From NCBI GenBank assembly GCA_943736015.1, contig OX031063.1:35060172-35124171 (forward strand): a stretch of 64,000 nucleotides of DNA. Reading direction: 5' to 3'. Below are positions 1-64,000 of this stretch, in pieces (the stretch's first letter is position 1; each line of letters opens with the position of its first letter). Made by a program: the position numbers and the translations under genes. This stretch comes from Tridacna crocea. Lineage: Eukaryota; Mollusca; Bivalvia; Cardiida; Cardiidae. The notes under the pieces are model-generated. The model had not been told where the DNA came from. It did no database searches and saw nothing but the letters and a program-made list of their open reading frames with translations.

Positions 1-129
1 TAATCTTGATCTTCACTATCCTCAAAAGGTCAGTAAGTCGCACTAAGCAGCATATGGGTTTAGAGAAATATTATTAAAACATCTAGCTTGGATAGTACAG
101 CCCTGGACGCATCTTTATTAGTTAGCAGC

Positions 130-215
130 AGAGGTCCTGTGTGGCTCAGTGGTAGAGTATCGGACTCGTTACCAAGAGGCCCTGATTCTAGCCACTCTAG
201 AGGCACTTGGCTCTG
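130..215 (+). repeat. tRNA-like SINE relic
   Basis: GTGTGGCTCAGTGGTAGAG resembles a tRNA A box; the later CCTGATTCTAGCC is a decayed B box. It sits beyond exon 11 of gene C. Confidence 0.4.
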
Positions 216-438
216 TAGGAGCGTCCTTTTGAAGAGCCCTATTCTAGCACTGGTAAACAGCCCATGATGACTCACATGAATAGTGTGAGCGCCGTTATTT
301 GATTAAAATAATGCTGAAAGCGGACTAAAAACACCATTGAACAATCTAGTGCCATAAACATGAGTGGTTTCAATGCTGAATGATTGAGGAGAAAATCATC
401 ATTGTCATGATTGTTGACGACAATGTTACTGAACTTAC

Positions 439-612
439 CACAGAGCGGTAAGCTATCACTCCACGTTCCATCAGACTGACAGGTAAGGGAAGAGGTACCG
501 CTGATTGTGTATCCAGAAAGACATGTAAAGGTTGCCATGGTAACTGTACCTGATGATGTCCTCGACAAAGTGTAAGACCTCCCTGATAAATTTGGTATCG
601 CTTCACACTGAA
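439..612 (-). CDS. Gene C exon 11: sushi domain 3
   Basis: 174 nt between CATACAG and GTAAGT. It reads V-Q-C-E-A-I-P-N at the start, then T-F-T-C-L-S-G-Y, S-L-T-C-Q-S-D-G-T-W and L-P-L-C: a complete CCP module slightly longer than its neighbours. The gene continues left of the window; only a SINE-like relic is seen at 1-430. Confidence 0.85.
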
Positions 613-3600
613 CTGTATGGCAAAAAGAAAAAAAATGAAATTTAAATACAAATCATACAGGTGTCAATTCTTTCAAAGAAATATACAAACGCCGTTTCCT
701 TTTGCGGTTAGCAAAGTTTTCGGTTGGCATGTAAAAATGTGCATCATTTCTTTCTACAAAGTGACAAAGATTTCTTCATTTGTACTGCTTTTCTTTTTCG
801 GAGCGGCTGAATGGGCTGGCATTTGACCTTCTTTTTTGGTTTTGATAACACATGAATTAATAGGAATATGTAATGGTCAAAAATGTGAACATGTTAATGT
901 TAAGGGTCTGTCTGTTTGCTGGCAAATTCACAACGTCTATCTTTTCTGAAGACAGTTCTTTTAACATTTTATCAGTACATTCGGCTACACTGTGTCAATA
1001 TCTCTGAACGTGGCTCATGTACAATTAAGCGCTGTATAAGATTACAGTTCATGATGAAACAGGCATTAACATAATTTCATGACTTGTAAATAAGAAACCT
1101 ACTCGAGATTAAAGCGGTCTGCGTTACACATGTCTTGAAATTACATGTAGGCCTAAAACATTTCGACAAATTCTGCAATACTTTCTTTCCGATGGTCTTT
1201 ATCGTCGATTTCAGTTGCATGAGAAACTTCCAACCACGCTGTGTTATAAAGGATTTAACTGAAAAAAGTATCGACTCAGGCCAGCTTGCGGGATAAAACC
1301 TCTTGCTATTGGTCTATTGAAAGTTTCTGTATGTCAAAAGACCATTCTACGTCCAGATTCAGCCGGTTGGTAGACAAAAAGTGGTATTTCAAGTCCATGT
1401 TTTGGAAAATTATATTTCTCTATCGGACGGTGTAGATTCAAGATCAGACTGCACGTTCTGTGCAGTCTGATCTTGATCTACACCGTCCGCAAAAGGTAAG
1501 TTGATCCAGGATTATACGATGACTTGCTAGGTATAATACACCGTGGAGATACATTATAAACCTCGTTATTTAAACCTCTTTTGCAAGAGTATCATCTATC
1601 GATAAGCAGAGGAAGCACCATGGAGATACATTATAAACCTTGTTATTTAAACCTCTTTTGCATGAGTATCATCTATCTATAAGCAGAGGAAGCTTTTTCA
1701 TGACTATCATAAGAAAAGAGATCCTAGGGAAACTAAGATAAATAAGGGTGTTACAAGGTACCACACGCTGGATCACTTCCTTCCCATGTGGCTGTTGAAA
1801 TCAAGCAGTTTCTTGTAGATAAACCATCGATGGTATAGCCCATGTCACATGTATAGGTTGCTATGGTTCCATCGCTATTTACAAACAAAGCACCATTACT
1901 TGGTGAGGGAGGACTTGCACAGCCTATGTAATAAATAACAAACATTTAAGGTAAGACCTGAGTAATGCACTTCCGGTGAAGATGTGGCAAAAATTCTAAT
2001 TGGTTGATAAATAAGGATAAATAAAGATTTATGCAGAAATGATATTTTTGCACATTTCTAACGGATCAGAAATTCCGTTTACGTCTATCTTGAAATTATT
2101 TTTTGATACTTTTGTTAGTTTTCTGAAAAGGGAGGTAATTATTATCTCTTTTTGAATTGAGAATATAGTAGTTTTAGATTTATAAATGATAATTCAAAGA
2201 AAAAAAAAATGGAAAAAAAAATAATTTGTGAAAGAAATTCAATAATATTTATCTTTAACTATAGCTAATTTTGCAGGATGATACTTCAGTGAAAATAGCT
2301 GTTTTCCCTTACACAGGTCTTACCTGAATTAAGAAAAACATGACTCATGCCCTGTGACAAGGGTATTTAACTCGGAAAATATCGAACAGGGCCAGACCGT
2401 GCAATCCTCACTGACTGATAGAGGTTAAATGTTATTGCTATCGGTCAATTTTCTGAATGTTGAAGAACCGTTTTACATCAGATTGCTGGGTGTTAACCTT
2501 TTATCACACCATCAATTTTTAACTATCAAGGAAAAAATGCCTCTTGAAAACATTGGTGGAAAAGGAGAAAATGCTGGTCACCATCATTCCCTGCTTTTCC
2601 AACAACGTTTTCAGTCCTTCCCAAAACATAGTTCAATTTTCAAGCAAATTCTAATTTATCATTTATAAATGCTCTCAAATGAAAAGGTCAAAGAATTGTT
2701 TTTTTTTTTTTTGGTAAAGGGTTAAACAAAATGGATTAGACCTACATATATATGTATATGGATCTATATTTAAGTGATACTGTGCTTAGTTTAAACCTCC
2801 TTTTATGATCTTACACTGTGAAGTTTTCTTTTTTTGTAATCAAATTTATTGATTGTCGTCCTAGAGATGAGAAGAAACCGTTTATACATTATTAGTGGTA
2901 AGTTCAGGTGGAAGGGGCCTGGGAAACTTGTTTACGGTTGTAGTGAGTTATGTCACCCCGTGCCGAAGGCGAGATGGCGACTTTATTCGCCACACCCATG
3001 AACAAGTTTCCGAGTCTCCTGCCACTTGACTGTACAACGAATTTATTATACTGCAAAGTTAAACCATCCCAACGCATGCTAAGTGAAATTTCCCTGGTTT
3101 ATGGTCTCAAAAAATGAGTACGCTGACGCCATATAATTTCCCTTTTAAGTGCCCCAATTGAATGAAAACTGACGTCACTGGGAACTGACGTCACTGTAAC
3201 CATGGTAAAATGTGCAGTTCAGTGCATAATCTTGATGATGTCATGCGATAGACATTCGCCGTATTTTTATAGTAACCGAGGATTTAGACAACTTCAATGT
3301 AAGTAAGTTCTATAAAGTCTAATGATTTGTTGGTAAAAGTAAACGACTATTAACTGCCTCAAGCGACCATTAGGTAAATTGCCTTTATGCATATTGTAGG
3401 AGTTTTGACACGTCACCATTAATTAGCTTCTGTGACGTTGGGATGGCTCCTTTTACCCCGTTTAAAGCGATAACACATGTAAACGTTCTGTATTCATTTA
3501 TTTTCAAAAACAGTCCATTATTTCGGTTTTAAATAAAGACAACCATCCAGGGAAACTGTAATATCATGATGCAGACTACTTAGTTTGTCTGATGGACAGC

Positions 3601-6600
3601 TCGTATCGATCGATCGACGCCACCATTTTGGATGTCATGTTGAAAGTGTAGTCATGTATACGGGGCTCCCGGAAGGGAAACTGCTTTTACGTGGAATTTT
3701 GCCAGTGTACATTATACGTGTTCGGGGCAAATTACAGAATCAGATCACGAGAAATTTCTTTGCAATGTAATAAACATGTTTGGACTTGAGGAAGTCAATA
3801 ATGGCTCCAGTTTTTTTCTTTTTTATGTTTGTTTTTTTTTTTTTCAACCTGAAGTAGAAACACGGTAAAACTTTACAGAAATGGATCAAGTCGGATCTAA
3901 CATGTTTGAATTTGGCCGCAATGTCTGCCGATAAAGCAATAATATTGCAAGGATAGATTTTTGCACGTACCGCAGTAGGGGTTTGATCCTGTCCAAGTGT
4001 CGTTTGATTGGCATGTCCGTAATGAAGCACCCACTAAACTGTACGGGCTATCACATGTGTATGTAGCTGTTGTACTTGCATCAATCGTTTCGATGGCAAC
4101 ATTGCCTCGATTTGGATCGACAAGCTCTGGACATGTTGCTGTAATTAATTTTTGTATTATGTACGAGTGCTTCAGTTGCTGTGGTTAAACAAGGGAAAAT
4201 CTTATTTTGTGTTAAAAGATGTATTAATGACCGAAGAAAGAATTAGTTGAATCGTTATTTACAGCAGGCAACTTTTTGTGTTTTGCAGCAGACCGCTTTG
4301 AAGAAAAAAAGGAATAACAAGCAATTTGGTTTTTCGACATTTTTTTAATTGATATAATTTATGAAAACTTTTCGTGTTGTTTATTCAAACTTTTCCATGT
4401 TTTAAATCTCGTCAGCTGCCAATGTTGTCGATAGCGAATGTCTAAGTGACCATTAAGTGACCCTTTACCACACAATTTCGTTTTTTTAAACGACACAGAC
4501 GAGTTAAAAAAAATGTAAGAAAATGACAAAATACTGGTCAACAGCATTTTCCTTTTTCCCCACAATACTTTCAATAGGCCTCTTCCTCAGGGTTGTTAGA
4601 CTTCAGGATTGTGTGGGACAGGCTTTAAAGGTGTAAGCATCATCATATACAAGAAAAATCGTGTTTGTTCCGATACGTGCTTTCCAAGTCGTGCTGGAAA
4701 TTACTTAAGTTATTATAATAAAAGACATACTTACGACAACTTTCTGAAATAAAAATGAAAAAAAATGAAATAGAATTAAATTTTAAATACAGTGACAAAT
4801 CCAAACATACTCTTTTTTTTCTTCATTGATACCCTTGCCAAAGAGTGTAGAACAAAGACCGTACGATCCGAGTATTCTTCTGTATCAAGTCAATCTTTAT
4901 CATTTATAAAACCTAGTACATTTACTCAACTTTTTTGAAGATGGAAAATTTAATCCATTGAAAAAACAAGGAGAGATTTACATCTTACAGGCATGACTAC
5001 ACACGCCAACTGTATAGATCAAGGATCAGACTGCCGTTTTGTACAGTCTGATTGTGATCTATGCCCTCAACAAAATCTCTGATTTCTCCTATGAAACTGA
5101 AATGATTAATAGTTCTACCATACTTTACTAATTTATAATCAAAGAGATGGTCATAAGATTTGTTCTGTTCATTTCAGTCTATTCAAATAAGATTTAATTT
5201 GAATATTAAATGTAGACAAAAATTATATACGGCTTACATATTAATATTTCTGAGATCCACCAGCACTAGGCTACATCTCTGAAGTATATTGTCCAAAGAC
5301 ACCCCATTAAAAATGCAGTGCTTCATGTAAGAGTGGAACCTGGGGCCTCCACGTCACAGAGCCATTCAGGACTCAAGCCAATAAGATATCAATAAAAAGT
5401 AATTAGGATTGAAAAAAAATAGGATGGACATAAAGATGTTATACCTATGGCAGATGAAAACTGTAACAAGGCTCCGATTTCGTCGTCTGAATTCGTAATA
5501 GGAATATGGTTTGGAGTCTGGTCCCTTTGGCAGTGTCTCGGCGAGACAGAGGCTTGCGATGCGTTATCAAATATTGCCTGCGTAGGAGAAGAAAGGGATT
5601 AGTTACAAAAAGCATTTTATTATCAGAGATCACTTTTACCTCCTTCAGACTATTCAAGTATTGCTGCGATGACTTGCATTCAGAACACTTTAATTGTAAT
5701 GGGTTTTTACTAGGTTTAACCTCTTGTTGTAACTCCATTTGAATGGGAAAAATGCAAGCTAAAAAGGACCACCAGTACTTAAGGTGTCAAACTGCAGACA
5801 AATTCAATTCATACCGTTCAAAAGTATGGATACCATTATAAGTCTGAAAAAAAATGTATTGCAATACTAGAGCTAACTTGGCAACTTATGTTCTAGTTTT
5901 AAAATACTTTTTTTTTTCTCTCCTGCCAACGTCTTGGTTTTTGTCAGATTGCACTGTAACACGCTATCAGACTTAGTGATACGTATCTATACTTTTGAAT
6001 GGTATGAAATAAAATTGTCTGCATTTTGACTCACTAATTGTTTACATTTGGCCGCTAATGTGAGTTTAATTCCATTAACTGACTGAACTGTCGCTAACTG
6101 CATTGACCTATTATTGGAAGAAATCACCATGACGTTAGATCCTATTTAGCATCTTCATTTTAGATGTTTGAAATTTGGATAGATAACGGCCATAATATTG
6201 TGACAGTAAGCTGTAAATTAGCAGGCGAGAATAGTTCATCATGGTTGCTATCGACATTTAATACTCTGTAAACAAACTTACGAAACAGGCGAATCTGTAT
6301 ATATTTATATCGTCTATATCACTATCAGCGTCATTTCCGTTGTATACTGTGACGTAGTTATTTCCTGATTCAGCAACATTTGCTACACACCAAACAGTAT
6401 CTGAATCTAAAATTAGAAACAATGTACTTCTTGATATAATAATCCATTCATAGCAATGCTACAATTACACGGTGAGGAAACTACATAGACGGAGCCATTG
6501 GCTCTGTTAAGGAAATCTTGTGTGGGTTTTTCCGGTCACGTGCGGCGCCGTCAATATCGGCTGTTTCGGTGGACACGAAAACGTAAGTCTCCCATTTATT

Positions 6601-9600
6601 GTCAAAATTTGATTTTATACTGAACACTAGCGAGAAAAGTGGAATTTTATGAGGGACCTATGACTTTCAACTTACTTCCTTGTCCGTTGCGAGTTCCAAG
6701 TCGGCGCGGTTTTGTCTGAAACACTTTTGCCGTGAGCCACGGTGAGGTAAACAAAGGTCATTTTCTATAATGACCACAGGCTTTCTATTGCTCTTTCTGC
6801 ATAAAAATTACTTATCTAAATGTTTACACCGTCCGAATGTATGAATTGATTATCTAATCCTTCCCCACTCACGAAAAACAAAATTTGAATCAAAATAAAA
6901 AAAAATTGAGAAAAAATAAACAATGGCTCTGTCCATATCGGCCGGCTCTGTCTATATCGGCTGGCTCCGCTGTATGAGGGCGAGTTTTAGAAGCGATAGG
7001 TTTTTTTCGCTATTGGGTTTACCAGTCAAAAGTTAGATTTTTTGAAAGTTATTTTTGGAATGGTGATGCTTTTCTCGAACCATCTATCATTTCAAAAAGG
7101 GCGGTCACGTGGTTGAGTGGTTAAAGTGGTTGACTTCAGTGCTCTTGATCATTCGACCATATCACCCTGTGGGTACAGGGCACTCTCGGACAACGTGGAC
7201 AAGCCAAGTTCTGCTTGCGGGTGTGTCGGGTGTTTTTCCCGGGATACTCCCGGGGTACTCCCGTTTCCTCCCACTTACCGATACATTCGTCACAATACCA
7301 GTTTAACAGCTTGGGGGACGCAAAACTGAATAAAACCAATATTTGAGAATAACCTTTGTAAAAGTTTTGCAGGTATGTCTGAAGTTGACACTCCAGACTT
7401 GAGTACTTACTTTTAGCTTGACTGCACGAAGTGTGAAGAGCTATTGTACTCACCTCGGTCGTCCGCGTTCCCGTGCGAAAGAAAATAAAGCGAATTGTGT
7501 GTGTGTGTGTGGGTGTGTGTGTGTATGAGTTTTGTTTCAATTGTGCATATACGTCGCTTCTAAAACTCACCCTCATACAGCGGAGCCAGCCGATATAGAC
7601 AGAGCCGGCCGATATGGACGGAGCCATTGTTTATTTTTTCTCAATTTTTTTATTTTGATTCAAATTTTGTTTTTCGTGAGTGGGGAAGGATTAGATAATC
7701 ACTTCATACATTCGGACGGTGTAAACATTTAGATAAGTAATATTTATGCAGAAAGAGCAATAGAAAGCCTGTGGTCATTATAGAAAATGACCTTTGTTTA
7801 CCTCGCCGTGGCTCACGGCAAAAGTGTTTCAGACAAAACCGCGCCGACTTGGAACTCCCTACGGACAAGGAAGTAAGTTGAAAGTCATAGGCCCCTCATG
7901 CAATTCCCCTTTTCTCGCTAGTGTTCAGTATAAAATCAAATTTTGACAATAAATGGAAAACTTACGTTTTCGTGTCCACCGAAACAGCCGATATTGACGG
8001 CGCCGCACGTGACCGGAAAAACCCACACAAGATTTCCTTAACAGAGCCAATGGCTCCGTCTATGTAGTTTCCTCACCGTGAATTAGAAAAGTGCTTCAGC
8101 ACTAGATGCCGGACACAACATATAAACTGATTTTTGATTTCTGAAAAAAACACAGTAAGCTACTGCATGAACTCAGTTCGGGAGTCGAACTATCGCCAAA
8201 ACTTATCCCAATTAAAAGTATGGATATCATCCCTTATCCTCCTTAAGTACTTTAAATAAAACCTTTAAGCCAATAAACACAGCATGAATCTGGCTTTTTC
8301 TAAGTTATTCTTTGGGAGAAAATATCTTCTCATCGGACAGTGTAGACCCGTCATGCAAAAAGGGACCATCTGGGAACTTCGACAAGTGTTGATTCCCGTC
8401 AGACTGCTCAGATTGCGCAGGCTGCTGCGCAGATTGCACAGGCTGACCACAGTAGACACTTGGCTTTTATATTTTCTGTATAGAAAGCGATCATTCTACC
8501 TTAATATACAATCAATTTTGAACTATCAGCTTACATTGACCTATACTATCTTTGATCTTTTTTCATCTAATTGATGCGCAGAATTCCCAGGTTTTCCCCT
8601 TTTGCACGATGGGTCACATATCTTTACTACAGTTAAGTACTTGCATGAGAAAGCTTTGGAGAAAATTTAATTCTAACCTAATTCTAACTACGTTGGAATC
8701 TTCAACTACATGTATCTCAAAGGAGAGAAAGAAAGACAAAAGAACAGTCGAAAGGGAAAGACAAAAGAGTTCGACTTACTAGAATAAGCTACTTTTGTTG
8801 CACATGCTGTATAATCAAACTGCATTTCCATTGTATTCGTGCACGTGCTGAGTTCTGATGTATTTATGTCACATGACTGCACGTTATCATAGGTTGTGTG
8901 CTCGTATCGGTAACGACCGAGGAATGACCATGGGCAATCTATCTTTGCAAGAGATTCGCTGTCTTAAAAAAATAATATTGGTTACATATAAAATCATTTT
9001 TTATAAAAGTGTCCTTGTAAATATTTGCCTTGACAAAACAGAACATGACCGGCAATTAAAAGTGAAAATACAAAAAAGAAATCTTTTAAAACAATGCTTT
9101 TAGCCGGATTGCCTATCTGACAGTCATTTTTCATTGCTGTAATTTCTTCTGACTACAAAGGAAAATCTGGTTGAACTCCAGGAAAGTGCAGTCTGATCCT
9201 TTTTCAGCATTGCCTGGTACTTTTGGAGATATTCTGACATCACGTGCAAAAAAACCTTAAATTATATTTCATGTGTCTATTTTTAGGTAAGGAAATGTAA
9301 TGTAAGCTGGGGGGAGGGGGTTATTTCCCCGTCATAGTAAATATTTTCCTCCTGTCGAAAATCTGGAACTACTTTTTTTTTTTTGTTCTACTTTGCTGAA
9401 AATTGACTTAATCGGTTAATTGACTTGAGATCACTAGTTTTAAAAGTGGCATTCGTCGACAAAATAATCAGAGGAAATATGTTATATAATATATTTCTTC
9501 AGCTTGTGGTTAATATGGGGAAAAATGTACCTCAAAAGGGAAAGGTCCGCGAAAATAACTCATGCCTAATGGCACTCGTTATTTTCGCATACCTTTCCCT

Positions 9601-12600
9601 TTTCGGCACATATTTCCCATATAAACCACAAGCTGATGATATAAACTCTATCTATATACCCTTTTCATCCTGGCCGTAGAAACACTTATCTAATTGTTGT
9701 CAAAACCGATTAATGAAAGACACTATACCTCCCATGAAATTAATAGATCTATATGTTCAGTCAATTACAGTCATGTAATTTAAAAGCCAAACAGTCACCA
9801 GCATCACAGATGGTGGGTTCAAACCCCGTCGTTAGCAGGACCAACCTTTGGATTTACTTACGCGAGCAGTGGTTGAGATTTCGAGGAAGGAATCGCTGAG
9901 AGCAGTCAACAAGAACTTGTTCTATAATCGATGTGATTTTAACTGAGTTAATCTGGAAAGGTTAAATGTAGAAAGAAATAAGCAATGCTCTGTGAAATGG
10001 GGTTTTGATGCTGAAAAAATTGTGATACAAAAAAAACAAGCAGGTTATCACATGGTTATACAGCCATAAAATCATATCCTCCAACACCCCGCTGAATCCT
10101 GAAATAGAATAAACCACGGACTTGTAGAAATTTTACAAGTTGCAAAATGTTTCTATGCATGTCAGCCTGCGCGGACTGCGCAGGCTGACATGCATCGAAA
10201 CATTTTGCAGATGCCTTAAAAACCCATTTTCACAAAACAGGACTCAAATATACTTACTTCCTTTTACCCAGACCTGATACTCGGAGCCCATTGCACCGTT
10301 TGCGTCTGAACATATTGTACCCACATCGGAAAGTGTGTTGACCGTGTAGACAAATACTCTCTGCTGGTGAAGTATTGATACGATATCTGAAAGGTTGAAC
10401 ATAAAGCTGTTAAGTAAAAATGTACATAGAGATTAAAATGCAAAGAACGTGCAGTTTTGTTCGTTGATCTACATCGTGCGATAGAGTGAGCTTTTTGCGG
10501 AGTAAAGGTGTAGTGAAATTGCTATATATTTTCGAATAGACTGTTAATTTATACCAGTACTGGAAATTTTCATTCGTTTTGTTTAACAATTTTGGGATAA
10601 TCTGAAACCGAATAAAGAAAGTAAATGTATGAGAGTTTGGGCAAAGCCTATTAAAAGACCAGTATTTCAAAATTTAAACAGTACAAAAGTATGAAAAATA
10701 TTCAGAAAAGAGGCTGAATGCCTTACAAGTGAGCTTATAAAAAATTTAAAATCTTTCATTGTTTTTGTTCGCTCGGAAAGGAGAGAGAGACAGAGAGAGA
10801 CAGACAGAGGACGAGGGAGAGGGAGAGAGCGGAGACAGACAGACAGACTGACAGAGAGAAAGACAGACACACAGACAGACACACAGACACACTGACATAC
10901 AGACACACACACACGAGGAGAGACAGACAAACAGATGGAAATATATCACATACCGTGATTGATGTAGTATCTATAGGAATAGTCTGTGATTTTCGTCAAA
11001 GTTATACATAAGTATGCGTAATAAAACTGATTCGCAAACAATGGAAACGATGACGCTGTGCTGAAATCAATGAAATAGTCATTGTACTTTTGTCTGTATC
11101 TTTTGCAACTTGATATGATCGGTTCACTTCAAAGTCCTCGTAACTACATCTTGTCACAAGCTGTAGTTACGAGAATTTGAAGTTAACCGACGATATGCTG
11201 CTTGCAAATGCCTGTATCAAACATCCAACTAGACAAAACGAGTTCTTTGATCTTATTCTTTAACGACAAAACGATAGCTTGTAACATATTTTAGATCTGT
11301 ACCCATTTGGAACATAACCTAAGACTGCAAAACCTATCAAATCACAGTAGCTTGTATAAACCAATATATAAGGGAGCCAGGCTCTGGCATACGGGGGCAT
11401 ATTGCTTATCAGTGATGCATAATGTAACGTAATATTACGTCATCACATAATTATGGATCCATATAGCCATGTAAAAAATGACCAACAGCAAAAAGATTCG
11501 ACCCATGTCAGCCTGCGCAGATTGGGCGGGCTGACATGGTCGATACTTTTTGTAGATACATTAAGCCTCCTTTTCATAGAACCTGGCTCAAATATTTATG
11601 TAAAGAAAATTTGTTTTTGACAAAAATTTATTTTATGCGGTAATGGTGCTACAATGGTGGCCTCCTACGTGAAAAGTTCCGGGTTCATATCCCATAGTGC
11701 ACTAAGCAAAAACAATTTGTGTAATCATGGACTATTTTCATTTGGCCAGATAAAGATTAATGCAGATTTTGAGAACTTGTTTTACAACCTATGCAAAAAA
11801 AACATGTAAAAGTTATTAAATAAGAGTTAAAGTTCCCATAGCTGCCAAAAGTAGTGCCGTTGTTACAGTCCATTTAAATTCAAATCTAACAATCTAAAGG
11901 TGTTAAAATGACTTTGAATGTGTTAATCTCTAATTGTATGGTGGGTCCAAGCGTCAATAAGGAAATAAATGTCAAAAGTTGCCAGGTCACCCCATCTAAT
12001 ATTCCCTTTTTACTTAATTTTAGAATTCATTTTTCTGTCAGCGACTACCAGTTGGACCTGCTTTACTGACTGTCAAAACCGAATGTCTTTTTCAAATGTA
12101 TTAATTAAGTTAAAATGCGTTTTTAACACCCACTTTGTTTACTTTCGGCAGATATATGGGCTTTAAATACTTTTGTACTCACATCATTATTAGTCGGCCA
12201 TCCGTTTCGAATGTACTCGAAGACAAACACTCCCATTCCTGAACTGTTGTTGACGTGTCCACGGTGAATATCGACCAGCCCGTCATTGACGAGATATCAA
12301 AGAAAATGTCTCCTTTTCCGCTGTCTCTCCAGGCCGACGACTGGAACACGGCTGGCCAAGCGCAAGCGCCTTCCACTAAAACCATAGAAAAAGGGAAAGA
12401 AATTGAGCAATGCTCCGTGGAAGGGGGGATAAATGTATTTGCAAAATTCAAATCTGTGAAAAGGGGAGATTTATGTATTTGCAAAAAGTATCGAACTACA
12501 GGCGAAGGCTGACATAGGTCGAAACAGTTTGCAAACTGTAAATTTTCTACATGCCTAGGGCCAGTAACTGTAATTATTATAAAATAATAATAATGACACC

Positions 12601-15600
12601 CGAAATTATTTCATTTAGTTGCTAGCTGTTTTCTTTTTCAGAAATTAGATATCCTAATTTCTTTTCATGTATATCTTATTCGCTGAGTCCTCTATGGCTC
12701 TGTGACGTGGAGGCCACAGGTTCGATTATTATCATTAACATTTGACGCATGCTCTGTGAAAAGGGGGACTGCATGTATATCCAAACAGTATTAACCTATG
12801 TCAGCCTGCGTGGCCTGCGAAGGCTAAGATGGTTCAATATTCTATTCTGCTTTGGATCAATTTTCTGCATGCAAAAGGACTCTTCTATCTCATATTCTAG
12901 CTGGTTGTTACAAACAAAATGGCTTTTTATGGATTCATAATCATAATATATCGAATTGATTGGCATAATACATCACGGAGATGCAGTAAGCACCCTTTTG
13001 TCAGAGCATGTTCTTTAAGTATATGTATCACCTTTTTTCATGCTGCAATTGAAATAAAGCTAGTGATTTTTGTTCTTTGCCCCCCCCCCCTTCGTTAATA
13101 ATATAAACAACTGTTTGCTTTTTCCTCAGAGTAGTCACTTAAATTAACCATTATACTGCAAAGCGAAAGTTCGAAGCCAATAATTCAACCTGAATACTGC
13201 CATTTCACTCTTATTTCATGAGAAAAAAAATCCTTAAAAGACAGAGTAAATCCAATGTCAGACTATATTCTGTGCAGTCTGATCTTGATCTACACTAACC
13301 GAAAAAGGTCATTGAGTCGCGATCAGCAGCCAAGGGTTAAGTACTTTATGTGCACGGTGTATGAGACTAGACTAGGGATTAGACTGCGCTGTCCGACCCT
13401 ACATCAGAATAGCTGTAATGTCCTCCTCCTTCTGTTGAACTGCAGCCAAAAGTTCATTTTTTAGAAGGTTTCCCCTGCAGTCTAAAAAAAGGTTATTTCA
13501 TCTCGTTTATGTAAAGAAAGATTTACTTATGCCATTAAATACTCGCAGATTTGAGGGGATTAAACGATAAACTTAACACTTCAAGGCCTGTTCATATATT
13601 CTTATACGGATGTTGCAAAAGTAAATGAAAAGAGAAACACTGCACATGAATTGGAGAAAAAGTAATTGTTGGTACCATAGAAACTATAGTGGGAAATGAG
13701 ATATCCACCTGTTATAACAAGTAGTTCATTTCTCACATTGTTTTCAAAGATGGTTTCCTGTTAGTGCACAGAATATCGTACGTGTAATTTAGCCCATACG
13801 ATGCGAAGCAAAATTAATTCCATTTTCTTGAACAGTATGGATCAAGGTCATACTGCACGTAACGTTCAGTCTGATTTGGATCTAAATTATCCAATACGGC
13901 ATTTTTTTCCCTGGTGAAATTAATTATGAAATCGCAAATACTTGTATGTTCGTTGTTGATTTTCTTTTTCCAATAGACTGTAAAACTGAATTTAATTCTT
14001 TTAACAGTTTAAGGGTTAAAAATACCGTAATAGGATAAGGCATTGGTATTATTTAATTGCAGTCAATGATTTATGCTGTGTACTTCATGTTTTATGAAAA
14101 CGTTTGTATTTTTACTTTAGGTGAAGAATTTGAAACTGCGCTCGAAGATTTACTCATTTCTTTTCTAATCCTTTACAACACAATCCCGACTTTTTACGAC
14201 CCTGAGGTAGAAGCCTTTTGAAAACATTGCGGGAAAAGGAGAAAATGCTGGTAACCAGCATTTTCTCCTTTTCCCACAATGTTTTCTACCCTTCCCAATA
14301 CAAACTTGAAATTTCAGTCACTTTTATTTTGTCGCCTGCAAATGCTTTCAATTTGCACCAGCCTAAAACTTTGTCGTTTGGTAAATAGTAAAACCTTTCC
14401 ACGTTGATTCGATAGATTTGTTTTTATTTTTCAGGTTCTGAAAGTAGAATGACTTTTCACTACAGCTAAAGATTATTTTGTCATAAAAAAAAGATTGTCA
14501 AACCGCTAGCGAACGATGTGAATATAAGATGCAACCGAATCACGGTTCTGTACGATCTGATCTTATTGTACACAATTAACATTCAAGTCGACCATGAAAA
14601 TATAATTGTTAAAGCTCGGTTTTCAAGAAACTTTAGAGATTGAACTTTATGTAAATGTAAAAAAATAGAAGTGAACTTAGAAATGGCTCGTCTTGAGAAA
14701 TTGCTCCCTTCTCCCATGCTGTTTTCAAAACAGTCTATTACAGAACACGAAGAAAAAAAATGTAAGAGAAAGTTATTTCTGAATAACTCTTCAATTGCGG
14801 AGTGAATTAGCTTCTTGCCAAAGCAATCCGGAATCTTAAAGATCCCGAGGAATAGAAAAACTACCCTTTTTCAAAATATTGTTCGAAAAGCAGAAAATGC
14901 AGGTAAACACCATGCTCTCATTTTCCTACCATGTTTTCCGCCATATCAAAGACAAACTCCATTTTTTGACCGACATTTAGATTTTTGTCTGCAAATGATT
15001 TCAAACTGGTTCAGTCAACATTTCTTTTTCGGTTGGTAAAAATTAAAGTGCTGAATGAATTACATGAAAATTTACCCCCAAAAAAGAAAAAAAACACAAA
15101 CCAATGCCATTTCGAAAAAACAAAGTGTTATGTAAAAATCAAATTGTGTCGGGTAATGTAGATGTAAGATTAGACTTCACGTTTTAAGCAAGCTGTACTT
15201 GGTTTACTTTGTTCACGAAAGGGCATTAAGCCTCCTTTCTCCTTGGTAAAGCTAAGGGCGACTGAAATGTCTATTTGCAGACAGCGTACATTTAGACCAG
15301 ACTGTACAGTATATGCAGTCTGGGCTTTGATCCACTTAGTCAAATAAAGAGATATTTTCCCCCAAAAAAATAAATTTAAAATGGCACATTGGCTTTTTAC
15401 TATCGAGTTCAAAGCTGCATTTTAATCCATCACCACACAATCCCTACTTTTGACGACCCTGAGAAAGGAGTTTTTAGAAAACATTGTGGGAAAAGGAGAA
15501 AATGCTGATAACCAGCATTTTATCCTTTTCCCACAATGTTTTTCTACCTTTTACAAAACCAGTTTTAAATTTTAAGTCAATTTTATTTTGTCGTTTGCAA

Positions 15601-16152
15601 ATGGTTTCGATTTGGACAAGCCTAAAATATAGTCATTTGGTAATAAGTTAATTATCAACCTGAGAGAGAGAGAGAGAGAGAGAGAGTAAATAATTAACCT
15701 GATTAAGGGTTAATCTGGATGAGATTGATTGCTGTGTTTAAATGGGGCGTGATACCGCTTTACAATTTTTTGTCATTTCCAAGCAACATTTCATTTATTT
15801 ATGTGTGTCCTAGGTTTCCCTTAAATGAAGGAAAGGGCTCAGAGGTATATTTCCAAAAGACAACCACCGAAAACAAAAAGATTTATCTCAAGTAAGGACT
15901 GATCTTGTTCAAAGAGAGTTGATCGACTATGAAGTAATTTTAACTTTTGAAAGAACAGGCAGCGTTTCTTTGTAAAAGGAGAAAAATAAACATTGACAAA
16001 ATCATAATAAAAGAGAGACACAGAGAGATAGAGAGTCTGGAAGACAGAATGATAGAGAGAGAGAGAGAGAAAAAGAGAGAGAGGGAGGTAGAGAAATAGA
16101 GAGAGAGAGAGGGGCAGACTCACAGATAGACAGACATGGGGAGACAAAGAGT

Positions 16153-16185
<33 letters not shown>

Positions 16186-16466
16186 CGAAGAAGAACAAGA
16201 ACAAGAACAAGAAGAAAAAGAAGAAGAACAGGAACTAGGAAACAAGATAAAAATCTAATAAGAAAAAAAAAGACCAAGATGTGTAAAGCGGTAACTGATT
16301 GAGTTTAATCAAGTAAAAAGGAAGCTATATGAATTTAAAGATTAACATATACTTAAAACATATACTTAAAGACGGAACAAAACCACTCACCATCTTTAAA
16401 TGATAATAATCCAAATGCAGATATCAAACATATTTTCACTAGACAAACGGTGTCTTTTCTTGTCAT
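439..16466 (-). CDS. Gene C: sushi-domain receptor paralogue, minus strand, 3' part outside window
   Basis: Eleven exons can be read on the minus strand: 16466-16391, 12375-12183, 11060-10954, 10386-10258, 8962-8780, 6406-6282, 5577-5445, 4743-4735, 4138-3971, 1923-1762 and 612-439. All borders are GT..AG and the phases agree through every junction. They encode a signal peptide, an N-terminal region of about 290 residues with the W-x-D-S-x-K-G...M-T-G-W motif, a 9-nt microexon and three sushi domains. Exon lengths match copies A and B closely (107, 129, 125, 133, 9, 168, 162). The transmembrane and tail exons would lie beyond the left edge. It is probably a membrane receptor like copy A; that part is inference. 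It is head to head with copy A. Confidence 0.8.
1424..1489. repeat. Palindrome family 1 (AGATCAGACTGCAC), near-perfect copy
   Basis: Arms of ~30 nt around GTTCT pair almost perfectly and end CGGACGG / CCGTCCG. Related copies lie at 5011-5065, 13252-13304, 13836-13886, 16888-16950, 28364-28426, 31845-31905, 45181-45245 and 50971-51035. Confidence 0.85.
1539..1691. repeat. Direct tandem duplication, two ~77-bp units
   Basis: The unit beginning CACCGTGGAGATACATTATA and ending GATAAGCAGAGGAAG occurs twice in a row (from 1539 and from 1616) with a few mismatches. Confidence 0.85.
1762..1923 (-). CDS. Gene C exon 10: sushi domain 2
   Basis: 162 nt, phase 1-1, the same length as the second sushi exon of A and of B. 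It contains G-C-A-S-P-P-S-P-S-N-G, T-Y-T-C-D-M-G-Y, R-N-C and W-E-G-S-D-P-A-C. Its upstream (higher-coordinate) flank runs directly into a TTAA-flanked MITE at 1946-2328. Confidence 0.85.
1946..2328. mobile_element. TTAA-flanked MITE, copy 1
   Basis: Ends GGTAAGACCTG and CAGGTCTTACC are inverted. TTAA precedes the left end. Internal text (TTTTGTTAGTTTTC, AGTTTTAGATTTATAAATGA) recurs at 25414-25778 and 51225-51389. It abuts exon 10 of gene C within 25 bp. Confidence 0.75.
2890..3775 (+). repeat. Dispersed repeat with paired TGACGTCA sites, copy 1
   Basis: Shares long stretches with 49284-49800 (AAACTTGTTTACGG / ACAAGTTTCC inversion near the start, GCCCCAATT, CATTTTGGATGT, TTTTGCCAGTGTACAT). 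TGACGTCA occurs at 3170-3177 and 3186-3193. It fills the intron between exons 9 and 10 of gene C. Confidence 0.75.
3971..4138 (-). CDS. Gene C exon 9: sushi domain 1
   Basis: A 168-nt phase 1-1 exon with the sushi pattern: T-C-P-E-L-V-D-P at the start, N-V-A-I-E, A-T-Y-T-C-D, L-R-T-C-Q, T-W-T-G-S-N-P-Y-C at the end. The four cysteines and the tryptophan of a CCP module are present. Acceptor ATTACAG, donor GTACGT. Confidence 0.85.
4390..4600. repeat. Palindrome family 3 relic (AGAAAATGCTG hairpin)
   Basis: Half of the hairpin (CAGCATTTTCCTTTTTCCCC) and the typical flank CCCTTTACCACACAA are seen. Decayed copy in the intron after exon 8 of gene C. Confidence 0.5.
4735..4743 (-). CDS. Gene C exon 8: 9-nt microexon (E-V-C)
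   Basis: Nine bases, AAAGTTGTC on the minus strand, between a TTATTTCAG acceptor and a GTAAGTATG donor. In phase it adds E-V-C. Microexons of the same length and phase occur in A (25899-25907, T-A-C) and B (54117-54125, E-T-C), which is the main reason to accept so small an exon. Confidence 0.7.
5011..5065. repeat. Palindrome family 1 copy
   Basis: TAGATCAAGGATCAGACTG pairs with CAGTCTGATTGTGATCTA around CCGTTTTGTA. Intron of gene C. Confidence 0.75.
5445..5577 (-). CDS. Gene C exon 7: last N-terminal exon before the microexon
   Basis: 133 nt in all three copies, phase 0 in, phase 1 out. It reads S-V-S-P-R-H-C-Q-R-D-Q-T-P and ends E-I-G-A-L-L-Q-F. Copies A and B have S-x-T-P-N-S-C-K-x-D-Q at the same place, so the single cysteine and the D-Q pair are conserved. 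Confidence 0.75.
6282..6406 (-). CDS. Gene C exon 6: VWC...YVT(V/L)YNGNDAD module
   Basis: 125 nt, the same in all three copies. It encodes S-D-T-V-W-C-V-A-N, then N-Y-V-T-V-Y-N-G-N-D-A-D, and ends with C-F in phase 0. The acceptor TTTTAG lies only about 60 bp from the end of the foldback element at 6468-8080. Confidence 0.8.
6468..8080. mobile_element. Foldback DNA transposon, 1613 bp, with ~528-bp inverted arms
   Basis: Left arm 6468-6995 and right arm 7554-8080 are near-perfect inverted copies starting CACGGTGAGGAAACTACATA. AATTA flanks both ends (6463-6467 and 8081-8085), fitting a 5-bp target duplication. The 558-bp centre holds a tRNA-like stretch and a (GT)n run. There is no transposase gene, so it is non-autonomous. 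It lies in the intron between exons 5 and 6 of gene C. Superfamily not assigned. Confidence 0.85.
7100..7215 (+). repeat. tRNA-like (SINE-type) stretch in the foldback centre
   Basis: GTGGTTGAGTGGTTAAAGTGG resembles the A box of a Ser/Leu-type tRNA (20 bases shown at most: TGGTTGAGTGGTTAAAG). A weak B-box-like GGGTACAGGGC follows. It is probably a tRNA-derived SINE remnant, not a working tRNA. Confidence 0.4.
8780..8962 (-). CDS. Gene C exon 5: N-terminal region, Cys-rich
   Basis: 183 nt, identical in length to exon B5. It encodes A-K-I-D-C-P-W-S-F-L-G-R-Y-R-Y-E and ends F-D-Y-T-A-C-A-T-K-V-A-Y-S; copy B has V-Q-C-P-Y-V-F-L-G-R-Y-D-Y and F-N-Y-T-T-C-S-T-R-I-A-Y-S. I took the AG at 8963-8964 as acceptor rather than the one four bases further into the exon, because only it keeps the frame. 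Confidence 0.75.
9265..9690 (+). repeat. Palindrome family 4 (GCTTGTGGTTAATATGGG), copy 1
   Basis: Inverted arms CTTCAGCTTGTGGTTAATATG... and ...CATATAAACCACAAGCTGATG enclose AAAGGGAAAGGTCCGCGAAAA and its inverse. The same element, with flanks (GGAGGAAA, ACTAGTTTTAAAAGT), lies inverted at 23505-23925. Confidence 0.8.
10141..10210. repeat. Palindrome family 2 (GTCAGCCTGCGC), near-perfect copy
   Basis: TGCAAAATGTTTC...GTCAGCCTGCGC pairs with GCGCAGGCTGAC...GAAACATTTTGCA around GGACT. Other copies: 11488-11552, 12785-12845, 21031-21102, 30731-30800, 34634-34688, 43411-43475, 46990-47050, 55567-55627; half copies near 51177 and 51405. Confidence 0.85.
10258..10386 (-). CDS. Gene C exon 4: N-terminal region
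   Basis: 129 nt, the same length as exon A4. Acceptor CTTTCAG, donor GTAAGT. It encodes R-V-F-V-Y-T-V-N-T-L-S-D-V-G-T-I-C and ends with G-S-E-Y-Q-V-W-V-K-G, matching G-S-E-F-K-V-M-I-K-A in A and D-S-E-Y-K-V-L-I-R-S in B. Confidence 0.75.
10780..10930. repeat. Purine-rich GA/CAGA microsatellite
   Basis: About 150 bp of GAGA and CAGACAGA units. It starts within about 25 bp of the exon 3 donor of gene C; on the transcribed strand it is a long pyrimidine tract. Confidence 0.9.
10954..11060 (-). CDS. Gene C exon 3: SYRYY motif module
   Basis: 107 nt between TTTCAG and GTATGT. It encodes Y-A-Y-L-C-I-T-L-T-K-I-T-D-Y-S-Y-R-Y-Y. The C-(L/I)-x-L-x-K-(I/L)-T-(D/E)-x-S-Y-R-Y-Y signature is shared with A (21565-21671) and B (49112-49215). 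A GA-rich microsatellite sits directly beyond its donor. Confidence 0.8.
11121..11190. repeat. Palindrome family 9 (CTCGTAACTA), copy 1
   Basis: CACTTCAAAGTCCTCGTAACTA pairs with TAGTTACGAGAATTTGAAGT around CATCTTGTCACAAGCTG. A second copy lies at 46769-46846. (Arms given in part only.). Confidence 0.75.
11488..11552. repeat. Palindrome family 2 copy
   Basis: ACCCATGTCAGCCTGCGC pairs with GGGCGGGCTGACATGGT; intron between exons 2 and 3 of gene C. Confidence 0.75.
12183..12375 (-). CDS. Gene C exon 2: N-terminal W/KG motif module
   Basis: Acceptor GGTTTTAG, donor GTGAGT. The exon reads A-C-A-W-P-A-V-F-Q-S-S-A-W-R-D-S-G-K-G-D, then S-S-M-T-G-W-S-I-F-T-V and W-E-C. The same signature occurs at 20803-20992 (A) and 47421-47604 (B), which makes it a family-defining module. 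It enters in phase 1 and leaves in phase 2 in all three copies. Confidence 0.85.
14167..14389. mobile_element. Palindrome family 3 MITE, nearly full length
   Basis: The centre 14218-14288 is a near-perfect hairpin, GAAAACATTGCGGGAAAAGG... to ...CTTTTCCCACAATGTTTTC, through GCTGGTAACCAGC. The outer ends resemble AATCCTTTACAACACAATCC and TTTGGTAAATAG. Further copies: 14800-15050, 15420-15650, 24418-24605, 44570-44720, 44787-45020, 46527-46760, 60886-61124. Confidence 0.8.
15420..15650. mobile_element. Palindrome family 3 MITE copy
   Basis: Hairpin centre 15474-15545 (GGGAAAAGGAGAAAATGCTG and its inverse). Two related copies lie just before it, at 14167-14389 and 14800-15050, so intron 1 of gene C holds three within 1.5 kb. 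Confidence 0.78.
15663..16215. repeat. GA-rich microsatellite region
   Basis: A short (GA)n at 15663-15687 and about 200 bp of GAGA/AAGAAG repeats at 16013-16215, in intron 1 of gene C, about 180 bp from the signal-peptide exon. Otherwise no feature is seen. Confidence 0.85.
16391..16466 (-). CDS. Gene C exon 1: start codon and signal peptide
   Basis: The ATG is the complement of 16464-16466. It opens 25 codons reading MTRKDTVCLVKIC followed by LISAFGLLSF, a short basic start and a hydrophobic core, and ends in phase 1 at a GTGAGT donor. Joined to the next exon it leads into V-E-G-A-C-A-W-P, so cleavage probably falls just before the first cysteine. I chose this start because phase, donor quality and position agree with the equivalent exons of A and B. 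Confidence 0.7.
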
Positions 16467-19400
16467 TTCCAAAAGCTATGTTATATTAAAAGAGATCATT
16501 AAAAGAAGATTACAAATAAAAAGGCTTTGACTCCGCCATTTTACCAATGCTTGGGATCAGTTTAAGCACGATTTTAAAACGTCATTTCACTTATTGTTTT
16601 ATTCATTATTCTTACAAAACAAATGAATGACAAAGCGTGAAACAATCGTATTGTTTTTTGTCGTACGAAAGGAACCTTATTGTACTTTGAAAATGAAAAA
16701 CTGATCGATAAACATTTGAAATATATCAACTAACTGGATAAACTTTCGCTTTTTGGATTGGCCAATCAGAAATCATGTTACTTTCAAACTTAGTAAATTC
16801 TGAAGAAAAAGACTGTTCGTAAGACTACTTTGTGAACAAGGACCCAGAATCTTGAAAATAAAATATTTAACTCATTGACCTTTTACGGGAAGTGTAGATC
16901 AAGATCAGACTGCACAGAACGTGCAGTCTAATCTTGGATCTACACCGTCTGACAAGGAGATAATTACCCCTCCCCAAAATACATTTGAAATAGTAAAACT
17001 TGGGTTTCTAACATCGGCTTGAAAGTTTCATTTCACTTATTTTGAAGGATAAGAGTGATAGGATAAGAGTGATGACTAGAAGATACTGGTAAAAACTAGT
17101 CCTCTTAGCTTCTTTTTCCTCCATTCTGATTTTAATGACAAAGCCATTTATGACCCATCACGCAGAAAATGATCTTCTTGGAACTGCGAAAAGAGTCAAC
17201 CCTGGTCAGCTGGTTGACACTTTTCGCTTTAATGACATTTTCTGTGAGAAAAGTGGTCATTGTACCTTGTTATACGATCATTTTTGAATTATTAACTTAA
17301 ACAGACCTGCAATATCGTTGATCTGTTTTCAATGAATTGATCTGAATTCCCAGATTTTCATTTACTGCGCGATGGGCCACATTTGTCAACGTGTTGACAC
17401 ATGTATCATTACGTTAATTGATCAGGAACATCACCTAAAATAACATTGGTAAATTTCTGGACATGTTAATTTAAAAGAAGCATCCAACAAGGAGATGTGT
17501 CTTAAAACCATTCATTAAAAACTCATTTTCATTTTTAGAATTTTAAAAGACTAGCCGTATGCTTTGACAAGACAATTTGTCTTGCTCAATAGATGGCAGG
17601 TTCTAATATTTACAATTGGGTGCATTGTAGAATACATGTTGTTGAAGAATATGGTGCCATACTAATTCTGTCGCTTGTGACATATTAATAGCTGTCGTAA
17701 AGTTCTTCATGAGTTTGATCAGAGCGTTGATGTAATTTGTTCTGCTAGTAGAGCAGTTAGTCCATTTATCTTACACACTTGGACAATTTATTTCCTTTTT
17801 ACATGTAATTCAGTCTTCAGAAACGTAAATGAATATGTTATAATCGACAAAAGTCGGCTGGTCAAAGAAGAACCGTTTCGGGGTAGGTATGCTTTTACTA
17901 ACAGGTGATACTTATCATCAGCTAAAAGAAAAATACGGACGATTCATTTATTTTGGCTAGTGTTACAATATCATTCTAAAATCATTAGTTCGTTACAAAC
18001 ACCAGTATTTATTTTTCTTCATATGAATCATTTTGATGAGAAAACTCAAAGAAATATCCACAACACAGACTTTGAAAGGGAGTGGGGAACAGAATTTACA
18101 TTGCCTTCTATATTTAAACAACACAACCGCTATACTGATTTATGTTAAAAGAAATAATTCATTACAGCATTCGATCGATCAATATGAACTGATTTCTTTA
18201 GTTCTTAAGTCTTTAATCCTGATTAACCCATGAGAAAGGTTACATTCCTTACTAAGTATCACCTTTACGTATAGGGGTTTGACTGTACTATATCTTTTGA
18301 AAAACTATCAAATGACAAGAAAAAAGTTGTGGTCAAAAATAAAGGAACTCCTTACTTATATATCTAAATATCACCAACAACTTTATTGGTTAAAAGGCTT
18401 GTATGTGACTTCAGTGGTTTAGGGAAAAAATGGAAAAATGACAGTTACTTGAAAAGTCGCATGACCAATACGACAAAGAAAGTTACCGGCCGATATAAAT
18501 AAAACAACCGCTCGGAGACAGTTCATTAAGGGCTAAGCTATTAATTCTGCTTAGCTGGTTCTACATGGGTGCTCATACTGATATAGTTTTCACTAAATTT
18601 CAGTTCAAACGTATATAACGTATGATTTCAGAATAACGAATTGTCAATTCAACACGATTTCAGAACGGTTTTTAAACGTATTGCACGTAAATGCGCCTTC
18701 TAGATATGTCTTTGAACCACTTAGCGCGATACTTTTACAATTACACTAGCTGCTATCCACATGAAAATATTAGAAGGTTTCCGAAAGCTTTCTTAGGGTC
18801 ATGAAAATCAGGGCTTGTTTGCGAAAGAGTTAAGTTGGCGAGAAAGTGTATGTAAAAGAAACCAGTGACATCGGTTACTTCGTATGCCAGGCGATGTTGT
18901 TGACTTTTTCAAAAACGTTAACAAGGTCACAAACAATCTTAACTTTTGAAACACAAAAGCAGAAACATTTCAATAAACATGTACTGCCAATGTTCGAGGG
19001 ATTATATGATTTTGTAATAAACCATATAATAATGTTAAAGAGACCCAAAAAGGAGAAATTAATTTTTTACCAACCCCCCCCCGCCCCGTGTTTTAACGAT
19101 CTGAAAAAAAAAATCGAAAACAGTGTAGGAAAAGAATAAATGTTGTTTACTATATATCCAGTCTCTCAATCTCTCAATGTGGTCGTCCTTTTCAAATCGC
19201 ATCGTGTCCGTAAAATGACTACAGACTAGCCCTTTGAAATGAAGTAAATTGACCGACAGCAAAGATTCTTGGTCCAGGTCAGCCTGTGTTGTGATTCGTC
19301 CCATGCATCCTGGAGATTAACCCCCTTTTTTCAGTGAGCTGCTCAATAAAAGGAAAAAGAGATTCTGCCTCTACACGGATCAATAGATTTTTCTTTTAGG

Positions 19401-19957
19401 TACATTTAATACCCTTTCAGCCGGGCTGGTCTTTGCTTCATTAAGTGTAGCAAATCTAATCTCTGGTCAAGACAAAAAACTTGGTTGACTAGTCAAGGTG
19501 ACAAGACTTATTTCCTCATAGTGAAACAAAGAATTTAACAGATAACAAAATAATAACAATAATGAAAAGGCAGCCAAGTTGTTATCTACACTTGTTAAAA
19601 GGACACCATTGAATGAAAGAAGAATGAATGAACGAACTAACAAATGAATGAACGGGTGACACAGTATGGATTACGGTATTAAATATAATATTTAAACAAT
19701 GTAAAATATCATACCAACAAACACAACGACATTATAAATAAAATTGTGAAGAGAAGGATACAGATTGTCATGCTTTCTTATTACATTGTCCTGCCTGAAA
19801 ACGAACAATACATAGACAAAAGCTAAATGTAACCTGATACTCAACACTCTTTAAATTAGAAAAAAAAAGATTAGAGAGTGACTTCAAAAATGAATAATTG
19901 AAACCATAGTACAAGTTTCTATAAATTTTAAATGGCTAGAGATTTGTTTCAATAATA
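16467..19957. promoter_or_regulatory. Shared upstream region of the divergent genes C and A
   Basis: Start codons of C (minus) and A (plus) face away from each other across about 3.5 kb. Apart from one AGATCAGACTGCAC palindrome (16888-16950) and a 'GATTGGCCAATCAG' repeat near 16750, I see no genes or clear coding exons. No TATA box or initiator can be named with confidence. 5' untranslated exons of either gene may lie here. Confidence 0.4.
16888..16950. repeat. Palindrome family 1 copy
   Basis: GTGTAGATCAAGATCAGACT pairs with AGTCTAATCTTGGATCTACAC; about 420 bp upstream of the gene C start codon. Confidence 0.8.
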
Positions 19958-20009
19958 ATGTCAGTTTGGTTATTTTTGTTGCTATTCGGGAGCAGTATTT
20001 CTTTCTCAG
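19958..20009 (+). CDS. Gene A exon 1: start codon and signal peptide
   Basis: The ATG at 19958 opens MSVWLFLLLFGSSISFS, a textbook signal peptide, ending in phase 1 before GTTTGC. Joined to 20803 it reads ...SFSA-C-Q-C-T-W-P. The donor is weak, but exon 5 of this gene also uses GTTTGT. No better hydrophobic start was seen between 16.5 and 20.8 kb. Confidence 0.75.
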
Positions 20010-21327
20010 GTTTGCTTTTGATGTTAATATTTTTTTTCAACGTTATTAGAGTCCATTGTGGTGGCTTCAAACAGATTTTCTTCAGACTGCAGTGTCTCAG
20101 ACTGCGGAAACAGTGTTAGTCAGACCTAACAGATCTTCTTAAAACTGTACGGAAAGTGAAGCAAAGTCTTTAATCAAGATAGTATAGCATTCACTATTCT
20201 ATTTTTCTTCAGATGGAAAACTATCCGTATATGAGCTGTGAAAAGGGGCATTCGGACATCTGCGTAAAGTGTCGTCCTGCTCAGCTTGATCCGGAATGAC
20301 ACTTTACGAAAAATGTCCGAATGTCCCTTTTTCGCGTGTTGTAGGCCATATTAATATATACCCAATTGTCTAAACTTATTTTTTAGCCTTGCCTTACTGT
20401 ATAAAAACGACAAAACACCAAAGTTCAGACTTGTCGACTAGAAGGTAGTTGCAGACGTTATATTAAATGTGGCCCGTATCTGTCTTTAAAAAAAATAAAA
20501 AACTAAAACCTTTTTACCCTTATTATTACTTCTCTAAACAATAATTATCTGTAGAAAAACAGATAGACGGCAAAAAATTGCCAGCAAATAGGCAGGCCCT
20601 TACAATAAACATGTATGAATGTTTAACCAATTACACATTTCTGTATATTCACTTATTATCATTGCCAAAAAGCAGGTCAAAAGCAAGCACACTCAGATAC
20701 CTCCCAAAAAACCAACATAATTTAGGTTCATCATTTGCGACATCATTTGGTGAATGGTAGAGATACTGAACAAAACGTCTGACAAAAGATTCTGTTTTGC
20801 AGCTTGCCAGTGTACGTGGCCCTCCGACTTTCAGAGTAGTACATGGCGGGACAGCGACAAAGGCGATATGATATTTGGGACCTCTACCATGACTGGATGG
20901 GAATTTAATGTTCAAGTCCAAGCTGAGGCCAGTCTGCAGACACTCAATAGATGGGAATGTGTCACACATAATGAGACATATCTGGTCATGAAGTTAGTTA
21001 GCCAGGCTCTTCTGAAAGCGGGCTTAATACATCTGCAAAAAGTACAGACCAATGTCAGCCCGACCAGTCCGCGCAGGCTGACATCGGTCGAAACATTTTG
21101 CCACTGCTCAACCATCTGCATGGAAAAGGAACATTTTTACATCCAAATCAAGCTGATCGTTTAACAAAATGGAATATATGAATCCATAATTATCTGATGA
21201 CTTGCTTGATGTGATGCATGACGGCAATGTCATAAGCCCGCTTTTACCATGGTTCAAATAATGGTGTCAGTCTGTCTCTGTCAAGTTTTTTTTTCCGATA
21301 TATCATCCCAAAAGGGAGTGATGAATG

Positions 21328-21375
<48 letters not shown>

Positions 21376-24300
21376 CATTAGTTCATTAGTTTCTACCCAA
21401 ATGAACTCTAAATTAATCCAGCCCGAGTTATACTGTTTTTTCTTTAAAAACTAAACCGTCAAGATTCTATTATTGAAGAAGTCCTTTTTGTATTGCCGGA
21501 AAGATACATAGTATTCTGTTACCATCCACTTCACTGACAAGTTTCTTATCTTCTTTTTTCACAGAACGACAGAGACATTTATCCAGTTTGTAACCAACGT
21601 GTATACAGGCTATCGTTGTTTAAGCCTCACAAAACTAACGGAGTATTCCTACAGATACTACGAAATTACTCGTAAGTATGAAAATACTAGGTTTACCTTT
21701 CTCTAAGTACGATTGTCAGAGATTGATAAGTTGCTACTTATTTACTGAAATTGATATTATCAAAAATTTTATTATATCAATTCTATCATGAATATCTAAC
21801 CCAAAAGAATTTCAGTTGTCTATATCTCGTAAATATGAATATAAATCTCATGACTTTCATTATGTCGCACAGGTTACGTAAAGCATCTAATTTCTTAATC
21901 CAACCAGTTTTTCTGTAATACATTTGATCTCTTAACAGAAAAGTTTTCAATGAACATTGACACATTTTTTTATTCTTTCTCTGCCTCAAATTATCGAGCA
22001 AAAAGTCACAGATGTGTATTCTCTTATATTTTGTCTTAGCTTGCAATCAAAGTCATACTACCACTTGTTTGAATCCATAATTTGTGAATTTTAAAATCTA
22101 GCGTCAATCTAGATTGCACAGGGTGCAACATGAGATCAGTATTTTAGAGATATTCCCAAGTAAAGGGTCGTGATGCATCTCCGTAATGCGTTATACCAGT
22201 CTTGGCATTTTAAAACTCTGAACCCACAAAATTCATTTTGCTGACTTGAGTTAATTGAACAGGACCTTCTAACAGCATATCATACAATTTTCAGACTTGT
22301 ATTGCATCAAAACTTAAGAGACCCCTTTCATCAACTTTTGACTTCACTCTGGTTAATTTCTTTATTAGCTCTTCACACCAATCTGGGTGGTGTTAGATTG
22401 TTCATCAGTGAGAATAGAAATTTGGACAGTATATCAGATGTGTGTTTTGGACAGTTTCAAGCCAGTGGTTCGGAGTTTAAGGTCATGATAAAAGCTGGTA
22501 AAGTTTATTTTTTTAAACTCAGCCATAACACGTAACTTGTCATTCTCTAGCTCTGACACCCTTTGTAAAGAGTTATTGTGCTACTGATCTTGATCATCTC
22601 TCTCTTGACCCATTTGTTTTTTAAGCCCAAACGGACCTACACGAATCTGAACACTCTGACTTCCAAGCAAACGTTTTCGGTAAAAGTAATTTTCATATAT
22701 TTACTGAAACCTTCTGTTATAACAGAATTTTATTTATCATCATTTTAAGCTACTAGACCTGTATCATTTGCAACCAATTGCTATGCATTGTACTGCTTTT
22801 AAATTTTCAGGTTTTGAGTCCGCAGCAAAAGTCTTCTGTCCATACAGTTTCCTTGCCAATCACACATTCAGCTATGCCGACTCCAGCACAGCCAACACTT
22901 GTGATCCGGTCACAGACACTGGTACTTTTGAACTCTGTTCGAACAACACAGAGCTAGGATTTAAAGCACCATCATGTGTGACCACGTCGTTCTATTCTGG
23001 TTTGTCCTTTTGTTTGTTATTTACTTCATACAGCTCGGGTAAAGTTTGTTGATACGGTTGCTTTATGAATTACGCTTTTTCATTAGTATATCAGCAGCGC
23101 AGAATATCTCGTCGTCATTAAATCAATCGACCTTCCGTCTTGTTCGAAAAATAAACTGTCACATGTATACAAGCCATGCTTTAGAAAGAAAGGCGTCTAA
23201 TGCTTTTCCGCGATGCATGATACCGAGAAAGTCACCATATAATCACGAGTCCATAAAATCCATGCTATATAATAACTGAACTACGAGGCATACTTGTCCT
23301 TTGTTATGGAAAAAATTGAGCTGCACAGGCTTACTTGGGTTGATACCTTCTGCATTTTCCCCCATTTTCCCATAGCATAGCATTGTGCATATTGTACTCA
23401 TATTAGTAGTACTACAATTAATGGGATTTTGACGTTAAGCATGTTATCAAAAAGGTTTTTTGAAACGTAATTATTCTTCTTAACGTAAGCTCGTACATAA
23501 CTGTGTTTTTTCTGTTATTCAATCATTCTACAAGATACAGATATAGAGTTTATTTCATAAGCTTGTGGTTAATATGGGGACCTATTTGCCGCCAAGGGGA
23601 AAGGTATGCGAAAATAATGAGTGTCGTAAGGCACGAGTTTTTTTCGCGGACCTTTCCCTTTTTCGGCAAATATTTTCCCATATTAACCACAAGCTGATGA
23701 AATAAAGTATATATATTATATTTCCTCTGATTATTTTGTCAACTTTTAAAACTAGTGATTTCAAGTCAATTAACCGGATAACCGATATTTCTTTTTAAAA
23801 AAAGTATTTCCAGATTTTCGGCAGGAGGAAACTATTCACTGTGACGGGGAAATAATTTCCCCAAGCCTAAATTACATTTCTTTACCAATAACATTTCTAA
23901 AAATAGATACATGAAATATAATATAACACTTTTTCCCCTAAAATAACTATAAAAGTGCCATGTATGTATTTCAGACGCCGCTGCAGTATGGTGTATAGAC
24001 GTTGTTCCTGTTGATACAGATATATTCGTGTCTCTCTATAACGGTCAACAAGATGCAAGCACTTTAGATGGCACGACTTACACTTCATTTTCTTGCATTG
24101 TAAAAAAATAATCTTTGATATGCTGAATTTTAACATTTCATGGAGATCACTCATTCCTTACCACAAAGCTTCATCTCATTTTTGTCTATATAATATACTT
24201 ATTGCCTTATACAGGCTGTTTGTCATCAAAATGATGACATTGAAGAGGGGTGTGTATTACAAAAGTTCACTCCTTCCTTACTATACTACTTAACATTTGC

Positions 24301-27300
24301 TTGGGATCACCATATTAGATTCACTGTAGTTCTATATGTGGCATGTATCATGTATGGTTTTATAATATGTTACATTGCCACACTGATTAATAAAATCACC
24401 AGTGGAAATGGATCTTTAACCCTTTACCTCATAATGCCGACTGTTACAGACACAGAGAAAGAAGCCGTTGGAAAACATTGTTGGAAAAGGAGAAAATGCT
24501 GGATACCAGCATTTTCTCCTTTTCCAACATTGTTTTCTACCCTATAACAGACAGCACTTTGTATGTTGCATTTGGTTTTTAGTCATTATATGCTTTCAAC
24601 TTAGACAATTCCAGAATTTAATATTGTTGTAAACAGTTTCTGCAAAACTGCTGCAACATATGCACCCATACTGAAATATGTAAGTGATCCCTATCAAATG
24701 GTGAGTACTATACATACATGTAGCTTCGTACCGTATAAAATCAATACCTAACAACTGCGTCGGTAGGAATTTTGTTTAGTTCAGTGGTTATGGTGTTCGT
24801 CTTTTAAACCTCAAAAAACGAGGATCTTGTCCACATGGGTTCGAATCTCATCAGCTGCAGTTCGTATATCAGCTATGCATTTATTGCAAACTTTTATGTT
24901 CGTAAGATTGGCATAGACTTGTTGGCTATAACACTTACAAATCCACCAAGATACTTGTATGATACAAAACAAAAAGATACAATTCCAAATTTGATTAGGG
25001 CCTGTGGGCATTATTTTGTAATTGAATACATATGTTAAGTCATATACTGATAATTAATCTAGGCGAAAGTTTCATTTCATTCAGTGCGTCAATCACTTTT
25101 GTGACAAATATTGAGTCTTGCTTCTGTTTTACATCGCAAGGGTATAAATGGAGACAAATCTGCTCTCTCCGTTACTCCAAACAGTTGTAAATCGGATCAG
25201 ACCACTGCCGCAGTACCTGTTGATGTTCTTGGAAATAGTGATGGAGCTGTTTTGACAATCATTAATACAGATAGTAAGTTATTTGTTCATTTCTTCTTTA
25301 TCGTACACTTATTTGTAAAAGAACTTTAAATCTTTCAATGGTTATAGTGGTGCTTAACAGAAAAGGAAGGTAAAACATTTTTATCAGCTTACGTTCACAA
25401 GTACAACATATGTTTAAGGTAGTGGACCCGTAATACAAATGCAGCATGACATAAATTTTCTTGAAAGTTGATAAAGACAGATTTATACAGATAATACTTT
25501 TCACATTATTAACCGACCAGAAATTCCTTTGATGTCTATCTTCAAATTATTTGTTGATACTTTTGTTAGTTTTCAGGAAAGGGAGGTAATTATCATACTT
25601 CTTTTTAATGAGAATATGGTAGTTTTAGATTTATAAATGATAATTCCAGGAAGGACAAAAAAGGAAAAAGTGACTCTGTGAAAGTAATATAATAATGCTC
25701 ATTTCAAATCTTAGCAAATTTTGTAGGATAATAATATAGTGGAAATAGCTGTTTTCTATTACGGGTCCACTACGTTAATGATAAGAAAACAGAAACATGC
25801 GAGGATTTTTTGTTAATTATGTATACCATGGAACATAAATCCGCAATATGTGAGCATATGAATGCCTTGATTTGAACTGTAAAACCTTTCTGTTTCAGCT
25901 GCCTGTCGTGAGTTACACCTTCTCTTTTCACATGCAATTGACCATGGATGAATCATTCACTTAGTCTTCAAATATACATACATGTATACTTTTGATTTAA
26001 CTTACATATAAACCCACTATTTTCTACCAATATCTAGAGTATCTTGGTTTACATTCCGTATTATACATTGCCATTTGCTGACTACTCGACCTTTTCCATG
26101 TTTTCAAGCATTTTACGGCTGATAAATATCAAAGCTATTTTGTGTAATATTTCTTTAAGGCATGGTGTTATATCCAAAAGACACCAAGCGATCATTTCAT
26201 GGACTGATTTACGTCAGACGGGATTTGAGTACTAGTGGAACAAGTGTTCTTGTTAGATTCTACAAAAACAGTTCAGGAAATAAATGCGGATATTACAAAC
26301 AAAGTTTTTGGAAGAATTGATGACGACATATACACTGATCAAAAGAATTAAAGGATCACACAAATACTGAAATTGAAAGCTTTTATCTTGTTAAACAGTC
26401 GGTCTTTGTGCTCGGAAAACCATCAGCTTACATTCTTGATAGATAAAATGGCTCAAAAGTTTTCTTGTTTGAAACACTAAAAATGCTGATAAGAAATGTT
26501 AAGTATAAAACCAAGAAATTTGTTTTCCTTGTTCTTTTGTTAAAAAGCTCATATTTTTTTTTATATTTTGTTCAGATTCATATCAAAATCGACTGAATTA
26601 AGAGAACGAGAAGAAAACATAATACCCCCGATTCCTTAAAAAACCTGTGTAGCTTACAAAAAAAAAACGGCTTTGATAGGAATAGCCCATACGTCTTTTG
26701 TGCAACCAAATCTTTTTGCTTGTTCTGAGATTTTAGGAACGAATGAACGTATTAGCAAAAAGTTATTTGCATTGTCCTGTACTGAAAAAAATTCTTGCGA
26801 TCGAAGTCGAGGACATGCGATCCTTTATTTTTTTGAACAGTGTAGTAAATAAATCGACTTTGCCACGCCCAGTCATCTCGTTGTGCAACTACGCATATCA
26901 AATATTTTGAGACGAGCCCTTTATTTAATTTGACCGAATTACATAAACATCTGTGTCTACATTCTGGTAAATCTTAATAATATCATACTCTTTTTTAAAA
27001 GCGCCTTGTCCTATTTTGCCTGACCCATTTAGAGGAAACGTCACCATAGCAACATCTGGCGCTATTACTACGGCTACTTATGCATGTGAATCTACTTACA
27101 CTCTCTCTGGAGACAGTACACGAGTATGCCAGGGTAACGGAACCTGGTCTGGATCGACACCATCATGTAGTAAGTGTCAACTGTTGACCTTTGTAAGGAT
27201 ACAATTGTAAGATCAAAAGAAGGATAAAATGGTTACCTCAGTTATGTGACTGGTACTCTTCAGAGATTCTTTATCTAAGGGCTTGTAAGGGTACGACATT

Positions 27301-30300
27301 CCTTTTTCCCTCGCCATTAAAATTAAATGTTCAGTAAAAAAGCATTGCAACAAATTGAGGATGCATGCTTTCAACTGCAGACTCACAGGTGGGCGTTTCA
27401 AAAACGACTTTGTAATTCCAAGTAACCTGTGTCTACAGTGTTAAAGCTAGGTGGACTGTATAAATCAAAGATGAAACTTCATTTTGTGCTTTCTGATCTT
27501 GATCTATTCTGGCATCAAAGCAACTATAGTTGTGAAAGCCTTTTTAAGGGTTAAGCTTGTTTCCCAGTGTTGCTGCAGTATGAATGGAAACGACCATCGT
27601 AACGTTCAGAAAAATAATGGTACTGAAAAATATACAGGCTAAGATAATGTGCTTTTCTTTGACGGCCTTGAGGTTGTCATGAAAATGTAAATAATACCAC
27701 TGATCGAAGTAAGAAATGAACACAATGCATCTTCGGTAAAAATTTAAGTTTTTATATCGATATATTTAAATTAGGAAATTGATAAAGAAGTCTAGCTAAA
27801 GCGCTTGTCAAGCCTATTTCTTGGCTGAGTGGCTTAGCCAGGGATTTATAAACAAATAATCTTGGTTCAGTTTCCTGCAGCGTTAGTCTCCCGTGAATGA
27901 CCTTTGAAAACCACAGGCCCAGCCCCGAAGTTGAAAACTGGTGACATATAACATATTTTGTCTGCAATCATGCAAACGTGGTTTGATATTTGATTTCAGC
28001 ATGCCCGATTTTATTTAACCCGATAAATGGTACTGTCAACCCAAGCCAAGACGGTCTAACAGCAACATACAGCTGTGACGTGGGCACTGTACTAGTGGGA
28101 ACAGTAATATTGAATTGCAACGTTGTCACTAATACTTGGGATTCATCTCCCCCTACATGCGGTAAGAAAACCCAAACACATGGTTCAACTAATGAAGTCC
28201 ACTTACAATCCGCAACTGCCGTAGATAAATGAAAAATATGGTGGGCGTAAGGTCTTTAAAATAGTTTCAGCTGGTCTCTTTCAGCGACAAATATACAACT
28301 CACTCTTTTCGGTGGTTGACAATACAATTCTGTAGAATTTAATATTTTTTTATATTAGAGCAGAATATGTCAAAGATCGGACTACTTGTTCGTTCATTAC
28401 AGTCCGATATTGATTTATGCCGTCCGCAGAGGTCTCTGGTGTCGAACATGCATGATAATAATATGAAATGTGAGACCATTTCGATGAACTATATTTGAAT
28501 AGAGTAACGTGCTAAACAAATCTTTTCGTAATATTCAATGAAAAGCCGAATGTGACCCTTATCTTTCTTTCATCATTTTTCCATTTACCGAGGACACAAC
28601 TGAACTGGTAAAGAACGAAGTCTGTATCATCTTGGCAATAAAGATACACCGACAACTCCAGTTGTTAAAGCTGTGCTAGTGTATATTTTATATGCCCTCA
28701 GAAACACAATACTTTTCCCAGATGAAGGTCTATAGTTTTGCCCAGCTTGAATAAAGAACAACATCACCTCAGTTTGAGATTTGATAACAAAACATTAGCT
28801 ATTAATAAACATTAATGGGCGCCCTGACAAGGGGCGGTCCTTGCCGGCAAATTGTGAATGTTGATTATGGAAAAAGGGCGATATTTTTGCCCTTTGTGTG
28901 CGTGTGGGGGGGGGTCTTTTTTATAATTAAAGATTATACCCTGATTATATACTTTGACAAAAAACATTCAGACAACTGTCAGACGCTGATCACACCGGAA
29001 AACGGAAGTTTGAGTCTAACAAGTGACGGTTTTACCACCTTTGTCGCCTATACATGTGACGCAGGAACAACGCTAAATGGACAACCGACAGCCACATGTC
29101 AAGCCGATGGTGTTTGGAACAGTACAGGGCCAGTCTGCAGTGAGTAGAGTTTTTTAGAAAGATCAATTTCTTAAAATTTTGGTTTGCTTATAGGATCATT
29201 ACATTTTTAAATGTTAAAGTCAAGCCCATTGTATTCCATGACTTGTGAAGGCTATCATGCATACAGATACAAAGCAAAAATGTAAAAAGAAAATATAACT
29301 CCTACATTTTTTTTCAGGTTGTAGCAATTGTTGAAAAACCGGATGAAATCCAATTCTTATTCTTGATTATCGTATTTTGACCGAAGGCCTTTCGGATAAG
29401 AACACTATTAGACTGTGAGGATCTCGATTTAATTCCAATAGTAGTTGAACTCCTTTCAATTAAAATTGCATCGATGCCTGTCTTATCATAATGTCTGTCA
29501 TAAAGATAGCGGGCAAAACGTGTTGTTTTTTTTCTTTCGCAAAAACGGTCTGTTCTAGGTCTGAAAATGATAATTCAATTTACAGCTTTCTGTGCAATTC
29601 TCACCAACCCAAGCAGCGGAAATGTAACAATTTCGAGTAATGGTTCCTATTCAGTAGCAACTTATGTCTGTGTAGATGGATACTCACTACAAGGATTCAA
29701 CATTTCACTCTGTGACACCACTGGAACATGGGACACACCATCCCCAACATGTTGTAAGATCATAACATTTTACAGAGAGTTATTTTTCGGTCGTTGACAG
29801 TAATTTTTCTAAGGGGGAGGGGGGAGGGGGCAATGCTTTACAAAATCGAAGACTAAACAATTTACCAAATTATAGTCTATTTGCTGCAATCTTATTAATT
29901 TCTTCGAAAAGAACAACTGATGGCGACGATTGATGGTTACCGATATGACCGTGTTCAAATAGACTGCAAAGTTCCGATTAATTAAATTTTGCAATATTAC
30001 AGTGAGAATAAGAAGCATATGAAATCTACTTCGCCGAAAGGGACAGGAGACTTTCTGTTACAAATGGTTTACGATCCTTTAGATTATGGTATTATCAGAT
30101 CCCTTTATCTTAAATTGTTCGTGTATTTTACTTTCGTCGGAGATAAGATTCCATACAATTATTTGAATATGATTGTATGTGTTTGAGTAGCTTCATGTAA
30201 TATCCTACTGATCTTAAAATCTGGACCAAGGTTCATCAAACAGCAGGTAGAAATAGTAATACTCTCTGCAACTCTCAGGTTATACACAAACCTTTCTTTC

Positions 30301-33300
30301 TTCGGGATTTGAATCGCATGAAAATATATCAATGTTCATCTAATTTACAGACTGTGATTCTCCCTTAGAACCATTAAATGGAACTCTTGTGATATCAAAC
30401 GATTATGCTACCGCAACTTATACATGTGATATTGGTACAAGTTTAAATGGATCATCTGTTAGAACTTGTCAGACAGATGGATCGGGTTGGTCTTTATCGG
30501 ACCCCGTCTGTGGTAAGTGGTACTTGATTTTCTCCTATCATACAGATTGTTCGTAGGATATTGTAGAACAAGATTCATAGCACAGATCATGCTGTCAGAA
30601 CATAGATCTTCAATTTCCAGAGCTTGGATTGCAATTCTGACCAAAACAGCATTGAATCCGAAACGCACTGGTACTCTCAATTGCCTGAAATTACATGAAC
30701 CATGCTCTGTGAAACGGGATTTTGATTCGTTTGCTAAAAAGAATTCACGCTGGTCAGCCTGTAAAGTCGGCCCAGGCTGACATGGGTCAAATTGTGTTGC
30801 TGTACGTGAAATGATTATTCCGTTTCGTGATAAAGGCACTTGTTACACCAAATGGCTGAGATGACCTGCTTCGTATAATTTACAGAAATGCAGTACACCC
30901 TCCACCTCCTTTTTGCCAGAACGCTAGTCGTATAATAGTTTACAATGCAGTTTACAAAAAAAGGCCTTAAAAGTGTAAACAAATTTTCAGTTATGCACCC
31001 AGCCCATGATGTTTTATTTTGTTTATATTACGTTTTAAATGCCAGTATGATTTCGAACTTACCACATACTTCGGTATCTATCGATAGCAATTAAGCTTTT
31101 AATAGCTGCAAGATTAAATACCATCCTAGACTGGCAGCCTTTTCCTAAAGTTGATAAACGTCTTGTCGGCATAAATCAATCATTGTGTTCTTGTTCGAAA
31201 ACCTCAAAATAGAGGGCAAAAGAAGATTAAGTTTCAAATTTAACCTCTGGTAGGGTGACTCAATATTCGTCGTCGATAAAGAACATCTCCAAAGATAGAC
31301 AAGATGGATAAGTTCTACTTCTAAATCTTTTTATTTTTTTTATTATTATTATCATTATTACTTATAGAGACAATAAAAATGCAAAACTTCAGACAAAAAG
31401 CGTCAAGTTTCAGACATCCTCCCACTTGCTCATGGTTGGTCGCATGTTGATTACGTTACTTCTTGGTATTTGATTGTTGTCATCTTTCATTGGTTATATC
31501 AATTTGTGATAATGATATTTGTTTCAGTCGCCTGCCCTCAAATACCAGTTTCAGATAATGGTACAGTTTCTTTGACGTCAAATGGTACAGTTACCTTGGC
31601 GTCATTTAGCTGTGACGTTGGAACGTCTTTGACAGGGAATTCTGTGGTCTATTGTTCAAATGATGGAACTTGGTCATCTAGCAGTCCTAATTGTAGTAAG
31701 TTTATTCTGATAATGTTAAACTTTTATTCACTGGAGACGTTTTCTTTTTCATTTTCTTCTTTAGATATTTTAACCATTATCTTGCTAAATCAATTAAATG
31801 AAAGTTTCATGTCGAATTTGCACGAAAACAATATCTCCTTATGGGACAATTTAGATCCGAGATCATTCTGCACGTTCTGTGACCTTGATCTATACTTTAG
31901 TCCGCATAAGGCCCGGGAGTCAGGCTTTGAAGCCTAAGAGTTAAAATGTATCATTTCTTATGGTCTTGAATGAATTCAATGAATGAATGAATAAGTGATT
32001 CATTCTGAAATACAATGTTCCAGTACAATGTCAGATGATCGAGGAGCCATCTTCTGGAAACTTCACATTTACTACAAATGGTATGACCACAACAGCCAGT
32101 GTTACATGTGACATAGGAACAACGCTATCTGGTGATATCACATTATCTTGCCTTGAGAACGGGACATGGTCGACTTCTAGTACAAACGTAACTTGTGGTA
32201 AGGCCATTAAACCTCATTGATCTGGTAGTCGTTGGCTCAGAATTTGTATGAAATCAAAGAACTATCGTGAGAAGTTAAGACATGTGCTTTGATCAGTGAG
32301 TGTTGCTCTGTTGAAAAGCGGTTTAAATGCATCTCTAGATCTATTGTGCCAAGTAGACCTACGTCATCACTTACTTCTTACCCATGAAACCAATTTTATC
32401 TTACAACCAACTGCATTATTGGGTGGGCGTGTAGGAAATTTACTTGTAGCAAATGCTTCGATCCAGGTCAGCCGACACGGACTGCAAAAACTGAGACAGT
32501 TCGAAACTTTTTGCGAATGCTGTCAACTCACTTTTTCATGGAGATTGACTTGTATACGGAAGAATATTAGGCCAGTTCGATATGCGTTATGCGTGTTATG
32601 GGAAGCATACTTACCTCCCTGTAATTAATACTAATGAGATAGTCAGGGCAACGTGTTGTAGGTATATAAATTAAGGTTGGAGTGTTTTTATTGAAATGAC
32701 GAATTCCCAAGTCTTTTTAATCGCACTAGGTGCCTAAGTTGTATGAAGCCGCTTTCATTGTTTTTAAACATGTATCCCTTTTGCGTGTTGCTCATTTAAC
32801 AATAAATTTCAGCCCCCATAATGAACCACTGTCATGTTAATCAACTTACTAATGAACTTAATAACTGATTTATTCAAGACATGAGGAGAATTTTTAAGTT
32901 TTCATGAAGGTAAGAATAAATATGCACTTAAAAATACTAAGCTCTATTTTCTTTTATTATTTTCATTAAAACCAATATTGCGTTTTCCTTTAATGTCCAT
33001 TTCATATATTATTTCATAGTAGATCTATTGTTAGAAGTTCAATACGCTAGAGATAAGTTGAAAAAAAAGATTGTTAGAACCCAGCAAAGTGACAATAAGT
33101 TTTAAGCTCTTTATCTTTAAATTTGCTGTTGGATACTTTTCTCAGTTTTCAGAAAAAATTGTATCTATCAACTTAAATTTTAGACTGGAAATAGACTAAA
33201 ATCGGACAAAAAAAAAAAACACTATGAACTTTCGTATGCCAGTACCGCATTATCTATGATACCGCGGAAACCGGAAAAAAAAACCTAATTTGCATACAAA

Positions 33301-36300
33301 GCGCCACCTAAACACTATCACGAAAGAAGGGGTGTTTTTGAATGGAATCGGTTAAAAATTATGGATGTATCTTAATAAATTATAAGTAACTTTCAATATT
33401 CACATATTGCAATAATAAAGCTCAGTTACCCTCCACGTTGTGAAAATGTTTTCCTCCCTTATCGATATAAAAACGCTAATTATGTTTGACATGTGAAGGT
33501 CGTCTGCTTTGGCGTCATAATCCTTGCCGGAAACAAAAACTACGGCATTAAAATCGTTTTTTTTTTTTTTTTTAATGAGTTATGTTTTTGACGATTTTCC
33601 AAGTTACAGGAGTTGATGGGATTCAATAGTAGACTCCCATCAGAGCATCAGCATCAGTAGTTAACATGGTAGCTTGACCTAGATATCTTTGTCTGAAAAA
33701 TACGACTCGAGCTTTGATAGCAACATTTATTATTTCTTTACATGCAACAGTTTATTACAGTGTTGGAAAATAATACGCCTGAGTTCTCTCTCTTGTTTTA
33801 AATTTTCGGCGAAATTAAGTACGCGGTGCCATAGAGGATCATCCTATGCATGTTTGTCTAAATAAGTTTGTTTGCAAAAGTACTTCCGGCACTGCTAATT
33901 TTTTTCATGAAGTTATGATTTTTTCAGCCAATTAGAGATCGCCAATATCCATGAAACTATAATTGAATTATTTTGTAGCAGAAATGAACCTTTTAAATCA
34001 TCTATTGTCTATCAACTTTGCTGTACTTGCATAGGATTCTGGCTATTAAAGGGCGATGTGTTAAGAAAAGCTTAAAATAGGTTAATTAAAGTGTGTCATG
34101 AGAACGGTAGAATTAGAGCAGTAAATATTTCCAAGTTAATTAATTAATTATCCTCTTCAAAACATTCACAATAGAGGTCCCTATCAGTGCATCGGGAAGA
34201 CAAGACCTGAACTTAAGAAGACGTAATGTAAAGATACATACTTGTTATCATCCAGTTTATATTAACCCATTCTATCCTTCTTTTATTACTCTATAATCAT
34301 TTCCGTATCTTCATGCCAAATGTTGTAAAGGTTGCAAAGACTACTTCTACGTTTTTCTCTGTGAGAATCTATTTTCTTTTCCCCGTTAATCTATAAGAAA
34401 ATCTTGTATTTTTCTTTCAGTATCATGTCCCACATTGACTTCCATATCTGCTGGATTAAGTACTCTATCTTCAAACGGTTCATCAACAACAGCCCAGTTT
34501 CAGTGTGCCCAGGGTTATGGTATCGTAGGTGACTCTACATCCACGTGTCAGCCGAACGGAACCTGGTCGAGTGCAACACCTACTTGTGGTAAAAAATGAG
34601 CCATGCTTTTATGAAAAGCGGACTTTATTTATCTGTAAAATGTAGTGACCGAGGTCAGCCTGCACACGCAGCCTGACCTGTGTTGATTAAACATGTTCCT
34701 CGTAAACAAGTAGGTTGTTAGACAAACATGATTCTGTGGATCCATAGATACATGATGACTTGCTTTGGGAGATGCATTACAGTACATGGCTAATTTTTTT
34801 GACTAATTCTTTTTTCTTCATCAGAATGATTAACAACTTACTTACATTTAAATATGAAATTCGTGATAACACCATGACCCCCTCCCTTAGCTCCTCTAAC
34901 AAAGCACATAATAGTAATAAAAAACAAATGAAACATGTATTATGGAAGTTTTTATGTCATCAGAGATATTCTTACGCAAAATGCACTGCCTTTTTTTTTC
35001 AATTTAGGAAATGAAAGTTTTCTTTATTATTTCTACCTCATTTGTTCACAGTATCTACACTCACATCAGAATCAACATCTGAAGCCAACAGTTTACTACC
35101 AGCTCTTATCGTATTGGCTGTTTTGACTACTGGTTTCGCCGTTGCTTTTGGCATTTTCCTATATCTCTACTGCAAATCTAAGAGAGAGAATGACTCAAAG
35201 TCCGTCGGTAAGTTAGTTTCATGTACATGTAGCTCATATATTCGATGTATCTAGAACGTTTCTTTTTCGAAGATTTGCGCCATATTAAAAATATATCTTT
35301 ATTCGTTTTCATCCAGTTTCTAAGTAATTGTATCTTTATTTTGTGAAACTATAGTCACGTGTTTGTCTTCGTGCCAAATGTTGCATGTGACTGTTGCAAG
35401 GTACACAGATGACAACGGTTAGAAAATGCATTTCTTTCTCTGCGGGCTATCCGTTTAGTCAATGGATGACATCACAACCACAGTTTCTGATTTGAACCGA
35501 AGACAAATCTCTTGCGTTTCTTTTTATTACATACAGCTTACTCAAATTATGCCCAACACTATGATGTAATAAACAGCGATCGGAAACAGATAAAGACTTC
35601 TAGAGGGATTCCATCATCGCATCCTCCTATTGACCATCAGAAACATGTTTTGACATCAGATCGCTTGACCGGATCACGTGCTCCAACTAGTTTTGGATTT
35701 AAAGACTCCTTTAGGTATATTCATTCATTCATACATCCAATTAGCCAGCCAGCCAACCACCCCTCCAACTATCAACCAACAAATCAGCAAATTCCTTTAT
35801 TATTTCATACTAGGCGAACCTGTGAGTGTAACTGATCATTATGGAGCGCTCTTATTCACATCAAATGATCACTTTTATTACACTTTTACAAGCGATTTCC
35901 TTCACATTGAGATATAACTTAACATTCTGAAGGAACCTTGCACGGTCATGTAAATGTAGATTTCTCTTTCGCTTGCCTTATACCTTTGCAACTTGATTTT
36001 TCCTTTTTTTATGGCTTTGAGGCTATTGCAAAAAAGTATGATATCAGCTGCTAAACAGCTCAAAATGTAATGTCATTTATACGATGTTGAATGATTATTT
36101 TCGCCCATTTAACTCGTATAGTATTCCTTTTTTAAACTTCCCTGTATTTCAGTGGCTCAGGCTCGATAACTTCACGATCTGCAATATCTTCTTTGACACT
36201 CCCTCTTCACTTAGTTAGAGAAGCAACCACTAGTTCTATCAATGAACAGCCACCAGCGCCATGGAAACACACTGACACCGTAGTTTCAACTCCAAGAAAA

Positions 36301-36870
36301 TCTCCCGATTCTTTTTCCAACCCAAGAACGCCTAGGAAGCCGAAAAGCTCGCCAAGAAAACCACAGAACATCAACACAGCGACAACTTCACAATCGCTTG
36401 AAGAGTCCTCCGACGGAAAAGCAGAGCCAAATAAAACTATGCAACCGCATGATAATAATAACAACAAAACTGACAGCAAAAGAAGGAAAAAGAAGAAAAG
36501 TATTTTAGTCAAAGCAAATTCCCTTAAGGATAAAATGAAAGACAAAAATATAGAGAACGAAGATACTGATGTTCCTTCAATCGATATCAACGATGAGCTT
36601 AACTCATCTAGACGTCTCTATGAATCGGTATATGAGCTGTTACAGAAGCAAGAGGACACGTTATACAGTGTTCTACAAAAAGATTCACTCGGGAGAGACA
36701 GAGAAGGAAACGCTAAAGACACGGAGATAACTGAACGACACAGACGAACGAAAAAGCATAGCTCATCCTCAAACTCCAGAGCATCAACGCCTGTTAAACA
36801 CTCATTACAGGTCAATGATCCACAGAGTTGTATAACACCTCGATCAAATACTATTTCAACAGTTCAGTAA
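19958..36870 (+). CDS. Gene A: complete ITAM-bearing sushi receptor (19 exons, 1107 aa)
   Basis: Nineteen exons: 19958-20009, 20803-20992, 21565-21671, 22369-22497, 22811-22999, 23975-24099, 25141-25273, 25899-25907, 27002-27169, 28000-28161, 28972-29139, 29586-29753, 30351-30512, 31528-31695, 32024-32197, 34421-34588, 35052-35207, 35537-35714, 36153-36870. They add to 3324 nt, an intact frame of 1107 codons plus stop. Residues 1-18 are a signal peptide, ~18-311 the family N-terminal region, ~312-757 eight sushi domains, ~773-798 a transmembrane helix followed by CKSKRE, and ~800-1107 the cytoplasmic tail. The tail has an ITAM-spaced tyrosine pair (Y1029, Y1040) and S/T-P-R-K repeats. By sushi-protein analogy the ectodomain probably binds a ligand or microbe surface, and the tail could recruit an SH2 kinase; both are inference. 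Start and splice sites are my own reading. Confidence 0.85.
20239..20335. repeat. Palindromic element (AAAGTGTCGTCC type)
   Basis: GAAAAGGGGCATTCGGACAT and GTAAAGTGTCG on the left are mirrored by TGACACTTTAC and ATGTCCGAATGTCCCTTTTTC on the right. It lies in intron 1 of gene A. A relic is near 58585-58640. Confidence 0.75.
20803..20992 (+). CDS. Gene A exon 2: N-terminal W/KG motif module
   Basis: 190 nt after CTGTTTTGCAG. It encodes C-Q-C-T-W-P-S-D-F-Q-S-S-T-W-R-D-S-D-K-G, then S-T-M-T-G-W-E-F-N-V and R-W-E-C, and ends in phase 2 before GTTAGT. It is the direct counterpart of 47421-47604 and of the minus-strand exon 12183-12375. Confidence 0.85.
21031..21102. repeat. Palindrome family 2 copy
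   Basis: CAATGTCAGCCCGACCAGTC pairs with GCGCAGGCTGACATCGG; intron 2 of gene A, 40 bp past the exon 2 donor. Confidence 0.7.
21329..21372. repeat. (CT)22 microsatellite
   Basis: Pure CT run of about 44 bp in intron 2 of gene A, pyrimidine-rich on the transcribed strand and about 190 bp before the exon 3 acceptor. Confidence 0.95.
21565..21671 (+). CDS. Gene A exon 3: SYRYY motif module
   Basis: 107 nt between TTTTTTCACAG and GTAAGT. It reads Y-T-G-Y-R-C-L-S-L-T-K-L-T-E-Y-S-Y-R-Y-Y-E-I-T. One cysteine; the aromatic block is conserved in all three paralogues. Confidence 0.85.
22369..22497 (+). CDS. Gene A exon 4: N-terminal region
   Basis: 129 nt, equal in length to exon C4. It encodes V-R-L-F-I-S-E-N-R-N-L-D, then D-V-C-F-G-Q-F, and ends G-S-E-F-K-V-M-I-K-A. 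Acceptor TTTATTAG, donor GTAAAG, phase 1-1. Confidence 0.8.
22811..22999 (+). CDS. Gene A exon 5: N-terminal region, Cys-rich
   Basis: 189 nt with four cysteines: V-F-C-P-Y-S-F-L, N-T-C-D-P-V, F-E-L-C-S-N-N and P-S-C-V-T-T. It begins E-S-A-A-K-V like B5 (E-A-S-S-A-K-V). Acceptor ATTTTCAG; donor GTTTGT is non-consensus. Confidence 0.8.
23505..23925 (-). repeat. Palindrome family 4, copy 2
   Basis: Inverted relative to 9265-9690. The centre 23559-23700 is a palindrome starting ATAAGCTTGTGGTTAATATG. It lies in the intron just before exon 6 of gene A. Confidence 0.8.
23975..24099 (+). CDS. Gene A exon 6: VWC...YNG module
   Basis: 125 nt. It encodes A-A-A-V-W-C-I-D-V-V, then V-S-L-Y-N-G-Q-Q-D-A and F-S-C-I, ending in phase 0 before GTAAAA, as in B6. 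The intron before it holds a 400-bp palindromic repeat (23505-23925). Confidence 0.8.
24418..24605. mobile_element. Palindrome family 3 MITE copy
   Basis: It begins AACCCTTTACCTCATAAT. The centre 24472-24540 is a near-perfect hairpin of GAAAACATTGTTGGAAAAGG type. Intron 6 of gene A. Confidence 0.78.
24776..24850 (+). repeat. tRNA-derived SINE head
   Basis: A-box-like TTAGTTCAGTGGTTATGG at 24777 and B-box-like GGGTTCGAATCTC near 24838 have the spacing of a tRNA promoter, but no acceptor-stem pairing or clean cloverleaf is apparent. It lies in the intron between exons 6 and 7 of gene A. Confidence 0.5.
25141..25273 (+). CDS. Gene A exon 7
   Basis: 133 nt. It reads G-I-N-G-D-K-S-A-L-S-V-T-P-N-S-C-K-S-D-Q, ending in phase 1 before GTAAGT. 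The acceptor ATCGCAAG has a poor pyrimidine tract, but length, phase and homology with 53481-53613 fix the border. Confidence 0.8.
25414..25778. mobile_element. TTAA-flanked MITE, copy 2
   Basis: TTAA at 25414-25417 and 25775-25778 enclose inverted ends GTAGTGGACCCGTAAT and ATTACGGGTCCACTAC. The interior matches 1946-2328. A TTAA target is typical of piggyBac and Kolobok type elements. It lies 120 bp before the microexon of gene A. Confidence 0.85.
25899..25907 (+). CDS. Gene A exon 8: 9-nt microexon (T-A-C)
   Basis: CTGCCTGTC between TTTCTGTTTCAG and GTGAGT. It adds T-A-C in frame between exon 7 and the first sushi exon. Leaving it out keeps the frame (9 nt), so it could be optional, but its presence in all three copies argues for use. 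Confidence 0.75.
27002..27169 (+). CDS. Gene A exon 9: sushi domain 1
   Basis: 168 nt, phase 1-1. It contains P-C-P-I-L-P-D-P, G-N-V-T-I, T-Y-A-C, R-V-C-Q-G-N-G-T-W-S-G-S-T-P-S-C. Complete CCP module with four Cys and the Trp before the last Cys. Confidence 0.9.
28000..28161 (+). CDS. Gene A exon 10: sushi domain 2
   Basis: 162 nt after TGATTTCAG. It contains T-C-P-I-L-F-N-P-I-N-G, T-Y-S-C-D-V-G-T, L-N-C-N and T-W-D-S-S-P-P-T-C. Complete CCP module. Confidence 0.9.
28364..28426. repeat. Palindrome family 1 copy
   Basis: AAGATCGGACT pairs with AGTCCGATATTGATTTATG; intron between sushi 2 and 3 of gene A. Decayed. Confidence 0.6.
28972..29139 (+). CDS. Gene A exon 11: sushi domain 3
   Basis: 168 nt. 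It contains D-N-C-Q-T-L-I-T-P-E-N-G, A-Y-T-C-D-A-G-T, A-T-C-Q-A-D-G-V-W and G-P-V-C. The acceptor ACATTCAG has few pyrimidines upstream. Confidence 0.88.
29586..29753 (+). CDS. Gene A exon 12: sushi domain 4
   Basis: 168 nt after TTTACAG. It contains F-C-A-I-L-T-N-P-S-S-G-N-V, T-Y-V-C-V-D-G-Y, S-L-C-D-T-T-G-T-W and S-P-T-C. Complete CCP module. Confidence 0.9.
30351..30512 (+). CDS. Gene A exon 13: sushi domain 5
   Basis: 162 nt after AATTTACAG. It contains Y-C-D-S-P-L-E-P-L-N-G, T-Y-T-C-D-I-G-T, R-T-C-Q-T-D-G-S-G-W and D-P-V-C. Complete CCP module of the G-S-G-W subtype also seen in B (60180-60335, 63577-63738). Confidence 0.9.
30690..30905. repeat. Composite repeat containing palindrome family 2
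   Basis: CCATGCTCTGTGAAACGGGA opens it, the hairpin 30731-30800 follows, and it closes with the GCAGTACACCCTCCACCTCC type end. The same order recurs near 12750-13010, 21000-21250, 34600-34790 and 46860-47100. Confidence 0.55.
31528..31695 (+). CDS. Gene A exon 14: sushi domain 6
   Basis: 168 nt after TTTGTTTCAG. It contains A-C-P-Q-I-P-V-S-D-N-G, S-F-S-C-D-V-G-T, V-Y-C-S-N-D-G-T-W and S-P-N-C. Complete CCP module. Confidence 0.9.
31845..31905. repeat. Palindrome family 1 copy, decayed
   Basis: TTTAGATCCGAGATCATTCTG pairs only partly with TGACCTTGATCTATACTTTAG. Between sushi 6 and 7 of gene A. (Arms quoted in part.). Confidence 0.5.
32024..32197 (+). CDS. Gene A exon 15: sushi domain 7
   Basis: 174 nt after TGTTCCAG. 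It contains Q-C-Q-M-I-E-E-P-S-S-G-N, S-V-T-C-D-I-G-T, L-S-C-L-E-N-G-T-W and N-V-T-C. Complete CCP module, with an N-V-T glycosylation sequon near its end. Confidence 0.88.
32198..34420. other. Longest intron of gene A sushi run, 2.2 kb
   Basis: It holds a decayed composite repeat near 32290-32620 and a poly-T run at about 33560. AT-rich; I see no exon or relic sushi module in it. Confidence 0.5.
34421..34588 (+). CDS. Gene A exon 16: sushi domain 8, membrane-proximal
   Basis: 168 nt after TTTCTTTCAG. It contains S-C-P-T-L-T-S-I-S-A-G, Q-F-Q-C-A-Q-G-Y, S-T-C-Q-P-N-G-T-W and T-P-T-C. It follows a 2.2-kb intron, the longest in this gene's sushi run. Confidence 0.9.
34634..34688. repeat. Palindrome family 2 copy
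   Basis: ACCGAGGTCAGCCTGC pairs with GCAGCCTGACCTGTG; just past the sushi 8 donor of gene A. Confidence 0.65.
35052..35207 (+). CDS. Gene A exon 17: juxtamembrane stalk and transmembrane helix
   Basis: 156 nt after TGTTCACAG. A short Ser/Thr/Glu stalk is followed by LLPALIVLAVLTTGFAVAFG and then IFLYLYC, a single hydrophobic helix (~residues 773-798), and a basic stop-transfer stretch CKSKRE. This makes the protein type I, with the sushi domains outside the cell. Phase 1-1. Confidence 0.88.
35537..35714 (+). CDS. Gene A exon 18: cytoplasmic tail, first part
   Basis: 178 nt, phase 1 in and 2 out. It starts A-Y-S-N-Y-A-Q-H-Y-D-V-I, with a YxxI motif, and continues polar and basic. Acceptor ACATACAG, donor GTATAT. 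The frame continues exactly into the last exon. Confidence 0.75.
36153..36870 (+). CDS. Gene A exon 19: cytoplasmic tail with ITAM-like motif, stop codon
   Basis: 718 nt after CCTGTATTTCAG, ending at TAA 36868-36870. The tail is polar and probably disordered. It holds S-T-P-R-K-S-P, R-T-P-R-K-P and S-S-P-R-K-P (proline-directed phosphorylation-type sites), a lysine cluster K-R-R-K-K-K-K-S, and the sequence ESVYELLQKQEDTLYSVL coded at 36622-36675. That sequence fits E-x-x-YxxL-x7-YxxL, the ITAM consensus. A further tyrosine lies three codons before (YESV). Confidence 0.85.
36631..36675 (+). other. ITAM-like motif in the tail of gene A
   Basis: Codons TAT 36631 and TAC 36664 give the two tyrosines of YELL-x7-YSVL (residues 1029 and 1040), with Glu at -3 of the first. 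In known ITAM receptors, phosphorylated tyrosines at this spacing dock tandem SH2 kinases of the Syk family. The motif is seen; the signalling role is inference. Confidence 0.65.
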
Positions 36871-38400
36871 ATTTTATACTGTATGATACTTGAACAAGGC
36901 TCCTGTTTGATTTTGCAATTAACTACATAAGTCTAGTTTTTGTTTCTCCTACTACGTAATATAGTTTTACTTTTCTTGTTGTACTTATTTTATCAATTGG
37001 ATAAACAAAAACGTGTTGTATAAAATGTACTCAAGCAGTAACTTAACAATACTTTGAGCTTTATTTGAAGATTAAAATCTCTTGATAAGCTGAAAAGGTA
37101 TTACGAACTTTTGTAAGAGCTGGTGTATTTTAAGTAATTCTCACATGCTAATTTCCTTTTTGTAGTATTAATGTTAGACAATGCTAAACAAAATTTCAAC
37201 AGAAATAGCAACACTGGCAGTTTGGGTTTTTTTTACCTAGTTTTAAAATTCATTTTCTTTCCAGTGACTAACACTTGGACGAACCGATCGTTCAGTGATA
37301 GTATGTCATCTTCACAATAATTTCCATAATTTTTAATGACATGATTTATGTGATTTATATCTAAATGCATTTTACCACCCTTTTTAGCGGATTTGCTATA
37401 TAGCAAATCAACTTACAGTGATCGTTTTGGCCGGTGTAATGCAGAGAAATAACCCTCCCCTACAAAATGACCCATGAATCTTTTCACTACGTAGAGGTAC
37501 ATGTATGACCCGCGGGTCATTTCACAACACAGAGAAATGACACGGGTCATTATACTCCGTAGGGAAAGAATCCTCTGGGATCATTTCTGTACGCAGAATA
37601 ATGACCCGGGTCATTCCTCTACGTAGTGAAATGACCCATGGGACATTTTGTAGGGAGGGTCATTTCTCTGCATTACACCGAAATTTAATACATCACGTGT
37701 AACGACGCATGCGCGCTCACTTTAAGTTTTGCATAGCTGGCGTAGGAAGGAACTACATAAATCTACAAATATTCAGCACTGACTTTGAACAAATTATGTT
37801 TGACTTCTTTATCGAAATTTCGTAAAAACTACAAAAATTGTCATTTTGAAATACGCGAATGACTTAAACAAAGTTTGTTCTTTTTTTTTTCATTAAATAT
37901 TGTCATATGCGTATGAACATTGTTTACACCAACTGCCCCATTTTCATTCAAGAAATGTTCATTTACAAATCGTGTCGTCCGCTGTAGAAATAAACAAGGA
38001 CATTAAGCAATAATTTCTCACTGAAATTACATTTTTAAACTCTGACATATTTCAAACATCTTTAACTGTTCAGATTGCTGGCTAGAATCTGGCCGTAAAT
38101 TATGTAATCCTACTGCTCTCTATATTCGAAACCTTGGGCTCTTTTGGTCGCTCGGTAGCTCTGTGGTGTAGTACATGTAGTTGAAGGGTTGGGAAATAGA
38201 GCATTTCAGTATCCTTCGGATTTACCTATTCCCAGCGACATTGTTCATTTAATATCCCACCACCGATTAGCATATGAATAAAAAAGAAGTTTAAATGTTC
38301 TTAATTTCACTTTTAATCTTATTTACAAAACAAAAAATAGACCAAATTTGTTATTGATAATTTACTTTAGAACAACGAATCGTTTCAGGTCAATATTGAG
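36871..38400. other. Intergenic: 3' flank of gene A
   Basis: ATTAAA at 37071, about 200 bp after the stop of gene A, is a possible polyadenylation signal. A 249-bp palindromic element lies at 37432-37680. Beyond that the sequence is AT-rich without recognisable genes up to the LINE. Confidence 0.4.
37432..37680. mobile_element. Palindromic MITE, 249 bp
   Basis: Inverted ends CGGTGTAATGCAGAGAAAT continue with TACAAAATG and GACCC on both sides; the interior repeats AATGACCCGGGTCATT-like units. No clear target duplication. 560 bp past the gene A stop. Confidence 0.8.
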
Positions 38401-39024
38401 ATCTTTCCGGTTCCGGTTATGGGCGACTAGTTGTGTTTTCGATCCAGTGGTCATTTAAGTCGACCACTCCCACTCAATGACTATAAATGCATGTTTTGTA
38501 TAGTTAACCAGTTTTTCAACTATTATTTTAATTTTTGTGTAGATTTTCTTCTATCAATGTTCTTATTTCCTTTTCTCAAAGGTCTGGAGGGTGTAATGAT
38601 TTTGATAAGTTCAATTTGCCGTAAAATTGTGAGGTATCACAAACTATGTGGATGTGGACATGCGTTGTGCTGCTACCTGTTATTCCTGTACCTTCTAAGC
38701 GCTATTACATGAGGAACCGTAGATTTTATATTGATTTGTGTAGCCAGCCCACTCACCGTCCTCATCTTCAATCAATTCCACTTGACCATAACACTATTTT
38801 TTATTGTACCAATTCTAAGTTTTGTCGCTCATTCATATTCAGCTCTAGTGAACATAAAAGATTGTGCATATTTGACCAAGTTTATACAAAGGCACAATAA
38901 AAGAAGGCTAGTAGTGGGTATTCGCTTGGAAAAGAATATTAAATTTTGTAGAAATATGTTATATTCAAATGTTTTCACCTCGTTACTTTTGTCAGTAGTC
39001 GTTCTTCTTATGATACTGCTAGCG

Positions 39025-39051
39025 GGTGATGTTCATCCAAATCCAGGCCCA
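39025..39051 (+). other. 2A-like motif GDVHPNPGP in the LINE leader
   Basis: Codons for G-D-V-H-P-N-P-G-P follow a hydrophobic stretch (LLLSVVVLLMILLA) and precede the endonuclease domain. 2A-type peptides (consensus D-x-E-x-N-P-G-P) cause ribosomal skipping at the final G/P, and are known in LINE leaders. Here the Glu is His, so activity is uncertain. Confidence 0.6.
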
Positions 39052-39222
39052 CAAATTAGCGAGTCCTCAAGTAGTTTGTATAGTACGGATTTGTATAACT
39101 TTCTGAACCTTCCAAATCACCTCTCAACTGTCCATTATAATGTTCAAAGAAAAGCTAATAAGCTAGATACATTGATTGCGGAGTTTTTCTTCTTTGACAT
39201 TGTGTCTTTCTCCGAGACTTGG

Positions 39223-39852
39223 TTGCACAATGAATACCCATCAAATGAATTAATCTTCCCATCTTTCAATCCATCCGAGCGAAAAGACAGAGACAGATAT
39301 GGAGGTGTTATTTTGTATGTCAAAAATAACCTGTCTTATATTCGAAGAAATGATCTTGAACCTATCGGACTAGAATGTATTTGGGTTCAAATACAATCTA
39401 TGTGGATGTGGACATGCGTTGTGCTGCTACCTGTTATTCCTGTTGCACAATGAATACCCATCAAATGAATCAATCTTCCCATCTTTCAATCCATCCGAGC
39501 GAAAAGACAGAGTTAGAGACAGATATGGAGGTGTTATTTTGTATGTCAAAAATAACCTGTCTTATATTCGAAGAAATGATCTTGAACCTATCGGACTAGA
39601 ATGTATTTGGGTTCAAATACAATCTATGTGGATGTGGACATGCGTTGTGCTGCTACCTGTTATTCCTGTTGCACAATGAATACCCATCAAATGAATCAAT
39701 CTTCCCATCTTTCCATCCATCCGAGCGAAAAGACAGAGTTAGAGACAGATATGGAGGTGTTATTTTGTATGTCAAAAATAACCTGTCTTATATTCGAAGA
39801 AATGATCTTGAACCTATCGGACTAGAATGTATTTGGGTTCAAATACAATCTA
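39223..39852 (+). repeat. Tandem triplication inside the LINE endonuclease
   Basis: The segment beginning TTGCACAATGAATACCC occurs at 39223, 39443 and 39669 (periods 220 and 226). Between copies lies a 46-nt stretch (39398-39443 and 39624-39669) that also occurs at 38644-38689 in the leader of the same element. Copies 2 and 3 share a 6-nt insertion (AGTTAG) lacking in copy 1. Confidence 0.9.
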
Positions 39853-42800
39853 GCAACAATAGGAATATTTTGTTCGGTGTATTCTATAGACCACCGAACT
39901 CTGATTCTAATTGTTACTCACTTATCGAAGAATCCATTGGTCTTGCAATGGACTGTAATAATTCTGATGTCATTATAACAGGAGATTTCAACTTGAATGT
40001 TATGAAACAATACGAGTTCCGTAAAATTGAGTCCCTATGCAATGAATACAACATGATTCAATGTATTGATGAACCCACCCATTTCACAGAAAATTCTTTA
40101 TCGACCATTGACCTTTTTTTCGTTACTAATAAAGATTCAGTCCTTACAACTGGCGTTGGAGAGCCCTGTCTCGGTCTTACAACGCGTTATCACTGTCCCG
40201 TTTTTGGCGTTTTCAATTTCCTCAAACCCAAAATTAAAAATATCAATCGAATTATTTGGAAGTATGATCTAGGAAATTATAATGAATTAAGAAATAGTTT
40301 CGCTAATTTTGATTGGGATTCAATACATGACAATAACATTAACATTTATGCGGAAAACCTAGCGGATACCATTTCTGAAAACGCACTTAAGTTTATTCCT
40401 AACAAGAAAATTATTGTTTACCCGCAAGAGCCGACCTGGATGAATTGTACTATTAAAAAGGAAATCCGTCGTCGTAAAGGGCTATATAGAAAAGCTAAGA
40501 AATCAAATAATGTCAGTCACTGGACAAAATTTAAGTCTGTTAGGAATAAAGTGATTTCATTGATTTGACAGAGAAAAGAAAGTTATTATGAACGGTTGTC
40601 TATGAAGTTGAAATCTCGTAATCTATCTTCGCGCGATTGGTGGAAAACTCTCAAGTCTATGATATCACCGCATACCGCAATATCTACATGTATTCCTCCC
40701 CTGTTTGATGTGTCCACTGATTCGTTGATTGTTGATGACCACGAGAAAGCAAACATACTGAACACTTATTTCGCAAATCAGTCATGTATTGATGATTCTT
40801 TTAGAAACATACCTGATGACTGTTTTCATTTCATACACGATACTTTAGATACAATCAATATCATGCCATCTGAGGTACTGGATGTTCTCAAAACACTCAA
40901 AATTGGTAAAGCATCTGGCCCTGACGGCATAAACAGTACAATTCTTATCGAATCAGCTCATCAATTAGCACCACATTTGTCCAAACTATTCAATTTCTCA
41001 TTAAATACCAGTTCTGTTCCGAAATCATGGAAAATAACTAATGTATGTCCGATATTTAAGTCAGGTGACCCTTCACTTCCTTCTAATTACAGACCCGTTT
41101 CATTATTGAATAATATTGAAAAAGTTTAGAACGTATTATACTCAAGCACGTTTATAATCATCTAAAGGATAACAATTTCTTTACATCTTATCAGTCAGGT
41201 TTAATGCTTGGTGATTCTACTGTTAATCAAGTAACTAGCTTATATAACAATATATGTAAGGCTTTGGATAATGGTTTGGAATTTAGAGTTGTGTTTTTCG
41301 ATATCAGCAAAGCATTTGACAAAGTCTGGCATAAAGGGTTATTGTTTAAGCTGAGAAGAGCAGGGATCAGTGGAAAGCTGTTGGACTGGTTTTCTAATTA
41401 TCTCTCTGATCGTTTCAAAAGAGTTGTTCTGCCGGGTGGTTTTTCAAATTTATGCAATGTACAAGCCGGTGTGCCTCAGGGATCTATATTAGGACCGCTT
41501 TTATTTTTGAACTACATCAATGATACCGTCGATGATATTCAAACGAACATTAATCTTTTCGCCGATGACACTAGTTTATCTGTGGTTGTTGGTGACCCGA
41601 TTTGTGCTGGAACTATTTTACAATCTGATATAGATAAAATTTCTCGATGGATACAAAAGTGGTAAGTCACGTTTAATCCATCGAAATCTGAATCGTTGGT
41701 AATAACGCGGAAACGCGTCAAACCCGTCCATCCCAGTCTTTTTAGGTTAAATACTGAGATTCCGTCCGTTAATAATCATAAAAACTTAGGTATACATCTA
41801 AGTAACGATGGCTCCTGGGACTTACACATTAACAATGCTACTGAAAAGGTTTGAAAGAGAATAGGAGTCATGCGATCTTTAAAATTGCGACTTGATCGAC
41901 TTTCACTTCAAATAATTTATTTCTCATTTATCAGACCCATTCTTGAATTTGGCGATGTTATACGGATAATCTTTCTCAGGGGTTAAAAGATCAACTAGAT
42001 AAAGTGCAAAACGAAGCTGCTCGGATAGTTACCGGTTGCACTAAACTTGTTGCCATCGCTGATCTTTATCGGGAGGCTGGTTGGGAAACTTTAAGTCAAA
42101 GACGGCGTAAGCAGAAACTCATTCTCTTCTATAAAATGGTAAATGGGCTTGCTGCAAATTATCTCAATCATCTTGTTCCGACAACGATTGGCAATTCTTC
42201 AGATTATAATCTTCGAAGACCGAATAATCTTAGGACCATTGCATGTAGAACCAGTCTCTATAGCAATTCATTTTTGCCAGCTGTAATCAATGAATGGAAT
42301 AATCTACCAGATGAAATAAAGAATGTGGAGTCACTGTCATCTTTTAAATACTATTTAAATGTAGATAAACCTGTTCCACGTAAGCTGTACTTTTTTGGAG
42401 ACAGGAAAATGCAAGTCATTCATGCTAGGTTACGTAACCGATGTAGCAGTCTTAATGAGCATCTGTACTTGAAAAATTTAGTAGATTCACCTCTCTGTAG
42501 ATGTGGTTATGTCGAATCGACGCACCACTACTTTTTAGAGTGTTTTTTTTTATCGTGACTTCAGACATAGTCTAAGTCATAGCATATATGATATTTCAAC
42601 ATTTAATCTTCAAACCATTCTTTTCGGGGATGAAAATCTTAGTCTTTCTGATAATCAAAGAATATTTAGTGCGGTGCATACATATATCCGTAACAGTGGA
42701 AGATTTTCTGGCAATGTATAGTTAATATATAACTACTTGGTTTCGCATTTAAGTTGGAAGTTTACTGTCTTTCTTTGTATTTATTGCGAAGCCATTTTTG

Positions 42801-43410
42801 TGTATTGTCTTTTATGACCATTATCAGATAATCTTGTACTTTTCCCATTTATCATAATTTATGTAGTAATTTAGAATGTCAATATAGAGGTGTTGGTCAA
42901 GTTGGAAGTTACTACGAGTTCTTAATCTGTATAGATTGACAAATCTCTACCATTAACGCTCCAGACCATTCTGTCTCAATCTACTTCTAATGTTTTTTTT
43001 TTTTTTTTGTTCTTGTTAATATTGTTTTCTTTCTACTTCTTTCTACTCTGAAATTATTTTTATCGCATTGACTAAAAAATACATGTACCATAACCGTTGT
43101 CTGGGAATTGGAGAAGAACTTTATAAGCTGTAGCTTCCGTTCTGATCCATTTCTTCAGTACATGTTTAATATGACTAACGTTTGTTAATATTTGTTATAG
43201 ATCTATACTGATGAATGATAATAATAATATTTAAACTAATCTTGAGGCATTATTTTGTTTTCATAGAGAAATATAAACTGAATGCGATCCGGTTGCTGTA
43301 TAACTTCAGACATACAATAAACAACAAAATAAAAGCAATTATGTCAAACAACCAACTGCATCCTGTAATATTAAGAAGGATCCTTAGATATGCAGAACAT
43401 TGACAAGTAG

Positions 43411-43475
43411 CAAAAAGTATCGACCTAGGTCAGCCTGTGCAGTCCGCGCAGGCTGACCTGGGTCAGTACTTTTTA
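43411..43475. repeat. Palindrome family 2 copy, clean
   Basis: AAAAAGTATCGACCTAGGTC and its inverse flank CAGCCTGTGCAGTCCGCGC, pairing over nearly the whole length. It lies about 180 bp after the probable LINE end. Confidence 0.8.
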
Positions 43476-44786
43476 TTTATTTTTTTTTTTTTCATTTAAG
43501 GAATGAAGAGAATTCTATTTTTTTCATGGAGGTATGAAAAAAACCCTAATCACACTATATAAAACCGCGAATTATAAGGAATGAAGATATTTTTTTTTTT
43601 CATGAAAAAAAGAAGAGAATTCTCCTCATTCCTTGTAATTTATTGTTACAGACAACCCCCCCCCCCCCTTCCCTCCCCCACCACAAAGAAACAATTCAAA
43701 CTGCATCCATTTTCTTTAGTTTTAAATCTAATGTTGGAGTTTTTAAAGTTCCTTCCACTCATATTTGTATGGTGCAAGAATATAACAAGAAAGCAGTTTC
43801 AGATCCACATTACTGAAAATTAACTAATGGAATGACGGTAAAGGAGCAAAGCAGTGTGTAGGACCCGCAGAAGTAACCTTCAGCAAAAGTAGTTCCGGCA
43901 CAAGGTGATTTTTTTTTTTTCATGGAGCTATGAAAAAAAGTTCAGCCAATCAGAACTCACCAATGTTCATGAAAACAACTGATATTAAATTATACTTATG
44001 TACACTAAGCCCTCTTTACACAGGGCATGGCTCAGCATGATACTTGCGGGTGACTAAAACAATCAGAGGCTCGGATTACCAAGGGGGCGATCCCCTCGTT
44101 TAATCTGGTCACGTCATTCAACTGTTATGAAAAAAATTGACATACCAACGCATGATTGTACTGATTTCTAATTTATGTTTAGTATTAACATGCAAATTTC
44201 ATTATGAGAAAGCGATTTTCTGTTCTTAGAAATACGTGACTTTTACTTTGATATTACTGAAATGACTTTTTTAAACCTAAACCTTTAACCATTATTTCGT
44301 CGAATAAAAGATCGAAACTCAAATCTAATGTTTAATTTCAACTTAAAAAAAACAAGAAATATTCAACCCACTATCATAAAATACCACTTTTTACGCTTCC
44401 TACGCCACATGGTTTTTGACGACGTTTTGTCTAATGGACCTTAATCCTGTACAGTACAGTCAATAAATCATTGTTTACGCAATATTTGAATTGTTTTCAA
44501 CATACTTGTGTACTAAAGAGTTGACTAGTTAATACTAATTGTTTGATACATGATTCTTTTACGGTATAACAAAATATGGTTTTTGAAAACAATGTTGGAA
44601 AATTCGCACTCTGTTAAAACTAGCTATTACTCCATCTTCAATCATGTTAACCAGCATTTTCTCCTTTTTTCCACAATGTTTTCTACCCTTTGAAAGAAAA
44701 TTGTCATTATTTATGCAATATTTAAATTGTTTTCAACTTTTTTGTGAGAGCAACATACATTATCTTAGCCACATTTCTCTTGTCAA

Positions 44787-45020
44787 TTAACCCTTTACCT
44801 AACAAATCCTGGTTCTAACTACCCTAAAATGGAAGGCTTTTGAAAATATTGTGAGAAAAGGACAAAATGCTGGTAACCAGCATTTTATCCTTTGCGCACA
44901 ATGTTTTTTTTTATACCCTGCTGAAAACAAATTTCAATTTTCGAGTTACGTTTATGTTGTCGTCTGGAAGTGCTTTCAATTTAGTCCAGTCTAAAATTTT
45001 GTCGTATGGTAAAGGGTTAA
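44787..45020. mobile_element. Palindrome family 3 MITE with intact ends
   Basis: TTAACCCTTTACC at the left and GGTAAAGGGTTAA at the right form 13-bp inverted ends that include TTAA. The central hairpin is 44838-44910. This copy best defines the element at 234 bp. Confidence 0.85.
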
Positions 45021-45180
45021 AAATATGATGTGAATTTGGAACAGCATAAATTTTCGTCCTCTGTTGAAATTTTACGCGGTTAATCTTGTTAAATATGGTA
45101 AGAGAAACTTCCCACCTTGTACTAAAAAGCCGAAATATTGCAATTTCAAATATATATATATAACGAGGAAAATAATTATC

Positions 45181-45245
45181 GGACAATGTAGATCCAAGAT
45201 TGGACGGCACTATATGTTTAGTCTAATCTTGGTTAACACTGGCCG
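45181..45245. repeat. Palindrome family 1 copy
   Basis: TGTAGATCCAAGATTGGAC pairs with GTCTAATCTTGGTTAACAC; 680 bp upstream of the gene B start codon. Confidence 0.65.
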
Positions 45246-45923
45246 AAAAAAAAGTCATGTTTAGTCGCCAAAGGGATAAAACGAATAAGCCATAAATGAA
45301 AACAAAAACAAAACAAAAAATCTCTATTGGAAAAATATTTCACAGCTAGGCGATTCCTTTCAAAAAACAAGAAAAGAAGAAATTTGACCCTTCCGTTACT
45401 ATTTTTATGACTGACTGGGACAAACGGTCATGAAATCTACAGCATTTCAAGTATCCTTTACATAGGGAAAAGCATCAAAAACATTACTTTTCCTACACAG
45501 TGGTTTAGGCTTTCTGTTAGACTGTTCTGTGGTGTCTTGTATTAAGTACTGTATTATATTGAGTCAGAGATACAGCTCGAAGGATTATCAAGAAATAAAC
45601 GTTTAACCAGACGACAAAATGTTGTCGAAATCGAAAACATTTGCAGACGACATATTAATTGTGTGTAAATTGTAGGATTTCTCTGTGAAAGCAATAAAAA
45701 AATATTGCAGGAAAGTGAAAGAAGTCACTGTTAGAAACGAGAAAAAAAACACTGTAGGAAAAGTAAAAGAATGTTGATAACACTATTTTCTCCTTTTCCC
45801 ATGATGTTTTTCGAAAGCTTTTTTTTTTCATAAAAGGTCTTTGAATCTCAGGAATTTGTGGTGAAAAAAAAAAGATAAACATTAAAATATTTTTAACCAA
45901 TTAGTGCGTGTACTTAAAAGAAA

Positions 45924-46002
45924 ATGGATTGCATATTGGGAAAACGAAACGGAATTGCAACTATAATTACCTTATGCATATTTGAGGTTCCAATTATACT
46001 AG
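45924..46002 (+). CDS. Gene B exon 1: start codon and signal peptide
   Basis: The ATG at 45924 opens MDCILGKRNGIATIITLC followed by IFEVPIIL, a basic start with a hydrophobic core, ending in phase 1 before GTATGT. Joined to 47421 it leads into G/A-S-C-T-W-P, matching the A and C starts. Confidence 0.72.
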
Positions 46003-49000
46003 GTATGTATTGCGTTTAAATTTCTTTTAACCACTTAACTCCGTAACTTTATCTTGAAGTTAGAGAATTTAAGAACAGTCAAATATATACGAATAATCAA
46101 CATTAACTGAAGTATAATACATGTACTATGCATAAAATGTTTTATATGCAGAAATTCGAGATAGCAACTCATGTTACGTACGTGTATGCTCGATCAGACT
46201 GGGGTCAGGGAATCGGTATGGCTAGGCCAGACGTGCAATACCCTGCATTTGCAAATACTTATGAACAAAATGAGTAGTGAAGTGGCCCAATGTACATGTA
46301 CTGGTATAAATTCTCATCTGGGTATCAAAACGTCAGTACTTTATAGGTGAGCAATTACGGTACTCTGACCAGGAAAAAGAGGGCTATTTATTTACGTCCT
46401 CTCAAACAATTGTGCATCATCTCCATAGCGATTATGATCAGCAATGTTAGGTTCATTGAACTTCTTCCCTGACCTTTACAATATCTAAGCAAGTCTATCT
46501 ATATAGTCGATGCCCTGTGTTTCTTACTAATCTTTTAATCCTTTTCCCAAACGATCCCTGGTTTTTACGACCCTGAAAAAGAACCCTTTTGAAAACATTG
46601 TTGGAAAAGGAGAAAATGCTGGTAACCAGCATTTTCTCCTTTTCCGACAATGTTTTTCTTCCCTTCCCAAGGGAAACAAACTTCCATTTTTCAGTCACAT
46701 TTATTTTGTCGTCTGCAAATGCTTTCAATTTGGACCAGTCTGAAATTTCGACCACGACCAAAGCAAATCGTCGGTTTGCTTCAAAAACCTCGTAACTATA
46801 GTTTGGAACAAGCTGTAGTTCCGTGGTTTTTGAAGTAAACTGACGAAATTATCGATGATTTACGGCAAATGAGGGATATGCATCTCCTGGGAGTACCACG
46901 CAAGACATCACTTGGATCCATTTTGTCTAACACTGTTTGAATTATGAATGGCCCTAGGCCATGTAAAAAATGTAAAATTGAAAAAAAAAAAGAATGTTTG
47001 ACCCATGTCAGCTTCCGCGCACAGCACAGGCTGACATCGGTAAATGTTTTTTTTTTTTGCATGTGCTTAAACAATCTTAAACAATCTCTTTTTGAAAAAG
47101 CAACGTTTCTGGGATAGCCGCCAGTGTTTCCTAGAATAGTATATATGTGTACATACGGTCTTGTGCCGATATGTGTAAATGTATGTCTTCAAAATTAAAT
47201 ATCATTGTGCGTAACTGTGTTGCTGGCTCTAAAACGGCTAGTTTCTCACAGTCTGCTTATCACAAATCTATATTGGCTAAAATTGCTTTGCAAAATATTA
47301 AATGCTTCGCAAAATATGAGTAGCATTTTCCCAATTTAGTTAATTGATATTTATCAGAGAAAACTATCCTAAATTGCAAGTATTATCTGAAAAGTATCTG
47401 GCTTTTGACAAATTTTGCAGCATCTTGCACATGGCCTGACTATTTCGTTGATACCCAATGGGAAGACAACAGCAAAGGACACGTGACCTTTACAACCAAT
47501 GAGATGACAGGATGGAGTTTTCAGGTTCAATCCGGCCCAACATTAGATACTTGGCGATGCCATTCGACAGACTGGCTGGCATCAGATGGCTTTCTCATTT
47601 TGATGTAATATATTTTTACTTAAGTATTTTCTAAATTACTTGACATATTTTTGTTCTGCTTATGCCCCGCTTGAACTAGGAACTTTTGATCGAAAAAAAA
47701 CCCAGAAATGCAAAAGTTATCTTCATTTTCTCCAATGTAAAAAGTAATTGAAGATTTTTTCAACGCAGCCACTCGTGGCTATATTATCGATTATGTTTAC
47801 AAGATAAAATAAATTTCGATCTTTCACCGGAAAAAATAAGACAATAAATGTTTTTTATATCATGCTTCTAACCCTTTTTTGAGGGAACTTACATCGAAAT
47901 CCAGTACACTTGTTTAATTTGTGACATACGCCTTCCGCATAACACGCATTACAATATACGTGAAATCCGAGAAATGTACGGTATTGTATACTCGAACAAA
48001 TTGACTTAATATTGACCTCTATGCAAATAATAATTAATTAGTGAATGTCGTATATTACACGCTTAATATTGTTGTATAATATCGTATTACACGCTTAAAT
48101 TATTGTAATATATATATTTTGTACGGTATTACACGAACAAATTGACTTAAAATTGACCTCTATGCAGTAACAATGAATTAGTGAATGTCTATATCATTGG
48201 TTATAATTGTGCGGCACAAAAAGTCTGTTAACGATAAATGTCAGGTTAGACACATACAGTGTCATAGTCAAAATATCTGTGCTTTTTACACATGATATTG
48301 ATCAAGATCAACCTGTACGGAAAGTGCATCGTAGATCTATTACCAATCTAAACCAACAAAACCGTGTTTATTTCACGTATTTCAAAAGATTTGAAAGATC
48401 TTTAAGCGGTATTAAGAGTTGAAAATCGTTTGCATAGTTCCGCATTCAGACGACATTAGCCGAAGCTACAGGTAAGTTTGGACAATAATTTAAGATATAC
48501 GGTAATAGAATTAATTTATTTCATGTCAATATGTTTGAGTTATAAATTGCATCATGGTTGAATGGCACGCCCTGTTTAGGTAACTAGTTTATGGAATCTC
48601 TTGTTCCCGCCTTCAATCGAAGGGTTACAAAATATTAAACTTTATTTCATGCTTTCGGGTAGGTTATCGAGATTTATCGGTGAAATATTTTTTTGATATT
48701 TCATGGTTACGACCGGTGAAAATATCCATTTTTGAGTCGCCTGGTTGCGGACTAACCAGGCCCTCATTGTTATCATACTGATGTATAGGGTGACGTAAGC
48801 ATACTTCCGATCTTGTACTGCTTCCTGTCCCAAATTTCGGTTTACGAGATGAAATCCTCTATAATAATCATAACGGTCTATACCGTTATTTCTCGATAAA
48901 GCATAAAATGATGATTATTGTCCTTCTCCAATGTTTTTATTTTTATTACTAGGATAGTATCTACAATAAACAATCCTGTACCCATATAGTGATTCTCTCA

Positions 49001-52000
49001 TCAAAAATAGCCTAAATGTAAATCTGTACTTTTTCTAGGCGTCACCTAGAGATATTACTCAGTCCCTACAAACATCCACCATAGTTATATTGCACTTTCA
49101 TCCTTTTCCAGAACAGCAGATGTTTTCGATCCTTTTGGTTCAGATTTCTACGGTTACTTATGTTTGAAGCTGATAAAAATCACGGACCAATCCTACAGAT
49201 ATTACCAATACAACCGTGAGTAGATGTATCGCAATTAAGACAACGTTAATGGTTTCCAACGATATTTTCTGTATCCATGGACATTAATAGTTATAGGGTC
49301 AGTGGCATGTGACTTGGATATCTGCTCACGGCTGTGGTGAATCGCCGAAGGGGGTGATACAATACACCACAGCCGTAAACAAGTTTCCAAGTACCATGCC
49401 ACCTGACCGTACAGCGAATTTATTATACTTAAAAGATTTACCATTCCCACGTTTATTAACAGATTTCTTTTTTTTTCGTAAATTGCGAACGCTGACGAAG
49501 TAGAATTTCCCTTCTGAGTGCCCCAATTCAATGAAAAGTGACGTCACTGGGAACTGACGTCACTGAAACCTTGGTAATACATGCTAAAACGTGCAGCTTG
49601 GCGCATAATCTTCATGTTAATCTTTCTCGACGCCGCCATTTTGGATGTTGTGTTGATAGTGTAGTGGTGTATACTGGGCTTTCGAAAGGGAAACAGCCTT
49701 TATGTTAGTTTTGCCAGTGTACATGATATATATGTTGGGGGCAAGATATTATTATCCAATCAGATCACGAAAAGTTTCTTGGCAGTGTAACAAATATATC
49801 TGCATCATATTAAGGAAGAATGCAATGGTATTACACATATTCCCGCCTCAAAAAATCTGGCCTTTGTAAGGCTTAATAATTAAGTAGTAAGTTAAACAAT
49901 TATTGTCCTGAAATTAATTTATGTTTGACGTCAAACGACAAATATTTTGCCTTTACAGCTGAACAAACTGCACTTTACAACGAACGTGTTTACATGTCAC
50001 CTAGTAGCACCCTTATGGAAAAGGACTCCCTCTGTCTAGAATCACTGACGGCTTTTCGACCAAGTGATTCGGAATATAAAGTATTGATACGCTCAGGTAG
50101 GTTTTTCCCTGTGTTTTACCTAGACACATCCACCCTTTGCGATCCTAAATCCAATATCCTTTGCTTGTTATTAATTCATGAATAATATTATAAGTTGAAT
50201 AATTCAATTTTGGATTCAGAGAACCTTCTATGCCTTTAATTGTCAGAATGATAAAGTGACGACTTAAGTGGCGATAGTATTTTTGCCTAAATAATCTGTC
50301 CTACGTAAAATGACCGCTTATATCATTTTCGAAGAAAATAGGCAAATCCATATCTTCAGCCAGCAAATCTGAGGGTCTGATAGGTCTCGAATAAATTAGT
50401 CATAAAATTACTCGCCTAAGAAGCAAACAATATCCATTTAAACTCGAAGTACGAGTAGCAAATCAAGTTCTTCATGATAAAGCATAAGCCTTCTCCACCT
50501 AAAATTTAGTATCCGACTGTAAACTTTAGGCTTTGAAGCGCTGCATTCAACTCACATGCATCAGCACATTCTGGGCTTCCCTCGCTCACAAAGAAACTAT
50601 GTTCAAATGTTCATGTTATACAAAAGATATGTATATGACTCACCGTATCTAAACTATGTTATCCAGGAGAGGCTTCGTCCGCTAAAGTCCAGTGTCCATA
50701 TGTCTTTCTTGGACGATACGACTATACTCACACAGATTCAACTGGCACAGTCTCCTGCGACACATCAAATGACCTTGCTGATGTGTGCAATGATAACACG
50801 CAAATAACATTCAACTACACAACATGTTCAACAAGGATAGCTTATTCAGGTGAATCTGCTTTTACAAGCCTTTAACGCTTATCTTGCTAATTAACTAAAA
50901 TGAAATTTCATTCCGAAAACCCAATTACTGCAGTTTCAAAGTCATGTTTTGGGGAATAATATCTCCTTTTCGGACAGTGTAGATCCAAGATCAGACTGCA
51001 CCTGTTGTGCAATCTGATCTTGATCCAGACTGTCCATAATAGGTTAAGTGAGTCGCGCTTAACAGCGTAAGGGTTAAGAGGCTTTATTTTTCGAGTACTT
51101 ATATTTCCTATATCTGCCATCACTTATACTTGAAGCATGTGCTGTGAAAAGGGGATTAATAGATCTTTCATAAAAAGTGTCCACCCAAGTCGATCTGCTC
51201 GGACTAGGCTGACATTGATCAGAGAATATAGTGGTTTTAGATTTATAAATGATAATTCAAAGAAGGAAATAATGGAAAAAATGAATCGGTGAAAGTAGTT
51301 CAATAATACTCACTTTCAATTATAGCTTATTTTGCAGGATGATATTTTAGTGGAAATAGCTGTGTTGCATTACACAGGTCTTACCTTAATGGATCTTTCA
51401 TATAAAGCATCGACCAAAGTCGGTCTGCTCGGACTAGGCTGACATTGACCAGGCGTTTTCGATATCTTGAAATTTTCTGCTTGGCAAAGGGCCACTGCAC
51501 GTCCTGATTCAGTCGGCTGTGAAACAAACTGGATTTTAGGGGGTCCATAATTATGTGATATCTTACTTGGTATAATGCACCACAGAGATGCACTAAGCGC
51601 CTTTTGCAAGAGTGTCGCCCTATTTTCCTTTTAACATGGATCAAAAACTATTTTACCTGTCTTCCAGGTCGGTCTTTTCAACATCTAGGTCTGTAATCAC
51701 CAACCATTCTTAAAAGTATTCCTGGTCTTATTCTTCAAGATTTCCTGACCGTGACAGTAACAAGACTTCTGATTGGCTAAACCATTTGGTTTAGCCAATC
51801 AGAAGTCCTGTTACTTTCACATTGACAAAATTCTGAAGAATAAGACAGAGAACGTTGTTAAGAATGATTGGTGAATACGGACCCAAGGCCGAACTTCTTA
51901 CTACCACAATCGATTAAAAAGTAAAACTTCGAATTTCAGATCTAATTTACCTTCACATATCCTTGGAAGTCCAAACTGCGCACCTCTGAGCTTTATCTGG

Positions 52001-55000
52001 GAACAGAACCATACTTAGATGATATACAAAAAGAAAAAAATAAATGCACAAGTCAAATATCTTCTATTTCCACCTCTATCAAAATTCATGCCTACAATAG
52101 TATGAAACCCATAATTTAATGAAATAAGACTGCAAGTCATCTAGCAACTGTCATGTTTTGTGTGACTAACTACGCCCCCGGAGTGACGTAACAAATTCCC
52201 CCAAGGCTCTAAATTAAGGCAAACTTATTAATGTTATATTCTTTTGAAAATGTGACGTCAATATTGAACTGTTTTGAAAGAAATAATGGCAAGGGTTTGT
52301 CGTTCTTTTATGTGATCCACTAGTTCCAGTAGAGTAATTAAAGGTGGTTTACGAGTGGTTAAAGTATAAGGTTGCACCTTCCCTAGTACTTTTAATATTT
52401 AGCAGCACTTGTTTATCGGCATGTTCTTTGCTTTTTCTTGGTAAGCCTTTTGAAGTGTATCATGGGAATATTGTTCGCTTATTCTTCTGATCTTTCATGA
52501 ATTGGGCTTGAATTAAAATGTAGAAAGCAAATTTTAGTTAATGACCGCAGGACCAAAACCTAAAGGTCACTTGGCCTTAAAGAAATTCGTTTTCTCACGT
52601 AAATTTTATTCGCAAGATGTAAACATTTCCAACCAAAAACAAGGCAGGTGGTGGAGTATGGACAGTGGTGTAGTTAGGACATCCGACGATAATTTATTTA
52701 GATAGGTTCTAACTAATGCAAAGCCAGCATATCTGATGAAAACTATTGTCGTTTATCTCGCTATCCTGCTTCCATTGTTTACATTATACTTTTTGATAGC
52801 TCAGATAAGATTTTACTGTTTTGACCCCTCTTTCTGGACATTTAGCAAACTTCCATTTCACTGCCTGACACAGAGTAAATTAATCTTTTTTACAGTATCT
52901 GATACGGTCTGGTGTGTCGACAGCTTGGAACACGGCAACAGCAATTACGTCACGTTGTATAACGGAAATGATGCTGACCTACTGATTAACGACGTAACAG
53001 TTTATAGATTCTCTTGCATGGTAAAATCATAAAATAATTTTCTGTATGTTTGGCTTTACCAGATGTCCTCTATATTGCACTTTGCAGAATTAAAGACGAA
53101 CCCTTGCTATTATCAACACGAACTATTTAAGCAGTGGTAGAAGAAGAAATATTAGATACTATTAATGAAGTAAGCCCAGCCCATCTGCTAAACGCAACAA
53201 TGTGAAATGCTTTCGAAAACAGTGTAGAATAAGATCTTACTATTCTTGACGTCGCTGTGGTCTTTGATCTTCACAGTTTCTTTTCATAAATCAGACATAA
53301 AATGCCTTTTATCACATGTATTTAAATCTGTCACAAAGTTTCACTGTCTTTTTTGTTCGCTCCAAAAGTTTCCAAAAATTAATCGCGGAGAAAGAAATAA
53401 AAGGTTATATACGCCATTGAACTACCGAACTTAAGGAAATCAGTTAGGCAACTATTTTCTCTTAATTTTTCATTTCCTAGGTAATATCGGGTGACGGAAC
53501 TCTTGCCTCTATAACCCCAAACAGCTGCAAGAGAGATCAAGTTCCAAGTGCTATACCTACAAATGTTCAAACAAATCGTGCTGATGGAGCGTTGTTACAA
53601 CTAGCAAGAGTTGGTAAATACATATTTAAGTAAATAATAGCTAAGCATAAAGTACTTTACAAGGCATAAAACGTGGCAAATATTTCTGTTTCTGTTGCGC
53701 TCCTCGTTTTCAATGAGAGGAAAAACAATAGATTTTGATTTATTCAATCGGCTATCGAAGAACTGATGAAGCAAACAATAATGCGTAGGTCGCCTTCAAA
53801 GAATCACACAGATTAACTTACGGCCTCTGAAAACAATGGCTTTCCGATCCATAATAAGAAATGTTTGTAATTCTGGAAAAAAGACTACAGCAGGATTATG
53901 AAACACAAGTTTGCATAGAGAAGCATATTTAGCTACCTAGAACTTCACTTGCAAAACAGTCTGCGTTACAAAGATTTGGAATGAAAAACTCTGAACAATT
54001 TACTAGATCATCATTATGAAATTATTTCAAACATGCGAATTACGTTAAACAAAACTAATCTTCTTAAGGTTGTATTATGACTGTATGTTAACAGTTGTAT
54101 TCTATCTTTTTTGCAGAAACGTGTGGTATGTATACTTAATTCCATGTGTCATGTCCTTTGGAACCAGACGGTTTGAAACGGAGCGGTTGCCTTTCTTACC
54201 AGTACATCGGGGTCGTGTTCTGTGATTGGTTGGGTCAACCTTCAGAATTATACAATCATATCTCGAGTGTAAAGTTTTCAGAAAAACAGTGCAGAAATTG
54301 TAAGGCAAAGAGCAAAAGAGTTGACTATAACGGTTTTCAAAGATACTGTGGTTAAACCTATGAATAGTACTCCGTAGAAGCTAAGACCTTATACCAAACA
54401 TTTGATGCGAATAGGAAAAAGCTCATTCTCATACATTTGGTGATCAGAAAGAATCAATAAAATTTTTGTCACCTTTTAATTATTGAGGATTTTTGTGTGT
54501 TCAATAAGTTTCAAGGTGGGTGAAATCACATCAACGAAACACTGATTCACTCCTTGTTTGAAGAATGAATTAGAGAACTTTTTTTTCGCAAGAAGAGGAA
54601 TTACTGGAAATTTTTCTACACATCTCATTAGTGTAAGCACATGACATTCATCGCCTGCAACTCCTCTCTATTTGGAATTGTCTCAAATCTTATCATCTTA
54701 GTATCATGTATTAACGTTTATAGTTTCATGTCCAGTACTGTCTGCGCCACAAAGCGGGTCACTAACCTATATAACCAACGGTGCTGTTACAACAGCTAAC
54801 TACGAGTGTGATGCACGGTATTCACTTGCTGGCGATGCAACTCGGACCTGTCAAAGCGATATGACATGGTCATCAGCACCTCCAACATGTAGTAAGTTTA
54901 TCAAAGTGAATTAATTCAAATTTCAAATCAGACGAAAATAGTGCCAGCTTTGAGTTCTATGAAATGGGATATTCTGCTAAAATAGGAAATGAATTTAAGA

Positions 55001-58000
55001 TTTGGCTTGACCCCAACAGCATTCTTAGGCTAAATGCTAGAGTAACAAAACAAAGATTCTTATTCATTCTTTCACGTTTTCAAGTATTTTAAAATAAACA
55101 CCCAAACAAGAATTGTTTGCTGATATAATGGTCTGCTTATTTTTAACCATGTTTTTGTAAGTAAAATTAGAAGGAAAGCTTCCCTACCGGAGCAATGCTG
55201 TTTAACCGATTGGTAGTCTAGTAAAAGCTTTGCTTTGCTATTAAACTGCTTTATATAATGTATTTATACTCTTGAGGGCAGAGCTACTTCAACGGTAGAA
55301 AAATGAATATCTTATAAATATTGTATTCGCATTAAACTTTTACCATGAGAGGTAATGCTCATAAAGATTAAAAAGGAGTTATTCTCTTCGTACAAGCTTA
55401 TACGTTTGAGCTTTATTTCTGACAAAAAGAGGTTAACTGAGCCTTCGTAATGCACTTTCCAAGCAAATGATTTCTTTATTTGGATCAATTTTGTCTAACA
55501 TCCCGCCTAAATCATTAGAGTAGTGTCCTTCGAAATGCAGAGGATTTACCATTAACAAATACATGTAGTTTCGACCCCTGTCAGTCTGCGCTGACTGCGC
55601 AGACTGACATGGGCCAATACTTTTTGCCAATGCTTTCAACCTTCTTGTCACGGAGTATGACTTTTTTTTTACGCAAGTTTTCTCTATCAATACCTCAATT
55701 CAGCCGCTGCATCATCCCTATTTTAGCTTGTATTCTACCAAGTCCTCCTGACAACGGCAGTGTGAACGTTACCAGTGATGGAATATCATTAATCTACTTA
55801 TGTGATGTCGGTTTCGTTCTGGATGGTGACGCAAACAGAACTTGTCAAACAGGTTCGAACAGCTGGACCGGAAGTGATCCTTTATGTGGTATGTTCAGGA
55901 GTTATGTTCTACATTATTTCGCCATAGATCAATTAATGGTTTTGTAGTAAAAGAACTTGTCAAATAGGTTCAAACATCTGGACCACAGATGATTCTATCT
56001 ATGATCTATTTGGGATTTATTTCTACATTAATTATCATAGATAGGTGATTGGCTTAAGAATTTTGTTTCATTATATTTACCATAGCTCATTTTAAATTGC
56101 TATGTGAACGAATAAGTGTAAGTATTTTTGTATGAGCAGAAATTCTGACCAGGTGATATCTATTATTTTTGCTGTGAAGTAAACTGTTCGTTGCTGAATT
56201 TGGAGTATCATTAATACTATTATTACGTCTTTTTATATTTTTTTTAACCGAACTGGTCGATTTCATTTATTCGTGAATAAATTGGTAGGAATAATTAGCT
56301 TAATTTTCTTTATTAGATTTTGCGTAAAATAGGAATAACTTGACTTTCTTAGATATTTTTTAAGATCGGTTGAAATTTTGGTTTCGTGTCAATCCAACTA
56401 CACCAAATCTAGCAGTGAAAACGTTTCCATATTTGTACTTTCATGTTTTTTGAAAGATTACCTGCTGAACATTTTACAAACATTGTAGTACCGTGCGATA
56501 CCTTTAGTCCTGGTATTGGGCTGAATTGGACATTAGCCGTAGAAGGTACAACAACTAGAGCACACTTTATGTGCCAGACAAACTATACGCTGAATGGCTC
56601 TCTTGAGAGTAAATGCTTAACAAACGGAACTTGGAACAATACTACACCGACTTGTGGTAAGTACATTGCCTCTGGAAATAACGATTTCCAAGAATAAGTG
56701 AAGGAAAGTAATTTAATTATGCCTATGCTTTAGATGATAATAATTAAAGAGAAAGAGGGCCATGATGTCCCTGAAATCGCTCACCTACGTCTTTTGACCA
56801 AACATGACATATTTTCGATGTCTATTGAGATTTTATGACAAACATTCTACCAAGATTTTCATGAGTTATTGACCCGAAATGACTCACATACAAACTGGTG
56901 CAAGACCACAATTCTGATCGAGTTTCATATTTGAAAATGAGAAAGTAACCAAGGTTTTAGAAGAGATGACCTAGTGACCTAGTTTTTGATCCGACATTAT
57001 CAATTTTTCAAATATTTTAAGATATTATCAAGACAAACATTCGGAACAACTTTAAAGAGTTTTGGGCGACAAATGTGGTCTCTAGAACATACACAATGTT
57101 TTTTTAAGATTTAACCTTATGACCTAGTTTTTTATCAAACATTACCCATTATCAAACGCTTTTGCGATATTATTAAGACATTCTGACCAAATTTCATGAT
57201 ATTGGACTGAAAATGTGGCCTCTAGCGCGTACAAAATGTTTTTCAAAAAAATGACCAAGTGACCTAGTTTTTGACCCGACATAACCAATTATCAATCTTT
57301 TTTAAATGTAACCATAACAGAAATTCTGACTAAGTTTGAAGAGTATCAGACTGGAAATGTGGCCGCTACAGCGCACACAAGGTTTTTCTAATTTTTTACC
57401 CAGTGACCAAGTTTTTGACCCTACATTTCAAACTCATTCAAGGTATCATCAAGACAAACATTCTGACCAAATTTCAGGAATATCGGGCTAAAAATGTGTC
57501 ATCCAGAGCGTACATGACTTGCTTGTAAGATTTGACCCGGTGACCTAGGTTTGAACAACAAGACCAATTTTCGAACTCGTACAAGATATCATCAAAGCAA
57601 ACACTCTGACTAAGTTTCAAGAGTTTTGGTTTGAATATGTGGCCTTGAGTGCGTATATAATGTTTTTTCCAAGGTTTGACCTGACGATCTAGTTTTTGAC
57701 CCGACATGATCCATTTTCAAACTCGTCCACGAAATCATAAATACAAACATTCTGATCAATTTTAAAGAGTGTTGGACTGAAAATATGGCCTTCAGAGTGT
57801 ACACAAGGTTTTTCTAAGATTTGACCTTGTGGCCTAGTTTTTGACCCAACATGTCCAATTTCGAACAAGTCCGAGATATTATCAAGACAAACATTCTGCC
57901 AAAGTTTCGAGAGTTTTGGACTGAATATGTGGCCTCTAGAGCGTACACAACTTGTTTCTAACTTTTGACACAGTGACCCAGTTTTTTACCCCACATGAAC

Positions 58001-61000
58001 CATTTTCAAACTCATCCGAAATATTATTAAGACAAATATTCTGACCAACTTTCAAGAGTGTTGGACTGAAAATGTCGTCTCTATAGCGAATACAAGGATT
58101 TTACTAAGATTTGATCTGGTGACCTAGTTTTTGACCCATCATAACCCATTTCGAACTCTTCCGAGAGATCATCAAGGTAAATATTCTGACCATTTTCAGG
58201 AGTATTGGACAGAAAATATGGATTCTATAGCTTTGAAAAAAGATGATTTTTCTAAGATTAAACGAAGTGACCTAGATATGATCCGACATGACCCATTTTC
58301 AAAGATTTTATTGAGACAAACACTCTGACCAAGTTTCATGAGAATCGGAGCAAAAACGAGTTAAACCTTTGAAGAACTCAGATGTATGTTATCAGATTAC
58401 AAAATCAAACTCTCTCATGTCTAACTAAACCTTGTCGCGTTAAAAAAAAAAACATGCGCGGCAAAGGACATTCCAACTGTGCTAAGAAATCAGGACATTT
58501 GCGTCTGCATTTTTTCCAAGTGTAAATCCAGTGTGTTATACAATGTTTTGTATGTCTGACATCGAACCGTAATGATATGACCTGCAGTGCGCGAAAAGGA
58601 TCATTCGGACATTCGGAGTGTGCAGGCTGATTCGAGACGGAACTTTACGACTTCATTATATTTTGTCCCCCATAAGACTTGCGCAAAACAGGAAATTACA
58701 TAAAAACAGAAAGTGTCGCGTGCTGCAGGCTATTTCATTGATTGCCTTTATTACTTTCAGCACATTGTGATGTTATTGCCTCACCAGGTAGTGGATCAGC
58801 TACATTTTTAACAGACGGTTCCTTTATAACTGTAGCTTTTTAGTGTGCAACTGGGTACCAACTAGTTGGGTGAAATAATGTGACATGCGATACATTAGGT
58901 GTCTGGAATCGGTCGATTCCTGTTTCTTGTTAGTTATCATTTTTGCAGGCCATATATATTTTCTCGTATGTTATATATTGGACCATAATGTCTACTTTTC
59001 TATTATTTCATTACGAGTAAGTATATCTAGGTCCGTATTCAACACCATTTCTTAAGTATGCTATCAGTCTTATTCTCCAGAGTTTTCTGAATTATAATTG
59101 ACTCATCTTCTGATTGGCTAGAAGATTTATTGTGGTCGAGCAGGAGTAGTATCTCAAATTTATAAACTCCTAGAAAATAAGACTTGGAATATACCTGAGC
59201 ATTGTGATGAATACAGGCCTTGATTCTTTTTACCTTTATGGTTTTAGCTTGTGAAGATGTTAATTTCATTAATTACCTTTATTACTTTCAGTACAATGTG
59301 ATGCTATCGCCTCACCTGGTAGCGGGACAGCTACATTTCTAACAGACGGTTCCTTTACAACTGTTGCTTTTCATTGTGCAACTGGGTACCATCTAGTTGG
59401 GCGAGACAGTTTGACATGCGATGTATTAGGTGTCTGGAATGGGTCGATTCCTGTTTGTTGTTAGTTATCATTTTTGTTTCACTTCGGTTATATATACATT
59501 GTATATATTTATTTTTATCATTTAGGCGAATAATGGTGTTTTTCTATTGGTCTAAAATGTTTCAAGATACCATACCGCCACTCTGTAAAAGTCTACTAAC
59601 TATTATAAAGAACACACGAAAACACTTATTAGATAGTGTTCCGCACTGCAAAAAGGATAATAAGTGACCTTTTTAGAATCTCGACCGATCAAATGGGCTA
59701 TGTGCTGTGTTTCTTTGGATATGTTTAACAGTTGTTGTTATCAAGTTCAGGGTACGATTGCACGTAATAGGTTTGAAAATTTTACTTGCGGCAAATGTGT
59801 GAGCTCATTTATGCTAATAAACTATAAAATTAAATATGATAAAGTTGTCATGAAAAAATTGGTATTTGCATTATTTCATTTCAAGGCCTTTTTTTTTCTT
59901 TTTCACTATGATAAAAACTGGTCATAGAACTGGGATAGGTAATATCATAACCGGCTAAATAAAGTGGATTGATTACCTTAGAATATCGATCTTAAATGCA
60001 GCATGAACTTCAAAAGTCGTTTTTCACATTGCTCAATCATTATTGCATGTTGTTTTGAGATGGGTTACACTCAGGGAGATCCATGACTTGTCGACAGACC
60101 ACTGAGAAATTGAAAAAAAAGTGAAAGAGGAAAATTCTTTCATAAACTATTACAATACAAACAATCTATTCTTTTCAAGTCTGTGATGACCCCGCTACGC
60201 CTCAAAATGGATCTTTAGTTGCAAACGGAAGTACTGTGATGTATATGTGCGACACAGGCTTTACACTGACTGGTAGCAGTGAGCAAACATGTGCAACCGA
60301 CGGCAGTGGATGGACCGGAACAACACCATCATGCAGTATTGTGTCAATTATGTTATTAGTATTTCTTTTTAAATTTCTTAATGTCATTAGGTGGAGACAC
60401 CAATCCTCCGATACTAAGAATTTAATTACGCATTTTCCTCTTTTGCGTATTGTACAAACATGACTTGAAGAACAAAATTTCAAATTATCAACAGAATAGA
60501 AGAAGTGTAGATTTTTCCCCTTTTTTTATAAAATGCTTACGTATACTATCGAGTGTTGATGCTATTATTTTCTTGAGAAACATGTTTGGCTAGAATCTAG
60601 GGAGAGTTTCTTGAATTACTTATTACAGATAAAGATTATCTAATCAATATCGGATGGGGCTTCAAAACTACATTGCTTTGATTCAATAAATATAGAATCA
60701 ACTTTACAAATGGCTCACTGAGTTTGTAAGATTTTATTCCTTAGATTAATGATAAAATGTCGCCTTCTAGTACAACGAAAAATGTCACCTGTACTTCTGA
60801 CAAAAAAAACGACTAAATAGACCTCAGTATATACTGCGATACTGTTTTCGGTTTCCTTGATTTAGAAAGTCCATTTTATTCATTGCGCTTCACCCTCTAC
60901 ACAACAATCCCAGGTTTAAACGACCTTGTGAACATTGCCTTTTGCAGACATTGTTGGAAAGGAAGAAAAGTGATGACAACCAGCATTTTCTCTTTTTCCC

Positions 61001-63738
61001 TTAATGTCTTCCAACATTATAAAAAGAAATCACATTCTGTGTTGATATTTGAGTTGTCGGCCCCAAATTCTTTGATTTGGAAAAATCTAAACCTTTGACA
61101 TTTGGTAAAAAGGTAAAGGGTTAAAACATTACAGTTGCCTGTCAACCTCTAACGGATCCTGTCGGTGGCGATGTCAGTATATCAACAGACGGTTACGTCA
61201 GCATAGCTACCCATTCATGTTCAGCCGGCTATTCTCTTGACGGCAGTCGCACTTCATACTGCCAAGCGGATGGTTCATGGAATACATCGGCTCCAAGCTG
61301 TGGTAACGTTATTTATTCCTACATTAAGTTTTTTCCAAGTTTCTAAGCAATGAGATGCAATATACCTTTCCGAGGTAATTTCATAAGTTCGAAGTCTGTT
61401 CGTAAAAAATAAGTAAACACCACCTTGGGCTTAAAAAAAAAAAAGATTTTGATCAATTAACCAACTTTTGCCCCATCGAAAATTGAATGTCTCTAAACAG
61501 AATATTATTGGTCAGGTGAGTAGACGTTCGCGACACTATCACATTCACCTTTTACTCAAAAATCGGTGAGCACCTAACACAATTTATCCTGCCACACTTG
61601 TCAGTGCCTGCAGAATAGATAAACTAAGAACGAAAATGGGTCGTTTAATGTCAGCAAAATTATGAAAAAAGTATTTAATCAAGCCAAATGATTATACGTA
61701 AGGCAATAATCCAAAATTATGCTTTCAAAAGATCGAACTGGAAGTCAAAGTGAATCACTTAACCACGTCACCTAACAACGGAATATGTACACAGATGCTA
61801 CTACCAGCGCTTTATCTAGCAGACATATCGTCGAGCTGAAACATCCCTTTACATAAATATGCTTTCAGTTGGATCTAGTCCAAAATTATGTTACTTGGTA
61901 AAGACTTGCACAAAACCAGGGCCTTTAACAGGTTGCCCTTATTTTGATGAGTTTGCAGCAGACAACATTAGAAAACATTGATGTCAAAAAGAGAAACTGC
62001 CCATAATGATTGATTCCTCTTTTTTGCAAAGTAATTTCTGACCAATCATAAAACTATGATACTTGAATACCAGGTTTTGGTTTAGCGTCTGCAAATGCGT
62101 CCAATTTAGAAGATTCTAAACTTAGTCTTTTAAAATGGGCTAAATGCTAACATCAGTATTACATTTATATGCTATGATTGGGTTTATTATGACCAATAAA
62201 CTTGATTCTTATAAATATCGATGTACTATTGAAAAAAATGAGATAATTTACTTCACATAATGTCTTTGTTTTTGACAAACTGTACATTTATCAATTAGTT
62301 AGTGCCCAACCCACAAAATTAAAATGCATTTTCTTGAAAAATAAGGCTGGTGAGCTATATGTTTTAAGCCGGATTCTTTTAGTTTAGTACCTGAATATTA
62401 TCTACAGTAAAAATAAGAAAAATCTGAATGATAGAACATTTAAAAAAAATAACTTTAAAAGATACTCTTATTTGTTGTTGTTGTTCTTGTTCTTGTTTTC
62501 CCCAAACTAAATGTATTTTAGCCATAAGTTAAGTTTTTTTTTAAAATGATACACGGTATACTTTATATTTCTTTCATTGAATTTTATGTTTCTCCAATAC
62601 AATGAACTAAAACTGTAATTGTTGTCATTTAAAAAATACAAAGACTTAGTTTTCATGGGTGAAATTACATCAAAAACTGCTGCAATGCAGGATGTACTAA
62701 AGGAATTATTCATAGAATTTTCCCAAAGCTGGTGACCCCTTCTTTTTTATCTCCTATTTTTGAAGATCACATGATAAGCTATCACTATACAAAGTTTCAC
62801 TAAAGTCTGAAAGTTTTGACAAAAATGGTAAAACTTACTTAGCGATCGTCTGTAAACGTCGAGCACCACACTTTTAATTCTCATTGCCGCTCAGCTGGTC
62901 AGATCAACATTACGTCCATCAATAGTTTTTTCACCAGGCGGGTAAGCTGACAAACAAATTACTCAACAAGTAAGCGTCCAGCTGGGCGGTGAAGGGCAGT
63001 TTTTTTTTCTTTTATACAGTTATTTGTTCAACTATTGAAGTACCATCCAGTGGAAATGTCTCTGTAACCAGTAAAGGTGTAACAAGTCAGGCAGTTTATA
63101 CATGTGCCCCTAGCTACACACTCCTTGGTGAAAACACAAGTACTTGCAATTCAACCGGCACTTGGTCAGCTGCAACACCCACCTGTCGTAAGTACCGATG
63201 AACGTGAGAAGAAAGGGAGGACTCTTTACTAACATTCTACCAACACTCACCTGAACAACATTTATCTTTGCTAAACAACTTTCTGTGTCTCTTTCAGATT
63301 TCTTGACTGTTCTCATTTGTGCATCATTAATGAAAAAAACAATCTCAAACAAAAATGACACAGAATTTAATGGGGGTCGTGCATTATGAGAATAAGAGTA
63401 GTTTAAATACGATCGACGCACGTTTTGAGGTGACGAATAGTCCAAGAATATAACAGTCACTTCTACTTTCCAACGTAATTAAGCTTATTTAATTTCTTTA
63501 GAATTTATGAGTTGCAACATGGCAGAAAACTCTTAATACAAATTTTGTTATAATGTATTTGTATTTCAATCTACAGTTTGCGATCACGTGACAGTGCCGT
63601 ACAATGGGAATGTGATTTACGATTCTGGAAACACCACAGCGTACTATTCTTGTTCCCTTGGATACTCTTTGAGCGGGTCCTCGGTACGAACTTGTGAGAC
63701 CGACGGATCAGGGTGGTCTGGAGTCGAAAGATCTTGTG
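45924..63738 (+). CDS. Gene B: sushi receptor paralogue, plus strand, 3' part outside window
   Basis: Exons: 45924-46002, 47421-47604, 49112-49215, 49959-50096, 50667-50849, 52896-53020, 53481-53613, 54117-54125, 54724-54891, 55727-55888, 56489-56656, 59292-59459, 60180-60335, 61135-61302, 63020-63187, 63577-63738. The frame runs through all junctions with the same phase pattern as A and C. They encode a signal peptide, the ~290-residue N-terminal region, the microexon and eight intact sushi domains after 54117 as listed; a further duplicate sushi exon at 58761-58928 is dead. No membrane or tail exon is reached before the right edge. It is probably a receptor like A. Confidence 0.82.
46527..46760. 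mobile_element. Palindrome family 3 MITE copy
   Basis: The centre 46586-46663 is a near-perfect hairpin. It is followed at once by palindrome family 9 (46769-46846). Intron 1 of gene B. Confidence 0.78.
46769..46846. repeat. Palindrome family 9, copy 2
   Basis: TTCAAAAACCTCGTAACTA pairs with TAGTTCCGTGGTTTTTGAA across an unpaired centre. It matches 11121-11190. Confidence 0.75.
46990..47050. repeat. Palindrome family 2 copy
   Basis: ACCCATGTCAGCTTCCGCGC pairs with CACAGGCTGACATCGGT; intron 1 of gene B. Confidence 0.65.
47421..47604 (+). CDS. Gene B exon 2: N-terminal W/KG motif module
   Basis: 184 nt after AATTTTGCAG. It encodes S-C-T-W-P-D-Y-F-V-D-T-Q-W-E-D-N-S-K-G-H, then N-E-M-T-G-W-S-F-Q-V and T-W-R-C. 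It enters in phase 1 and leaves in phase 2 before GTAATA, as in A and C. Confidence 0.85.
47977..48190. repeat. Local direct duplication
   Basis: TACGGTATT...CGAACAAATTGACTTAA...ATTGACCTCTATGCA...GTGAATGTC occurs twice, near 47977-48050 and 48120-48190. Intron 2 of gene B. Confidence 0.75.
49112..49215 (+). CDS. Gene B exon 3: SYRYY motif module
   Basis: 104 nt between CTTTTCCAG and GTGAGT. It reads F-Y-G-Y-L-C-L-K-L-I-K-I-T-D-Q-S-Y-R-Y-Y-Q-Y. It is one codon shorter than A3 and C3. Confidence 0.85.
49284..49800 (+). repeat. Dispersed repeat with paired TGACGTCA sites, copy 2
   Basis: Matches 2890-3775 but is shorter. TGACGTCA lies at 49539-49546 and 49555-49562, at the same 16-bp spacing as in copy 1. 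Intron 3 of gene B. Confidence 0.75.
49959..50096 (+). CDS. Gene B exon 4: N-terminal region
   Basis: 138 nt after CTTTACAG. It contains R-V-Y-M-S-P-S-S-T-L, D-S-L-C-L-E-S-L-T-A-F and ends D-S-E-Y-K-V-L-I-R-S before GTAGGT. It is three codons longer than A4 and C4. Confidence 0.82.
50667..50849 (+). CDS. Gene B exon 5: N-terminal region, Cys-rich
   Basis: 183 nt between TTATCCAG and GTGAAT. It encodes E-A-S-S-A-K-V-Q-C-P-Y-V-F-L-G, then V-S-C-D, D-V-C-N-D-N and T-T-C-S-T-R. Four cysteines sit at the same spacing as in C5. Confidence 0.82.
50971..51035. repeat. Palindrome family 1 copy
   Basis: CGGACAGTGTAGATCCAAGA and its inverse TCTTGATCCAGACTGTCC close a hairpin with TCAGACTGCA / TGCAATCTGA. 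Intron 5 of gene B. Confidence 0.8.
51225..51389. mobile_element. TTAA MITE, truncated copy 3
   Basis: Right end CATTACACAGGTCTTACC with TTAA at 51386-51389; the left end is lost in a family 2 half palindrome. Interior matches copies 1 and 2. Confidence 0.7.
51684..51888. mobile_element. Palindromic MITE (GATTGGCTAAACC), 205 bp
   Basis: TAATCACCAACCATTCTTAA on the left mirrors TTAAGAATGATTGGTGAATA on the right; the centre is CTTCTGATTGGCTAAACC / GGTTTAGCCAATCAGAAG. Relatives at about 16738-16855 and 59033-59221. Confidence 0.8.
52896..53020 (+). CDS. Gene B exon 6: VWC...YVTLYNGNDAD module
   Basis: 125 nt after TTTTACAG. It reads S-D-T-V-W-C-V-D, N-Y-V-T-L-Y-N-G-N-D-A-D and R-F-S-C-M, in phase 0 before GTAAAA. 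It is very close to C6 in wording. Confidence 0.85.
53481..53613 (+). CDS. Gene B exon 7
   Basis: 133 nt after CATTTCCTAG. It reads V-I-S-G-D-G-T-L-A-S-I-T-P-N-S-C-K-R-D-Q and ends G-A-L-L-Q-L-A-R-V in phase 1. Confidence 0.83.
54117..54125 (+). CDS. Gene B exon 8: 9-nt microexon (E-T-C)
   Basis: AAACGTGTG between TCTTTTTTGCAG and GTATGT. It adds E-T-C in frame. Its acceptor has a strong pyrimidine tract. Confidence 0.75.
54724..54891 (+). CDS. Gene B exon 9: sushi domain 1
   Basis: 168 nt after TTTATAG. It contains S-C-P-V-L-S-A-P-Q-S-G, N-Y-E-C-D-A-R-Y, R-T-C-Q-S-D-M-T-W and P-P-T-C. Complete CCP module. Confidence 0.9.
55567..55627. repeat. Palindrome family 2 copy
   Basis: CCCCTGTCAGTCTGCGC pairs with GCGCAGACTGACATGGG; 100 bp before sushi exon 2 of gene B. 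Confidence 0.75.
55727..55888 (+). CDS. Gene B exon 10: sushi domain 2
   Basis: 162 nt after CTATTTTAG. It contains T-C-I-L-P-S-P-P-D-N-G, I-Y-L-C-D-V-G-F, R-T-C-Q-T-G-S-N-S-W and D-P-L-C. A partial, decayed copy of its 3' end follows at about 55943-56045. Confidence 0.9.
55943..56045 (+). pseudogene. Relic of the sushi 2 exon 3' end (gene B)
   Basis: AGAACTTGTCAAATAGGTTC, then AACATCTGGACCACAGATGA, repeat the tail of exon 55727-55888 and some following intron (TTCTACATTA, ATAGAT). The donor and final cysteine are lost. Confidence 0.7.
56489..56656 (+). CDS. Gene B exon 11: sushi domain 3
   Basis: 168 nt after ACATTGTAG. It contains P-C-D-T-F-S-P-G-I-G, H-F-M-C-Q-T-N-Y, S-K-C-L-T-N-G-T-W and T-P-T-C. 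The following 2.6-kb intron holds the satellite array and the dead exon. Confidence 0.88.
56756..58375 (+). repeat. Satellite array, about ten units of ~143 bp
   Basis: The phrase GACCTAGTTTTTGACCCGAC recurs, with changes, near 56977, 57120, 57262, 57400, 57541, 57686, 57831, 57975, 58120 and 58270, a period of about 138-150 bp. Units also share ATCAAGACAAACATTCTGAC and GAAAATGTGGCCTCTAGAGC. It fills most of the intron between exon 11 and the dead exon of gene B. Confidence 0.92.
58761..58928 (+). pseudogene. Dead duplicate sushi exon of gene B
   Basis: Acceptor TTACTTTCAG, donor GTTAGT and the 168-nt length are all kept, and the text is nearly that of the intact exon 59292-59459. Two in-frame stops, TAG at 58841 and TGA at 58871, destroy it. 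Skipping it keeps the frame, because sushi exons are phase 1-1. It was probably lost after a local duplication of about 230 bp. Confidence 0.85.
59033..59221. repeat. Relative of the 51684-51888 palindromic MITE
   Basis: GGTCCGTATTCAACACCATT at the left and TGTGATGAATACAGGCCTT at the right are the mirrored ends; CTTCTGATTGGCTAGAAG is the centre. It lies between the dead exon and its intact twin. Confidence 0.7.
59292..59459 (+). CDS. Gene B exon 12: sushi domain 4
   Basis: 168 nt after TTACTTTCAG. It contains Q-C-D-A-I-A-S-P-G-S-G, A-F-H-C-A-T-G-Y, L-T-C-D-V-L-G-V-W and I-P-V-C. It is the working twin of 58761-58928. Confidence 0.87.
60180..60335 (+). CDS. Gene B exon 13: sushi domain 5
   Basis: 156 nt after TTTTCAAG. 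It contains F-C-D-D-P-A-T-P-Q-N-G, M-Y-M-C-D-T-G-F, Q-T-C-A-T-D-G-S-G-W and T-P-S-C. Donor GTATTG. Confidence 0.88.
60886..61124. mobile_element. Palindrome family 3 MITE abutting the sushi 6 acceptor of gene B
   Basis: Right end GGTAAAGGGTTAA closes at 61124, ten bases before the AG of exon 61135-61302. The decayed centre is about 60950-61015. Confidence 0.75.
61135..61302 (+). CDS. Gene B exon 14: sushi domain 6
   Basis: 168 nt. It contains A-C-Q-P-L-T-D-P-V-G-G, T-H-S-C-S-A-G-Y, S-Y-C-Q-A-D-G-S-W and A-P-S-C. The acceptor (AAAACATTACAG) lies 10 bp after the end of a TTAACCCTTTACC-type MITE, so no normal pyrimidine tract is left. Confidence 0.85.
63020..63187 (+). CDS. Gene B exon 15: sushi domain 7
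   Basis: 168 nt after TTTTATACAG. It contains I-C-S-T-I-E-V-P-S-S-G-N-V, V-Y-T-C-A-P-S-Y, S-T-C-N-S-T-G-T-W and T-P-T-C. Complete CCP module. Confidence 0.9.
63577..63738 (+). CDS. Gene B exon 16: sushi domain 8
   Basis: 162 nt after AATCTACAG. It contains L-C-D-H-V-T-V-P-Y-N-G-N-V, Y-Y-S-C-S-L-G-Y, R-T-C-E-T-D-G-S-G-W and R-S-C. The gene continues past the right edge. Confidence 0.9.
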
Positions 63739-64000
63739 GTAAAAATATCACTTTTGTACCCAGTCTTAACCTTACTGTATTAAAGAGTATAAGCAAAGAA
63801 ATGCAAGAATTCAAGAAGGATAGACAGCAAGTGGAAGAACTACCAGTGACAAACAGACAAGACCTATTGGTAAAAGAGAGAATGAGCATAAAAACACAGT
63901 AAAAATATATATGTAACTGCTCCAATAAGATATATAACGACACTGTTATAGATTATAAAACAGATATGTAACAGAATGGTGCTCTTTGAAGAAAATAGGT

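Follow-up and report, generated by a model that had tools for sequence, protein, structure and literature searches.

The window, a stretch of 64,000 nucleotides of Tridacna crocea DNA, holds gene A together with parts of two paralogues, gene B and gene C, which it cuts at its end and at its start, respectively. The exons of gene A were assembled by hand, with the signal peptide and the transmembrane (TM) helix called by eye, and the ends of the paralogues were read from an extra 100 kb on each flank of the window. The features are listed here by position in the window.

383..12364, minus strand: gene C, paralogue, extending beyond the window start (coordinates span its exon matches inside; placed by exon homology)
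19958..20009, plus strand: gene A exon 1, starting at an ATG, with a hydrophobic putative signal peptide MSVWLFLLLFGSSISFS and a GT donor in phase 1
20803..25273, plus strand: gene A exons 2–7 (20803-20992, 21565-21671, 22369-22497, 22811-22999, 23975-24099, 25141-25273), a cysteine-bearing N-terminal region without a Pfam family (phases agree; exons homologous to these occur in B and C)
27002..34588, plus strand: gene A exons 8–15, eight sushi domains, one per phase-1 exon (Pfam PF00084)
35052..35207, plus strand: gene A exon 16, stalk and TM helix (LLPALIVLAVLTTGFAVAFGIFLYLYCKSKR) (from translation and splice sites; helix called by eye)
35537..35714, plus strand: gene A exon 17, juxtamembrane part of the tail, including the tyrosines of YSNYAQHYDVI
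36153..36870, plus strand: gene A exon 18, the final 238 amino acids of the tail and the stop
36622-36675, plus strand: ITAM-pattern segment ESVYELLQKQEDTLYSVL in the last exon of gene A, with Y1026 and Y1037
47417..63737, plus strand: gene B, paralogue, extending beyond the window end (coordinates run from its first to its last exon match inside; placed by exon homology)

The gene A model comprises 18 exons (19958-36870, plus strand) that encode 1104 amino acids and end with a stop at 36870. Exons 2–18 have AG acceptors and exons 1–17 have GT donors, the phases agree, and there is no internal stop. The predicted protein consists, in order, of the signal peptide, about 290 amino acids without a Pfam match, the eight sushi domains, one TM helix, and a 310-amino-acid tail. 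Pfam finds the sushi family PF00084 in eight stretches (E 1.7e-53), and the only other family at E ≤ 1 is a sub-threshold HRM; Rfam and tRNA scans of the window found nothing. Judged from the sequence, gene A is a sushi (CCP/SCR) receptor by its sushi repeats, signal peptide, and TM helix. The gene model and Pfam thus uphold the initial annotation, which had described a signal peptide, eight sushi domains, and one TM helix, the first and last of these called by eye in the model; the exons that it numbered 17–19 are probably exons 16–18 of the present model.

The N-terminal region of gene A received no identity from Pfam or NCBIfam. A PDB search returned three weak matches, two to antibody light chains (E 0.014 and 0.11) and one to a cellulase (E 0.18), and because antibody light chains are among them the region may adopt a distant Ig-like fold. 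Genome-wide, its first exon has 14 matches at E ≤ 1; C8 carries 13 of these, and genes A, B, and C are among the 14. One further paralogue with this exon lies at C8:29117209, and no sushi exon was found near it (within C8:29124000-29153999), an indication that the N-terminal region can be separated from the sushi repeats and is not bound to them.

The initial annotation reported an ITAM-spaced motif, E-x-x-YxxL-x7-YxxL, in the last exon, and we confirm it at 36622-36675 within the open frame 36136-36870 (plus strand). The motif has Glu at position -3, Y1026 followed by ELL, seven intervening residues, and Y1037 followed by SVL, for a tyrosine distance of 11 residues, a spacing like that of the activating switch in vertebrate immune receptors, so that the tail, which follows one TM helix, contains the strict formula [DE]xxYxx[LI]x6-8Yxx[LI]. 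In both YxxL units the residue at -1 is aliphatic and that at +3 is Leu, features frequent in Src-family substrates and in Syk SH2 ligands. Permuting the 310-amino-acid tail 200,000 times yields the strict pattern in a fraction of 0.000435, and permuting the 238-amino-acid last exon as often yields it in 0.00007; two YxxL/I units at ITAM distance arise in 0.00078 of 200,000 at last-exon composition. Moreover, the last exon has three tyrosines, all of which fall within 16 residues (P = 0.0108 if randomly placed). The motif exceeds the chance expectation for one single tail.

The paralogues provide the nearest comparison. Sushi-exon matches number 33 in gene C and, in gene B, 29 that are free of stops plus one with two stops. 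Their TM helices and tails lie beyond the window, at window-relative positions 88502-90308 in gene B (TM exon 88502-88621) and at about -34980 to -36360 in gene C, and both genes repeat the sushi, TM, long-tail order of gene A. We compared the tails of these three genes from among the 14 N-terminal-exon matches. Local comparison relates the tail of B to that of A (score 87, reached by 0 of 500 shuffles, whose mean was 45), with a match that stops before the ITAM segment; neither A and C nor B and C are significantly alike (313 and 264 of 500 shuffles, respectively, score as high). Tyrosines in the gene B tail are confined to its first 15 residues, leaving none in its last exon, and the gene C tail has ATYDK close to the membrane and DFDYIRPVYLQG toward its end, a tyrosine pair unlike that of gene A. 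With neither of the two paralogue tails carrying an ITAM, use of the motif across the cluster was rejected, and among the three clustered genes the ITAM is a feature of gene A only.

The paralogues also bear on whether the 3′ end of gene A has been modelled correctly. Gene A was built by hand from genomic sequence alone, and exon 18 might in principle belong elsewhere or be spliced out, or the gene might be a pseudogene. We consider this very improbable given 18 stop-free exons with consistent phases, the same sushi, TM, long-tail order in genes B and C, and the relatedness of the A and B tails.

When the last exon of gene A was searched against the genome, it returned itself and one chance-level match (E 8.2), and a search with the TM and juxtamembrane exons returned gene A and matches at E 3.0 and 7.9. 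The related exons of gene B escaped both searches, so that neither counts as a firm negative, and the last-exon search is no proof of uniqueness. The last exon also had a local match to a coiled-coil-like frame (window-relative -74607 to -74167; E 0.002, uncorrected for composition), a similarity that we attribute to composition. The ITAM peptide alone gave one meaningless match in a PDB search (E 0.78).

How far the motif can be read as a signalling site depends in part on how often such patterns occur. In six-frame translation of the window, counted over open segments of at least 20 amino acids, the strict formula matches twice in 80,536 residues, once in gene A and once elsewhere. Scaled roughly to a proteome of about 10 million residues, this would mean more than 100 matches by chance, an estimate and not a computed figure; because a whole proteome would yield many chance matches, the pattern alone is no proof of function. 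The YxxL pair could therefore be a chance pattern, or could serve only as YxxPhi sorting signals for internalisation by the clathrin adaptor AP-2, without Syk signalling, and we regard this as a serious possibility, if not a probable one. YELL, YSVL, and YDVI in gene A all fit the YxxPhi consensus of AP-2 sorting signals, and genes B and C do without the motif. Against it stand the exact ITAM spacing, the acidic residue at -3, and the clustering of every last-exon tyrosine at the motif, as well as the 11-residue tyrosine distance, for which YxxPhi sorting has no need.

If the motif does signal, partners should be encoded in the same genome. We found at least 42 matches to SH2 exons there, and all 42 listed matches were fetched and translated. 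Exons for a tandem-SH2 kinase of the Syk/ZAP-70 type lie in order on C4, N-SH2 before C-SH2: the exon at 28700214 best matches the N-SH2 domains of ZAP-70 (E 2e-16) and SYK (E 4.9e-15), and an exon at 28709169, located by motif 9 kb farther on, best matches the C-SH2 domains of ZAP-70/SYK (E 6.5e-11 and 7.4e-09). A tyrosine-kinase glycine-loop exon (Pfam PF07714) follows at 28716974. From their order and strand, we infer that the three exons would form one Syk/ZAP-70-type kinase gene; the kinase exon itself gives no sign of SYK identity, because EGFR and Eph receptors, and not SYK, head its PDB matches. Others of the SH2 exons we take to be Csk-, Src-, SHIP-, PLC-gamma-, and p85-like.

The same survey revealed a homologue of SHP2. 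A C-SH2 exon on C17 matches SHP2 best in the PDB search (E 3.6e-36), and an N-SH2-like exon, read by eye, lies upstream of it. An exon on C18, considered as a possible Syk relative, matched SHP2 best, with a lower score, and received no assignment. The SHP2 homologue raises the alternative that the tail acts through other SH2 proteins, in an inhibitory or scaffolding role, with SHP2 as a possible partner. SVYELL fits the ITIM pattern [S/I/V/L]xYxx[I/V/L], TLYSVL is ITSM-like, and Y808-S-N fits a Grb2 site (pYxN). Nevertheless, the 11-residue tyrosine distance is that of an ITAM, and ligands of tandem-SH2 phosphatases usually have a wider tyrosine spacing, and on balance we find such a role unlikely. 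A precedent for it is Draper-II, which, in the excerpted text of PMC4503800, carries an ITIM, recruits Corkscrew, and opposes Draper-I.

Known receptors place gene A in context. Draper/MEGF10 receptors have EMI/EGF ectodomains, and Hydractinia allorecognition candidates, unlike gene A, have immunoglobulin-like ones. Draper differs from gene A in being without sushi domains, and no EMI or EGF family was found in gene A at E ≤ 1 in Pfam; membership in the Draper/MEGF10 family was set aside because the ectodomains differ. Draper-I is like gene A in being a single-chain invertebrate receptor with its own ITAM, which, as excerpts of PMC4503800 describe, can be phosphorylated by Src42A and recruits its other partner, the Syk-type kinase Shark. 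For the Hydractinia candidates, likewise invertebrate receptors, ITAM and ITIM motifs are reported in the consulted portion of PMC12065747. The same portion describes Botryllus FcoR as type I TM proteins that combine Ig with sushi domains and whose tails can bear ITIM, hemITAM, or core motifs. As in gene A, these invertebrate receptors have a type I topology, a sushi domain, and tyrosine motifs on long tails of their own, and they belong to a clustered family in which the motif varies from member to member. Unlike gene A, they are ascidian, they combine V-type and C2-type Ig domains with one sushi domain, and they carry an ITIM, a hemITAM, or a single core motif in place of a double YxxL. Gene A has eight sushi domains and, at E ≤ 1 in Pfam, no Ig family, and membership in the fester/FcoR group was set aside because of this difference in ectodomain. 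Among molluscs, oyster CgCLec-TM1 and CgCLec-HTM are single-chain receptors that, in excerpts of a review (PMC13027682), have a hemITAM, associate with Syk, and are said to signal through it; they differ from gene A in having a C-type lectin ectodomain and only one YxxL.

With Draper, the oyster lectins, and FcoR as precedents, as far as these excerpts go, tyrosine activation motifs that belong to the receptor itself, even alongside a sushi domain, are not new in kind among invertebrates. The contrast drawn by the initial annotation with vertebrate receptors, most of which borrow an ITAM, is a fair one, but invertebrate single-chain receptors with their own ITAM or hemITAM have already been described in the consulted parts of PMC4503800, PMC13027682, and PMC12065747. 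Eight sushi domains, a canonical ITAM of two YxxL units, and an N-terminal stretch that matches no Pfam family were not met in combination among the papers listed by the literature searches, themselves a part of the whole. Gene A is thus plausibly a new architecture of a known kind of receptor, unproven as such.

We regard gene A as a plausible Syk-coupled receptor, a single-chain type I protein that would use its own ITAM for activation, and put the chances of this at about even. Under such a mechanism, a ligand would be bound by the N-terminal region and the eight sushi domains; clustering of the receptor would lead a Src-family kinase to phosphorylate Y1026 and Y1037; the doubly phosphorylated motif would dock the tandem SH2 domains of the host Syk/ZAP-70-type kinase; and the docked kinase would start an activating signal. 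The account presumes expression of gene A, phosphorylation of the motif, SH2 binding, and an activating outcome. It agrees with the single-chain activating receptor that the initial annotation had proposed, and is favoured by the predicted architecture, by a strict ITAM formula with Glu at -3 and x7 spacing that is rare in permuted tails, by the clustering of all last-exon tyrosines at the motif, by the ZAP-70/SYK-type N-SH2 and C-SH2 exons in the genome, and by the reported association of oyster hemITAM lectins with Syk (PMC13027682, in part). It is weakened by the lack of an ITAM in genes B and C, although the tail of B is related to that of A, by the C4 kinase exon being nearest to EGFR/Eph and not SYK, and by the many chance matches estimated per proteome. 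Because candidate partners are encoded by the host, the idea of Syk coupling is testable.

Use of the motif would mean that an ectodomain of the sushi (complement-control) type connects to Syk directly, with no adaptor chain, and that the differences among the clustered tails reflect the gain or loss of an ITAM within one receptor family. We suggest, tentatively and with considerable doubt, that the cluster encodes large sushi receptors with a common N-terminal region and diversified tails, in which A would carry an activating ITAM, B would be nearly tyrosine-free, and C would have another tyrosine pair and a proline-rich SH3-type site. If true, this would be an independently evolved parallel to the paired activating and non-activating immune receptors.

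Within the tail of gene A, the helical hydrophobic moment also peaks at the ITAM segment, an observation that speaks neither for nor against an ITAM.

The sushi receptor gene A and its neighbouring paralogues, genes B and C, have in common an N-terminal region that bears cysteines and is about 290 aa long. It is encoded at the following positions:

20803-25273, + strand, N-terminal region of gene A
47417-53603, + strand, N-terminal region of gene B
5425-12364, - strand, N-terminal region of gene C

Searches of Pfam and NCBIfam with this region matched no family, and a PDB search returned weak matches only, two of them to antibody light chains (E 0.014 and 0.11). Across the genome, the first exon of the region is matched 14 times, and 13 of these matches lie on a single contig (C8).

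A juxtamembrane tyrosine cluster, YSNYAQHYDVI, is present in gene A (35537-35714, + strand). It fits the pYxN and YxxI patterns, and its tyrosines may be additional docking sites in the gene A tail. The tail of gene C falls in the flanking stretch upstream of the window:

about -36360 to -35763 (relative to the window start), - strand, gene C tail

It contains PPELPPRS, which resembles an SH3 ligand, and DYIRPVYLQG, whose tyrosine pair differs from that of gene A. In gene B, a sushi-like exon at 58763-58924 (+ strand) has two in-frame stops, and its sequence closely resembles that of the intact exon at 59291-59458; it looks like a decayed duplicate exon.

Retrotransposon remains occupy 38713-42721 (+ strand), with Pfam matches to endonuclease (PF14529, PF03372) and reverse transcriptase (PF00078) families; within them, approximately 39360-39825 appears tandemly duplicated in the ORF list. 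A recurring palindromic GGAGAAAATGCTGG...CCAGCATTTTCTCC unit (about 24488-24520), with similar units seen as translated pieces in two other stretches of the genome (L024 and L064), is perhaps an abundant small mobile element. Directly downstream of gene A, at about 37430-37680, lie many AATGACCC/GGGTCATT units, and this stretch resembles an inverted repeat.
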